A stretch of 64,000 nt of DNA, taken from assembly GCF_022539665.2 (NCBI RefSeq), contig NC_081334.1, forward strand, positions 9,332,424-9,396,423, given 5' to 3'. The position numbers and the translations under genes are program-made. Each line of letters starts with the position of its first letter. Positions within the stretch are counted from its first letter, which is position 1. This stretch comes from Daphnia carinata. Taxonomy: Eukaryota > Arthropoda > Branchiopoda > Diplostraca > Daphniidae. Shown here piece after piece: positions 1 to 64,000 of this stretch. The notes beneath the pieces are model-generated. The model had not been told where the DNA came from. It did no database searches and worked only from the letters and a program-made list of their open reading frames with translations.

Positions 1-327
1 CGAAAATGCTCCTTGGCTTCAGCAATCTCTTAGGACGACCACCTTCAGCACCAGCAACAGCAATAACAGCTACATCGCCTTTTGATCCCCCACCAGCACC
101 ATCAACATCCGCTACATCTTCGGGGAACCTTGACCGCACTACCACTAGAACACATGGCGCACCAATAAAAGTTGCTGAACTCCTTCCATGAAGGCGAAAC
201 ACCCTTATGGAAGGTAACACCACAACAAAGACGATGGACAGGAACATGGCAGCCTAGTAAACGCAGAATTGCTTCCGGCCGATAACATGGATTTGCATCC
301 CGAACATTGAAAGCGAGCTGAAGACAT
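1..327 (-). pseudogene. N-terminal coding segment of MULE transposase, copy 1
   Basis: Read on the minus strand, 1-124 encodes the Gly/Ala-rich segment followed by PKRLLKPRSIF that also opens the transposase of the second MULE copy. Upstream of it, 125-337 is about 213 bp that copy 2 lacks. It holds an ATG in a good context (327-325) and two short Cys-rich stretches in different frames, with paired cysteines such as CSGC, CAMC and CSGC. They do not join into one open frame as read, so either a small intron or a frameshift separates them. The gene runs off the window edge. The Cys-rich part may be an N-terminal zinc-binding module; I do not recognise it firmly. Confidence 0.4.
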
Positions 328-479
328 GGTAATGGTAAGTGCTAGATCGAAGTCTAAGACGAACTATTAAAGTTGTATGGTATTATTGTATCCATATATA
401 GTCGGCCAAAAGGGGAGGAGCCAAACGCTATTACACCTCTCGGCAAATAGGAAGGAAGCACTTCTTGCTGTTGCGATGA

Positions 480-790
480 GTGAAGATTACCTGGATTTAC
501 GTAAACCTTTTCTTTCAATTCGCCGCAGGCAAGCGTCATCAGCTTCCGGGATACAAGGTCGTATGGAGTAGTCATTAAATGTGTCTGAAGATCCTGACCT
601 TCCCTAAATCTTTGCTTTCGATTCGCCGCCGGCAACAATCTTCCACTCTTCGTCTTTAGCACCCATAAGTCTTAATCTGCTAAAGCCGAAGATCATTTAG
701 TTCTGCAAATATCTTCTTACTATTCGCCGCCGGCAACCATCTTCAACTTCATTGGCTTTAGCACCCATAAATCTTCTTCATCAATTTTAT
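480..790. repeat. Subterminal ~100 bp repeats inside the MULE end
   Basis: Three degenerate units about 100 bp apart, each marked by TTCGCCGC(C/A)GGCAA near 519, 621 and 722 and followed by CTTTAGCACCCATAA-type sequence in two units. The same three units occur inverted in the complete MULE at about 34,700-34,990. Subterminal repeats of this kind commonly bind transposase, but binding here is inference. An overlapping open frame in each copy (354-662 minus; 34,900-35,127 plus) is probably a by-product of the repeats. Confidence 0.6.
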
Positions 791-1595
791 TTCAATGCCA
801 GTATAAATATTAACTTAATCCTTTGGCATACGTCACTTGATGAGTAATGCTATGTCAATAGCTTGCTAAGAATCCTCTTCTCGGTAAAGGAGGTTGAGGA
901 ATTGTTAAAATGTTAAATTACAAATAATTTATTTTTCGACCATCTACCATCTTTTCTCTCATCCATTCTCTTGTATCTCAACAGTTCTTCTTCCTCCTGG
1001 TGAGGAACTAGATTTCATACAGGCGAAGATTCATTAACATTCTTTAACGATTCATAGTTAACTTAACCGCAAATGTTATTAAAAACCTCAGAAGAAATGC
1101 AACCACGGGAATCGAACACAGGACTACCCACGTCACAGCTTAGAGTGCTACCGATGTGGTAGGACTTGATTGGTTATCATTGCTGATAGTTGTATGAGCA
1201 AGTACAACAATGACTGCAACTGGAAAATTTATTTATGCACCAAAAAGTAAGAAAAATGTAATAAATATTTCTGGTGTGGCCGAAGTAGTATTTTATTAAA
1301 TGAACTATATTAGATATAACATATTTCATGGTCCCCTGCCATTTAAATTAAAATAGGATAAAAGATAAATGTTTGGTGAACCATTTAAGTAATGAGATAA
1401 CACCATCAGCTTTTTACAAGGAAATGGATATGTTGCCTACCGGATTGGAGGCATATCGTTCCTATTGAAACAAAATAAAATAAATAGGAAAATTTCTAAG
1501 GAGAAAATGGACCCATGGCATGGAGAAATAGGACGGAAATTTTCAGTCCTATTTCTCCAGTCCTATTTCGTTTCAGTCCTATTTCACTGCCAATC

Positions 1596-1985
1596 GACGA
1601 CACCATTGATGCATTGAGCGGATCAGTTTACTTCTCAACATTGGACTTACTAAGCGGCTACTGGCAAATCGAGATAGAAGAATGCGACAACCACAAAACA
1701 GCCTTCATCTGTGAATTTGGACAACACGAATTTAATAGAATGCCATTTGGTTGAACAAATGCACCAAGCACTTTTCAAAAAGCAATGAATAACAGTCTTG
1801 AATACATATAATAATCTTGAAGACAGTATTGTTCAAATTCGTATTGGTTTATCTGGATGACATCATAGTATTCAGTAATAACATTACGGAACATGTGACA
1901 CATCTGGAAACAGTGTTCAAGCTTCTTAAAGACGCAGGAGTTAAAAAGAAAGAAATGTGAATTTTTCAAAGAAGAGTTAGATTAT
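1596..1985 (+). pseudogene. Reverse transcriptase fragment (copy A)
   Basis: Ty3/gypsy RT palm and fingers, beginning in the segment that normally follows the KYPLPR motif. FSTLDLLSGYWQIEI carries the first catalytic Asp region and YLDD at 1850-1861 carries the catalytic pair. An in-frame TGA at 1752-1754 interrupts RMPFG/TNAPSTF, and a frameshift follows. After about 1985 some 165 bp of connection domain present in copy B is deleted. The upstream part of RT is interrupted by the MULE. Confidence 0.9.
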
Positions 1986-2040
1986 AGTATACATTGTCTG
2001 ACCAATGACAGCGCTAACGAGAAAATCAACCGAGTGAAAA

Positions 2041-2560
2041 TTGGGAGAGGAACAAAGGGACGCCTTTGACTGTATCAAGAACTGTCTCATAGCCAGACCT
2101 ATCCTAAATTATCCAGATTTCAAGCGCGAATTTATCATCTACACAGGTGCTTCAGGATACAGAATAGGAGCAGTCTTGGCTCAGATACCGACTCTACCTC
2201 AATCAGCGGATTCAGCGTAGTCCGACATACAGAAATCCCGTGAATTGGACAGCGCGGAAGTCGTCATAGCGTATAGCTCTAAACATCTGAACGATCGCGA
2301 GGCCAAGTAGTCAACCACAGAGCAAGAGGCTTACGCAATCATCCACGCAATCGACGTGTTTAGAACATATTTATACGGACGAAGATTTCCGTATTTACCG
2401 ATCATAGACCTTTAGAATGGCTGATGAGCAAAACAGAACCCGCAGGAAGATTAGCTAGATGGGAACTCAAACTACAAGAATTTGACATCGCCATTTGGTA
2501 CCGGCCTGGGAAGTCGCACCCAAATGCTGACACCCTAAGCCGTATTCCCATAGTGCCACT
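2041..2560 (+). pseudogene. RNase H domain (copy A)
   Basis: RNase H of the gypsy type (RNase HI-like, after RT). The segment IIYTGASGYRIGAVLAQ corresponds to the family's TDAS motif, so the first catalytic Asp is replaced by Gly here; copy B keeps TDAS. It ends with the usual RNase H tail HPNADTLSRIP at about 2520-2550. Stops and frameshifts occur in the middle. The domain would degrade the RNA strand of the RNA-DNA hybrid during reverse transcription; this copy could not. Confidence 0.85.
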
Positions 2561-2960
2561 AGCACGAATAGAGACAATGGCAACGGAAAGGGAAAATCTC
2601 ATGAGAGAGCTTGCAAGTATCCGAAAGGAAAGCGAAAGACTAAAGAAACAATTAAAGATCGAAAAATTGAAAGGACAGGAACACATTGAGATAGAAAATG
2701 AAAGTCTTCAAGAGGAAAGCGAAAGTTTCAAGAGAGAAAGCCTTCAAAATTAAAGCAAAAGTTTTGAGAAGGAAAACGTAAACATTGAGAGGGAAAGTGA
2801 AAGGGAAAGTATAAGGTCTTTGGAAGAAATCAGATGGATAGAACTACAGAAAGCAGATAAACATTGCCAAAAATTTATGAAGCAAATACAAGAAGGTAGC
2901 CAGAAAAGTAAAAATAGCACATTCAAGAGCAAATTTATAATCAATGAAAAAGGTCTATTA
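2561..2960 (+). pseudogene. Coiled-coil linker between RNase H and integrase (copy A)
   Basis: A Glu/Lys/Ser-rich stretch of about 130 codons directly after the RNase H tail and before the integrase zinc-binding domain. It has heptad-like runs such as RENLMRELASIRKESERLKK and repeated ESESF/ERES units. One stop follows the unit near 2751. The matching region in copy B (16,690-17,011, minus) has the same composition, so it is a family trait. Ordinary gypsy polyproteins have only a short linker here. Function unknown; multimerisation of Pol or integrase is a guess. Confidence 0.7.
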
Positions 2961-3000
2961 ACAGATAGGCAAGGATAATTAGTAGTCCCTATACTGTTAA

Positions 3001-4274
3001 TCACAGAAATTTTACGGGCAAACCATGGTCACATGTCAGCAGGACATTTAGGAATCGAAAAAACGGTGGCCAAACTTCAAAAGGAATATTTCTTTCCACA
3101 CATGCGACAAATTGTAAAAGAACGCATCAAAAATTGCATAAAATGCGCAACACAGTAAAGCACCATTGCAGCCTATGCCCCCAGCCGAAAGGGTGTGGAG
3201 AGCCTTGCAATGGATATTGTGGGTCCAGTTCAAGAAAGCGTAAAGGGACATTTTTACGCCAGTCGTTTCATTTTTACAGTACCAATGAGAGATCAAACTG
3301 CCCAAACAATTACTAAGGTCTTGGTTAATGATATTTTTACCAAATATGAATCCCCGGAAGTCTTCCTAAGAGATCAAGGGACTAAGTTCCTGTCGACCAT
3401 AATCCAAGAAATTAGCAAATTATTCAAAATCAAACAAATCAGAACAACAGCATACCATCCCCAAACAGATGGATTAGTAGAACAGACCCCTATGTGGCAT
3501 TAGCTTATTACGTGTTAGTAGCGTTAGCTTGTTACGTGACGGACGAACCCGAAAATTGGGACAAATATCTTCCATTCGTCACATTTGCTTACAACACAGC
3601 AAAACAATCGACACTGCAACAAAGCCCATTCTTCCTATTCTTCGAAGACAACCAGTGCTCCCAAACGACATCAAAATAGATAGACGGTACAAAACATACG
3701 AAGACACCAGTGTAATGTATTCACATCAATGAAAGAAGGCTCAGCAACTAGCGAAGGAACACCTATTTCGGGCGCAGACAAAACAAAAAAGATATTACGA
3801 CAAACGAACAAAAGCAATCAAATACAACTTCGGTGACTTTGTACTACTAAAAGCTCCACCAACTGCCGGTAAATTCATCAACAGATGGAATGGACCATTC
3901 AAAATCATCATAAGTTTCTCAGATCTCACTTACGAGATTCAACACGCCAACAACGAAAAACTAAATCGGTTGTACACGTCAACCAACTAAAACTGTACGT
4001 CCCAGGAAACCTAGTAACAGAAGGAACATCATATGAGCCAAACCAACCGAAAAATGAAACAATACGACGAGGACCAGGAAGGCCAAGAAAACACTTCAGT
4101 AACAACGAAAGACCGCTTCCTCCTAGAACGCGTATACTTCGAGCAACGGAAAAGGAGTCTTATATCATCATTGCACCAAATATTCCCTGTCCCATACCAA
4201 ATAATCCTGCGAAGACTAGAATGACGAATCCACGATACAACTTACGGCAACGCCACCAAGAATCGAGATTCTAA
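3001..4274 (+). pseudogene. Integrase (copy A)
   Basis: The N-terminal HHCC zinc domain is readable at 3010-3160 (HMSAGHLGIEKTVAKL, later KNCIKCA). The DDE core follows: LAMDIVGP (first Asp), FLRDQGTKF (second Asp), and a GLVEQ segment holding the Glu. Frames change several times and a stretch around 3490-3540 is imperfectly duplicated (CYVTDEPENWDK). The C-terminal part at 3885-4274 ends in a basic tail with GPGRPRK, an AT-hook-like motif. The enzyme would join the cDNA to host DNA. Confidence 0.85.
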
Positions 4275-4300
4275 AAACCTTCAAATTTTCTTTTTCACAG

Positions 4301-7300
4301 ATGGAACAGATGCTATTATTCATCTACTTACTCACCATCATTCCATCCGCGTATCCCATTTATTCAACCGTATGCGACTGTTACAACGTAAAGACCAGAG
4401 GAATTTTAGATATAGAAGCACCATATTACTGCAACAACAAGGAAACAGTTACAGCACACTTATCCAGAATACCCACTTTGTACACTTTAAAAACAACGCA
4501 GAAACCAGCAGCTTCTTGGAAAGGCTTGTCATGCAAACAATGGATAAAAACGAAGAAAATAACAGGATCATTTTGGATGGGATCCTTCGACACAATATAT
4601 TCACAAGAAACTAAACTAATAACTCCACTGGAATGCTGGAAAATGGTGAACGACAATAAGTGTGGCGATAACAACATGCAGACAGGACCATTGGGCCTGA
4701 GTTTCACAGCCACACCGACGGGCGAAGGGAAATGGTATGCCATAAAAGAATACCATACCCTCAACTGTATAGCGGAACAAATCACGCTACGACAGGAAAA
4801 ACCGAATTGAAAGACCTTTTGGATCGTTGAATACCACCCAACAGGAAGGACACGGAAACTACAAGGAAACTGTACGAAATGTTCAAAACAACTATACATA
4901 CATACCTACGGAATACTCACCTGGATACATCAGTGTGCAAGGATTATAGAGAACTCTAATTATCCAAGCGAAAACGATCCGTTCAGTAAGAAGTTAATTC
5001 TTGCTAAACACTCCTCTCGAAGATTCTGACAATGGTAAACGTCTATACAGCCTTTCGTATGCCTGGGGATCAATAAGAATGGGATATCAACAAGCAGTCA
5101 GAATCGAGGAGAAAGAACGGTTCATGATATACAACGCCACGATATACGTAACCGAAAAACCTGGAGAAAGTAATCCGATAATGGCCCTCTATCGTCTAAG
5201 CGACAGTGACCCACTGACTTCAGGATCAGAATTTGAATACATCGTCGATCAAACAATTCGACTTCAGAAAACTAATATTTGCATTACCGAAACAGAACCA
5301 GACGTCTAGTTGCAGCTACCTGTTCAGACTTTTCAACACGTTGGATCTTCGATCAGCAAAATTATCAATTAATTTCACAAGAATCGTACCTATGCATCAC
5401 CTTAGGCACAGGCCAAATAATCAAACTGGCGGAATGTAGCGAAGAAGGAAGTGAATACGCCAAACAATAATGGATCTTCGAAACTGTAAACACCAATCCT
5501 GATATCCTAGAAAATTTTCCGAATACAGCATTAGCGGAAATGAAGGAAATTGAACAAGAACAACGAAGGGCAATCACAACCACAATTAATTCACCACTAT
5601 TCGGAGGAATATTAAAAATTAATCACGGTAGTGGAAATATTATCTGGGACATGATTGCCTGGGGATTATGGAAAAACTGGAAAGCACCGAATGAAAAATG
5701 TCTAACACACCACGGAGTAAACAAACAAATGACATTGGAAGAATGTGACAATGAGTGACCGAGATGTCAAGAAGAACTGCGAAAACTAGTAAGCAGCAAC
5801 GATCCATTAGTGCAATCACAAACTACGGTGGCCAACTGTAGCAAAGCAACGGAGGACAGCTTTTGAATATACATCTGACTTCATACAAATGGATCATTCA
5901 TCAAATTCCATCAGACCGTTCAATACAAGCACCTGTATCAAAGCCAACAAAACAATGCTAGTCCTTCAAGAATGCGCTAACACTAGCTCAATCTGGGGCA
6001 CCTTAAAGCACACAGAACAGCTCATGGTAACAGATAGAACTGGGTTACATTCACCTTCATCAGACAGAAAGTGTCTAACACAGAAAGTAGGTAGAGTGAG
6101 CCTGGGGCATTGTCACGGCTCCAGCTAGAAACAACATTTTAGCTTCGAGTGTCGGAATCTACACCAGCCAAAAACGCTTTCAGCGGCAGCCATCATAGCA
6201 CTACACACTAAACATTCATTGGACGGGAAAACACCCCCACCTTTTCCGCCACTAATGAAAAAAGAAATCAAGAACCAATCAGAAAGGAATGAAACACTGA
6301 CTCCGCCCCCTGCCACGACCACAACGGAAAAAGCCACAACATCAACAAGCACTACAACAACTACAAAGCCCACAATAAAAACAACATTGGGAACAACGAC
6401 AAAAACAACGGTAAAAGCTACGACTACAAATAGGCCAGTTACAAACACAGCAGCCAACAAGCCCACGACAACGCATAAAACTACAACTAAACCAGTATGA
6501 CATCAACTTCAACAAAGCCCCCTTCAATTACAAAGCCAATAATCACGTCAACAAGCACTAAACAAACCACCACTACTAGAACTACGACAACTGCTAAAGT
6601 AATTTCAACTTTAACAACCACTACAACTACTAAACCTACATCAACAACAACAACGCCCACTACGACAAGATCCACAACAACGACGACAACGACGACGCGC
6701 CAACCAATCTCAACTACGTAAATTACGACGACAGTGAAAGAAAGTCCGAGGACCCCACAATCATCAACACAGACCGTCACAATAACCCTATTAGCTACAA
6801 CAGAAACAACATCTACAACAGAAGAAAATCAAATTCAGGCCATAGAGGAAAATAATATTCAAAGTTTACCACCAGCAGAGTCCCTGTTAATGGATTAGAA
6901 AACTTAAGATTCATTAATTGGTATATAAATGTGGAATTCAACCGTTTTTTACTTACGAAGGAAAGAACTGTACGATCGGAACAGATGGATGGTCAATTCA
7001 TCCGTACTCCGGATACGGCAGAAACCTAGCATTTGAATGGAATTTGGAATTTGAAGAACTTCATATTGATGATTTCGACTTCTCACTGAAAAGCCATCCA
7101 GCACACGAAATAATGGAGATGGAACTATTGAATATCCTGAATGACCTAGTAGGCAGAATGCAAGAAAGAAATTCGAATTCTGTTGGAGATATAGTGATGT
7201 CAGAACAATAAGAAAATCAAATGGGTCATATGTTCTCATGGTTCGACAAATTGAAAATAATCAGCCTATCAGTGATTGGATTCGTACTCTTCCTAGTATG

Positions 7301-7564
7301 CCTACGAATCTTCATTGTGTACAATCCTTTTCCGAAGATCAAAGAACGCATTCGCAGAAGCCGAAAAACGAAAAGATACAACGACAGCAAAGAAGAGGAA
7401 GAACATAAACTGACCTCGATGATACCGGCACAAGAACCAACTTATCATCCAGACATGGTTATCGAACAACCATTCATAAGAACGTCCGCTCCTGCACCGC
7501 TGACAGAAGAAAGACATGGTCAAATACGCCCCCAACGACCAAGCGCACCAATTAGCCTACAGTA
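4301..7564 (+). pseudogene. Envelope-like glycoprotein gene (copy A), broken
   Basis: Starts 26 bp after the integrase stop. In order: a hydrophobic signal peptide (first ~19 residues), a Cys-rich ectodomain (C/W/G-rich, with GEGKWYAIKEYHTLNC), further ectodomain to about 6130, a Thr-rich mucin-like stalk (about 6300-6830), a membrane-proximal part with SFWMGSF-type aromatic motifs earlier and HMFSWFDKLK near 7220, a transmembrane helix (GFVLFLVCLRIFIV, about 7275-7320) and a basic cytoplasmic tail. At least six frameshifts or stops. I cannot assign the ectodomain to a known viral glycoprotein family by eye. Copies B and C carry the same gene. Confidence 0.8.
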
Positions 7565-8216
7565 ATCTACCCAACTATCGACGAAACTGAACCACCCAAA
7601 CGATTTACAGGAAAAACACTACACGCACTTACGTCGTCGGGTATGGCATGGTTTGGGAAGATCTATGCCGTTGCATACCAGAAACAGACAATACTAAATC
7701 CACCAAGAAATAAAGCCTTAAGATCACACTAACGAAAAAAAATATATATATAAAAAGAAATAAAATTTTTTACTCACCCCAACTTCAAGCTAAGCAAACA
7801 ATTGATAAATACTACCTATTAACCATAACCATTATAGTAACCATTAACCAATTAATTAGTACCCCTCCAGTAACTAACGCACTTACCATTACCCATCAAT
7901 TTGAAACTTCATCAATTACTTTGATTATTCATCAATTCCATCAATTTGAAAAAAAAACAGCTAACAAATAAATTCAGATAAAAAATTTGCATTCAAGACT
8001 AACACAACTAACCACAAAGAAAAACAAAAAAAAACAAAAAAGAACGACACAAAATCAAAAACAGAAACAAAAACAAAAATACAAGGAAAAACAAAGAAAA
8101 GAAAAGTTAGCCGTCCGAAGAATCGCGCTCAGGAAGAGGGTCACCATAAAGAAGAGAATTGCAGATCTGAGCTACGTGTGTTATGGCCAGGCGATCATCA
8201 TGCTCTTCTTGGAGAT
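7565..8216 (+). other. Post-env region and truncated start of the accessory ORF (copy A)
   Basis: After the env tail comes an AT-rich noncoding stretch, then a Lys/Gln-rich open frame (7987 onward) leading into KLAVRRIALRKRV at about 8105 and DLSYVCYGQAIIMLFLE near 8200. The same sequence, similarly placed after env, is seen in copy C at about 32,950-33,090 (minus), where it leads towards the ankyrin-repeat ORF. In copy A it is cut at 8216 by the LTR of copy E. Confidence 0.6.
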
Positions 8217-8419
8217 TGTAAAGTTTCGTAACCTCGTGTATTTGCAGTAAGTTACCGAAACAACTCTGAATTACAAGTTACAAATATGCAGTATTTATAC
8301 TACTACAGAACACAAATTATCAAGGTAAAGTAGGAGGTGATGCGTTCACTTTCACTTGTGAAACGCTTGAGGGATGTAAGAGGTGTGGCTTCCTTTGGTT
8401 AGCCTTTGGGATCGTTACA
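8217..8419 (-). repeat. 3' LTR of type-1 copy E
   Basis: A 203 bp LTR on the minus strand, from TGTAACGATCCC (8419) to GAAACTTTACA (8217), i.e. TG...CA ends. A TATA box (TATAAATA) lies at 8292-8299 on the minus strand. Its relatives are at 22,824-23,024 (copy B, 5' LTR) and 30,482-30,677 (copy C, 3' LTR). Confidence 0.85.
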
Positions 8420-8434
8420 TCCTTCCCCTCTTCG
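8420..8434 (-). promoter_or_regulatory. Polypurine tract of copy E
   Basis: On the minus strand CGAAGAGGGGAAGGA sits directly against the LTR start TGTAAC. This is the expected plus-strand DNA primer site and fixes this LTR as a 3' LTR. The same tract precedes the copy C LTR. Confidence 0.85.
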
Positions 8435-8729
8435 ATAAAAAGAATTGGTCCTCCAATTTGTGTTTTCCGTCACCGACTACAGTTGCTGCTATGCGTGAAT
8501 AATATAACTTAACCTAAAATAATAAATAAAAATAAAATAATAATTACTAAAATTTAAGAAAAAGAGTTGCATGTGATTTTAATAAAGTTGCTGGTGTTGT
8601 CTTCTTTCTTTTCGTCTTTTATTCTTGCTTTTCTTTCGCCCCGGTATTTCGGCTTTGTTGGTTATGTCTTGTTCGTTTTCCTCGCGGCGGTATTATAGTT
8701 GTTCTCTTCTTCCAGTCTTTGTCAGGAAA

Positions 8730-10205
8730 CTACCTTGTGTTTTTGTTCCCATTCTTGGAATATGGCTTGCACACCTTTACTGCATGCGTCCATTCATGGA
8801 AGTCTCTTATTCTTGTGTCTGCTCCGTGTAGAAGTAATACCTCAATCATATCAAGTAGGTTAAATCCGACTGCAATGTGTAGGGCGGTTGTGCCTGGTTC
8901 ATCTTGTTGGTTGATGTTGATGATTGTTTTTGCACAAATTTGGACGGCAAGATCCTCCAGGCCATACATGGCTAGATAGTGCAAAACGGTTCTGCCATCT
9001 GGTCTTGCAATATTGATATTTGTTTATGTCCATATCAACTTCACACATTTTTCGTTTTCGTGTGAAATCGCCAACATTAAAGAAGTTTCTCCACTTGCGT
9101 TGCGAGCTGTAACTTCGCATTTGTTATGCTTCAGGATCCGTAGTAATAGTAAATCATTTTCGGCTGCTGCGGTATGACCAATTGTCTTTCCGTGATATAG
9201 TAATTCTGGGTTCGCTACGAAGGATAGTAGGAGTTCTGTAATGTCGTACCTACTTCTACGTACGCTTGTGTGGAGTAGCGTATGTTCTTCCTCGTATCTT
9301 TCATTGAGGAATGTGGCCATCTTCTGTCTTGGCCAACCCTATTGCGTTTTTAATTTATTTTGGATGCACCTTCTTATTGCCTGTATTGGAACTCCCATCA
9401 TCGTTAAGGAAAGTTTACCCTCTTCTAAATCTATCATGGCTTGTCTTCGCAGTTAGATTTTTTCTGCTCGGGCTGCTGATACGGATGCTATCGTTTTCAT
9501 CCGACAGTTTTTACATTTTTCTGTTCCCCTCTGTTGGTTGTCCGGCTTGTTGCGTTTTTTGGGGGGTTCACACTGAAGACAGTCGTCGCTGTCATATCCT
9601 ATTGCAGTTACATGTTTTCTGCTCGGGCTGCTGATACGGATGCTATCGTTTTCATCCGACAGTTTTTACATTTTTCTGTTCCCCTCTGTTGGTTGTCCGG
9701 CTTGTTGCGTTTTTTGGGGAGTTCACACTGAAGACAGTCGTCGCTGTCATATCCTATTGTAAACTCGACACTGTAATCACTTTCCACATCGGGTGCTATT
9801 CCACTATACGCCATTGGTGATTTCTCGTTTTCGTCTTCACTTGACTCACTCCGTTCATCCAGTTTTTCTCCATTTCCGAAAACGTCGTGCATTTCTGTTT
9901 CTATTCCGTTGAATCCCATTTACCTTCTTAATTGCAGGTTTTCACTCGCACTCTTCACACTCTGTTTTGCTTTGCAGTCCCACTGACTATCTTCACTTTC
10001 GGTATCACTAATAGTGATTAGCTCGTATACTCTCTTCGTCTTTAGGGAGATAATGGTTACTTCGTTTTTTGTAAACTTGGGCAGTGAAGTTATTGGCCAT
10101 TTTGAGATGAGTTGTTGGTTTGTGATGCACACTTTGTTTTTGCGAAACTTTGCAGGAGTTATGCCGTTGAGACACTGGGTAGAATTTAGTTTTTGCATTT
10201 TGCAA
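8730..10205 (-). pseudogene. Ankyrin-repeat accessory ORF of type-1 element (copy E)
   Basis: Read from 10,205 down: a basic N-terminal part; an acidic, Ser-rich region (SDTESEDSQWD, SESSEDENEK); a Cys-pair region (CLQCELP...KCKNCRMKT); then from about 9320 several ankyrin repeats ending near 8740, with typical repeat cores HTLLHTSV, LMLAISHENEKCVKLIW, TALHIAVGFNLLDMIEVLL and HGADTRIRD. A nonsense codon at 9920-9922, a 155 bp tandem duplication and later frameshifts break it. It ends about 300 bp before the polypurine tract and LTR, so it lies inside the element. Ankyrin repeats are protein-binding modules; the partner is unknown. The 8435-8729 stretch is 3' untranslated sequence with nothing else evident. 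Confidence 0.75.
9449..9758. repeat. 155 bp tandem duplication
   Basis: Two nearly identical 155 bp units (about 9449-9603 and 9604-9758), recognised by GCTCGGGCTGCTGATACGG at each start region and the shared stretch ending GCTGTCATATCCTATTG. The unit spans the KCKNC and acidic region of the ankyrin ORF; 155 is not a multiple of three, so the duplication shifts the frame. Copy C has a single unit. Confidence 0.85.
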
Positions 10206-10250
10206 AAACTTGCTTGTTCTAAGTGTTACAAGTTTTATACCTCATAACAG

Positions 10251-10574
10251 TGTCCTGTCATGGACCACCACCTCGTGTCCCGATTTCATCCCCCCTCAAT
10301 AGATGGCCAACGGGAAAGTAGGCGACGGGTTGTCTGCTCGCAGTAACGCAGGGCAGTCTGTAATCTCGCCGTCTACTGTGTGGTTAAAAGAAGGAGCTTC
10401 GCGTTATTGCTGGCTTCCCTTCGCGAACTTGTGTGAAATTGTGTTAAGTGTTCCCCTGACTAATACACTTCGTCTTGTGTGAGCTTTGGAATTAACCATG
10501 TATATTTTCGTCTACGCGTCTACTCGTACTCGCTGTCCAGGCTTCTGGGTCCAACGCCGGCTACATCCGTAACA
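10251..10574 (+). repeat. LTR of type-3 copy G
   Basis: Begins TGTCCTGTCATGG and ends CCGTAACA just before a tRNA-like primer site. The left boundary is inferred from where similarity of copies E and C stops (about 10,220-10,250). The LTR differs from that of copy F although the leader and gag are alike, so G and F are related subfamilies. Confidence 0.6.
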
Positions 10575-10576
10575 AT

Positions 10577-10594
10577 TGGTATCAGAAGAGGGAT
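10577..10594 (+). promoter_or_regulatory. Primer binding site, copy G (tRNA-Leu type)
   Basis: TGGTATCAGAAGAGGGAT lies two bases after the LTR end. It differs by one base from the copy F site, which matches the 3' end of eukaryotic tRNA-Leu (reverse complement TGGTGTCAGAAGTGGGAT). Confidence 0.65.
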
Positions 10595-11506
10595 CGAGGA
10601 GGATTGAAGATCGAGGATATTCATCTCCGCCAGGCCATCGAACAACTTTTTTTTTTAAGTTGCCTGGAACGGACCCGCGTGCCGCCCACGCGAGAAGGAA
10701 ATTTTCGCGTACCTGGCCGCCGCCATTGTGGATCGTCCTTACCTGCGCAAAAGGGGATTGGATCCCATCCCGCCGCGACGTCTTTGTTGAAGGATGGAGG
10801 AACGGTACAGGCAAGTATCGCAACCCTTCCTACCTATAGCGTAGGCTAATAAATATACAATTCCCAACACGTTTTTTTTTCTCGGATTTTGAATTGAATT
10901 TGAATTGTTTTGTTTGTGCTCTATTAGCTCTCCCTCATTTGCGTTTGTAATTGTTTCCCTTTCTTTTTTTTGGCGCTTCACACGCTTTTTTTTGGCACGT
11001 GTGATATTTTTTTTATCTTTTTCCTTAGCGATCGGATTTACGGTGCGGAAAAGTTTATTTTTTCTTTTCCACTTTTTTTCGCGCGGACAAGGAAAAGATT
11101 TTTGTTTGCGAATTACGCTGTGAGACCTCGCTCGGCTTCCCACTTTTCCTTTTTTGGTTTTCACGGCGTTTTGTGTTTTTTTTTTGTGATTTCTTTTTTT
11201 TCCTCTCACCCACAGAGGATATTTTTTTGTGGTACTTTTTTGTGGTGTTACGCTTTTTTTGGCTCGCCATTTTGGTTGCGTTCAAGAACTTTTTTTTTTT
11301 TTGGATTTTGCTTTGTTTTGCTGACCTTCTGATCTTGGTCGAGGTTTCTTAGAAGGTACGTACTTATTTGTTTTTTTTTCTCTGCTCCTTTGTTTTGTTT
11401 TTTTTTCTCATTTTTGGGCCTTCTTTTTGTTTTCTTGGTCTTTCGCGCTTGTTTTTCTTTTTTTCTTTTTTTTGGTATTTTCGTATTTTCGTACGGTTGG
11501 TTCTGC
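10595..11506 (+). other. Leader of type-3 copy G, T-rich
   Basis: Untranslated leader between primer site and gag. From about 10,870 to 11,490 it is dominated by T runs with interspersed TTTTC units; the antisense Lys-rich frames over it are composition artefacts. The first 280 bp are similar to the copy F leader (48,200-48,470). Confidence 0.6.
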
Positions 11507-12492
11507 ATGTCGGATTTGAATCCCGACGTCCCAGATCCCTTTTTTGGCTTAGAACCACAGTACTACCTGCGGAATCAGAGGAGAAAAGCTCGTCAAACAA
11601 CAGCAAGAGCACGTATTGTTCGTCCGGTGCCGCGTTTACCTGCGACGAAAACGAGCTGTCCGAACTTGGAGTTTGTACTGGCGGCAGAAGCATCTCCACC
11701 AACAGACATGGCAGACAATAACGAGCTAATTGTGGCATTGAATAGGTTTGCTGAAGTAGCAACGGCTGACGGTGCGGCGAGGCAAAATCAGGTTGCCCAA
11801 ATCGTCGAAATTATTAACGTGCAACAACAACAGAACAACGAAGCTATCCAAGCACTTGCTGCCGCTTTGCCAGCTGCCCAGACAGTCCGTCCGTCGACGA
11901 TTGCTGTCAATTCTATACCATGCTTCTCGGGTGCTGTTGGTGAAGATGCGCAAGGGTTTATTGACCATGTGGAACGCGTTGGTGGGTTAGAGGGTTGACA
12001 GAGGAGAATCGACTTTTGGTTGCTGTGGCACGTCTCGAGGGCACTGCCTGCCAATGGCACGTTCAAACGGGACACCATCACGCTACCTGGGCTATTCGGT
12101 CAGCCGCACTAGTGACAAACTTTGCTCGAGCGCTTTCGTTTTTGGAGTGGAGTTCGCTCGTAGAGTCTAGGGTACAAAAACCAGGGGAATCTTGCCTTGA
12201 ATACGCGTTGGACAATCGACGATTGTGCTTTCGTTTTCCCGTCCCGTTACCGGAGACTGACGTCATCAAGATGTTGCTGAGAGGTCTCGCGAACCCCATT
12301 CACGTCGCAGCCCTAACTTCGCTCTTACCGGTAGACTTTATGGCCTTCTTGACGCGACTCAGAGACTTAGAGCAACTTGGGTTAACTTCTCCAGTGCCCA
12401 GCGTGCCAGCATCTACATATGCGCCGCTTTTACAATCAAAGCCTCCTGTTTTAACAACCCCTCCGTCATCTGTACCTGCGCCAGCAACATAG
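11507..12492 (+). pseudogene. Gag (capsid part) of type-3 copy G
   Basis: Start chosen at ATG 11,507 (MSDLNPDVPDPFFG), whose downstream sequence is shared with copy F. The conserved core begins MADNNELIVALNRFAE at 11,708 and continues through a Gln-rich stretch (VQQQQNNEAIQALAAAL) into a capsid with the FIDHVERV and LARAL/FLEWSSL helices. A single-base loss at about 11,993 shifts the frame; the rest is open to 12,492. It is a gypsy-type Gag (retrotransposon gag family). The CCHC knuckle and all of pol are missing: similarity stops at 12,492, shortly before a minisatellite. Confidence 0.75.
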
Positions 12493-12540
12493 GATTTAGC
12501 CACACTCTTTTAAGTTTCACCGCGGGATTTCAGGTGTGGA

Positions 12541-13015
12541 ACACCTACCCCCCGAAGGGGTAGGTGTGTCGGACTGTATTAATTGAAAGGGTAGGTATGT
12601 CGGACTGTATTAATCATAGGGGTAGGTGTGTCGAACTGTATTAATCGAAAGGGTAGATATGTCGGACTGTATTAATCAAAGGGGTAGGTGTGTCGGACTG
12701 TATTAATCGAAAGGGGAGGTATGTCGGACTGTATTAATCAAGGGGGTAGGTGTGTCAGACTGTATAAATCGAAATGGTAGGTACGTCGATCAGTGTTCAG
12801 CGAAGGGGTAGGTTTGTCGGTCTCAGTTAAACAAATGGGTAGACTAGACGGCTTTTTTAAATTAAATTTTTGAAGGGGTAGCTGTGACGGGAGCGTTTTA
12901 AAATTTTTTATTGGGTACATATATCGGGGTAGCTTTGACGGGAGATGTTTTTCCATTTTCTGTAAGGGTAGGTCTGTCGGGGTAGGTTTGTCGTTTTTGG
13001 GGGTACGTCTGTCGA
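12541..13015. repeat. ~31 bp minisatellite with a hairpin at its edge
   Basis: About eight good tandem units of GGGTAGGTGTGTCGGACTGT followed by ATTAATCGAAA (31 bp), alternating GTGTGTCGG and TATGTCGG variants so that a 62 bp period is visible. Units decay from about 12,790 to 13,015 but keep GGGTAG...GTCGG. At the left edge ACACCTACCCC / GGGGTAGGTGT (12,541-12,551 and 12,557-12,567) forms a perfect 11 bp stem with a 5 bp loop. No coding function is evident; it separates gag of copy G from env of copy B. Confidence 0.85.
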
Positions 13016-13699
13016 AACCTCTATTTACTTCGGGTGGTACCACTGTCTCTATCCCGTGGAAAAGATGGGATTGTTTTCCCGTCCAATGACTGCTGAGTAT
13101 GTAGTGCTATGATGGCCGCCGCTGATAGCGTCCTTGGCTGGTGTGGATTCCGATACTCAAAGCTAAAGTGTTGTTTCTGGCTGGAGCCGTGACAATGCCT
13201 CAGGCTTACTCGTTCTACTCTTTGCGTTAGACACTTTCTATCTGATGCAGGTGAATGTGACCCAGTTCTGTCTGTTGCCGTGGAACGTCTAGAGCGGCTA
13301 CATTGCTGAATGGAACGTCTTCGCTTGGATAGTTGGAGTTCTCTTTAGTCCTTGCACACTGATGTATCCAGGTTGGTATTCTGTAGGTATGTATTTATAG
13401 TAATTTTGAACATCTCGCACAGTTTTCTTGTAGTTTCTGGAGGAAAAATTAGGTACGTGAGTGGTATTCCCACAACTTGTAACCTTGTCGTGTGATGTCG
13501 CGATCTGGTTTGGTAAGGAACGAGATCTCGATCTGTAGATTGGTGTCGTAGAGACGGCTGGTGTTTTCGTGTTCCGGCATTCTTGGAAGTTCTAGGTATC
13601 CATTCCCTTTAATCAACGTTTGTGAGTATGAATTATTTGTTGTTATATCTCCCCACACAATGGTGTTTTGATTCTGGATGAAGTGTCTTTCTTGTTGGG

Positions 13700-15016
13700 C
13701 CCACACGGCACACCCCCTTCCTGGGATCCTCCTAAAGGCTCTTAGCCTCCCCAGTGCATCAAACATACCGTTGAGATGTACTGAGGAGGGCCACAAGACG
13801 CTGGAAAGTTGTGGAGAAACATGCCAGTATTTTCAATTCAAGAAATTGTTGGTGATATGCTCAGGAGTGCTTTAGGAGGTCCCTCCATGAAACTAAGACT
13901 CGTGAGTTATAAAGTATCGCAAAAACATTTGGCTCAAGTAGAATTGTTAGATAATGTAAATTTTGGGGTTTACCATTTCAAATTAGAATTAAAAATTAGA
14001 AATTTAGAATTACGTAACGATAGTCAGTGTATTGGATTTTAACAAACCAAATCATCAAATCCAATCAAATCCAAATCACATCATTTGTGGATGTGGATTA
14101 AATTGGATTTTACTGCTTAGGTTAGTTAAAGTTAGCTTAGGTTAGTTTAGGTTATGTTACTCGAGAACTTTTGCTGTCTTGAATGATTTAAAGATCCAAT
14201 GCAAATCCGCAAAAAATTGGATTTGCTTCGGATTTTTTTGTTTTTGCGGATTTGATTGGCCAAAATCCAATACACTGACGATAGTAGTATGAAATAGTAA
14301 AAAATTTATGAAATTTGAAAAGTTTGTTGTGACCACTATAAAGTGCAATATAAGTAATAAATAGTTCTGATTTTGCTCTAATAGTATTTTGTTAAATGAA
14401 CTCTATTAAATACAATAAAGTTCATGTTCTCCTGTGATTTTAATTAAAATAGCATAGGAAAAAAAGGTTTTGTGAACCATTTAAGTAGTTAGTAAACACC
14501 ATCGGTTTTTTAAAAAGGAAAATGCATATAAGCCGACGTTTTTCGCAATATTCAGCGTACCGGATTGGAGGCTCATAGTTCCATTTGGAACAATTTTTGA
14601 AAAATACTCCTATCTCTAATTAGAAATAGGGCTAATGCCTTGGGAAAATAGGGCTGACTTAAAATATTTTAAGTCAGTCCTATTTCATTGCCAATTTCAA
14701 TGGAAGATCAAGCTTTTGAATTAGAATCAACTATTTCAAATAATATACTGTCCTTTAACATTCTTTTTTATTTTATTTACATTAAAATGCTTGGTTCTAT
14801 AATTGGTTCTGTATTGGTCTATTCTATATGCTAATACCTTGGGAGGTTATTGGTACTACCTGAGGATGATGCAAGAGGGACTGAGGAGCCTGTGAGGCAG
14901 CTACCAGGTAACCAAAAAGAAGCTTGTAAGAGGAATCGAGGACGGTTATGGGAAAGACTGGGGAGGATAGTAGGATGCTCTGAGGAGGTACCTAGGAGCC
15001 AGTTGTGCTGTGTGGG
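13700..15016. mobile_element. Terminal-inverted-repeat element 'TIR-1056', first copy, carrying a MITE
   Basis: Ends are CCCACACGGCACA and TGTGCTGTGTGGG, a 13 bp inverted repeat with one mismatch. Without the nested MITE (253 bp plus 8 bp duplication) the length is 1,056 bp, matching the inverted copy at 17,012-18,068 (1,057 bp), which confirms the boundaries. Inside, about 14,290-14,700 resembles one half of the MULE terminal repeat (CCATTTAAGT..ACACCATCGG, ...GTCAGTCCTATTTCATTGCC). A conserved short frame from the first Met at 13,809 (NMPVFSIQEIVGDMLRSALG) occurs in both copies; I do not recognise it. I found no clear target duplication, so the superfamily is undecided. Confidence 0.75.
14025..14277. 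mobile_element. hAT-type MITE nested in TIR-1056
   Basis: 253 bp with perfect 16 bp inverted ends CAGTGTATTGGATTTT and flanking 8 bp duplications ACGATAGT (14,017-14,024 and 14,278-14,285). The second TIR-1056 copy shows the empty site with a single ACAATAGT at 17,743-17,752. Eight-bp duplications and CAGTG ends are the hAT signature. No coding capacity. Internally AT-rich with GGTTAG repeats. Confidence 0.93.
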
Positions 15017-15669
15017 TGTGGTATTTAACGGGCCGAAAGGGCTTTCAATTGGGTCGTCTCGTTTTTCCTGTCGTAGCGTGATTTGTTCTGCTACACAGTT
15101 GAGGGTATGGTATTCTTTTATGGCATACCATTTCCCTTCGCCCGTCGGGGTTATTGTGAAACTCAGGCCCGATGGTCCGGTCTGCATGTTGTTATGACGG
15201 CACTTCAATGTCGTTTACCATCTTCCAGCATTCAAGAGGGGTTATTAGTTTAGTTTCTTGTGAATACACCGTGCCGAAAGATCCTGTTATCTTCTTCGTT
15301 TTTGTCCATTGTCTACACGTCCATCCTTTCCAGAAGCTGCTGGGTTCTGTTTCGTCGTTAAAGTGTATGCAGTGGGTATTCTGGGTAAGTGTGCTGTATC
15401 CGTTGCTTTGTTGTTACAGTAGTATGGTGCTTCTATGTCTAAAATTCCTCTAATCTTTACGTTGTTACAGTCGCATACGGTTGAATAAATTGGATACGTG
15501 GATGGCATGATGGTGGGTAAGTGGATGAATAATAGTATCAGTTCCTTCTGTGAGAAAATAAATTTGAAGGTTTTTTAGAACTTCGATACTCCGTGGCGTT
15601 GCCGTAAGTTTTATCATTGATTTGTCATTCTAGTGTGTGCAGGTTTATTTGGTATGGGAAAGCAAACAT

Positions 15670-16690
15670 CTGGTGCGCCGATTGTATAAGGCCTCTTCTG
15701 TTGCTCGAAGTATACGCGTTCTAGGGGTAAGCTGTCTTTGGTTGTTATTGAAGTGTTTTCTTGGCCTTCCTGGTCCTCGTCGTACTGTTTCAGTTTGCGG
15801 TTAATTTGTGGCGTGTGAGGTTTCTTCTGCTTTTAAGTTTCTTGGTGCGTAAAGCTTTCGGCGACTGACGTGCACTACTGATTTTAGCTTTTCGTTGTTG
15901 TCGTTTTGGATCTCGTAGGTGATGTCTGAAAAACTTTTGGTTATTTCGAATTGTCCATTCCATCGGTTGATGAATTTTTCCAGCGGTCGGTGGGGCTTTC
16001 AATAGCACCAAGTCACCAATGATGTATTTGATTGTTTTTGTCCCTTTGTCGTAGTGTCTTTTTTGTTTTGTTTGTGCCCGGAATAGGTGTTTTTTCGCCA
16101 GTTGCTGCGCCTTCTTCCCCTGATGTGAGTACATTACACTGGTGTCTTTGTATGTTTTGTACCGTCTGTCGCTTTTGATGTCATTGGTGAGTACTGGTTG
16201 TCCTCCGGGACTTCAGGGATCCATATTTGGTAAAAATATCATTAACCAAGGCTCTAGCAATTGTTTGGGCAGTTTGATCTTTCATTGGTACTGTAAAAAC
16301 GAAACGACTGGCAGAATCTGATAAGACTAAAATATACCTATATCCCTTTGCGCTTTCTTGATTTGGACCCACAATATCCATCGCAAGTCTCTCCCATACC
16401 CTTTCGGCTGGGGGCATAGGCTGCAATGGCGCTTCACTTCCTCCCACAGCTTTGCATTTTACGCAATTTTTATGCAATTTTTGATGTGTTCTGTTACAAT
16501 TTGTCGCATGTGTGGAAAGAAGTATTGCTTTTGATGTCTTGCTACGGTTTTTTCGATTCCAAAATGTCCTGCTAACATGTGCTCATGATTTTCATATAAT
16601 ATTCCTCTAATTTTCTGAATGGGTACTACTAATCTTCCTTGGCTATCTGTTAATAGACCTGTTTCGTTGATTTAAAATTTGCTCTTAAAT
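15670..16690 (-). pseudogene. Integrase (copy B), catalytic core deleted
   Basis: The HHCC region lies at about 16,480-16,650 and the start of the DDE core at 16,181-16,477 (LAMDIVGPNQESAKGYRY, first Asp). At about 16,195-16,220 the sequence jumps from NDIFTKYG to the C-terminal domain, so the second Asp and the catalytic Glu are gone. The C-terminal part (15,790-16,134) keeps QTKQKRHYDKGTK and GDLVLLKAPPTAGK, the strand-rich DNA-binding domain of gypsy integrases. Confidence 0.85.
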
Positions 16691-17011
16691 CTGCTATTTT
16701 AACTTTTCTGGCTATCTGCATTTTCTTCTATTTTTGTTCTTTGTATTTTCTTTTCTTGTATTTTTTTCATTAATTTTTGGCAATGTTTATCAGCTTGCTG
16801 TAGTTCTATCCAACTGATTTCTTCCAAAAACCTTTTACTTTTACTTTCACTTTCCCTCTCAAGTTTTACGTTTTCGCTCTCGAAACTTTCGCTTTCCTTT
16901 TGAAGACTTTCATTTTCCCTCTCAAGGCGTTCCTGTTTTTTCTTTAAGCTTTCACTTTCTTTTTGAAGACCTTCAAGCTCTCTCGTGAGGATTTCTTTTT
17001 CCCTTGCCCTT
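16690..17011 (-). pseudogene. Coiled-coil linker (copy B)
   Basis: About 105 codons open on the minus strand, from REKEILTRELEGLQKESESL to DKHCQKLMKKIQEKK. Heptad-like spacing of Leu/Glu/Lys and repeated ERENESLQ and ESESF units match the linker of copy A. The upstream end is interrupted by the second TIR-1056 insertion; beyond that insertion the RNase H domain resumes. Confidence 0.7.
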
Positions 17012-18068
17012 CCCACACAGCACAACTGGCTCCTAGGTACCTCATCAGAGCATCCTGCTATCCTCCCCAGTCTTTCCCATAACCGTCCTCGATTCCTCTT
17101 ACAAGCTACTTTTTGGTTACCTGGTAGCTGCCTCACAGGCTCCTCAGTCCCTCTTGCATCATCCTCAGGTAGTACCAATAACCTCCCAAGGTATTAGCAT
17201 ATAGAATAGAACCAATACAGAACCAATTATAGAACCAAGCATTTTAATGTAAATAAAATAAAAAAGAATGTTAAAGGACAGTATATTATTTGAAATAGTT
17301 GATTCTAATTCAAAAGCTTGATCTTCCATTGACATTGGCAATTAAATAGGACTGACTTAAAATATTTTAGGTCAGCCCTATTTTACCAAGGCATTAGCCC
17401 TATTTCTAATTAGAGATAGGAGTATTTTTCAAAAATTGTTCCGAATGGAACTATAAGCCTCAATCCGGTACGCAAAATATTGCGAAAAAAAGTCGGCTTA
17501 TATTCGTTTTCCTTTTTAAAACACCGATAGTGTTTAGTAACTACTTAAATGGTTCACAAAACCTTTTTTTCCTATGCTATTTTAATTAAAATTACAGGAG
17601 AACATGAACTATATTGTATTTAATAGAGTTCATTTAACAAAATACTATTAGAGCAAAATCAGACTATTTATTACTTATATTGCACCTTATAGTGGTCACA
17701 ACAAACTTTTCAAATTTCATAAATTTTTTACTATTTCATACTACTATTGTTACGTAATTCTAAATTTCTAATTTTTAATTCTAATTTGAAATGGTAAACC
17801 CCAAAATTTACATTATCTAACAATTCTACTTGAACCAAATGTTTTTGCGATACTTTAAAACTCACGAGTCTTACTTTCATGGAGGGACCTCCTAAAGCAC
17901 TCCTGAGCATATCACCAACAATTTCTTGAATTGAAAATACTGGCATGTTTCTCCACAACTTTCCAGCGTCTTGTGGCCCTCCTCAGTACATCTCAACGGT
18001 ATGTTTGATGCGCTGGGGAGACTAAGAGCCTTTTAGGAGGTCCCCAGGAAGGGGATGTGCCGTATGGG
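17012..18068. mobile_element. TIR-1056, second copy, inverted
   Basis: Reverse orientation to the copy at 13,700. Ends CCCACACAGCACA and TGTGCCGTATGGG. It has no nested MITE and so preserves that MITE's empty site. It lies exactly at the RNase H/coiled-coil border of copy B. The conserved frame (first Met at 17,958, minus strand) differs from its counterpart by a few replacements. Comparing flanks with copy A suggests loss of about 4 bp rather than a duplication at the site. Confidence 0.75.
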
Positions 18069-18119
18069 TTGTTTCTACTCGTGTTAGCGGCACTACGGGA
18101 ATACGGCTTAGGGTGTCAA

Positions 18120-19420
18120 AATTTCTGTGCGACTTCCCAGGCCGGTATCCAATGGCGATGTCGAATTCTTGTAATCAGAGTGCCCTTCTAGCTAATCTTC
18201 CTGCGGGTTCTGTCTAGCTCATCAGCCATTCTAAAGGTCAATGGTCGGTAAATACGGTAAATCTTCGTCCGTATACATATGTCCTAAACACGTCGATTGC
18301 GTGGATGATTGCGTAAGCCTCTTTCTCTGTGGTTGACCACTTGGCTTCGCGATCGTTCAGATGTTTAGATTTATACGCTATAACGACTTCTACGCCGTCT
18401 GATTAACGGGGTTCCTGCACGTTGGACTCCGCTGAATCCGCTGGTTGATGTCCAGTCTGTTTCTGAGCCAAGACTGCTCCTATTCCGTATCCAGAAGCAT
18501 CCGTGCAGATGATAAGTTCGCGCGTGAAATCTGGATAACCTAGGATAAGTCTAGTTTTGAGACAGTTCTTCATACAGTCAAAGGCGTGCCTTTGTTCCTC
18601 CCCCCCATTTCCACTCGGCTGATGTTCTCGTGATCGCTGTCAGTGAGTGTGCTTTATCAGCAAAAGCCCGGATGCATTTCCTGTAATAGCTAGCCAGACC
18701 TAAAAATAAGCTCAATTCTTTTACTTTTTTGGGAGCTGGGTATTTTATGATTTCTTCTAGCTTTTTCGTACTCGGTGTTATTCCTTTTTTCGAAACAATA
18801 TATCCTAAAAAATCTAACTCTTCTTTGAAAAATTCACATTTCTTTCTTTTTAGCATGTGCCTTGCGTCTTTAAGAAGCTTGACCACTGTTTCCAGATGTG
18901 TCACATGTTCTGTAATATTATTACTGAACACTATGATGTCATCGAGATAAACCAACGCGAATTTGCGATTGCAAGATGTTATTCATTGCTCTTTGAAAAG
19001 TGCTTGGTGCATATGTTAAACCAAATGGCATTCTATTAAATTCTTATTGTCCAAATTCACAGATGAAGGGGGTTTTGTGCTTGTCGCTTTCTTCTATCTC
19101 GATTTTCTAGTAGCCGCTCAGTAAGTCGAATGTTGAGAAGTAAACTGATCCGCTCAATGCATCGATGGTGTTGTCATTTCTTGGTAAAGGATATTTATCT
19201 TTGATGGTTATTTTGTTCAATGCCCTATAGTCAATACATAAACGCCTTTTCCATCTTTTTTTGGGTACCATTACTATTGCTGCTGCAAATGGGCTGTGAC
19301 TTTCCCTAATAATCTTGTTACTCAACATTACTGCAATTTTTGTTTTGACAATGAGTTTTAATGCTTTTGGTGTCCTGCGCAATCGTTGAGTTAATGTATC
19401 CTATGTTGATGGTATGCCTT
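18120..19420 (-). pseudogene. Reverse transcriptase and RNase H (copy B)
   Basis: RT motifs in order: [43 protein letters not shown] (catalytic YLDD just below 18,955), then LGYIVSKKGITPS and SLFLGLASYYRKCIR of the connection region. RNase H follows at 18,120-18,600 with the TDASGYGIGAVLAQ motif intact. Frameshifts lie near 19,080-19,110 and 18,580. This is the clearest type-1 RT in the window. Confidence 0.88.
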
Positions 19421-19423
19421 ACA

Positions 19424-20045
19424 TCAGTTGCTAGACCCAAATCTGATTCCTGTTCTGCGAATAGGGTTTCGTGTTTTTTCAATAGGATTTTGGTTTTTAA
19501 TGCGTATCTCATCAGCGACGTAGGTCGTTTCACCTTCTTGGGTTGTTTTAATTCGTTTGGATTTCTTGTTATTGTCTGATTGGGAGAAAGATTCTAAGCT
19601 GCGATAATCTGTTTCTGTAAGGTCGTTGTTGTCGTTATTCTCTTTTGCATTTTCTGGGAGGAGTGGAATATGGATGCCTGCTTTGCCAAATGCTAGACTG
19701 TATATAGGATGTGTGTTTTTTTCCAAAGTTGTGTTCTATCTTAAAATGGTCGTAACTGATCTGTCTGTCCCTGGTTTTAATTTTTAAATTGTTGCTTGAT
19801 AAAAATTCTAATCCCAAGATGCAACTTTCGTTTGAATTTTCCATGATAGAGAAATGATGGTTAATAACATGGTTGTCGTTAATAATAATTGAAAATTCAA
19901 ATTTCCAATTGATTTTAGTATTTGTCCGTGTAGTATCTATTTTGGATTCTAAACTATATGTTGCGGGATTGTTTGGTAGGGATATTGTTTTTACTGCATT
20001 TGACGGCGGTTCGGATTGTTGATACGTGCCATATCTGTCCAACAT
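19424..20045 (-). pseudogene. Protease and RT approach region (copy B)
   Basis: Starts in the -1 frame relative to the end of gag, overlapping it by about 55 nt (19,991-20,045). The fold features are HHFSIMENSNESCILGLEFL, with the ILG(x)EFL motif near the end of retroviral-type proteases. The usual D(T/S)G motif is not obvious, so the N-terminal half is divergent or damaged. A hydrophilic linker leads into RT. No slippery heptamer is visible in the overlap. Confidence 0.6.
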
Positions 20046-22820
20046 TCTCGTTCAATGTGTCCTCTTTTATTGCATTTGTGGCAGATAATAACTCTATTCC
20101 CAAGAGTGTCGGAGGTGTTTGGTTGGTTATGTCGTGGCTGTGGATATTGATGAGAATAGGATGGGTTTTGGGTATACACCTGTTGATTGTTGCGTGGTGG
20201 GAAGTTGGGTCGATTGTAGTGTGTATGGCTACTGGTGTATGAAGATCTGTGAGGTGGATGCTGGTAGATTGGGTAATAAGGTTGTCTATACCCTGTGGGG
20301 ATACCTTCTCTTCGTGGTGAATTATAGTTGTTGCGGAATGGGCTGTTTTTTCTGCTACGATTGAAGTTTCTTTCACGGCTGGAACCTCTGCCATTCGACC
20401 TTTCGTGAAATCGTACTCGTAAATTCTGTGGTCTGGAATATCGTTCGTTTGATCGTGAAGTTCTTTGTTCGTACCGATCTGCTGCTGCTACGGTTATATC
20501 GTTATCCTGTGATAATTCACGATTCTTATTAGTATTTTCCAATTCTCGTATTTTGTGTTTTAGGAATTCGATTTCTGTCTTTTGTTGTGAAAGTTCGTTG
20601 TCTTGTTGCCTCTCGTGACGCGTTATCCCTGCAATAACTGCGTTTATTTCTATGTCGTCTGCAGTCTCTTTGCTATGTAGAATGCCTTCGGATATGGTCA
20701 GTTGCTTACATAACTGGTCGAAATCTTCAGGGTCTTCGGGCATTCGGAAATAGAGTTCTCCTCTCATCTTTGGTAAAATGCCTTGTATCAGGATTCGATT
20801 TTGGTATAATATCTCATTCTCTTGACTGTGTTTATGAGTCGACCTTCAACAACGGTTTGGTTTTGGTCTGATTTTTCTTCTTTGCCTTCAACGAACTCGT
20901 AGAGACTGTTGATTCTTGAGAAAAAGGCTTTGCATTTCTCTTCAAGTTTCTGTTTTAGCATCGACAACTTTTTCGAAATGCTGCTAAGTCGTATGCATCT
21001 TGGAACCTTGCAATGATGGTGGTTTTCCACTCGTCGTAGTTTAACTCGTCACCCTTGTTTTCTATGTAGTTTCCATGCCAATCTAGGGCATCGCCTTTTA
21101 GTCTGTCGGAGAAGAATCGTATTTTTTGGTTGTCATACTAGTCGTTATTCTGTGCTACGTGTTCTGCACCCCTCAGCCATTCTGATATTAATTTATCAGT
21201 ACTTTTTCCTTTGAAAATCGGTATAGACTTCTTGTCTTCTCTTGAAAACGGTTCTCCTAGTGCTTTTACGATGGGCTGGGTTGGGGTCATGCTGGAGTCT
21301 TCGGTATCTGTTGTGTCAGGTCAATCCTCGAAGTCTCCTTGTGCGAAAGTCTCATTTTGTTTTTTAGAGCCTGATACTTCTGTTCTAGTTAAAGGATGTT
21401 TTTGATCTCTATTTGGTTTTTTAGGTCGTCGTTGCGTTGCTGGAGTTCGACGATGTGTTCTGATTCAAACTCGTAATGGAAAGATTTGTCTCCACTGTCT
21501 GCTGGCAAATTTAGGTCGTTTATTTCACTTACTAATTTCGTTATTTCTCCTGGTTCGTTTGAGTTGTATAAATCTTCGGTTTCAACAAATGTTACCTGTT
21601 GTTTCTGATAATCTTTTATTCGGTTCTCTACATACTTGATTTTTTCTTCTTGTTCGCCTGTCTGTTTATTTATCTCCTGTAACTCCTTTTCAAGGTTTTT
21701 ATTTTTTGCTGTGATATCTATCTTTCGTAGCCCAGTCTTTTCGGTTAAGGTCTTTTCAAGGATTTCTTCTGTTTCCTTTGTTTCTGTCTGAAGTTGGTTG
21801 TTTTCTAACCTGGGTGGTTTCTAACCTCGTAGCCAGTTGCTTTCTTTCACCTTCAAGCTTGCTTATTATTTCTTGCCCTTCTCTGTCAACAGCTATGTTG
21901 TTTTCTTCTCTTTTTCTTACAAGGTTCTGCAATTGGCTTTCTGTTGCTGTGGTAGTTTCAAGGCTGTGTTCTAATTCGCTGATTCGGTTGTTAGCCTTCT
22001 CAAGGGAGTTCTTGAGTGCTTCGTTACTTCTTGGAGTTGCTCGAGGGAACTACTTAAGGTGTATTTGAAACTTTTTGCCTTTTTTTGTTGCTATCTAGCT
22101 GTTTTCGCAAGCTCTGTAACTCGGAGTTGAGGTCAGACGAATATTTTTTTCTCTGCAATCTGCTCCAGTACTACTTCCTTTTTCAAAACTCTGACTGTAC
22201 CGAATAGGAATTCGTTTTCTTTACCATGCACGATGTTAACCTACTGTAATAAACTGTCAAGGTTTTCGGTGTTGCCACCGAGGAATACTACGTTGTCTTA
22301 GTGTCTTTGTGGTATTTGTAATAGTTTCTGCTTTAATACCACTTGGCACTTGCAACGTTTGTTCTAACAATGAATATGAATACAATTGCAATGCGTTGTG
22401 TGTCTCTTTGCTAATTTCTTGCTTCTTTGATTCTATTTGTTGGTTATTCGTTTTTGTCGAGATGGTCTGATAGGGTTTGTTTCGTTCTGACTTTTGTTCA
22501 AATTCTAAGTCTACGAGAGTTTTCTAGTGGTCCAAAAAATTTTCTCGGAGGCAGTTGGGATTTTGGTTTGTTGTGTCTGATTCGGGGAGTACAGGGTACA
22601 AAGGTGGTGATAGTTCGTCGACAACGTTTGGATACAAGGTATTCTCTTTACGAGTAGTCTCTGGTGCAATATAATCAAGCGGCATTCGCTTACCTTTGAT
22701 GGTGTTCCTTGGTCTGGTAGATTTGTTGGAGACGGGAAGTGTAGAGCACAATCACTGAAATAAGGTACGGGTAAGAAACTTTTGTTCTGGGCAACAAGTG
22801 TAAGTCTCGTTGGGACCTCC
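19954..22820 (-). pseudogene. Gag (copy B): coiled coil, capsid, CCHC knuckle
   Basis: After the primer site the first ~1.5 kb (22,800-21,350) is Glu/Gln/Lys/Leu-rich coiled-coil sequence in shifting frames, for example KANNRISELEHSLETTTA. The capsid follows at about 20,960-21,250 (KIRFFSDRLKGDALDWHGNY). The open frame 20,767-19,991 (258 aa) carries MPEDPEDFDQLCKQL, a second coiled coil, a long Arg/Asn/Tyr-rich segment, and the zinc knuckle CHKCNKRGHIEREC. This would package element RNA. Several frame changes make the copy dead upstream, but the nucleocapsid half is intact. Confidence 0.8.
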
Positions 22821-22821
22821 A
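22804..22821 (-). promoter_or_regulatory. Primer binding site, copy B (tRNA-Gln)
   Basis: TGGAGGTCCCAACGAGAC two bases after the LTR end. Eukaryotic tRNA-Gln begins GGTCCCA and ends ...TGGGACCTCCA, so the first 11 bases match exactly and most of the remainder also fits. Confidence 0.8.
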
Positions 22822-22823
22822 AT

Positions 22824-23024
22824 TCTAAAGTTTCAAACCTCGTGTACTGTCAGTGAGTTGCCGAAAGAACTTCGCATTGCAAATTACAAACATGCGGTAT
22901 TTATACTACTGCAGAACACTAATATCAATGTAAGGTAGGAGGGGATACATTCATTTTCACTTGTTCAACGCTTGAGGGATGTAAGAGGTGTGTCTTCCTT
23001 TGGTTATCCTTTGGGCTCGTTACA
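22824..23024 (-). repeat. 5' LTR of type-1 copy B
   Basis: 201 bp, from TGTAACGAGCCC (23,024) to GAAACTTTAGA (22,824). TATA box TATAAATA at 22,898-22,905 (minus). It is the 5' LTR because a tRNA primer site follows and gag begins downstream. Confidence 0.88.
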
Positions 23025-24400
23025 CTTCTTTCTTCGTAATACACCATTTTAACTGAATGTCTGTCAGATGTTTTGCGGTATGGGCGATGGAGTGCTCTAG
23101 AGACTTATTCCAATCTTCTGTCGACCTTTCGACTGTTCTCGAGCCATTAACTGACTCGTCGTCGGGCCCTGGGTTAGCATTTGGATGGGGCATCTGAGAA
23201 GGGATTCCGCCTAGTCCATACCCACACGCGTCCGTGTGTCGGATGAACGGGCGCGTGAAATCCGGATACGAGAGGGTAGGGGCGGAACATAAACATTCCT
23301 TTATGCCTTCAAAAGCGATTATTTCCTTCTGCCCTCATTGCCATGGCACTGCGCTCCTCGGGAACCGCGTCAGTACATGGACTTTGTCGGCGAACTGATC
23401 TATGAAACGTCTATAATAATTTGCTAGGCCTAAGAGAGCTCTAACCTGGTCCGAGTTTTTGGGGGCCGGATTTTTGTTACCGCCTTTAATTTGTTGGGAT
23501 CTACCATGACCCCTTTTTCTGATACTATTTGTCCAGGGTATTCTTCCGCATTGGCCGCGAATTTACACTTTTGTATCTTGACCTTGAGGCCGTTCACCTG
23601 CAAAAGGCGAAAAGTTAAGGCTACATGTTCTACGAGTTCAGCTATGCTTTTGCTGTACACAATGATGTCATCAATATACACCATAACACACTTGCCGATC
23701 AAGGATTTAAGGACGATTTCCATTTTCCTCTCAAATGTGCTTGGGGCATTGCATATTCCGAACGGCATCCTGGTGTACTCAAAGTGTCCTGACTGCCGTG
23801 AATGCGGTTTTATGAATGCCCTCTTCGGCTATCTCGATCTGCCAGTATCCACTGAAAAAGTCGAGGGTTGAAAATAATTTGGCTCCATGTAGAAAATTCA
23901 GTGTGTCCTCTATTCTAGGTAGAGGATAGCGGTCCTTTGCAGTGACCGCGTTTAAGTCCCTGTAGTCTACACAAAATCTTAATTCTCCCGATTTCTTTTT
24001 TACCATCACTATCGATGCTCTGAAAGCGCTATATCTTTCTCTGATGATGTTATACTTAAACATCTCTTCTATCTGCAGTAGTGCTATTGGTTTTGCTGCT
24101 GGCATCCTATATGCTCCTCTCAATTTCGGGTTTCCCGTTGTTATTATCCTATGTTTGATTACGTTAGTACATCCTAACTCTACTAGCTGTGATGCGAAAT
24201 CTGTCCTGTGATTATTTAAGACTTGTTCCATTTTTATTCTGTCTGATCCTTTCAGGTATAAATTGGGTTTTCTATTTTTCTTATTTAGACAAGTTACAGA
24301 TTCTACTCCGTTCAATAATAATGTTAGTGTTTTATTAGCTATATCTATTTTATGTTTTGTATTTCTTGAAAAAATCTAATCCCGAGACACAACCCTCTTG
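23025..24400 (-). pseudogene. Type-2 gypsy RT and partial RNase H (host element of copy B)
   Basis: RT motifs on the minus strand: GELRFCVDYRDLNAVTAKDR, FSTLDFFSGYWQIEIAEEG, MPFGICNAPSTFERKM and VYIDDIIVYSKSI (catalytic YIDD). RNase H is reached at about 23,040-23,400 and is cut off by the copy B LTR at 23,025. Frameshift near 23,775. The downstream part of this element is not found beyond copy B, so it was lost. Confidence 0.88.
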
Positions 24401-25267
24401 TGTTTCGGGTAACACAAAGAAGTCATGTTCTAGGCTACAATTCGATGTTAGTTTGATACTTAATTTGAAACATCCTAATATCATCTATGCATATCATAAT
24501 ACATCCTGGTATCTTCTACCTTAATATCTTCCCCGACTGTAGGATCTATCCCGTGACTGAGAGCGGCTTCTGTGGTAGGATCTGTGTCGGTTGTACGAGT
24601 GATCTCGACGATCTCTATCATACGAGTTATCGCTTGACCGTTGTCTATCCTCCCACTTCACGGTATTGTATCTGGACGGAGTTCTACCTTGTTGATAGCT
24701 GTCGATATTGTTTAACGACCGTTTTTGCCCTGTTTTTGGTGTCGTACCTGATAAATTTAATTGCTTTAGATTTTTTTCAATTCTTCTAGTTCCAATTTTG
24801 TTTGGGTTAATTCTGCTTCTACGTCTCTAGGTAGTTTCTGCGTGTCTAGCTTGAATAATGGTTTGAGTTCTAGCGCTTGTGTGTGTATAAGCAATTTCTT
24901 CTGCTTCGAGAGCTGCTTGTTTAAGACTTAGCGAATTTGGTGTGTTGGGATATTTGTTGTGGAATAGTATAGTTTTGATGGGTGGAAGTAGTCCATCTAA
25001 TAGCATTTTAATTATAGTATCATCTTTATGTGCTGTTAAGTCATTACTTTGAACTTTTTCCTCATCCGCTTCTTTATAAACTGCGTTATATGCTTGCGTT
25101 ATTTTGTCGATAAAGTGCCTAACTGGTTGGTGGATTGCTTCATTGATAATAATTTCGATTTCTGTAGCTCTATTTGCTGGAGGGTTGAAATGCTCTTGAA
25201 TGGTTGCCACTGCAGTGCTGACCCTACTTTTTCCAGACATTTTTCGTAACACCTGAGGCATTAGCAA
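24401..25267 (-). pseudogene. Type-2 gypsy gag (capsid and basic region)
   Basis: Open frame 25,267-24,827 (146 aa) gives a Gag capsid segment (VRHFIDKITQAYNAVYKEAD, LDGLLPPIKTILFHNKYP) with homologues at 51,900-52,250. Below it, 24,500-24,830 is an Arg/Tyr/Ser-rich region equivalent to the nucleocapsid of the other type-2 copy. A protease-like stretch runs to about 24,300. The sequence beyond 25,267 is not type 2. Confidence 0.7.
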
Positions 25268-25539
25268 AAGGTGTCTGGACTTTAACTACCGTTCCCAACT
25301 TATTGCATTTTTGCGCCAAACACAGGCCGACCCTATTTTAAATAAGTAAATAACTCATATATTTTGCCCACTAGGTGGCTTTTCAAATTAAATCGGGTGT
25401 CTCTTCTTTTTGTGCAGGATACTGTACATTAGCTTTCCTATTACTCTATTTCATTTAATCGTTTGCTTCTGAATGATTTTTCATTTGAACATTAAATTCT
25501 TTATTCGTTTATTTTTGTTACAGCTGAAGCACCCCTAAT

Positions 25540-27680
25540 TTTCTACAAGAATTCAATTCTTTGGGCCGAAAAAGAAAGTGACCGCAAAAATAGTGACAAA
25601 GGGAAGTCAAACTTAAAGCAAACTAGTATAGTTGCACATTTAACGGATAGCGCATAAAAATTTCCACAGATAAGAACTCAGGATGACTTAGATAAAGCAA
25701 TTTTGGTGAGTCTTGAGTCTTGCAATTATACTTAACAGAGACAAATAATTTTCTGGTAAATTTAAACATTGGTTTAGAACCACATCGTCGCCGATTTGCT
25801 TCCTTTTTAGCGAAGTTTACAAGGAAGGATTTAAACAGCTTATTGGAGGCTTGATTGGCCCGCTGGCAATCAGAAGTCGCTCCCTTATGGTTCAACTACT
25901 GAATAAGCAGTATGAACAAACCAAGAAGAATTTGTGTTCTGAACTATCGAAAGTCAGTTATGTATCAACAACAGCTGACTGTTGAACGTCCCATCGCCGA
26001 AGTTTTCTAGGAATGACAGTTCACTAGTTTTAAAAGGAGGAAATTACTCGACAAAACGCTTTGCCTCGGAGTCCGTCGAATATTCGGATCGCATACCTAC
26101 GATGTTCTAGCGAAAGCGATTTCCGACATGCACGCCGAGTTCAACATTTCCAAAAAAGTAAATTTAACCATTACTACTACAACGGTTCTAATTTTTTAAA
26201 GGAATATTCCAATTTAGAATATTCCAAGAAGCAAAAAAAGAATCTGAAAGGGAAGCTTGCGATGAAAACCTATTCAGTGAGGAAGATGAGGAGGATGTTG
26301 TGTACATCGAAATCGGGGAAATCTTGGAGCGTCGTGTGGCGGAGAAATTTAAAACATCTAACTCTGAAAGAGGAACAACACTTTCCAATGAAGCAGAAGA
26401 AGGCAGATATCACACTAATGTATTGGATATTGGATCAGACCAAGAAATCGGCGACGAAGAGGATCACATTCATCTTCCACATATGCGATGCACCTGCCAC
26501 ACTTTGAACCTCATCGCCAACACAGATGTCGGGAAAATTTCTAACCGTCAGTTCGTAAAACTTAAAAAGTCTCTGGATTTCAAGTTGCAAAGTATTTGGA
26601 ACAAGCATCAGCGTAGCTCTTTGGCATCACATATTATCAAGTCTAAATTGGGCGAACTTTTTTGTGATTAACAATGCTACCAGATGGAATAGCTAATATG
26701 ATGGGTTGGTCAAAGTAGAACATTTTATCGACGAAAAAGATGATGAGCTGAAAGATACGTTCGACCATTTAAAAATCCCTAAATTGACTGCTGTTGAAAA
26801 AGAGTTCTTAAAAGAATTAGTTCGGGTAATGAAACCATTTGCACAAGCCCTAGATATTTTTCAAATCGAGGCAGATATGTCAATTGGATGCGTGCTGTCA
26901 GTTATTACGTTATTGAAGGAAAACTGTCTGACACGGAAGAAGACAGAAGCATTGCCATTGCATTCCTCTTGTTGCCTGCTTATTGACAAACATTAGTGCA
27001 AGATTTGATTATCTTTTCTGTAACAACCATTTGAGATTGGCATCTCTATCTGAACCTAATTTCAATTTTCTTGGGTCCGAGACGAAGAAACCAAGCTAAC
27101 TCATCAAGCTCTTCTCAAGAACGAAGTTAACAGACGAGCTGCTGCCATAGTAGAACAGTAAGTTTTAAAGTATTTTCCATTATCAGGGCATCTTTGAATA
27201 ACGGCTTTTCCTTACAGGAATGACAGTGGAGCTGATAGTTCCCCGAGTAAAAAACGATCAAGTAATAAAACTTTTCTGACTGCACTAAAGAAAAGAGCAT
27301 CTACGGAAGTTAACGAGGCAGATCGTTTTTTAAATGATGGATGGAACTGTTAAATCCTCTCTAAGGACTTAGGATCGTTTCCCAACCATTAAGAAAATTT
27401 TCGTGTAAGTATTTACTGAATAAGTTCTAACTGAAGTGTCCTATTAACTATTAGCCCCTTGCCTTTTTGGTAACATTAATAATTTTTTTGTATGAAATAG
27501 GGAATTCAACAGCGCATTACCATCCTACGCTGCTTTCGAGCGCCTCTTACTGCAGGGCTCTTCTTTGTACCGAAGCGAACTAATTTGTCGGATTCCAATT
27601 CCGACAAACTGATATTCATGAAGAAAAAAAACGGCGTGTCTTCTAGAAATTGGAAAAGTTTGCCATCGAAGACTCACCAA
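25540..27680 (+). pseudogene. hAT-family transposase, decayed
   Basis: hAT landmarks in order on the plus strand, in changing frames: an N-terminal segment (TSIVAHLTDS, QDDLDKAI), VSTTADC followed by TGA where Trp is expected, then SHRRSFLGMTVH; NGSNFLKEY (conserved DNGSNF region, about 26,190); IHLPHMRCTCHTLNLIANTD (about 26,470-26,525); KFLKEL-type helices to 26,996; and the C-terminal dimerisation region ALPSYAAFERLL...PKRTNLSDSN (27,525-27,620), itself frameshifted. Probable short introns at about 27,160-27,220 and 27,405-27,500. The enzyme would cut and paste the element; this copy is inactive. I see nothing interpretable at 25,268-25,539. Confidence 0.85.
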
Positions 27681-27764
27681 AAATGACTTGTGAGTGAATT
27701 AGTGGGAAAACACACTGCTATTACTTACAGGTTTAATTTTTAAAGTAATTGCTTAAAAATGAGT

Positions 27765-27898
27765 TTGAGCGAACGTGAGCTTGAGCAAGCTCAACTTTTT
27801 TTTTTTTTACCAGCTTGAGCTTGAGCTCCGCTCACTTTGAAGCCATGAGCGGAGAGCTTGAGTTAAGCTCGCGTTTCGGTGAGCTAGTTTCAACTCTG
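27765..27898 (+). repeat. 3' end of the hAT element, GAGCTTGAGC-rich
   Basis: Dense repeats of GAGCTTGAGC in both orientations around a T run, ending ...TAGTTTCAACTCTG at 27,898. Read inward the terminus is CAGAGTTGAAACTAG, a typical hAT end. No matching left end is visible upstream of 25,540, so the element is truncated there. Confidence 0.65.
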
Positions 27899-27916
27899 AT
27901 TATGAGTTATCGATTC

Positions 27917-28201
27917 TGTACATCAAGTGATTATGATGAGGTGTATTTGTTCACTACAACTGATACACATAAGCTGACGGTGTAAACTCATTGACGAGAC
28001 ACTTGTGAGTGTCGTCTTTTATAGATATAAGACAATGTCACCCTGGACGTGAAGGGGTAACTTACTAGAAGTAATCACGTGATGATGGAGTGACAACTAC
28101 CGGTTTATCACGTGATGCCAGTGGAGTCGGAGTATTCATTATAATTAATAAGAACTGTCCTAGCAACAATGTCAGCGGCGGCGAGTGCAGAAAGGCTGAC
28201 A
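27917..28201 (-). repeat. 3' LTR of the large type-2 element
   Basis: Minus-strand LTR from TGTCAGCCTTTC (28,201) to about 27,917 (...GATGTACA). It follows the RNase H reading frame almost directly, so integrase and anything after it have been deleted. The right boundary is supported by TGT...ACA; the left one is uncertain by a few bases. Confidence 0.65.
28016..28116 (-). promoter_or_regulatory. LTR promoter: TATA box and two ATCACGTGAT sites
   Basis: TATAAAAG on the minus strand at 28,016-28,023. Upstream of it are two perfect copies of the 10 bp palindrome ATCACGTGAT (28,074-28,083 and 28,107-28,116), 33 bp apart. CACGTG is the canonical E-box of USF/Max/MiT-type bHLH factors. Position relative to the TATA box fits an LTR promoter. 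Confidence 0.6.
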
Positions 28202-28212
28202 TCTGATGGTTA

Positions 28213-29480
28213 TCAATAGGTCTTGTTGATTGGCGGCACTCGTTTTAGATATGCCCTCATCACAATCCAAGAAAAGATTTCCATCTCAAACTGTTGCAGG
28301 AATAGAAACCATCGAGCTAATCTTCCCGTCGGCTCTCTTATCTTCTGTATGTACTGCAGGGGTCTTTGATCGGTCACTACTACGAAACTAGTGCCGTATA
28401 GATACTGGAAGAACGACTTTACCGAATGGATAATAGCGTATTCTTCTTTTTCTGCTGTACACCATTTTAGTTGCACAACTGTTAGTGTTTTGACGTATGA
28501 GCGATGGGATGCTCTAAAGATTTACTTAAATCCTCTGTCGATTTATCGACTGCTCTTGAGTCATCAGGTGGCTCTTCATCGGGCTCTGGGTTAGCATTTG
28601 GATGGGGCATCTGAGAAAGAATTCCGAATACTCCGTACCCACACGCATCCGTGTGTAAGATGAAAGGGCGCAAAATCCGGGTACGCGAGGGTAGGGGCGC
28701 CACATAAACAGTCTTTTATGTCTTCAAAAGCGCCAGTTTCCTCCTGCCCCCATTGCCATGGTACTGCGCTTCTCATGAGCCGCATGAGCACATCGGCGAA
28801 CTAATTAATGAAACGTCTGTAATAATTTGCTAGGCCTAGGAAAGCCCTAAGTTGGTCCGGGTTTTTCGGTGCCGCGTACTTTTTACCGCCGTTATCTTGT
28901 TGGGATCTACCATGACCCCTTTTTCTGATACGATATGACCCGTATTTTTGCATTGAGGCCGTTCGCCTGCAAGAGGCGGAATGTGAAGGTTAGATGTTCA
29001 AAATGTTGGCTTACGCCTTTGCTGTATATGATGATGTCGTCGATATACACCATCACACTTTTCCTATCAAGGATTTAAGAACAATCTCCATCGTTCTTTG
29101 AAAGGGGCTTAGGGCATTGCATAGCCCGAACGACATCCTAGTATACTCGAAGTGTCCTGATTCTGCTGTAAATGCAGTCTTATGAATATCTTCCTCGGCT
29201 ATCTCGATCTGCCAGTACCCAATGAACAGGTCGAGAGTTGAAAATCGTTTTGCTTCATGCAACTGGAGATTCAGCGTATCCTCTATTCTAGGTACAGGAT
29301 AGCGATCTTTTACAGTGTCCGCGTTTAAGTCTCTGTAATCCACACAGAGTCTTAATCCCACCTGATTTCTTTTTCACCATTACTATAGATACCCTGAAAG
29401 CTATGGCTTTCTCTGATGATGTTATATTTTATTATCTCTTCTATTTGCTGACGTGCTATTGGTTTAATAGCTGCTGGGAT
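28213..29480 (-). pseudogene. RT and RNase H of the large type-2 element
   Basis: RT: LRLCVDYRDLNADTVKDRYP, RFSTLDLFIGYWQIEIAEED, MSFGLCNALSPFQRTMEIV, and a YIDD segment at about 29,040. RNase H at 28,213-28,700: FILHTDACGYGVFGIL (Asp present), EEYAIIHSVKSFFQYLYG, VVTDQRPLQYI. Frame breaks near 29,050, 28,800 and 28,480. The tail runs straight into the LTR; the integrase is missing. Confidence 0.88.
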
Positions 29481-30481
29481 CCTATAGGCTCCTCTTAATT
29501 TTGGATTTGCTGTTGTTTCTATCATATGTACGTTCGTACATCCGAATTCTATTAGCTAAGACGCAAACACTGATCTGTGGTTATTTAAAACTTGTTCTAT
29601 CTCTACTCTGTCCGTTCTTTAGATGTGACAGTTCGAAGATTACGGTTGAACTCTCTTTAATTTTATATATTGGATTTCCTATCTTTCTAAGGCTAATGAC
29701 GGACTCTATTCCGTTCAATACTAGTGTTAATTTTTTATTGGCTATATCGATTGTTGTTTTATATTTCTTGAAAAAAAATCTACTCCCAAGATGCAATTCT
29801 CCTGTTTCGAGTAACACGAAGAAGTCGTGTTCTAAGCTACAGTTTGGTGTTAGTTTGATACTTAATTTGAAACATCCTAAGGGGTAATGTTATATTTCTG
29901 ACGCTGATACAAACAATCGGTTAGTTCTGATATCTAATGCAATTAGAATAGCCTTATGGGGTAAGAAGCAACTTTTCTGACGAAATCATACTAGCTGCCA
30001 GCCGTATTCACTAGAGCTTGCGTTTTCTGGTTTACAAATTCAACTTGGTATTCTAATTAGTCTACATGATTGCTTCTTCGTTCCTACTCCATTTTTTTCT
30101 GTAGCCTTTTCTGATTTTTGGTCCGAAAGTCCTTTGCTATGTGCCCTGTATTGAGACCTCTATGACAAGTTATAGGATCTTCCTTAATATTGCCTCTTGC
30201 TCTTCGTTTCCTTGCGAGGTCCGCTGAGGGTGCCGGGGTCTTTGATATTGGTCTTTCACTGTAACGCTTTGTTCTGGATTCGCTTCTATCTCTATCCTGG
30301 CATGTTTTATTCTGATATCTTCCCCGACTATAGGATCTGTCTCTCGTGATTCGGAGCGGTTTCTGTCGTAGAATCTGTTTCGGTTATAAGAGCGATCCCG
30401 GTGATCTCTATTATACGAGTTATTCCTTGACGGTTGTCTATCCTCCCACTTACAGTATTATATCTGGATGGGTTCCTACTA
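29481..30481 (-). pseudogene. Protease and nucleocapsid part of the large type-2 element
   Basis: 29,581-29,817 keeps ELHLGSRFFFKKYKTTIDIA (protease end, LG-x-x-F type) and NGIESVISLRKIG, which precedes RT in the other type-2 copy. Above it, a degenerate zinc knuckle reads TCHRGLNTGHIAKDF (last Cys replaced) at about 30,150, followed upstream by the Arg/Ser/Tyr-rich segment up to 30,481, where the copy C LTR begins. Confidence 0.65.
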
Positions 30482-30677
30482 TACAAGCTTCAAATCCCTG
30501 CATTTATGGAGTTGCAGACAACCTGAATTCTGCAATGTACAAACATGCGGTATTTATACTAAGACAAGACACAAATATCAAGGTAAAATGGGAGGGATTA
30601 CATTCACCTTTACTTGTTAAATGCTTGAGGGGTGTAAGAGGCGGGGCTTCCTTTGGTTAGCCTTTGGGCTCGTTACA
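30482..30677 (-). repeat. 3' LTR of type-1 copy C
   Basis: About 196 bp from TGTAACGAGCCC (30,677) to ...GAAGCTTGTAT (30,481/2). TATA box TATAAATA at 30,551-30,558 (minus). It abuts type-2 gag sequence at 30,481. Confidence 0.85.
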
Positions 30678-30693
30678 CTCCTTCCCCTCTTCG
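30678..30693 (-). promoter_or_regulatory. Polypurine tract of copy C
   Basis: CGAAGAGGGGAAGGAG directly upstream (minus strand) of the LTR start, as in copy E. Confidence 0.85.
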
Positions 30694-30779
30694 ACAGTAA
30701 AGAATTGGTCCACCAATTTGTGTTTGGTTTCTCCATCACCGGTTACAGTTGCTGCTACGAATGAATAATATAAATTGCT

Positions 30780-33093
30780 CCTCCACCGAAAAGAATTGGT
30801 CCGTATTTTTCTTCACTACTAAAAGTATTACTACATATAAAATTAAAAAGAGTTGCTGGTGATTTTGTTTTCGTTCTTCTCGTTTTTATTCTTGCTCTTT
30901 CTCCGTTACGGTATTTCCCTTGCGGTGATATTCTAGTTGTGCCTTCTTTTCTTCTAGTCTTGGTTAGGAAATTACCTTTATTACTTTAGTTATTAGAGTG
31001 TTTCGTTCTTTTTTACTTTTTATTTAGTGTACCTGATTTAGGCGTGCCTCATAGGGAATCTTTAATTCTTAAATCTGCTCCATGTCGAAGAAGTAGTGAC
31101 ATCAGATCAATGCGGTTGTATGCGACTGCACAGTGTAGGCGGTGCGGCCTGATTCTTCTTGTTTGTTTATGTTGATTGTTCTTTGTGCACAGATTTGTAT
31201 GGCAAGATCTTCTGAGCCATACTGGGCTAGGTAATGTAAGACGGTATCGCCACCCACTGTCGCAATGTTGATATTGGTTGATGTCCATATCATCCTCGCA
31301 CATTACTCATATTCATACGCAATCGCCACCATTAACGGGGTTTCATCTTTTGTGTTGCGGGCTGTAAATTCGCAGTTGTTGTGTTTGAGTATCCGTATTA
31401 ATAGCAAATCGTTATCAGTATCCGTATTAAAAGCAAAGCGTTACTGGCTGCTGCGATGTGGCCAATTGTTTTTCCTTTCTGCATCTTTTCCGGATTTGCC
31501 CCGAAGGACAATATGAGATCAGTTACATCAGTCATCACACCTACTTCTTTGTTCACTTGTGTGGAGGGGTGTAAATCTGTCTTCGGTGGCCATTCGTTGT
31601 CTTGGCCATCCCCGGTGAGTTTTTAATTTGTTGAGGATGCGCTCCCTCACTCTATGTAACACTCTGGCTACTGATACAGACGCTACTGTCTTCATTCGGC
31701 AATTTTTGCATTTATCCGTTTCACGATTGGCTGTAGGATTTTTTACGTTTTTGAGGTGCTGTACATTTCAGATTGTCATCACTGTCGTATCCTATTGTAA
31801 AGTCGACACTGTATTCACTTTCTTATCGGGTGCTATTCCACTAAACGGTACCATTATTTTAGCGTCATCGTCCTCATTTCGCCCACTACGCGTCTAGCTT
31901 TTTGTGAATCTTTTCGGAACTGACACTTTCATATCTGGTTCCACTTCACTGTACGCCGTGTATCGCACTATTTTGTTGTTTTCCTTTGCACTTGGTTCAC
32001 TATTCGCATCCGGTTTTGCTTCGCATTTCTGATGGTTATCTTCACTTTGGTATCGCTAATAGTGATCAGCTCGTACACCTTCTATAGCTTTCGTGGTAGG
32101 ATGGCCACTTTCTCTTTAAAACTTAGGCATTGAAGTTATTTGCCATTGTTGAGATGAATTGTTTGAGTTTTGGAGCGCCTTTTTAGCGAGACTTTGCGGA
32201 GGTTATGCCATTGAAGCACTGAGAAGAGTCGTGGTTTTGCAACTTGCAAAAACTTGCATGTTTAAAGCTCTCCATTTTTGTTCATCCTTTGGTATCAATT
32301 TGTTCTCTCTTTGTCCTTACATTGTTCTCTCTTTGTTCTATAGTTTCTTCAGGTGTTTAACCTGACCCCTTTTTCATTCTTGCTTCTTTTTTTTATTCTC
32401 CTTGATTAGAGTCTTTTTTGTTTCCTTTATTTTTCATGTTGAGATTACATATGAGTTAGCCTAGGGCTATTAGTGTAATTGTCTGTTCGATTCGTTTTTG
32501 TATTTTCTTCTTTATCCCATGCTTTGAATTAGTCTTTGTCGTTTTCAGAGGTCACACCACTCCGGGTTTGCTGTTTTGCTTGTCGTGTTTTCTATGGAGT
32601 TGTTTGAATATGTGTGTTTTGCGGTATCGATCTCAAGCTGATACTGCATTGTAGGCTTCTGATGCCGCGATCTATCACTCTCCTGAAAGTCTTTCTGTAG
32701 ATCCCGGTCCGAAGATCGAAGCCTATTCCTCAGGCTTATTTCAACTTGCCTTCGAACGTCCAGATTCACCGCCACGGGACTTGTTTTACTTTCTCTTTTT
32801 TTCCGGTTTGTTGTAACAATAATCCATTTTTCTCAGGAATCATCTTGGGTATGCGCGCCATCGCAACATCTACCTAATCAGGTTCGCCCGATTCCTTTGG
32901 TGGCTGGAGTCGGGTGAGTATATTTATCACCCCACTCCGACTTCTTCTCGGTTGATGAGTGAGCTTCTCCAGGAAGACCATGATGATCGTCTAGCCATCC
33001 GGCATGTAGCCCAGATCTACAACTATCTGCTCCATGGTGAACCTCTTCCTGAGCGTGATTCTTCGGGCGGCTAATTTTCTTTTTTTTTTGCAT
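30780..33093 (-). pseudogene. Accessory ankyrin-repeat ORF of copy C
   Basis: Begins after env with KLAARRITLRKRFTMEQIVV at about 33,080, continues through a basic, Ser/Arg-rich region (32,545-32,775), and an acidic and Cys-pair region (KCKNCRMKT at about 31,690; a single unit, not duplicated as in copy E). Ankyrin repeats follow at about 31,560-31,050 (DTVLHYLAQYGSEDLAIQIC, LLLRHGADLRIKD). It ends shortly before the polypurine tract. Numerous stops and frameshifts, including a small internal repeat near 31,390-31,435. The full ORF would have been around 650-700 codons. Ankyrin repeats mediate protein binding; no partner can be inferred from sequence alone. Confidence 0.7.
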
Positions 33094-33440
33094 TTTCTTG
33101 TGCTTTTATTTTTATTTTTGGTTTTGTTGGTTAGCTTAGTCAGGAATACAATTTTCTTATCTGAATTTTATTTGGTGGTTATTTTTTATTTATTTATTTT
33201 TTCAAACTGATGGATAATGGTAACCTTACTGGAGTTTTGCATCTACTTAATGGGTAGTATTTGTTCATTGTTTGTTTAGTTTTAGGTTATGGGTGAGTAA
33301 AAATATTTTTTTTTCTTTAGGATCTTGGGGCCTTATTTTTTGGTTGGTGTAGTGTTGCCCGTTTCTGGCATGCAACGGCATAGATCTTCCTAGACCATGC
33401 CATATCCCACGAGGTAAGTGCATGTAGTGTGTTTTCCCGT

Positions 33441-33737
33441 TCATCCTTTTGATGATTCTGTTTCTTCAATAGGTGGATAAATTCCTTGATCCGGTGCGCT
33501 TGGTCGTGGTGGGCGTACTTGACCGTGCCTTTCTGTTGTCAGCGGCGCAGGAGCGGACGTTCTTATGAACGGTTGTTCGATAACCATGTCTGGATGATAG
33601 GTTGGTTCTCGTACTGGTATCACCGAGGTGAGTTCATGTTCTTCCTCTACGCTATCATCGAATTTTCTCGACCTTCGGCTTCTGGGGATACGCTCTTTAA
33701 TTTTCGGAAAAGGGTTGCTCACAACGAAGATCCGTAA
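33441..33737 (-). pseudogene. Env cytoplasmic tail of copy C, separated by the MULE
   Basis: NPFPKIKERIPRSRRSRKF and the Pro-rich end equal the env tail of copy A (7320-7564). The MULE sits in the codons for the transmembrane segment (FLVC), so the rest of env continues at 39,533. Confidence 0.85.
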
Positions 33738-33747
33738 ACATACTAGG
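33738..33747. repeat. Target site duplication, left
   Basis: ACATACTAGG, identical to 39,523-39,532. The same ten bases occur once, with one substitution, in the uninterrupted env of copy A. Confidence 0.95.
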
Positions 33748-34374
33748 GTAGCCGGTGAAATAGACTGAAACGAAATAGACTGAGAAATAGGACTGAAAAT
33801 TTCCAGTCCTATTTCTACCGGAGGAATAGGACTGGGAGAAATAAGACTGACTTTTAAAATTTTTAGACAGTCCTATTTCTCCATGGCATCAGTCCTATTT
33901 CTCCTCGGCATCAATCCTATTTCTCCTTAGAAATAGTCCTATTTATTTTATTTTGTTCCAATAGGAACGATATGCCTCCAATTCGGTATGCAACTTATTG
34001 CGTAAGAGCGTCGGCTTATATCCATTTCCCTTTGTAAAAAGCCGATGGTGTTAACTCATAACTTAAATGGTTCACCAAACATTTATCTTTTATCCTATTT
34101 TAATTTAAATTGCAGGGGACCATTAAATATGTTATATCTAATATAGTTCATTTAATAAAATACTACAACGGCCACACCAGAAATATTTATTAAATTTATT
34201 TTAATATTTAGTGCACAAATAACTTTTCCAGTTGCACTCATGTTGTACTTGCTCATACAACTGTCAGCAACGAATAACAAGCAAGTCTTACCATATCGGT
34301 AGCGCTCTAACCTGTGACAATTGTAGTCCTATGTTCGATTCTCCGTGGTTACATTTCTTCTGAGGTTTTTAATA
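33748..34374 (+). repeat. MULE left terminal inverted repeat
   Basis: About 627 bp. It includes the GAAATAGGACTG array (33,757-33,950) and a tRNA-like A-box/B-box pair (about 34,290-34,345; GTTCGATTC). It ends where TCTGAGGTTTTTAATAA matches the inner edge of the right repeat. Confidence 0.9.
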
Positions 34375-35130
34375 ACATTTGAGGTTAAGTTAACTATGAA
34401 TAGCAGAAGAATGTTAATGAATCTTCGCCTGTATGAAAGTTAGTTCCTCACCACGAGGAAGAAGAACTGTTGAGATACAAGAGAGTGGATGAGAGAGGAG
34501 ATGAAGATAACGGTAGATGGGCGAAAATAAATTATTTGTAATTTAACATTTTAACACCTCAACTTCTTTACCAAGAAGAGGATTCCACCACCGAAGTGGA
34601 TAGCCGAGCATGACATAGCATTACTCATCAAGTGACGTATGCCAAAGGATTAAGTTAATATTTATATTGACTTTGAAATAAAATTGATGAAGAAGATTTA
34701 TGGGTGCTAAAGCCGAGGAAGTTGAAGATGGTTGCCGGCGGCGAAGAAAGAAGAGATTTGCAGAAGTAAAAGATCACCGGCTTTAGCAGATTAAAACTTA
34801 TGGGTGCTTAAGACGAAGATGTCGAAGATTTTTGCCGGCGGCGAATCGAAAGCAAAGATTTAGAAGGCTGAGAGCTTTCCGGACTACAGTTTAAGACTTA
34901 TGGTTGCACCACATTTAATGACTACTCCATACGACCTTGTATCCCGGAAGCTGATGACGCTTGCCTGCGGCGAATTGAAAGAAAAGGTTTACGTAAATCC
35001 AGGTAATCTTCACTCACCGCAACAGCAAGAAGTGCTTCCTTCCTATTTCCCGAGAGGTGTAATGGCGTTTGGCTCCTCCTTTTTGGCCGACTATATATAT
35101 GGATACAATAATACCATACAACTTTAATAG

Positions 35131-37749
35131 TTCGTCTTAGACTTAAGACTCGAAGATGTAGCGGATGTTAATGGTGCAGTAGCCGGGGGATCAAAAGGCG
35201 ATGTAGCTGTTGTTGCTGTTGCTGGTGCTGAAGGTGGTCGTCCTAAGAGATTGCTGAAGCCAAGGAGCATTTTCGACCCTTCCGACGTAGGCAAGAAAAA
35301 GCCTCTAGTTCCAGCTTATCCACGTCGTCCCTCATCACCACGACAGCGATCAACTCCTCGCACATCTCCTCAGACTAATTCTCCGCATCGTCCAGCAACT
35401 CCGTCTTCTCCAACCTCCCCACTTTCTCCGTTGACAATGTCACCTTTGGTGAGTCTTGTTGTATCTCCTTTTCTTTTTATGTTGTCTCCTCTTCTTAGGT
35501 CAACTCCTCCAGTTCCACCACCACGACGAAGACGCAGGGCCCATCCTCAGCTACCAGACCTGTCTACAGAAGCTGCAATCCCAAGGAGTTCATATGCAAG
35601 CGATGGAAGAAGAGAATAAACATTTGCCGAACCCAGCGAATCGACAATGGAGGTATATATTTCGTCTTTATCGCAACATGTCTGAGTATTTTATTAACTA
35701 AACGTTTTTGTTAGCAATCATCGTATGAGGAACCGACGGAGCCATCCTACAAGATTCATGACGAGGGAACGAACAAGGGACTCCATAAGCTTACTGATGG
35801 ATTAGGTAATAATTCGAATATAATTGCTAATTGAATAAGACTAAAAGAGGAATTCCTTTCTTACTATAGGATTTTGCTTCAGCAAAAAAGCCATCAGTAA
35901 GAGCACATATACATGGCGCTGTACCTCCCGACCTTCTGGAAACTCATGTAAAGCGATCATGAAACAAAAGAAAACCCCCCTTTTGGATTGTTTGCTTAAT
36001 TACAGTAATGCTGACTTCACTCTTGTTCCCCACGATCAAGAGAACACCCACAATCACCCACCAGACATTGGAAACCAGAAAAGGGTAAGTGTTTTTAGAT
36101 AAAAGTAATTTGAGTTTCTAAATGTGTAACTTGCAATATTTATACATAGGTTGACATCTTTAGAGAATCAAAGGAAGCCTGCGTCGATCAACAGTTTACG
36201 GACCCCAGGGAGATCTTATTTGCCGAACTGAAGAAAAGCAAGTCCATAGAGGGAAGACACATGCCGGATGTTGATTTGGCCACTCGTCGTTTACGGTACA
36301 TTAAATAAATAAATTATATCATGATTATGGTTAACGATTAAACTTTATATTCCAGTTACAAGAGAGCGAAAGGTTATGCCCGCCAATCCCGAAGATGACC
36401 CTTTCTTTCCTGTAGTGGGAGAAATTTCTTCCCACCAGCTGGTATCAGGGCGCCATCTTTGCTGGAACGGCCCAAGACCGTGCCCGGCACCTTCTGTTCT
36501 TTACCCCTACCATGAGCGCCAGCTAGAAGACTGCAAGACATGGTTTATGGACGCAACATTCTATTTTGTTGATGAACCCATCAAACAGGTGCGTTTAATT
36601 ATCTTGATAATGTAACCAAATTTAATTTTAACCTATTTCTCTCTATATAGTTCTTCACGATCAATGGGTTCATCAAAAACGACAAGAATGAAATAAAGCA
36701 AGTACCCTTATTGTTTTTGCGCGATGACCAGGAGAAGAGCAGCCGACTATAGCCCCGCTGTCTTCGAGAAGATAAAGGTATAGATACTATCTCATTTACA
36801 AATAGTTTGTTATGTAAAAATAATAAATTTTATATTGTTATAGGATATAATCCCCCTTCCTAGAGTCCAGCGGATCGTGACCGATTTCGAACGTGCTATA
36901 TTTACGGCTGTCCGCAGGCACTTTGTGGATTGCCAGCACTTTGGCTGCAATTTCCACTGGTGCCAAGCCGTTCTGAAAAAGGTCCGGGATCTTCACCTTG
37001 TCACCCTCTACAACAACAAGGGACCGAATCCAGTGCGAGACTTTGTGTTTCGCCTGCTATGCCTTGCATATCTTCCAGGTAAATAGCACATAAATGTTAT
37101 ATTTAATTGTCATGAATAACATTTGTGAACTTTTTGTAGCTGGTAAAATTCCTGGTGTGTGTGACGCGTTGAAGAGCTCAGCACCTAGCGAACTTCCAGC
37201 ACTCATGGATTATATGGAGCGGAATTGGATTCGGGGCAAGTTGTGGACTCCTGAGAACTGGTCATGCTTCAACATCTTAACGCGTACCAATAAGGACTGT
37301 GAAGGAATGCACCACCAATGGAACAAGGTAATTTAAATTTGAACAATAATATGTAATGAATAATTAATAACAAAAATGTTTGTAGTTGGCAGGCGGATCT
37401 AATTTAAAATTCTACAAGATTACAATGGTATTGCGGAAACTGGCCGAAGAAGTTTCCCTTACTAGCACGCTACTCTGCCATGACAAAATAAGGGCTCACC
37501 GGAAGAAAGAGACCCGTACTGTTCCAGCTTTGGGCGCGCTATCAAAATAATGAGCTATGTTTTCTAAATTTACAAGAAAAAAAATTTCCCTATAACTAAT
37601 CATTGTTTTTGCAGCTATCTACAATGGATCTACTAGAAGAAATAGTTTTAGAGCTTAGATCATCTTTTCCCGCTATTGTTTCCTCACATGCCCTTAATGT
37701 TGCTATAAATAATATTAATGATGAACTAGATATGTCTATAATTGAATAA
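35131..37749 (+). pseudogene. MULE transposase with FLYWCH finger
   Basis: Exons separated by short GT-AG introns. Pro/Ser/Thr-rich N-terminus (35,131-35,447). FLYWCH zinc finger in 35,716-36,083 (GTNKGLHKLTDG, TYTWRC, HNHPPD). VDIFRESKEACVDQQFTDPR, then RYKRAKG. DDE domain: DATFYFVDEPIKQ (first Asp, about 36,550), DYSPAVFEKIK, TDFERAIFTAVRRHF and CNFHWCQAVLKK (second Asp and CxxxxH, 36,880-36,980), RTNKDCEGMHHQWNK (Glu, about 37,300). The last open segment ends at 37,749, with AATAAA at 37,812-37,817. Apparent one-base frameshifts near 36,375 and 36,720 break it, and the first intron phases are unclear. No in-frame ATG is visible at the 5' end; copy 1 has 213 extra bp there. Confidence 0.85.
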
Positions 37750-38918
37750 CATTTGTTTGTTTGTAACATGTATTTTATTTGACGAATGTTTACCAATTAA
37801 CATACCTTATAAATAAACTTACATAATCTCAATTGACTTTTTATTTTAATGTAATATATAATGTAATACATTATGCTTGAATTATTACGATAATACTTGT
37901 TGTGCAAGCGACGACTAATGTGCCGATTGATGGTTTTGGTTCGTGGCCACAATTCCAGAGAATGATTGTTCTAAAAAAAATAAAATTGCAATAATTATAC
38001 CAGTGTACTCCATGTAACTATAAATGAATTTACCTTGCATGTTTAAATCCTTCCAACCATTTACCAAACGAGTGATATGAGAAAGCAAAAGCTTTCAATT
38101 GTCCGGAAGAACGGTTTAAGAATTCGTTGATCAGAGCTCCCCTGTGAAAAAAGAAAATAAAATTAATGAAAAAGGCAAAAAAAGAACCCAGAACAAAAAA
38201 CGTTAAACCGACCCGAGTAAACTGTAAAAAAATTGCCACGCAAAACCTACAAAGAAGAAAAAGAAGAAAAAAAAAATTAGTAAAACATAAGCAAAGTTCA
38301 GTTGAAACACAATAAAAAAAAGTAAAAGCATTAGGTGACGTCAAGTATAGTTAGGTAGCATACCCATAATTTGCAGATGTAATTAAATAACTATCGTAAA
38401 TATTTCTAATCCTAGTCGGCCTGCGTCCCGACTAAGATATCTATTTAACTGAAGGTCCACCGGACCCGTCAGACAATTGGTTTCACGACGACACTGTGAA
38501 ACCAATCCCGATACCTGTGCCCATTGAGGTGACAAGTCTCAATGCCCTTACACTTAAATTAACAATGCCAGCACTCGAACCGTTGCCTATCCGTTCCGAG
38601 CCCGATACAATGTGTCCGGGTACGGCCCAGCACTAGTGAAATAGAAAATGTACTTACGGTTTGCGACTCCTTAGAAACAATCTGCAGCTGGGCAGGAACT
38701 GGGCAGGCCGCTTGACACGAACAACAGATGATTAGCACATTCACGGCACATTCGAAGCACCGTCGACAACCTACACCATGAAGATCTAAATACTGACTGG
38801 CTGAAATGCTGAAACCGCATGTGAAAATTGGGAAGTCAGAACTACCATTATTGCCATTTCAGGAGTATTACCTAAACGCCAGTAATTGTTTTCTCCCAAA
38901 AATTCTTTCATAGAACAA
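37750..38918 (+). other. MULE 3' noncoding region with hairpin cluster
   Basis: No convincing reading frame. Four successive inverted repeats lie at 38,411-38,544: CCTAGTCGG/CCGACTAAG; GGTCC/GGACC; ATTGGTTTCAC/GTGAAACCAAT (38,476-38,486 and 38,496-38,506); CATTGAG/CTCAATG. A-rich tract at 38,140-38,330. Confidence 0.55.
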
Positions 38919-39522
38919 TTATTAAAAACCTCAGAAGAAATGCAACCACGGAGAATCGAACATAGGACTACACATGTCACAGGTTAGAGCGCTACCGATA
39001 TGGTAAGACTTGCTTGTTATTCGTTGCTGATAATTGTATGAGCAAGTACAACATGAGTGCAACTGGAAAAGTTATTTGTGCACTAAAAAGTAAGAAAAAT
39101 TTAATAAATATTTCTGGTGTGGCCGTTGTAGTATTTTATTAAATGAACTATATTAGATATAACATATTTAATGGTCCCCTGCAATTTAAATTAAAATAGG
39201 ATAAACGATAAATGTTTGGTGAACCATTTAAGTTATGAGTTAACACCATCGGCTTTTTACAAAGGGAAATGGATATAAGCCGACGCTCTTACGCAATATG
39301 TTGCCTACCGAATTGGAGGCATATCGTTCCTATTGGAATAAAATAAAATAAATAGGACTATTTCTAAGGAGAAATAGGATTGATGCCGAGGAGAAATGGG
39401 ACTGATGCCATGGAGAAATAGGACTGTCCTAAAAGTTTTAAAAAGTCAGTCCTATTTCTCCGGTAGAAATAGTACTTGATATTTTCAGTCCTATTTCGTT
39501 TTGTCCTATTTCACCGCCAATC
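38919..39522 (-). repeat. MULE right terminal inverted repeat
   Basis: About 604 bp, the inverse of 33,748-34,374 with scattered differences. Same internal landmarks: tRNA-like segment at about 38,945-39,000 and the GAAATAGGACTG array at about 39,350-39,510. Confidence 0.9.
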
Positions 39523-39532
39523 ACATACTAGG
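39523..39532. repeat. Target site duplication, right
   Basis: ACATACTAGG, identical to 33,738-33,747. Confidence 0.95.
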
Positions 39533-41951
39533 AAGAGTACGAATCCAATCACTGATGGTTATTATTTTCAATTTGTCGAACCATGAGAACATGTGGCTCA
39601 TTTGATTTTCTTGCTGTTCTGACATTACTATATCTCCAACAGAATTGGAGTTTCTTTCATGCATTCTACTTACTAGGTCATTCTGGATATTCAATTGCTC
39701 CATCTCCATTGTTTCGTGTACTGGATGGCTTTTAAGCGAGAAGTCGAAATCATTAAGATAGAGTTCTTCAAATTCCGTAATAAGGTCTAGGTTAGGCATG
39801 TGAATGCTAGGTTTCTGACGTACCCAATCTCCTGCCGTGGAGTTATGTTCCCAGGTGTGTGGATTTCCATTTAAATTTACTAAAGGTGTTTTCCAAACAA
39901 TCGGAGTTAGGATGAATTGACCATCTGTCTGTTCCATGGCACAGTTCTTTTCCTTCGTAAGTAAAGAGTTATTGAAACCACATTTGTTTTCATTTGCCGA
40001 GATAAAATTCTTTTGCTTCGCATTGTGGAAGTGCCATTGATTGATCGAAACCTTGTAGTCTCGTGCAGATCGGTAAACCTTAACGACGCTGCAGCTAACA
40101 TTCCGTTGGTTTGTGCTAAGATAACTGCCTTTGTCAGCTTCAGGCTTAGAAGTTGTAGTGATTGTTGAAGCTGGAAGGCTTTAGGGGTTGTCGTAGATCT
40201 AGTAGTAGTGGTTGGTTTAGTGCTTGTTGACGTGATTATCGGTTTTGGTAGTTGAAGGGGTTTTGTCGAGGAAGATGTCATACTGGGTTTAGTTGTAACG
40301 TTTTGTGTCATTGTTGGTTTGTTGGCTGCTGTGTTTTGTGAACTGACTTAATTGTAGTCCTGCTTCTACTGTTGTTTTTCCCGTTGTTCCCAATGTTGCT
40401 TTATTGTGGGCTTCGTAGTTGTTGTAGCGCTTGTCGTTGTTGTGGATTTTTCCGTTGTGGGCGTGGATTTTTCCGTTGTAGGCGGGGCAGGGGGTGTGGC
40501 TAATGTTTCGTTCTTTTCTGATTGGTTTTTGATTTTTCTTTTCATTAGTGGCGGTTGAGATGGGAGTGTTTTCCCGTCCAATGACTGTTGAGTGTGAAGT
40601 GCTATGATTGCTACCGCCGATAGCGTCCGTATTTGGTGTGGGTTGCGGTATTCGAAGCTAAAGTGTTGTTTTTGACTGGAGCCGTGGCAATGCCCCAGAC
40701 TCACTCGACCTACTCTCTGTGTTAGACACTTTCTATCTGATGCAGGTGAATGTAACCCAGTTCTATCTGTTGCCATGAGCTCGCCTGTGTGCTCGAATGA
40801 TTCCGTGATACACATATCGCTGTTCTGTAATCGTATCGTTTGGTCAACGATGTATTCGAATTCTGATCCTGATGGAAGTGGATCATCGTTGTTGAGACGA
40901 AAGTGAGCAGTTAATGGGTTACTTTCTCCAGGTTTGTAGGTTATGTATATCGTTGCGTTGTATACTATATACCGTTCTTTTTCCTCGATTCCGATTGCTT
41001 GTTCATGTCCCATTCTTATTTATCTCCAGGCGTACGAAATGCTATATAAACGTTTACCAGTGTCTGCGTCTTCGATAGAAGTGTTCAGCAAACATGCAAC
41101 TTCTTGCTGAATTGATCATTTTTGCTTCGATTGTTGGAGTTCTCTATAGTCCTTGCACACTGATGTATCCAGGTTGGTATTTTGTAAGCATGTATTTCTA
41201 GTTGGTTTGAACATCTCGTACACTATCCTTGTAGTTTCCGGAAGAAAAATTAGGTACGTGAGTGTATGCTCCACAACTTTGTAACCTTGTGGTGTGATAT
41301 CTTCATTCGTTTGCTTAGAACGAAATCTCGATCTGTCGATTGGTGTCGTAAAGTCAAGCTGGCATTTTTCGTAAATGGTATTCTTGGGAAATTGAGATAT
41401 CCGTTTCTTTTAATCAACGTTTGCGAGTATGAATTATTGTTGTTCTATCTCCCCACACAATTGTGTTTTGATTCTGAATGAAGTGTCCTTCTTGCTGGGT
41501 GGTGTTCAACGGTCCGAAAGGGCTTTCAATTGGGTCGTCTGGTTTTTCCTGTCGTAGCGTGATTTGATCCGCTACGCTGAGGGTATGGTATTTTTGCGGC
41601 ATACCATTTCTTCGCCTGACGGAGTTGTTGTTCCTTGTTAGATGTCTGGCCTGTATGTTATTATCACCACACTTCTTGTCGTTTACTATTTTCCAGCATT
41701 TTAGAGGGCTTATTAGTTTTAGTTTCTTGGGAATACACTGCGTCGAAGGATCCCATCCAAAATGATCCCGTTATCTTCTTCTTCGTATTGGTCCATTGTC
41801 TACACGTCCAACCTTTCCCAGAATCTGCTGGTTTCTGCTTCGTCGTTAAAGTGTATAAAGTGGATTTCTTGGGTAAGTGTGATGTATCAGTTTTCTTGTT
41901 GTTGCAGTAGTATGGTGCTTTTATATCTAAAATTCCTCGTTCGTTATTCAT
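39533..41951 (-). pseudogene. Env ectodomain and stalk of copy C
   Basis: From 41,951 (RGILDIKAPYYCNN; the signal peptide is deleted) through the Cys-rich ectodomain, the segment 41,013-40,366 (the longest intact env frame in the window, 215 aa: IVDQTIRLQNSDMCITESF, SDRKCLTQRVGRVSLGHCHG), a shortened Thr-rich stalk (about 40,180-40,510) and the membrane-proximal HMFSWFDKLK at about 39,570, reaching the transmembrane start where the MULE is inserted. Several frameshifts. Much of the stalk is shorter than in copy A. Confidence 0.82.
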
Positions 41952-42189
41952 GTATGCAGGTTCATTTGGAATGGGAAAGAAGACTTGTACGACGTGTGTA
42001 TATGCTTCTTCCTGTTTCTTGTTGCTCGATGCTCACACGTTCCAGCGGTAATCTGTCTTTCGTTGGTATTGAAGTGTTTTCTTGGTCTTCCTGGTCCTCG
42101 TCGTATTATTTAATTTTCGGTGTTTTTGCCACATGTGCTGTTCCTTCTGTTTTTAAGTTTCTTGGGTCGTAAAGTTTTAGGCGATTGAT

Positions 42190-43632
42190 GTGTAATACTG
42201 ATTTTAGTTTTTTATTGTTGACGTCTTGGATCTCGTAGATGTGTCTGAGAAACATTTGGTGATTTTGAATGGTCCATTCCACCTGTTGATGAATTTTTCG
42301 GCAGTTAGCGGGGCTTTCAATAGCACAAAGTTACCGATGTTATATTTGATCGCTGTTGTTCCTTCATCATAGTATCGTTTTTGTTTTGTCTGTGCCCGGA
42401 ATAGGTGTTCTTCGCCAATTGCTGGAGCCTTCTTCCATTGACGCGAGTACATTACACTGATGTTTTCGTTTGTTTCGTACCGTCTGTCCATTTTGATGTC
42501 GTTTGTGGGCACAGGTTGTCTCCTGAAGAATAGGAAGAATGGTCATTGCAGCTGATTGCTTTGCTGTGTTATAAGCGAAAGTGACGAATGATGATATTTG
42601 TCCAAATTTTCGGGTTCGTCCGTAACATAACAAGCTAACATGTCGCATAGGGTCCTGTTGAATCGTTCTACTAATCCGTCTATTGGTATGATGATGGGGA
42701 TGGTAAGCAGCGTTCTTAGTTCTTCGATTTTTGAATAATTTGCAAATTTCTGGATTAAGCTCGACAGAAAGTTAGTTCCTTGATCTGTTAGGACGACTTC
42801 AGGGAGCCGCATTTGTCAGTTCTGATTAACCAAGACTTTAGCACTGCTTCTGGGCAATTTGATCTCTCATTGGCACTGTGTAAAAACAAACACCTGGTAT
42901 AATCTGATAGGACTGAAATATACCTGTATCACTTTGCGCTTTCTTGAATTGACGCAATATCCATTGCGTCCCTTCGTTCCTCTCCCCATTTCTACTCGGC
43001 TGATTTTCTCGTGAGCGCCGCCAGTGGGAGGGCTTCATCGGCAAAAGCCCGGATGAATTTCCTGTAATAACTAGTCAAACCTAAAAATGAGCTCAATTCT
43101 TTCACGTTTTTGGGGGCTGGGTATTAATTGATTGCTTCTAGCTTTTTCGTGCTCGGTGTTACTTCTTTTTCCAAACAATGTATCCTATATAATCTAACTC
43201 TTCTTTTGAAAAAATTTTGTTCTTTCTTCTTAGCTTGAGTCCTGCGTCTTTAAACTTAAACATTGTTTCCAGATGCATCACGTGTTCTGTAATGTTATTA
43301 CTGAACACTATGTCATCGAGGTAAACCAATACAGTTATAGAACGATACCGATTGCAAGATGTTATTCATTGCTCGTTGAAAAGTGCTTGGTGCGTTTGTT
43401 GAGCAGAGTGGCATTCGATTAAATTCGTATGGTCCAAATCCACAAATGAAGGCGGTTTTGTGTTTGTCGCAAACACATAAAAAGTAAACGGAAGTAAACT
43501 CATCCGCTCAATGCGTCAATGGTGTCAATTCTTGGTAATGGATATTTATCTCTGACGATTATTTTGTTTAATGCCCTATAATCAATACACAAACACATTT
43601 CCCCATCTTTTCGGGTACCATTACAATCGTGT
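42190..43632 (-). pseudogene. RT fused by deletion to integrase (copy C)
   Basis: RT part 43,000-43,632 includes VYLDDIVFSNN at about 43,310. At about 42,965 the reading jumps from the RT connection (SAEWKWGEE) straight to the integrase core (AMDIASIQESAK...YRY), removing RNase H, the coiled-coil linker and the zinc domain. The core has LPEVVLTDQGTNFLSS (second Asp), DGLVERFNRTLCDML (Glu) and CYVTDEPENLDK. The C-terminal domain at 42,204-42,512 has QTKQKRYYDEGT and NFVLLKAPLTAEK. The RT upstream part is interrupted by copy F. Confidence 0.85.
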
Positions 43633-43771
43633 TGTAAGTTGGGGATTCACGCTCAATAAAAAAAAAAAGACGGTCGAGGGGCGAGTTCGAGTCACAAGGT
43701 GTATATCTCTCGCAATCACGCAGACACAGTTTAACACAGGGGAATAATAGGGTACACACACGATACGCGAG
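43633..43771 (-). repeat. 3' LTR of copy F, truncated
   Basis: Shares with the 5' LTR the segment CACAAGGTGTATAT, CGCAATCACGCAGACACAG and CAGGGGAATAATAGG, and ends TTACA (43,633). Its first ~70 bp is missing; integrase sequence abuts it at about 43,771. Confidence 0.8.
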
Positions 43772-44770
43772 CCCACGCTACAGAAAGAACAAGACATCAC
43801 GAAAATTTTAACACTATTTCCCAGCCGTGGCCACCAAAACCTACTCTTAATTTTTGCTAAAGTTCTTTCAATACCCTGGTGCCCAGATGAGGGAGCTCAT
43901 GGCACGCTTCTAAAACCTTTCTACGGAGGATGGAGGGAACGACAAGGAGGAATTTCTTGCCAGAGCGCCTATTTTTCTTAAATAAAACTATACTGCGAAT
44001 AATGAGCTCTTGGGAAATATTACAGGGAGTAGGAATGTCTAATGCTTCAAAAAAAAAATTTCAGCTGGCCGTCTTTCTGCTGCAAGAGGGCGAGCTCTCG
44101 TGAGGAAAAACCCACTTTGGGCTCTCTTACGGTCGCACAGAGTGTCTCGGAATCAAGGGCTGTTGTCAAGACTTCGACCGGATTCCTAGACAGCGTGTCT
44201 GCGACGATATTGTCGGTCCCATTCAGGTGATAAATCGTAAATTGAACTCCTGTAGTTCGAGAACTCACCTAGCAAACTTCCCTTCAAATCTTTCTTCCCC
44301 ATCATCCACTTGACGGCGGAGCTATCCGGCTTGACAAAAAGTGTCTGCCATAGACATACGTGCGCAACTTTTTCAGCGCCCACCTCACCGCAAAGCACTC
44401 CAACTCACTGGCGTGATAGCGCGTGTCAGTATCCGACAGCCTTCTGCTAATAAAGGTCACAGGTCGGTGTCCTTTACCAGCATCTTGTGTCAATACTGCT
44501 CCAAGTCCAGTCTAACTTGCGTCGGTCTGACTGGTGACTTCCAGAGCATCATCGAAATGAGCCAGAACAGGAGCAGTCGTGAGACGCTCAATGATAATGT
44601 TCTTTGCGCCTTCATGACTCTCCGTCCACCTCCACTCAAAATTCTTTTGGGGAGTACGCAAAGGGTGAGCTAATGCCGCAAAACCTGAGACAAAACGCCA
44701 ATAGTACGACGCGAGTCCCAGAAATCCTCATAACCTGATTCAAATTCGTCACGAGGCATACACGTCAAGG
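43772..44770 (-). pseudogene. RNase H and start of integrase (copy F)
   Basis: RNase H segments: TQDAGKGHRPVTFISRRLSD, YHASELECFAVRWALKKL and the tail HLNGTDNIVADTLSRNP at 44,180-44,230. Then VPSILRRKVLEACHELPHLG, the beginning of the integrase HHCC domain, before the deletion at about 43,771. Frameshift near 44,300 and stops in the first third of RNase H. No DDE core is present. Confidence 0.8.
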
Positions 44771-45440
44771 CGCGCACCTTCTCCTTCCGGGCGGATTCCT
44801 TCCGCATCGATAATGTGTCCTAAATGGGACACCTTGTGGCTCCGAAAACGCATTTTCGATGCTGAGGGTCAAATTTGCTCTCTCTAGGGCGGTTAATACC
44901 AGCTATAGGCGTACCAAGTGCTCCTCAAACGTTCGGCCAAACACCAAGATGTCGTCTAGATAAACTAGACACATGCGTCACTTCAAGCCGGCCAAAACAC
45001 GATCCATCAAGCTTTGGAACGTCGCGGGAGCATTGCTCAACCCAAACGGCAAACACGTAAACTGGTAGTGACCATCGGGAGTGACAAACGTTGTCTTCTC
45101 CCGGTCCTCTAGGGCTACGGGCACCTGCCAATACCCACTGGCTAGGTCCAAACATGAGAAAAATTGAGCGCCGGCGAGTCTGTCCAAGATATCGTCAATC
45201 CGAAGCATCGGATAGACGTCGCGCTTAATTACCGCGTTAAGTCGCCGAAAATCGATACAGAACCGAATATCTCCCGACTTTGCCGCCGGACTAGAACGAC
45301 GGGGGGAAATCCAAGGACGAAACGATCCCTCCACCACACCGTCTTCCAACATTTCTTCCACTTTCGGCAATAACCTGGCGCTCAAAACGCCGACACTCTA
45401 TATGGGGCGGATTTGATGGGACGCTCACCTCCCGTGTCAA
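44771..45440 (-). pseudogene. Reverse transcriptase (copy F)
   Basis: Mostly open 45,385-44,978: DIRFCIDFRRLNAVIKRDVY, FFSCLDLASGYWQVPVALE, CLPFGLSNAPATFQSLMDRV, followed in the same region by VYLDDILVFGRTF (catalytic YLDD, about 44,950-44,970). The RT is clearly different from types 1 and 2. A frameshift near 45,290 separates the thumb-proximal N-terminus. Confidence 0.88.
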
Positions 45441-46400
45441 TGTGGTGGACAACCTCGGTGGTATGACGAATCTCCCTTTTGGACGGCGGGAAGCAGGCTC
45501 GCTTACGCTCGAGCATTGTCAGCAGCGATTTCATTGGGACGTATCTAATGCTTCCCCGACTGTCACTTGCGAGTTAGTTCTACTTCTCGCTCTTCCGGAT
45601 GCACGGTGGCGCATTCCTCCGATACCCTTTCTGTAACTGTAGACAGCATAGTGCCTTCATCCATCTCAGCTCAAAGAGAAAAGCCGTCGAATTCAATTGC
45701 AATTCCACGGTGGAATAATTGACAAGGGAATTTCCGTCAGCCCGTTATTGACAGAGACGACGCTCGCGGGTATCACCGTTCTTTCCCAGGTTTCGCGCAG
45801 CAGTTAAATTTGACATATGCTGTCCCGGATATATCCGCCGGAAACCCCCCCCCTTGCGAAAACGAGCGAATTGGATGGGACCGCCAATCCATCCGCTTTT
45901 ACCGGCATCCAGTCCCGTCGTTTGGATGGCGATTCCTCCGCGAAGGACTCTGTGAGCCCATCACTAACGTCAAGATATTCCTCATTCCTCCGTTCTTCCT
46001 CCAACAAATTTGCCGCCCTCCCCATCTCCCCGTTATCATACACACTTCTTCCGACCATCGCACCTTCTTTTTCTCCTTCGCCCAAACTTCCTCTACTTGA
46101 CTTCCTTTTGCCTTCTTCGATTTCATTGCACCCCTTATTTAAATCTCCCTCGATTAACCCTATATCCTCCCTTTTGACATCCTTTTCTTCTACATTACTT
46201 TTTCCCCCTATTTTACATCCCTCCCTAGTTCCCTGCGCCTTCGATTCCTTAATTTCCTCTTCATGTAACCCTTCCCCGACTAATTCAATTCTCCCTCCCC
46301 TTACTACAATGTTGGTTTTACTATTTACAATCCAGTCGACACTCATGGACCGCTCCCTAGCGGTCCTTAGAACAGTTACGGACGATAGGGTTATAAAACT
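45441..46400 (-). pseudogene. Acidic linker between protease and RT (copy F)
   Basis: A Glu/Gly/Lys-rich open frame (46,346-45,804, 180 aa) lies between protease and RT. It has no motif I recognise. The longer frame on the opposite strand is its antisense shadow. Such spacer regions occur in some gypsy polyproteins. Confidence 0.5.
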
Positions 46401-46406
46401 GTCCTT

Positions 46407-46730
46407 CTATTTGATGGGTAATGGTAAGGACCCCTCTACTCGTACAACCTTGTTATCGACTCCTCTTAACTTAGTTTTTGTGGCTTTCTTCAGCGGATCT
46501 AAAAATTTACGGACGACGCTTAGCCGTACGGCACTGACGCTAGCGCCCGAGTCGACAAATGCTGCTACTTCACCTACACTCTTTATCCACACCTTGATAA
46601 GAGGCAAGGCTGGTCGACTTGCAATCACAAAAAATCCCTTCAAGGGCGCCACTGCCCTCGACGCACTACCCCGTCGTTTTTTGCCGGGCAATCTATGGCG
46701 ATATGGCCATGCCGATTGCAGGCATAGCAC
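46407..46730 (-). pseudogene. Aspartic protease (copy F)
   Basis: Retroviral-type protease with the active-site motif AAFVDSGASVSAVRLSV at about 46,520-46,570 (DSG). Its frame is -1 relative to the end of gag and overlaps it from 46,640. It would cut Gag and Pol precursors. This stretch is open. Confidence 0.85.
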
Positions 46731-47776
46731 AACCTCGGTGGTGGGCCTCTTGGGACAAATCCCCCACCACCCAATCGCATAACGTTAGGGCTCGAATTAA
46801 CCGTAAGCCGTGATAACGAAGTCGAAATTTGGCTCACCAACCGGGAACGCTTGGCATTGCGGGAGTCAAACCAAGTTGCTCAAGGTCCCGTAGTCGTGCT
46901 AGGAAAGCCGTGAAGCTTACCGGTACAAGTGACGTTAGAGCTGCGACGTAGATGGAGTTTGCGAGACCTCGTAACAACAACTTGATGACAATCGCCTCAG
47001 GTAGTGGGACGGGACAACGAAGGCAAAGCCGACGAATGTCCAACGCGTACTCAAGACACGACTCTCCCACTTTTGCGTTCTTGCTTCCACAAGCGAGCTC
47101 CACTCTAAAAACGAGAGTGCACGCGTGAAATTGGTCACCAACGCGGCGGCCAGGTAGCATAAAGATAGCCCGTCTGTACGTGCCATTGGGAGGCGGTACC
47201 ATAAAGACGGGTCACAGCCACTAGGAGACGGTTCTCCTCGGTCCAGCATTCAAGACCGGCTACCCTCTCGACATGGTCGATGAAGCCCTGCACCTCCTCA
47301 CCTACAGGAACAGAAAAGCGCGGTATCGAACCGACAGCAATTGCCGACGGGCGGGCATTTGGCACAGCTGGTATCGCGGCAGCAAGGGCTTGGATAGCCT
47401 CGTTGTTTTGTTGTTGTTGTGCGTTGATGATGCTGACGAGTTGGGCAACTTGATCTTGCCTCGCCGCACCATCAGCCGCTGCGACTTCCGCAAACCGATT
47501 AAGAGCCACAATCAGCTCAACGTTGTCTGCCATATTTATCGGTGTTGGCTCTGCTCTCGTTAGAACAAATTCCGATTTCTGATACCTCATTTTCGTTGTA
47601 GGCGGCCGCTGCACTGGGCGGACGATATGAGCTCTTACGAAAGGATCCCGAGCAGTTCCTCTCGGGGTCCGAACAAGTGCAAACAAAAAGCACTTATTCA
47701 ACGGATCCCACTTCAAGACCAAAAGATCGTCAAACCACCTCAAAAAAGATGTTGAGCACAAAGAGATTGCGAGCAA
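46640..47776 (-). pseudogene. Gag (copy F) with CCHC knuckle
   Basis: N-terminal part 47,776-47,135 (VRAHIVRPVQRPPTTK, then MADNVELIVALNRFAEVAAA) and capsid to about 46,840, with a frameshift near 47,150 (YATWPPRW then stop). The nucleocapsid frame 46,840-46,640 carries CYACNRHGHIAIDC, a classical CCHC knuckle, and ends at TGA 46,642-46,640. The copy G gag is a close relative. Confidence 0.82.
46676..46682 (-). promoter_or_regulatory. Slippery heptamer A AAA AAC at gag/protease overlap
   Basis: On the minus strand GCA AAA AAC in the gag frame, i.e. A_AAA_AAC in exactly the phase needed for -1 frameshifting. A slip places ribosomes in the protease frame (KKRRGSASRAVAPLK...). A short stem AGGGC/GCCCT lies downstream. 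The overlap is about 90 nt. Confidence 0.75.
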
Positions 47777-48471
47777 AGCTCAACAAAACAAAAAAAAAAA
47801 AGAAAATGTCAAAAAAAGTACCCTCTGTACATGAGAGAAACACAAAAAAAAACGATGAGGTCAAGATCGAGCAACAGGCCATAAGCCAAAAAAAAGCCCC
47901 ACGACACGGCTCCGCATCAAAGTTCTTTTCTTGCCCTTTAAAAAAAAAAGGAGAGCAACCAAAAAGAACTTCTTAAAACGTAATGCCGTCCCGCCGATAT
48001 GGTCGCTCAAAAAAAGGGCGGACAAAGAGAGAGAGATAAAAAAATATGTCTCTCGACCAAAACGTGTGGGCGTCCCAAAATAGGACGATAGAAAAAAAAA
48101 AGGACGGAAAGCACAACACAAAGCGGAACGGGCAAAAGGCACGCCGAAAAAAAAAAATACAATTTCTAACTACACACAGTACAAAAAAAATTCATGCGCT
48201 GGAATTGTTTATTTAACAGCCCGTGGCTACAGGTAACAAGGGTTGAAATACTTACCTGTACCGTTCATCCACCCTTCAACAAAGACGTCGCGGCGGGATG
48301 GGATTCACTCCCCTTCGGCGCAGGTAAGGATAATCCACAATGGCAGCGGCCAGTACGCGAAAATTACCTTCTCGCGTGGGCGGCACGCGGGTCCGTTGCA
48401 GGCAACTTTAAGAAAAAAAGTTGTTCGATGGCCTGGCGAAGGTGATAATCCACGATCTTCAATCCTACTCA

Positions 48472-48489
48472 ATCCCTCTTCTGACACCA
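48472..48489 (-). promoter_or_regulatory. Primer binding site, copy F (tRNA-Leu)
   Basis: TGGTGTCAGAAGAGGGAT matches the reverse complement of the common tRNA-Leu 3' end (TGGTGTCAGAAGTGGGAT) with one difference. It follows the LTR end by about five bases within a palindrome ACACCAATTGGTGT. Confidence 0.8.
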
Positions 48490-48494
48490 ATTGG

Positions 48495-48702
48495 TGTAAT
48501 GGGGACACCCGCTCAATAAAAAGAAGATGGTCCGAGCGGCGAGTTCGAGTCACAAGGTGTATATTTCACTCGCAATCACGCAGACACAGTTTAACACAGG
48601 GGAATAATAGGTACACACACGATACACGAAGGAAGCCAGCTTTCGCAAGGCACCTTGTTGTAGGTCTTCCTGTAGACGGCCAAAAAACTAGACTGCCTCA
48701 CA
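48495..48702 (-). repeat. 5' LTR of copy F
   Basis: 208 bp, TGTGAGGCAGTC (48,702) to ...CCATTACA (48,495). Shares its 3' two thirds with 43,633-43,771. Confidence 0.8.
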
Positions 48703-48710
48703 TTATTTAC

Positions 48711-51700
48711 ATCAGTTGCTAGACCCAAATCTTATTCCTTTTCTGCGAATAGGGCTTCGTGTTTTTTCAATAGAATTTCGATTTTAATGCGTATCTCATC
48801 AGAGATGTTGGTCGCTTCACTTTCTTGGGTTGGCTTAATTCGTTTGGATTTTTTGTTGTTGCCTGATTAAGAAAGATTCTAGCTGCGATAATCTGCTTCT
48901 GTAAGGTCGTTGTTGTTGCTATTTTGGTTGGAATTGTTGATACGTGCCATATCTGTCCAGTATTCTCGTGCAATGTATCCCTTTTATTGCACTTGTGGCA
49001 GATAATAACCCTATTCCCATGGGTGTCGGGGTGTTTGGTTGGGTTTGTCGTGGCCGTGGATATTGATGAGAGTTTGGTGTAAGCTGGGTTTTGACGATGC
49101 ACCTGTTGATTGGTGTGTGGTTGAAAGTTTGGTCGACTGTAGTGTGCAGGTCTGCTTGTGTAGAAGGGTATCTGAGATGGTTGCTGATAGGTTGTATCAT
49201 TGGGTTGTCTATACACTGGGGTACCTTCTCTTCGTGGTGAATTACAGTTGTGCGGTATGGGCTGTTTTCTCTGCTACGATTGGAGTTTCTGTTGCGACTG
49301 GAACCTCTGCTGTTCGACCTTTCATGAAATCGTACTCGCGAACTTTGTGGTCTGGGATAGCGTTCGCCCAATCGTGAAGTTCTTTGTTCGTATCGATCTG
49401 CTGCTGCTACGGTTCTATCGTTATCCTGTGATGATTCACGATTCTTAATAGTATTTACCAGTTCCCGTATTTTTTGTTTTAGTGATTCGATTTCTGTCTT
49501 TGCTGTGAAAGTTCGTTATCTTGTTGTTTCTCGTGATGCGTTATCCCTGCGATTAATGCGTTTATTTCTTTGTCGTCTGCAGTGTCTTTGCTATTCTAAG
49601 AACTTTAAGCTAAGATTAAGTTAGTTGGAAGATCGCATATTGCCTCTTGCTATTTCTCCACCCCACTCGACCTAATTTCTACGATTTTCCCTTTTATTAC
49701 TTTCTTCCACTTGACCGAGATGTCGGCGACACCAAGCTCATCTGTTAACCTCGTCACCCTTTTTTGACACTATTTCGCTCTTCTATTGCCCACGCTAACC
49801 TTAGCGTCCCCAAGCTAAGGCGAGGTATAAAAACCCCCACCAGAGCTTCCCAAAAGACAGAGTTCTCCTGTAGTCGCCACAAGTACTAGTTGAGTGAATT
49901 TTTTTTACGTGTTGGTCCCGATTTAAAAAAATAAAACTTGAAACCCGAAACAATAAATAAATGCAACTTCCAATTGTTGCACTATATAGAATGCCTTCGG
50001 ATATGATCAGTTGCTTACGTATCTGGTCGAAATCTTCAGGGTCTTCGGGCATTCTGAAATAATATAGTTCTGATTAATAATATAAGTTCTGTTTTGAATT
50101 TCGATAGAATGCCTTATATCAGCATTCCTGATATTGATAGTCTCTCATTTTCTTGACTGTGTTTATGAGTCGACCTTCGACGATGGTTTGGTTTTTGATC
50201 CGACTTTTTCTTCTTTCCCTTTAATGGAGTCGTATGCGCTGCTCATTCTTGGGATAAAGGCTTTGCATTTTTCTTCAGGTTTCTGCTTCAGCATTAACAA
50301 CTTTTTCCTTAGTGCTGGTAATTCGTATGCATTCTGGAACCTTGCAATGATGGCTGTTTTTCCACTCGTCGTAGTTTAACTCGTCACCTTTTTTGGTTGT
50401 CATCCCGGTCGTTGTTACGTGCTACGTGTTCTGCGTCCTTCAGTCATTCTGTTATTAATTTATCACTACTTTTTCCTTTGAAAATTGGTATTGACTTCTT
50501 GTCTTCTCTCGAGAATAATTCTCCTATAGCGCTTTTGCGATGGGTTGAGTTGTGGTTATACCGGTGTCATCGGCATCTGGTATGTAGCGGTCAATCCTCG
50601 AAGTTTCCTTGTGCGAAAGTCCCATTTTGATTTTTTGTTTTAGAGCCTGATTCTTCTGCTCTAGTTGAAGGATGCTTTGTTTTTGGATGTCCTATTTGAT
50701 TTTTTAGGTCGTCGTTGAGTTGCTGGAGTTCGGCGATTTGCTCTGATTCAAGCTCGTAGTAAAGAGACTGGTCACCACTGTCTGTTGGCAAAGTTAGGTC
50801 ATTTATTTCGCTTACTAATTTCGTGATTTCTCCAGGTTTGTTTTGCGCTGCTGAAATCTTCGGTTTCAACGAATGTTACTTGTTGTTTCTTAAAATCTTT
50901 TATTCGGTTCTCCAGATACTTTATTTTTTCTTCGTTCTCCCTGTCTCTGTATTTATCTCCTGTAACTCCTTTTCAATGTTTTTATTTTTGCTGTAATATC
51001 TATCAGACTTCTCCTCAGCCCAGTCTTTTCTTTTCAGTTAAGGTCTTTTCAAGGATTTCTTTTATTTCTGTGTTTCTTTCAGTTGTTTGTTTGTTCTTAA
51101 GGCTGTTTTGTCTGTTGTTTTGTCTGTTTTCAAACCTCGCAATCTGTTGTTTTTATCTTCAAGCTTGCTAATTATTTCTGCCCTTCTCTCTCAACAAATG
51201 CATTATTTCCTTTTCTCTCTTTCTCAAAAGGTTTTGTAATTGGTTCTTCTGTTGCTCTGGTAATTTCATTGCTGCGTTCTAGATTGCTGATTTGGTTATT
51301 GGCCTTTTCAAGGTTTTTTGAGTGCTTCGGTACTTCTCTTGGAGTTGTTCGAGGGAACTATTTAAGGTGTATTTGGAACTCTTTACCCTTTTCTTGTTGC
51401 TGCTATCAAGCTGCTTTCGCAGGCTCAGTAACTTAGAGTTGAGGTCAGACAAATGTTTCTTCTCTTCAATCTGCGCAAGCACTACTTCTTTTTGCAAAAC
51501 ACTGATGGTACTGAACAGGAATTCTTTCTCTTCACTATATTCTACGTGGTCTTTAAGTGTCTTTGTGATATTTGTTATGGTTTCTGCTGTTATACCTTGT
51601 GGTACTTGTAAAGTTTGTTCTAATAACTAATAGGAATACAATTGCAATGCGTTGGTTTCTTTGCTAAATTCTTGTTTCTTGGATTCTACTTGTTGGATCT

Positions 51701-51784
51701 TTGATTTTGGTCTGAAATGTTTGGTAAGGTTTGTTTCTCTGACTTTGTTCAAAATTCTAAGTCCACGAGAGTTTTCCAGTGGTC
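48711..51784 (-). pseudogene. Gag and protease border of copy C
   Basis: From 51,784 down: coiled coil (51,497-51,279, SDLNSKLLSLRKQLDSSNKK; 50,869-50,591, ELESEQIAELQQLNDDLKNQ), a capsid remnant (50,150-50,580), MPEDPEDFDQIRKQL at 50,052, the Arg-rich nucleocapsid (49,371-48,919, FHERSNSRGSSRNRN) and a zinc knuckle start CHKCNKR. It parallels copy B closely but is more broken. Interrupted by the solo LTR at 49,595-49,981; cut by copy F at 48,702-48,711. Confidence 0.78.
49595..49981 (+). repeat. Solo LTR of another retroelement
   Basis: 387 bp inserted in copy C gag; absent at the same place in copy B (about 20,680). Flanked by 4 bp duplications CTAT (49,591-49,594 and 49,982-49,985). It contains a TATA box TATAAAAA at 49,826-49,833, AATAAA at 49,952-49,957, and a hairpin CCTTAGC/GCTAAGG at about 49,796-49,820, i.e. 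promoter and polyadenylation signal in LTR order. No coding sequence. The parent family is not in this window. Confidence 0.75.
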
Positions 51785-53932
51785 CGTTAATTATTTTTTA
51801 ATTCTTCTAGTTACAATTTTGCCTGAGTTAATTCATTTCTACGTCTCTAGGTGGTTTCTGCATCTCTATCTTAAAATAAAGGTTTGAGTTCAAAGCCTGT
51901 GTGTTTAGGCGATTTCTTCTGCTTGGAGAGATGCTTGTTTGAAATTTTGGCAGTTTGGTGTGGTGATATTTGCTGTGGAACAATATCGTTTTGATGGATG
52001 GAGTAAGCCACCTAACAACATTTTTATTTAAGTGTCGTCTGAGCTGTAGTTCGTTGCTTTGATCCTGCTCTTCCTCCCTCCTTATTTATAGATTGCGTTA
52101 TACGCGCCTGTGTGATTTTGTCTATAAAGTGCCTTACTGGTTGATTTGGGGACTGTTTTACTGACTACGATTTCGTTTTGTGTTTCGCTCTATCTGCTGG
52201 GTGTTAGAAATGTTCCTTTAATGCGTTTCTCCACTCTGTGCACGGTTCTCTCAGTGATCCTCGTAGCCGATCTATATGCCATTGTAGTGTTGTTCCTTTT
52301 CAACAGGTGGCTCAAATCTTTTTAGCTTCTCTTGGCCATTCATGTATCGTCACTATTGCGTCTGCGTCGCGTAGCTATACTCCTATTGGTTGGTCGTTTA
52401 CGTTACCGCTTAATTTATTACGATCTCTTCGACTAATAGCTGTTCTAGTGCTCTGATGTCGTCGTTAGTCGTCATCCAGTGGTTGTTTGGTTGCTATCGA
52501 TTTCGACGATATCTTCGTCTCATTGTTCTCCTACTTCCTGATTGTTTCGGAACAATGTTTCTAAGTTTTGTCTGAGTTGTCTGTTTTCTGTGTCTAGGTT
52601 GGTTGCTCTCTCGGCCGCTTGTCGTTCTTGTTGGGGTGCTTGTATTAGTTCCGTTATCTCACTTTCTAATGACACGATTTTCCGATTTAGCAGCGCAAGG
52701 TTATGTTGTGGTAATTCAAGTTCGTTCGTGCTTGCGGCGACCGCAATATTTTGCTGTAACTTTCTCAATCTGTCCTCCAAAGACTGGTTTGTATTCTGTA
52801 GCAATGAAATTTCTTCTATGTGTCGGATTTGATTTTGCTGCAGGGTTGTCGCGTTAATTTGACTTACGTTCTGGTCGTGTTTAAGTCGATTGTTTTCTCC
52901 CAGTATTTTTACGAATTTGTTTGTTTGAGCTAATTGTTCCTTTTTTACTGATTCTAACCCTGCTAATTTCACTTTTATGGTGTCACTAAGATGGAAAATT
53001 TCCTGGTTTTACTTGTTACGTTTACAATTGGATTTTTATGTTTTGATTGCAGGATATGGATCTCTTTTTCCTGATCTATACTTTTCGTCTCGAGGGCTTT
53101 GTAAGTCAATTGTGTGTTCTCTAGTCCAGCTTGGCTTATGCTGTATTTATTCAAGAACATTGGTTCCTTCTGCAAGGAGTTGGGCTTCCCTGTTTTAGTC
53201 TCTCTATTTCTGTCCGAAGTTTGGTTTTTTATCTTTAATTGTCTTTAATTAATTTAGCTTTTACGGATGAATGTTCTGTTTCTATTTTGCGTATAGTTGT
53301 TTCCAAAGTTTGTACTCTTGGGTCTTTTATATGGTTAGCTTTCTCTTTCTGTGTCTTTTCTAACTGTTGGGTTAAGTTGGTCGCCTAGTAATCAATCGCT
53401 TGTTGCTGTATAGTACTTGTTTGAAATAAGGCTAAACCTTCGGTTTCTAGTTTTTGGATCTTCGCTTCAGCTGCCATTAATTTCTCTGAAATTCGTTTCT
53501 ATACTAAATCCTTCTCCTTTAATCGTGTCTTAAGTTGTTTCGTCGTTGCCTTATCCTTAGCAGATTCTAATTCTAACATATACTGATTAATCGACTGATG
53601 AATTCCTATTAATGCGGTTTTTAGAAAGTCACTTTCTTCTACTGGTTTATTCTTCTTTCTGCTGGGTAGGTTTTCTGTTGATTGTATTTTGTTAGTTGTT
53701 TTTCTTTGTCACTTTTTCTAGGGCTTCTTTCAGCGCTTCTTGTCCGTTTGAATGGTACTATTCGAACTTGCGATTTCACTCTTTTGTTCATTTCCACTGT
53801 GGGGTATACTTTTTGCATTGTTCGTTTAGGGTCTGTTAGGCTCACTCTACTGGGATGTTGTATTACTTCTAAAGGTTCTTCCACTGGGGCGGTTGGTCTA
53901 TATATATCTACTGTTAAATCCTCAGTTGACAT
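51785..53932 (-). pseudogene. Gag N-terminal half of the large type-2 element
   Basis: Starts at ATG 53,932 (MSTEDLTVDIYRPTAPVEEP), then a basic region (RTRSAERSPRKSDKEK). Long coiled coils follow, the clearest frame being 52,972-52,520 (150 aa; NRLKHDQNVSQINATTLQQN, LEDRLRKLQQNIAVAA). The capsid at 51,900-52,460 (LQWHIDRLRGSLREPCTEWR, VRHFIDKITQA) matches the type-2 gag at 24,827-25,267. Stops and frameshifts separate these. At 51,785 type-2 sequence switches to type-1 copy C. Confidence 0.75.
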
Positions 53933-53940
53933 TTAAGTGA

Positions 53941-54040
53941 CTTACCCTTACCGCGGGGAGTCTTTAGACGATTGGTAGTCGTCTGCAATGTCCGGCAAAG
54001 GGCTGCTTGTTGCTCTACTGCTGGCAGGAGTATCGGATCG
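53941..54040 (-). other. Remnant upstream of type-2 gag
   Basis: About 100 bp with a small hairpin AGACGA/TCGTCT. The LTR expected here (as at 27,917-28,201) is absent. Confidence 0.4.
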
Positions 54041-54411
54041 CCCGATCCGATCAGACTGCAAAAGATCGGATCGGCGATCAAATTTTGCCGATCATTTTTA
54101 CCGATAATTTTTGTGCGGCATTTAAAGCTGAAAATTCACACTGTTTAACGAATGTAGCATTGGCTGTCACAGCGACAGTCACTGACGGCCATTCAGGGAG
54201 AACACTAAACAGTTTCCCTCAATTGGCATTCGCAAAAAGAGTAATGAAAGAGAACCATGCGACTGCAAAATCTACAGCTAGATGGCGAAAAGTTTGATCG
54301 CTAAAAACGATCGGATCGGCGATCCCAAAAAATTGATCGCGATCCGATCGTCGATCCGTTTCTCAAAAGATGGGATCGGCGATCAATTTTTGATCGCGAT
54401 CGCGGTAATGA
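54041..54411. repeat. GATC-palindrome-rich repeat, probably a MITE
   Basis: Both ends are packed with GATCGGATCGGCGATC and GATCGCGATC motifs in each orientation, whereas the middle (about 54,110-54,290) is unique sequence. The ends are loosely inverted to one another (ATCGGATCG vs ATTACCGCGATCG). No coding frame beyond a short shadow, no certain duplication. Confidence 0.55.
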
Positions 54412-54420
54412 CTACCACCG

Positions 54421-54637
54421 GTAGCCGGTGAAATAGGACTGAAACGAAATAGACTGGAGAAATAGGACCGAGAGAAATAGGACTGACTTTTAAAACTTTT
54501 AGGACAGTCTCATTTCTCCATGGCATCAGTCCTATTTCTCCTCGGCATTAGTCCTATTTCTGGTAGAAATAGGACTGGAAATTTTCAGTTCTATTTCTCC
54601 AGTCCTATTCCGTTTCAGTCCTATTTCATCGCCAATC
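54421..54637. mobile_element. 217 bp MITE of the MULE family
   Basis: Starts GTAGCCGGTGAAATAGGACTG and ends CTATTTCATCGCCAATC, the same termini as the MULE at 33,748-39,522. It consists almost wholly of GAAATAGGACTG units in both orientations. Flanking 9 bp: CTACCACCG (54,412-54,420) and CTACCACCA (54,638-54,646), a target duplication with one mismatch. No transposase; presumably mobilised by the full MULE. Confidence 0.9.
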
Positions 54638-55253
54638 CTACCACCAGCCAATATACATAAAAATGGAAGTCGAACCAATCTCTTTTGGTATTTTAAATTT
54701 TAGGCTTGCCTAATGTTGCTTTACTTCGAATTTAGTATTCCATCGCAAGGGACTTCTCAAGCCTCTTCCTTCTTCAGCAAAGTTAGCTGCGCTACAATTC
54801 TCGCAGTCTTGGACAAAAGTTGTAAGTGAATTGCCTTCTTCGTTATAATTACGCCAATAACCTTTATATTCCCAAGTAGTGACATGTTTCAAATCTTATC
54901 ATTTAGAACCATATCATCTTCTCCTTCAGTCCCACGCAAAATTGGATATTAAAATTCAAAGTTTTCCTCTTCTTCGCTTCATGGTCGGTCTGTACCTCGC
55001 TCTTCGCCTCGTTTTCGCCTTACCCGTCGCACCGTCTTCGCCTAAAGCAGTCAAGAAAATTCGGGGATAGAAAGAAATCGGCGACGAAGGCGTCAGATCG
55101 TCGATGAGAAAGAATTTTTGCGTTTTCTGACATTTTTCGTTGTCGACATTTAGTGGTATGTTATGAAAAAAAGCATATCGTGGCGAATCTGAATATTGAC
55201 CCTTAATTAAAAAAATAAATTTATAATTTATTCCTAAAAAATATAAATCAGGC
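54638..55253. other. Intergenic stretch, two unassigned short frames
   Basis: A 60-codon frame on the minus strand (54,892-54,710; WEYKGYWRNYNEEGNS, DCENCSAANFAEEG) has non-repetitive, protein-like composition and could be an exon of a host gene, but I cannot place it. On the plus strand MVGLYLALRLVFALPVAPSS at 54,982 looks like a secretion signal; its frame stops at 55,070 before the cuticle-type sequence starts. Confidence 0.3.
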
Positions 55254-55962
55254 CTCAGCAGGCGCTGGAGCTGGGCAAAACTACGGAGCTCAGTCTGGTG
55301 CTGCCCAACAAGAACAGGGTCTCGGTGCTCAAACCTTCTGCTAGCGCCGGAGAGGACAAGGTTATGACGCTCTCAGAATGGAGCTGCCCAACAGCAAACA
55401 AGGCTATAGTGCCTGCCGCAGCTGGACAAAATTACGGTTCACAAAACGGAGGTGCCCAAAAGCAGCATGGGTACGGCTCATCCACCACTTAGCAGAAACC
55501 AACGAATACATACAACAGCAACGGCAACGGAAACGGACCGTCCACATCTGCCTCATCCAACGCACAGGAGGTACTGAAGTAGTCACTTTCTTGATTTAGC
55601 GAACACTCAATAACATCTACCGAAATTCTATTAAACAGAAACCCCCTATGCCATTTGAGTATGCCTGGGCCGTCAAGGATGAGCCAACCAAGAACGACTA
55701 CGCTCGTGAAACTAAGTGCGACGGCAAAATTGTGACTGGATCTTACCGCGTTGCCTTGCCCGATGGCCGCATTCAAATTGTTTCCTATCGGGGTGATGAA
55801 AACTGCTACGTCGCTGGTGTCATGTACGAAGGTGAGGCCCAGTATCCCGCACCATCCACCTGCAACGGCAATTACGAAAATAGCAATGGCTTTGGGAATA
55901 GAGGCAGCAACTATGGCAGTGCCAAGCCGATTTCCAACAATAAGCCGAATATTTCATATTAA
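55254..55962 (+). pseudogene. RR-type cuticle protein gene, 5'-truncated and frameshifted
   Basis: Begins at a 3' splice-like site with the AGAGAGQNYGAQ repeat of the neighbouring gene, then suffers at least two indels and a stop (TGCTAG near 55,341). After a 60-70 bp intron (donor GAG|GTACTG, acceptor TTAAACAG at about 55,637) the last exon is intact: PPMPFEYAWAVKDEPTKNDY, a chitin-binding RR core with VTGSYRVALPDGRIQIVSYR, ending in an Asn/Gly-rich tail; AATAAA at 56,034. In related proteins this core binds chitin in the exoskeleton. The early repeats and signal peptide found or expected in the downstream paralogue are missing here. Confidence 0.8.
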
Positions 55963-57040
55963 AATTTATAAAATTATTGATTTATATATTGAAATAATGA
56001 TAACTATTTCCGTTTGGCTTGCGATGAGATTCAAATAAATCTAATACATTTTAAGAAAAAGATAATAATGTTTATTCATTTTTATGTTCACCTGTAATTA
56101 TGATTTTGCATGAATCATTCAAAATTGGGTATTCGATTGCCTCCGAAAGCTTTCATAGCATTCCTTTCAAATACTTATTTTTACACAGTCTATAATCGAA
56201 TAAAAATCTTTTTTATATTCATAGGTAAATTACGAACAACGTCCATCTTCCAATATCGGTGTATTTCTTACTAAATATCGTTCATGAAAGGTCTAGAATC
56301 AAGTTAGATAAATCACGCAATATTACCTCAGAGGTAGGAAAACAAAGCAGAATGAAGATTTCAGAAAACAAATTCATAGGGTGCTCTGTTTTACCCACGA
56401 TGACGTCAATTTTTAACGCGAGCATGCATCACCCGTTTTTACCTTTTCTCACGCACAAAGAGGTCTTGGCCATTCAAACATGGTACCTTTAAGAATGAAA
56501 ATGATGCCTGAGAGATTGATCAGTACTCTCGATGCAAAGCTTCTCGTGAAAAGGTTGTAGCCATATGAAATGAGGTTAATACGTGAACAGATTCTTTGGT
56601 GTCATGAAGAACCCAATTTACTGAAATCACTGACTTTCTCCTTCGCAACGTATGAGACTTGCAAAAAAGAACGCTAAATGTCCGATGCAATTTACCTACA
56701 CCACTCCTTTTGTTGCACGGTAGATTTCCGACCTTCATGCGTCTTGCGGCAAATTGACCGTAATACTAGGTCATATACGGAAGCCTTGTTTTGATGAAAG
56801 TGAAAGGGCGAGATGGAACGGGAGGATGAACGAAAAGGTACCAACATCCTCCCGACATGTGCGCGCCCCAATATGCTGCGCGCCACACATGGTCGTCAGG
56901 TGCCCAACGTGTTTTGAACGAGATGGCATGAGAAAAAAAAAACGAACATTTGATTGCTTTCATGCCTGTGTGGACGCAAGCTTCGCACGAAGAAGTGCTT
57001 TCGCAACAGATTAATATATCATTTGCTTTCCGGAACAAGA
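55963..57040. other. Intergenic, nothing coding recognised
   Basis: Moderately AT-rich. The sequence up to 57,040 should contain the promoter of the next gene; ATTAATATATC at 57,010-57,020 is the only TATA-like stretch near its start. Confidence 0.4.
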
Positions 57041-58063
57041 TGAACAAGGTAGGAAAAGTTTTACTGAGCTACGTGCAGAAAAGCTGCCTTCTATTGTAAC
57101 ATCACTTTCAATTTAGTCTTCAACTGTATTTTGCTCGTTTGTTTTTTAATATTCAACTTACATACATATTTGTTTTGGTTTTTTTTCTTTTTTCTTTCAA
57201 ACATTACATTATTTTAGCTGCTTTGGTCCCGTGGCTATGGCAGCAGAGTTATGGCGGCCAAGCTGGGCAGCAACAGCAGAAACAGGCATACGGAGCTCAT
57301 TCCGGAGCGGCTCAACAAGATTATGGTGCTCAAGTATCTGCTAGCGCTGGAGCTGGACAGGGTTATGGTGCTCAAAATGGAGCTGCCCAACAGCAACAAA
57401 GCTATGGTTCTCAGGTATCAGCAGGCGCCGGAGCTGGACAAAACTATGGAGCTCATTCTGGTGCCACCCAACAACAACAGGGTTATGGCGCTCAAGCTTA
57501 CGGTTTACAAAACGGAGGTGCCCAGCAGCAACAAGGTTACGGCGCATCCAGCATTCCCCAGAAACCAACGAATACTTACAACAGCAATGGAAACGGAAAC
57601 AAACCTTCCGCATCTGCTTCATCCTATGAACAGGAGGTATTGATGCAACACCATTCTTAACTTAACTGCGAGAATGTTTTCTAACATCTATCGAAATTCT
57701 ATTAAACAGCAACCCCCGATGCCATACGAATTCGCTTGGGCCGTCAAGAATGAGCCAACCGAGAACGACTACGCTCATGAAGCCAAGAGCGATAGCAAAG
57801 TTGTGATCGGATCTTACCACGTTCTTCTTCCCGGTGGCCCCACTCAGATCGTTTCTTGCCGAGCCGATGAGAACGGCTACGTCGCTAATGCCAAGTATGA
57901 AGGTGAGGCCCAGTTCCCCGCACCGTCCAACGGTAACGGGAACTACGGGAACGGCAATGGCTCTGGAAATGGAAGTAAAAACTATGGAAATGGTAATAAC
58001 AGCGGCAACAACAATTACGGAAGCGGCAATGATCGAGTGAACAGCAACAAGCCATCATATTAA
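57041..58063 (+). CDS. RR-type cuticle protein with GYGAQ repeats
   Basis: Exon 2 (about 57,218-57,634) encodes Gln/Gly/Ala-rich repeats QGYGAQ...AGAGQ, resilin-like. A 74 bp intron follows (GAG|GTATTG to TTAAACAG|CAACCC at 57,709), then exon 3 with the chitin-binding RR core: PPMPYEFAWAVKNEPTENDY, then VLLPGGPTQIVSCRADENGY and ANAKYEGEAQFPAP, and an Asn/Gly tail; stop at 58,063, AATAAA at 58,144. Start proposed at ATG 57,041 in a three-codon exon (MNK, donor GTAGGA), as is common in arthropod cuticle genes, but the exon 1 phase does not join the repeat frame and no clear signal peptide is seen, so the 5' end may be wrong or damaged. Extracellular structural role in the cuticle. Confidence 0.75.
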
Positions 58064-58754
58064 TGTTTTTCAAATTCATTGATTTCGGCTTCTACAAATT
58101 TTATAAGAATCTTAACGATATTGTGCGCAGCCAATTGAAAAGAAATAAACCTATTCAAGTAAATGAAGGCATTCGAAGTTAATTACAATCCAAAAAGCTT
58201 TCCTGTATTCCCATCACGTCCCCATGTTTTTCTCATTGGAAAGTAAAAAGGGGTGTACTGATTTGATGTAATACTGATTATGCATGACAAAACCATGGGC
58301 GGTACTGTGGTATAAACTCACTTCCATAAAATGCACTGCCAACATAGCCACTCAAGAGAAAATGAATCATTACTTCGACCACGGTTAATTGTGACACAAT
58401 GTTTTCACGCGGCAAAGTCTAAGTGATCAGAATTGATGAGGTAATCTTGTTTTTGGACAGGAGGTAGGCAATGTTTGAAATGCTTTTTCACGTGCTGTCC
58501 ACAATATTATTCTTGTTTTTTCCTTAACGCCAATCGTTCTTTATGTCCCGTACGTTTATTATCTAATTATCAATAAACGCCATTAGGACATCCCCTGGAA
58601 AATCCGTTCTGCTGATTTGAAATCTGTTTTGAACTGATAATCTGTTAAAGAGAATTAATATATCAGAAAAGTATTTCAGGCATCACAAAACTTTGCAAAA
58701 TTCCGGGAAAATGTTTTGGTTTAACTATCTAACTGACAAGAGCAGTATGCACTA
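58064..58754. other. Intergenic, no gene seen
   Basis: 3' flank of the cuticle gene; no open frame of substance and no repeat recognised. Confidence 0.5.
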
Positions 58755-59892
58755 TCTATACTCTATAAAAAAACAAGGAAATTGGAGGTGGAGCCTGTGT
58801 CTGTGACTTTGTGCTTTTGTTTTGATTGGCTGGCGTCAAAACCGCCGCCGGCTGCTGTGATTGGCTGGCGCCAAAACCGTCGTCTGCTACAGTGAATTGG
58901 TGGGATGGGGTTTTGGAAAACTAAACTGCAGGTGGAATTGCGGATTTAGGCAATTTTTCAATCTACGGGCTTTGCGTAAACGGGTGGGCAACGGCACGTA
59001 AGCTGACGGGCAGGGCATTTTATTATTATTATTCTAATTAATTTTTAATTAATTTTATTTTATTTTATTAGTTTTATTTATTATTTTTATTGGCCACTAC
59101 GGCAGGCGTTTTGGCGGGCAGAGAGGAGGGTCGTTGGGCAACAACGGCGAGTTCTGTGAATTGTGAATTGGCGAGCAAAATGGGTTGACGGGCAGAGGCA
59201 AAAAGTGAGTGGACAGGCAACTAAATGGGCCGTTTGAGGGGCAGAGACTGTACAATAGGTCGGATAAATGCAATTTTTTAGTCTACGGGCTTGGCTTAAA
59301 ACGAGTGGGCGCTACAGTACGTAAGTCGACGGGCAACCACAGCAGGTTCTTTTGGTGGGCAAAGGGGGTTGACGGGCATGAACTATTCGAGAAAAGACGG
59401 GCAGAGGGAAAAAGTGGTTGGACGGCAACTACAGCGGGCGTTTTCTGGGCTGGGACTGCGAGGGAAAAACGGGCAAAAGCAAATGAAGAAGTCAATGGGC
59501 CACTACAGCAGGCGTTTTGGCGGGCAGCGAGTGGGCTGAGGTGTGTATATTTTGAAGAACATTAACGTTTCGTCCACAAAGTAGTTTAATTTTGTAAAAC
59601 CCGTTTAGAACATTGTCATATCCATTTCATTTTTTCTCATATGAATTTCATTTGACAGTTTGTAAAACAGTATTATTTTTTAGCAAAAAATAAATTTAAT
59701 TTCAGAACTGTTGCGGATTTTAGACCTGGTGTTGATCGCATATTTCTTTCTGTCTGAGGAACAACGACAGGAATTTGAAAATAGCGGGGTTCCCGCTGTT
59801 ACCCCGAAAACCCACCCCGCTGAAAAAATCAAATATATTTTCCACCCCGAAAACGACCGCGCTTTCGCGATGCCCCGCGGGTCAAGTTGGAA
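58755..59892 (+). mobile_element. Possible Helitron-like or other composite repeat
   Basis: Starts TCTATACTCTATAAAAAAAC followed by a GTGGAGCCTGTGTCTGTGAC stretch, similar in style to Helitron 5' ends, and contains repeated units ATTGGCTGGCG(T/C)CAAAACCG and many GGGCA/CTACAGCAGGCGTTTTGG(T/C)GGGC units (59,090-59,530). A GC-rich hairpin region (GCGGGGTTCCCGC; CGCGATGCCCCGCGGG) lies near the right end. No terminal CTRR is certain and no transposase is present. Confidence 0.3.
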
Positions 59893-61327
59893 AAGTACGT
59901 TGCCCTGAAACTAAAATTTAAACTACGAAGACTAAAAAGTAACGTCTTTAAGATGTCAAGACAGGCTTAATTAACGACAAGGAGATTCGAAGCTAAAAAA
60001 AGATGTCGTAAGGATGTCCACAGAAAGACAAACTCGTGACTTGGGACTAAGATTAGAATAAGATATTCCTAAGACGTCCAAGATCGTACTATCTCAGGAC
60101 TATCGTTCAAGAGAAAAACGGGATCAAAGAAGGTGTCTATACGACTTCTACATAGGGCGAATTTCGAACAACTTTATCAGTGAAGTTAAAGGCAAAAGGC
60201 AGGTGTTTTCTACACGTCTGTTGAGTGTCCTTAAGATGTCTTAAAGACGCCTATACCCGAAAATTTAAGTCGTTTCACTCAGTGAATTTTTAAGGGGTAT
60301 ACACAGCATAAAAAACATCTCATCAGTTATTGCGCGAAAATGAACAAAAAATCAAAATTAATTGTTTCTTTAATAGGAAAACTGCGAATCTATTCAATGA
60401 CGCCGAAGTAGGAAATCTTACACCTTACACAAAATGTCTTTTATGTCCACAATTGAACGTTAGCAGGCAGCGATGACACAAGATATTCTTGGATTACAGA
60501 CGAACGACAGCGATCCGTATAGCCATCTCGTTGGTTTGCATATCTTTTTGCGATTACAACCGCATTATCACGAAGATTTACAAAATCATATATCACAACA
60601 ACGGAGATGTCTTTAAGAAAAACACAACTATCGGCCTCATCATCGGATTTTAAGTGTCCAATTCCTGGAATGTTTACTCGCTTTCCGAGGGGTTTTTACA
60701 AGAGTTCGGGTTGACAGAAGAAGATCAGGATGATAGGGATGCAAAATTTTCAATAGTTGGTCACATTTGGAAAAGTCTATGCGATTTTCTATTTCCCCGT
60801 AGCTAACTGCGCCCTAGGGCAAGTTCGCCAGTTGACACTTCGTTTTTTTGCTGCTGTTTCATCAACATCAAATTCTTCTATTGTTGTAGATAACGATTCT
60901 TCAAGATTACTATCACTACCACTACTGTCTGGTACTTGCAGGAACACTGCCACAGGTGTTGTGGGCCCCTTTTTACCAAAGCAAGGTTATTTTCAGTCTT
61001 CAAAAAATTTTATTCAAGATAATGTGCTTTTACGTCTAATGCAGGTATCCGTTGGATTTGAGTTTCTGCTAGTGTATCAGGGAAAATACCAACTTCAACA
61101 TCAAGTTGGTAGGAAATCGAACCAACTTCGACATCTGACTCTGACAAGTCATACGAGTAGTTGCTGTCATCCTCACACAAAAATTGCAAGTATGATACAT
61201 TTTCTTGATTTCGCCTTCTTTTATTTCTATCTGTCATTACCCTGATAATTAAAAAAGTCAAATCAAAATACAACAATAGAAACACTTTTCCTGATATATA
61301 TAGCCTACCTATAGTGATGGTTTAAGT
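59893..61327. other. Repeat-derived noncoding DNA with AAGATGTC motifs
   Basis: 59,930-60,300 holds many short motifs AAGATGTC / GACGTCTT / AAGACGTCC, some as small inverted repeats (TTAAGATGTCTTAA). From 60,800 to 61,285 the minus strand has an acidic Ser/Glu-rich stretch (DSSGSDSNLEESLSTTIEEF; ESDVEVGSISYQLDVEVG) in two frames, perhaps the N-terminus of a decayed transposase; not assigned. Confidence 0.35.
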
Positions 61328-61548
61328 TGTTGAATTAACTTCACAAAGTAGCCGAACTAGCGAGTAACGTTTTTCACTTTTATTCTATATTGTAATCAGT
61401 CCGAACACGACCAAGAGCACACACTTGAGCTTACACTCTTTTACGCACTGCAATCTTAACTGGAAGGGGAAAAGGGCAGAGAGCAACATTGCCGGATTAA
61501 ATCCGAAGAGAAAAGTACATTCTGTTTGACACAATACAAAAAACAACA
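61328..61548 (-). repeat. 3' LTR of Copia element
   Basis: 221 bp from TGTTGTTTTTTGTATTG (61,548) to ...AATTCAACA (61,328), with TGTTG...CAACA inverted termini. Preceded by a purine-rich tract. Confidence 0.82.
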
Positions 61549-61560
61549 TCCCCACTCAAA
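61549..61560 (-). promoter_or_regulatory. Polypurine tract of Copia element
   Basis: TTTGAGTGGGGA on the minus strand immediately before the LTR. Confidence 0.75.
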
Positions 61561-61580
61561 CCGCATGTAAAGTTTGAACT

Positions 61581-64000
61581 TCAATTTGGTATCGCATATC
61601 TTGAAATGTTGGTGAGTAGATCAGCTAACTGGTTCTTCGTCCCAACGTAATCAATTTTTATGACTCCGGCTTGGTATTGTTGTCGAACATAGTGATACTT
61701 GACGTCAATATGTTTCGGACGACGATGAAACTCAGGGTTGGACATTAGCTTGATAGCGCCTTGATTGTCTGATTTTAGAGTTGTCGGTTCAGTTTGTTCT
61801 GAGCCAATGTCGCTAAGCAGTCGGCGCATCCATGTCACCTCCTTTGTGGCCTTACACATCGCGATGTATTCAGCTTCAGTAGTTGAAAGTGAAACACACT
61901 GCTGTCGCCGGCTTGCCCAAGTAATAGGCCCTCCATTTAGCAAAAGGATATAGCCAGATGTGGATCTACGCGACACCGTGTCACCGGCATAATCAGAATC
62001 AGAATAGGCTAGAAGCGAATGAGGAGATCCAGTATTATGATATGAGATTCCGTAATTGGATGTTCCTTTTAAATAAGCTAGGATTCTTCGCACAGCTTTC
62101 CAGTGAGCAGGTTTAGGTTGACTACAGTGTTGTGCAACTTGTCCTACTGCGCATGCGATGTCCGGACGAGTACAAACCATCAAGTACATAATCGTCCCCA
62201 CTGCTTCACGATAGACTGCAGAACCATGATTATGATTTGTGAATGAGTCGGCAGGAACAATCTTAGGGTTGCAGTCCGACATACCAAATCGCTTCAGAAC
62301 GCGACCAACGTATTGTTCTTGAGACAAAGTTATGGTCCGATTTAACCGGTCTCGAGTGATCTTGATGCCAATAAAATAGTTTGCTTCTTCGGTTGTTATA
62401 TCCAGTTGGTCACGTAGGAAACTGACGACCTCTGTGAGCTTATTCCTGGAAGAACCGCACAGAAGCCCATCATCAACCCACAAGGCCAAAATTAGACATC
62501 CATTTTCATCTTGACGAAAATACACACATGAATCAGCATTGCTGCGAGCGAATCCAAACTTTAGAAGAAGACTGGCAAACTTCAAGTTCCACGTTCTCGA
62601 AGCCTGTTTGAGTCCATAAAGACTTTTCATGAGTCTACACACAGTAGTACTTTGATCTGCTACAATACATCCTTGGGGCTGGTCCATGTAAATTTCCTCA
62701 GAAAGGTCACCATGCAGGAACGCTGTTTTTAGGCCAAGTTGAATGATTTCAAGGTCGAGTGTTGTTGCAGTTGCTAGTATTGTTCGCACTGACTCGTATC
62801 GGACGACAGGAGCATACGTCTCATCATAGTCGATCCCTTCCTTTTGAGAGTACCGTTTTGCAACTAACCGAGCTTTAAAACGAGTCGCCTTGCCTTCTCC
62901 ATCGTACTTGATTTTGAACACCCATTTGTTTTTCACTGTGCGGCGTCCTTCGGGAAGCTTTTCAAGTCGACAAGTCCCATGCTGGTTTAGTGAATCAATT
63001 TCTTCCTGCATGGCTTGCTTCCACTCTTTTGATTGGTGACATGAAATGGCTTCAGCGTACGATTGGGGTTCTTTCATTTCATGAATGAGACGAGCAGGCA
63101 CTGTCAAGCTTAGAAAATTAGGATCTTCAATCAGCCTTTATGGTTTCTTTCTGATTCTAGGTGATAGTTTGGGTGGTGTAAATCCATGGAATGGATCGGC
63201 AATATGCTCTTCGATTACAGGTTGTCGTTCGGTATTTTGAGCTTCATCACGATCGAGAGTTTCATTGATAGCATGAGAAATGGACTCGGAGGCACGTCCG
63301 ATGGAAACTGATGCTCCCCCGGCCTCTCCATTTTTGCTTTCAATGTTACACTCAAAGTAGTTAGTGGATGAAGGGATTATTAAAATAGATTTTGGTTTTT
63401 CGAAAGATTCATCGAAGATGACGTCTCTGGAGATAATTATTTTTCTTGACACTGGATCCCATAGATGAAAAGCTTTTTGTGTCTCAGAGTAGCCGACAAA
63501 CAGACATTTTAGCCCTTTTCGATCAAATTTGAAGCTTTCATCCTTGGGAATATGCATGTAGGCAACTGAACCAAAAATGCGAAGATGAGACAAATTTGGT
63601 TTTCGTCCATGCCACCCTTGATATGGAGTCATGTCTGCCATAGATTTACATAGTACACGATTTTGAAGGTAAACAGCACACGCTGTGGCTTCGGCCCACA
63701 TTTCTACACCAAATTTTGATGAATGGAGCATACTTTTTGCCGATTCAATAATTGTGCGGTTGTATCGCTCTGACACACAGTTCTGTTCTGGTGTCTTGGG
63801 TGCACTTATCTCATGGCGAATGCCCTTCTCACTGAGCCAGGCATTGTATTCGTTTCCGATGTATTCTCCACCATTATCGCTGCGGAGTGTGACAACTGAA
63901 TTTCCCGTTTGATTTGGAACCCCAGCAACATAGTTCTTCAAATGTTTAACACTTTGGATTTCCTTTTGGCAAATTTAACAACTCCATACCTCGTATAGTC
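61581..64000 (-). pseudogene. Copia polyprotein: integrase, RT and RNase H (partial)
   Basis: Integrase: VVTLRSDNGGEYIGNEYNAW (Asp) and NCVSERYNRTIIESAKSML (Glu), then the C-terminal part to 63,141. One TAA codon at 63,138-63,140, in frame, separates it from the 508-codon RT/RNase H frame (63,107-61,581 from its first Met). RT: KWVFKIKYDGEGKATRFKAR, DETYAPVVRYESVRTILA, VCRLMKSLYGLKQASRTWNL, and LILALWVDDGLLCG (catalytic VDD; Trp in the usual Tyr position). RNase H: SDSDYAGDTVSRRSTSGYIL, LSTTEAEYIAM, KSDNQGAIKLM, RPKHIDVKYHYVR. The element runs off the window; the reading frame upstream of about 63,975 is interrupted. Otherwise the part seen is well preserved, so this is the youngest element here. 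Confidence 0.92.

What the first reader, a model, noticed from the sequence alone, without database searches (positions are those of the whole stretch)
30482..33737. An env-bearing gypsy element with an ankyrin-repeat ORF between env and the 3' LTR
In copy C, on one strand, env is followed by a basic-start ORF that becomes acidic, has paired cysteines (KCKNC), and ends in ankyrin repeats, then polypurine tract, then 3' LTR. Copy E (8217-10,205) shows the same ankyrin ORF, the same tract and the same LTR next to different flanking DNA, so the ORF belongs to the element and is not host sequence caught nearby. Copy A has the start of the ORF right after its env. Known errantivirus-like elements carry gag, pol and env only. 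Ankyrin proteins are used by some DNA viruses to modulate host signalling; a similar role here would be inference.
Basis: partly seen in the sequence, partly recalled or inferred. Interest (0 to 1): 0.92.

Follow-up and report, generated by a model that had tools for sequence, protein, structure and literature searches.

The report
Ankyrin gene in Daphnia retrovirus-like element
Many retrovirus-like mobile elements in the genome of the water flea Daphnia carinata carry, behind their envelope gene, an extra conserved gene for an ankyrin-repeat protein, which suggests that the element makes its own tool for binding proteins of its host or of its own life cycle.

Summary
A 104-aa ankyrin piece of copy E has 136 matches; 37 lie in open frames of 400 aa or more without a stop in the match. 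Of 121 env-tail clusters, 93 have the ankyrin ORF within 4 kb downstream on the same strand. Of 10 LTR pairs compared, 6 have 4-bp target duplications; 5 of these hold an ankyrin frame of 443-476 aa, one only 295 aa. The ORF has about 410-510 codons, not 650-700. dN/dS between D. carinata sublineages is about 0.15-0.31 in the ankyrin half. D. magna and D. sinensis have homologues; D. magna gene models fuse env tail and ankyrin ORF. A related env-bearing element ends env 32 nt before its LTR, without the gene. So it is a real fourth gene of one lineage of env-bearing Ty3/gypsy elements. What it binds is unknown: a host-protein adaptor, or a nuclear regulator of the element's RNA, are the leading readings. 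New variant of a known kind.

The parts
33336..33746 (-). copy C: transmembrane end and cytoplasmic tail of env (with PSAP motif)
   Evidence: tblastn of open env tails, 64-65% identity; ORF 33441-33872
31960..33335 (-). copy C: A-rich spacer between env and ankyrin ORF; the 'basic' frames lie here
   Evidence: no env or ankyrin match; spacer seen in open copies
30944..31959 (-). copy C: remains of the ankyrin ORF, frames shifted
   Evidence: tblastn of P0001, two frames
31699..31713 (-). copy C: KCKNC, part of the C-x-N-C-x-x-K-T motif of the ORF
   Evidence: ORF 31528-31767; motif invariant in the alignment of 6
30678..30692 (-). copy C: polypurine tract before the LTR
   Evidence: read from sequence
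30533..30677 (-). copy C: 3' LTR, partial (146 of 201 nt matched)
   Evidence: blastn 86%
39551..41939 (-). copy C: upstream part of env, in several frames
   Evidence: tblastn of three env pieces
42056..45364 (-). matches to pol upstream of copy C env, in pieces and several frames; may hold more than one copy
   Evidence: tblastn of pol pieces
33852..39442 (.). stretch bounded by 524-nt inverted arms (97%) that separates the two env parts of copy C
   Evidence: I1
8769..10198 (-). copy E: ankyrin ORF, two frames, one in-frame stop, 155-bp tandem duplication at 9449-9758 over the CKNC motif
8217..8419 (-). copy E: 3' LTR, 203 nt, preceded by polypurine tract
   Evidence: blastn 86%; sequence
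4358..7710 (+). copy A: env, several frames, including the ricin-type region and a Thr-rich stretch
   Evidence: tblastn; ORF 6129-6500 Thr-rich
1593..4271 (+). copy A: pol remains
   Evidence: tblastn

Best explanation
SHOWN: the ORF is a further gene of a lineage of env-bearing Ty3/gypsy elements of Daphnia (order LTR, pol, env, ankyrin gene, LTR), present in open form in recently inserted copies and held by purifying selection in D. carinata. INFERRED: it is expressed from a spliced subgenomic mRNA whose acceptor lies near the start of the ORF, and it makes a soluble protein with an acidic unstructured N-terminal half, a conserved C-x-N-C-x-x-K-T motif and a rigid ankyrin solenoid. MOST LIKELY WORKING (inference): the solenoid binds a host protein and holds or decoys it, as virus-encoded ankyrin proteins and accessory proteins from the env-to-LTR region of complex retroviruses do (recalled), so that the element is transcribed, spreads or escapes silencing better.
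For: 136 genome matches, 37 rows in frames of 400 aa or more without stop in the match (counted by eye); 93 of 121 env clusters followed by the ORF on the same strand; ten LTR pairs compared: 6 with 4-bp target duplications, 4 without any mismatch; 9 of the 10 hold RT, env and ankyrin matches in this order, the tenth env and ankyrin; 476-aa ankyrin frames in C2:7290945-7306217 and C4:8841659-8855047; pol ORF with protease-RT-RNase H-integrase order; dN/dS 0.15-0.31 in the ankyrin half between sublineages with dS 0.5-1.6; homologues in D. magna and D. sinensis, fused env-ankyrin models in D. magna; three deep lineages with the motif; model pLDDT mostly 85 or more over about 190-440; an acceptor-like CTAAyCTCTyCCCAG at the corresponding place in sf1 and sf2 copies.
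Confidence: 0.45

Rival explanations
1. The protein is a nuclear regulator of the element's own RNA (export or transcription), working like CERV of the C. elegans element Cer1 or Rev/Tas of vertebrate retroviruses; the ankyrin part is an interaction platform for host export or transcription factors.
For: CERV is a 517-aa nuclear protein from a spliced mRNA with a candidate KRKK signal and a cysteine-rich region needed for export of genomic RNA (PMC10309623, passages read). The Daphnia protein has a paired-cysteine motif, an acidic N-terminal half and basic clusters (KNKRKKERRR near the end in sf2, CKRRRGAG in sf3, RSRKRKAS in D. magna), and acceptor-like sites.
Against: No sequence or fold similarity to CERV was tested; subfamily 1 lacks the basic tail; no RNA-binding domain among Pfam hits. 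That basic clusters act as nuclear signals is recalled, not tested.
Confidence: 0.3
2. The protein works in particle assembly or entry together with the unusual Env (lectin-type domain, long tail with PSAP), for example by binding the env tail or Gag.
For: Env tail with PSAP in 4 of 8 D. carinata loci and 6 of 6 D. magna models scanned; the one sister element read without the ankyrin gene also lacks a ricin-type Env hit, so both novelties may go together.
Against: One sister family only; no test of interaction; no PSAP found in the sf3 tails L042 and L043.
Confidence: 0.15
3. A host ankyrin gene caught near element copies and carried along passively, without function for the element.
For: Databases annotate the ORF as host genes ('ankyrin repeat domain-containing protein 1-like', P0002).
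Against: Purifying selection, adjacency in 93 of 121, presence inside LTRs with target duplications, homologues in three Daphnia species.
Confidence: 0.04

Closest known systems
Errantivirus-type env-bearing gypsy elements of insects (gypsy, ZAM, 17.6 and relatives; organisation recalled)
   Same: LTRs, Ty3/gypsy-type pol, separate env behind pol, 4-bp target duplications; env end weakly like baculovirus F protein
   Different: one more gene between env and 3' LTR; much larger env with ricin-type and Thr-rich regions; about 13 kb
Burro giant gypsy-like elements of planarians (PMC6431247, passages read)
   Same: gypsy-like elements with env homology and ankyrin repeats in one element
   Different: there ankyrin repeats lie in a giant ORF1 polyprotein and env lies between gag and pol; here a separate ORF behind env
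Bdelloid rotifer LTR elements with captured ORF3 (PMC5408684, abstract and section 3.3 read)
   Same: family-specific extra ORFs, missing from the earliest branches
   Different: GDSL esterase/lipase, DEDDy exonuclease or env-like ORF3; no ankyrin gene in what I read
Cer1 CERV of C. elegans (PMC10309623, passages read)
   Same: extra protein of similar size with cysteine motif and basic cluster, from spliced mRNA
   Different: no ankyrin repeats mentioned in the passages read; exons 1-3 share the gag frame
Ankyrin proteins of poxviruses and giant viruses
   Same: virus-encoded ankyrin solenoids
   Different: mostly DNA viruses; TM-scores by query length 0.20-0.41 in the 50 rows shown of 467; no PRANC or F-box family among Pfam hits of the Daphnia ORFs at E 0.01

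Membership tests
Ty3/gypsy LTR elements (Metaviridae) | pol order protease, RT, RNase H, integrase | tested here: met
   L090: aspartyl protease, RVT_1 E 6e-42, RT_RNaseH, Integrase_H2C2, rve in this order
Ty3/gypsy LTR elements (Metaviridae) | LTRs TG..CA, polypurine tract, short target duplication | tested here: met
   6 of 10 LTR pairs with 4-bp duplications, read by eye; polypurine tract
Errantivirus | F-type Env homologous to baculovirus F (PF12259) | tested here: inconclusive
   P0007 E 1.7e-4, 20.8 bits against cut-off 24.1; sf3 env end E 0.038
Errantivirus | RT within the errantivirus clade | not tested
   only a similarity list, no reference tree
Errantivirus | gag, pol and env as the only genes | tested here: not met
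   further ORF behind env in open copies; gag itself was not examined
Errantivirus | infectious particles | not testable with these tools
   -
Viral IkappaB-like ankyrin proteins | closest fold IkappaB rather than other ankyrin proteins | tested here: inconclusive
Poxvirus ankyrin/PRANC proteins | C-terminal PRANC or F-box domain | tested here: not met
   only ankyrin families at E 0.01 or less in four ORFs; what defines the family is recalled
CERV/Rev-like regulators | nuclear protein needed for export of unspliced RNA | not testable with these tools
   -
Burro-type elements | ankyrin repeats inside the gag-pol polyprotein | tested here: not met
   separate ORF behind env, 0.44-0.86 kb from env end to first ATG in L039, L042, L043, L045

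The most novel reading that the evidence does not exclude
A complex invertebrate retrovirus lineage specific to a group of Daphnia species, with a lectin- and mucin-like envelope and a dedicated ankyrin protein that disarms or redirects a host pathway: an RNA-templated counterpart of the ankyrin effectors of large DNA viruses and of the 3' accessory genes of lentiviruses and foamy viruses.
Probability: 0.25. Interest if true: 0.85.

Novelty: new variant of a known kind. Interest (0 to 1): 0.64.

Why it matters
Insect-type env-bearing gypsy elements are usually described as simple retroviruses (recalled). A stable extra gene between env and the 3' LTR, kept in three deep lineages and under purifying selection where tested, suggests that genomes with a 3' accessory gene arose outside vertebrate retroviruses. 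Daphnia are laboratory animals, so the partner of the protein can be sought directly. It also warns that 'ankyrin repeat' genes in Daphnia annotations can be mobile-element genes.

Tried and rejected
Host gene caught by chance: rejected. ORF of 650-700 codons: rejected; 413 and 499 aa in database models and up to 511 from the first ATG of sf3 frames, stop-to-stop frames 418-525. NF-kappaB-like sites in LTRs as a hint of a Bcl-3-like role: none in 10. IkappaB-specific similarity: not shown, ties. Relatives in virus contigs: none confirmed for P0006 and P0001. Papers: no held paper has both 'ankyrin' and 'errantivirus'; in the listings that I saw of broader searches (20 of 51; 15 of 16; 10 of 199) I followed up only the Burro review as a case of ankyrin in gypsy-like elements; the D. 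pulex LTR paper holds neither 'env' nor 'ankyrin' as a word in its main text (PMC2996953, word search). A search for ricin-type domains with env in LTR elements listed 3 papers, none on the subject by title. Preprint collections and most subscription journals are not held, so absence from print is not shown.

Dropped or unexamined rows: I entered all 136 rows and all 136, but 39 of the 89 rows (those that I judged by eye to be the third subfamily; the other 50 I judged to lie on loci). Of 28 env clusters without ankyrin match, 21 were fetched (L049-L068; L092); one more is the window's copy A; 6 were not read. Of the 21: 5 have same-strand ankyrin remnants (L052, L053, L062, L063, L067); 1 is the duplicate of window copy A beside copy E (L059); 3 have LTR sequence without ankyrin (L057, L060, L064); 12 show neither. 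In 10 of these 12 long frames of other transposons lie downstream by eye (only L061 was tested with Pfam); L054 also has 100 N; L092 matches a young env tail at 100% for 307 nt and then breaks off; L049 keeps a trace of the CxxKT segment by eye, L050 nothing. 13 ORFs passed the script's filter for dN/dS among loci L009-L048 (a simple Nei-Gojobori count of my own); L029 and L030 are identical, and L044 is an env-ankyrin fusion whose N-terminal values are not meaningful. The 36 ankyrin clusters without env were not examined. In one search only 40 of 205 candidates were scored, so LTR counts are lower bounds. Target duplications were read by eye. In one search the spacer lengths printed for L047 and L038 are not valid (env end not set) and are not used. 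In one search the sf2 env tail and sf2 ankyrin come from different copies.

Full report
WHAT WAS CHECKED. The window (G000:C4:9332424-9396423 of a 108.1-Mb assembly in 106 contigs) comes from Daphnia carinata: database proteins P0001 and P0002, named as D. carinata, lie on contigs of 9,910,348 and 13,273,426 bases, the lengths of C9 and C3. In the window the described parts exist but are decayed. Copy C on the minus strand has env tail (33746-33336), ankyrin ORF remains (31959-30944, two frames), polypurine tract and a partial LTR (30677-30533); copy E has the ankyrin ORF (10198-8769, two frames, one in-frame stop), the same kind of tract and LTR (8419-8217). Copy A has pol and env but no ankyrin match.

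GENOME-WIDE FAMILY. A 104-aa ankyrin piece from copy E has 136 matches (150 of 153 candidates scored), 37 of them in frames of 400 aa or more without a stop in the match (counted by eye). They fall into three groups: sf1 (frames up to 476 aa, about 66% to the piece), sf2 (the window's, frames up to 509 aa, about 75-87%) and sf3 (frames up to 525 aa, about 43%). A 103-aa env-tail piece has 136 matches. After merging, 93 of 121 env clusters have an ankyrin cluster within 4 kb downstream on the same strand; 2 have one on the other strand within 4 kb; 36 of 129 ankyrin clusters have no env match within 4 kb upstream.

ENV WITHOUT ANKYRIN. Of the 28 env clusters without an ankyrin match 21 were fetched. 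Five keep same-strand remnants of the ORF, one is the duplicate of window copy A, three have LTR sequence without ankyrin (in L057 and L064 directly behind env), and 12 show neither, 10 of them with frames of other transposons downstream by eye. This reads as deletion and nested insertion, not as a separate ankyrin-less branch of the family; 6 loci were not read.

YOUNG ELEMENTS. The sf1 LTR (200 nt, TGTAAC...TTTACA) gave 41 matches, 40 of 205 candidates scored. Ten same-strand pairs were compared: 4 have no mismatch, 1 has one, 5 have 2-8; 6 show 4-bp direct duplications at the borders, 4 do not. Seven pairs lie 12.7-13.6 kb apart, the others 9.6, 15.3 and 25.1 kb. Nine of the ten hold RT, env-tail and ankyrin matches in the order LTR, RT, env, ankyrin, LTR; the tenth, C4:8928322-8937878, has env and ankyrin but no RT match in the capped list. 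Ankyrin frames in the six pairs with target duplications: 476 aa (C2, C4:8854049), 443-444 aa (C9, C7, C6), 295 aa (C4:8929201). The pol of one copy is a single open frame with protease, RT, RNase H and integrase. Gag was not examined.

SISTER ELEMENT WITHOUT THE GENE. An element at C9:1501664-1513715 has LTRs that match over 694 nt at 100%. Its env frame (589 aa) matches the N- and C-terminal env pieces of sf3 (24-31% identity, E 7e-20 and 2e-39); its stop codon ends 32 nt before the 3' LTR; no ankyrin match, and no ricin-type domain at E 1. My simple pattern found no polypurine tract there. So env followed directly by the LTR exists in a related family; the gene is a gain of one lineage or, less simply, a loss in the sister. 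One sister family was read.

THE PROTEIN. In database models sf1 has 413 aa (P0002) and an sf2 copy 499 aa (P0001). Features: an acidic, unstructured N-terminal part (pLDDT under 50 for 1-160), the motif C-x-N-C-x-x-K-T that is identical in the 6 aligned sequences (two D. magna copies, P0007 and P0098, lack its second C), a helical stretch, ankyrin repeats to about residue 405, and a basic tail in sf2, sf3 and D. magna but not in sf1. Pfam finds ankyrin families only in four ORFs (Ank_2 E 1e-35 to 3e-22). The model aligns over about 207-440 with several natural ankyrin domains; the best rows are tied, so the fold gives no partner. A CTAAyCTCTyCCCAG acceptor-like stretch lies at the corresponding place in sf1-like (L039, L038) and sf2 (L045, L047) copies: 74 nt before the database start of P0002 in L039, but 22 nt behind the first ATG in L045 and L047, so that a later ATG would be used there; sf3 copies have acceptor-like sites 2-8 nt before the first ATG. 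This is a prediction without a chance control.

SELECTION AND DISTRIBUTION. Of 13 ORFs compared, pairs between sublineages of sf1/sf2 with dS 0.5-1.6 give dN/dS 0.15-0.31 from the motif to the end and about 0.20-0.42 for the N-terminal part; pairs with sf3 are saturated; within sf3 values of 0.19-0.33 occur at dS near 0.1; some nearly identical pairs give 0.6-1.0, as expected for copies decaying after insertion or from small counts. Homologues outside D. carinata: with a 261-residue region of sf2 as query, 7 D. magna proteins and one unnamed metagenome protein at 39-45% identity, then ankyrin proteins of many organisms at lower similarity; with a 111-residue region of the D. magna-type form, 22 hits: D. 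magna 18, D. sinensis 2, unnamed metagenome 2. No listed hit of either search is named as D. pulex; its genome was not at hand. In D. magna gene models env parts are fused to the ankyrin ORF (P0005, P0007, P0008, P0009, P0010, P0095, P0098), i.e. the same order. sf1/2, sf3 and the D. magna/D. sinensis group are about equally distant (36-46% in the ankyrin part), env tails likewise (41-55%): most simply, the gene was there before these lineages split. That the three species belong to subgenus Ctenodaphnia is recalled.

HOW IT MOST LIKELY WORKS. Shown: a further gene, in young LTR-bounded copies, under purifying selection. Inferred: spliced expression. Proposed: the solenoid binds a host protein on behalf of the element. 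I hold this at about 0.45 as a whole (the gene itself at about 0.95), because position (between env and 3' LTR, where complex retroviruses keep accessory genes; recalled) and domain type fit, while nothing names the partner. The chief rival is a CERV- or Rev-like regulator of the element's RNA (0.3): CERV has similar size, a cysteine-rich region, a candidate KRKK signal and a spliced mRNA (PMC10309623, passages). A role with Env or Gag is third (0.15).

KNOWN OR NEW. Extra ORFs in LTR elements are known, also downstream of env (PMC6431247, passages; PMC5408684, abstract and one section), and ankyrin repeats occur inside the giant ORF1 of planarian Burro elements. I found no account of a separate ankyrin gene behind env in a gypsy-type element in the parts of the listings that I saw, in a library without most subscription journals. 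Hence: new variant of a known kind.

Noticed in passing
L089:364-4059 (C58) and window 4358-7710, 39551-41939: The Env of these elements is very large (open frames of 1297-1386 aa at several loci) with a ricin-type beta-trefoil region (PF00652, E 5e-19, three stretches), a block about 50% threonine and a tail with PSAP in sf1, sf2 and D. magna; the sister element's env frame (589 aa) has no such hit.
   Followed up: partly
C4:104185-176905 and C4:9293684-9366172 (includes part of the window): The same element fragments occur in the same order and orientation near both ends of contig C4, almost identical: a large direct duplication or an assembly overlap.
   Followed up: no
window 33852-39442: 524-nt inverted arms, 97% complementary, 4.5 kb apart, separating two parts of copy C env in the transmembrane region: probably a DNA transposon insertion.
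   Followed up: no
L038 (C5:7169178-7172489): The ankyrin ORF is a mosaic: N-terminal part close to sf1 (dS 0.3), ankyrin part far from sf1 (dS about 1.6) and nearer to the sf2 copy L022 (dS 0.5): recombination between subfamilies.
   Followed up: partly
L039 (C3 start), L040 (C8:74500-78700): Two young copies are followed by arrays of a satellite with a unit of about 70 bp.
   Followed up: no
L044 (C10:367400-371700): Open 525-aa frame that joins the Thr-rich part of env to the ankyrin protein, apparently by an internal deletion.
   Followed up: no
window 12524-12864: 31-bp tandem repeat array next to the truncated env of another copy.
   Followed up: no
P0001-P0005, P0007-P0011, P0013, P0095-P0106, P0108-P0110: Public annotations list these element-type proteins as host genes, for example 'ankyrin repeat domain-containing protein 1-like'.
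   Followed up: partly
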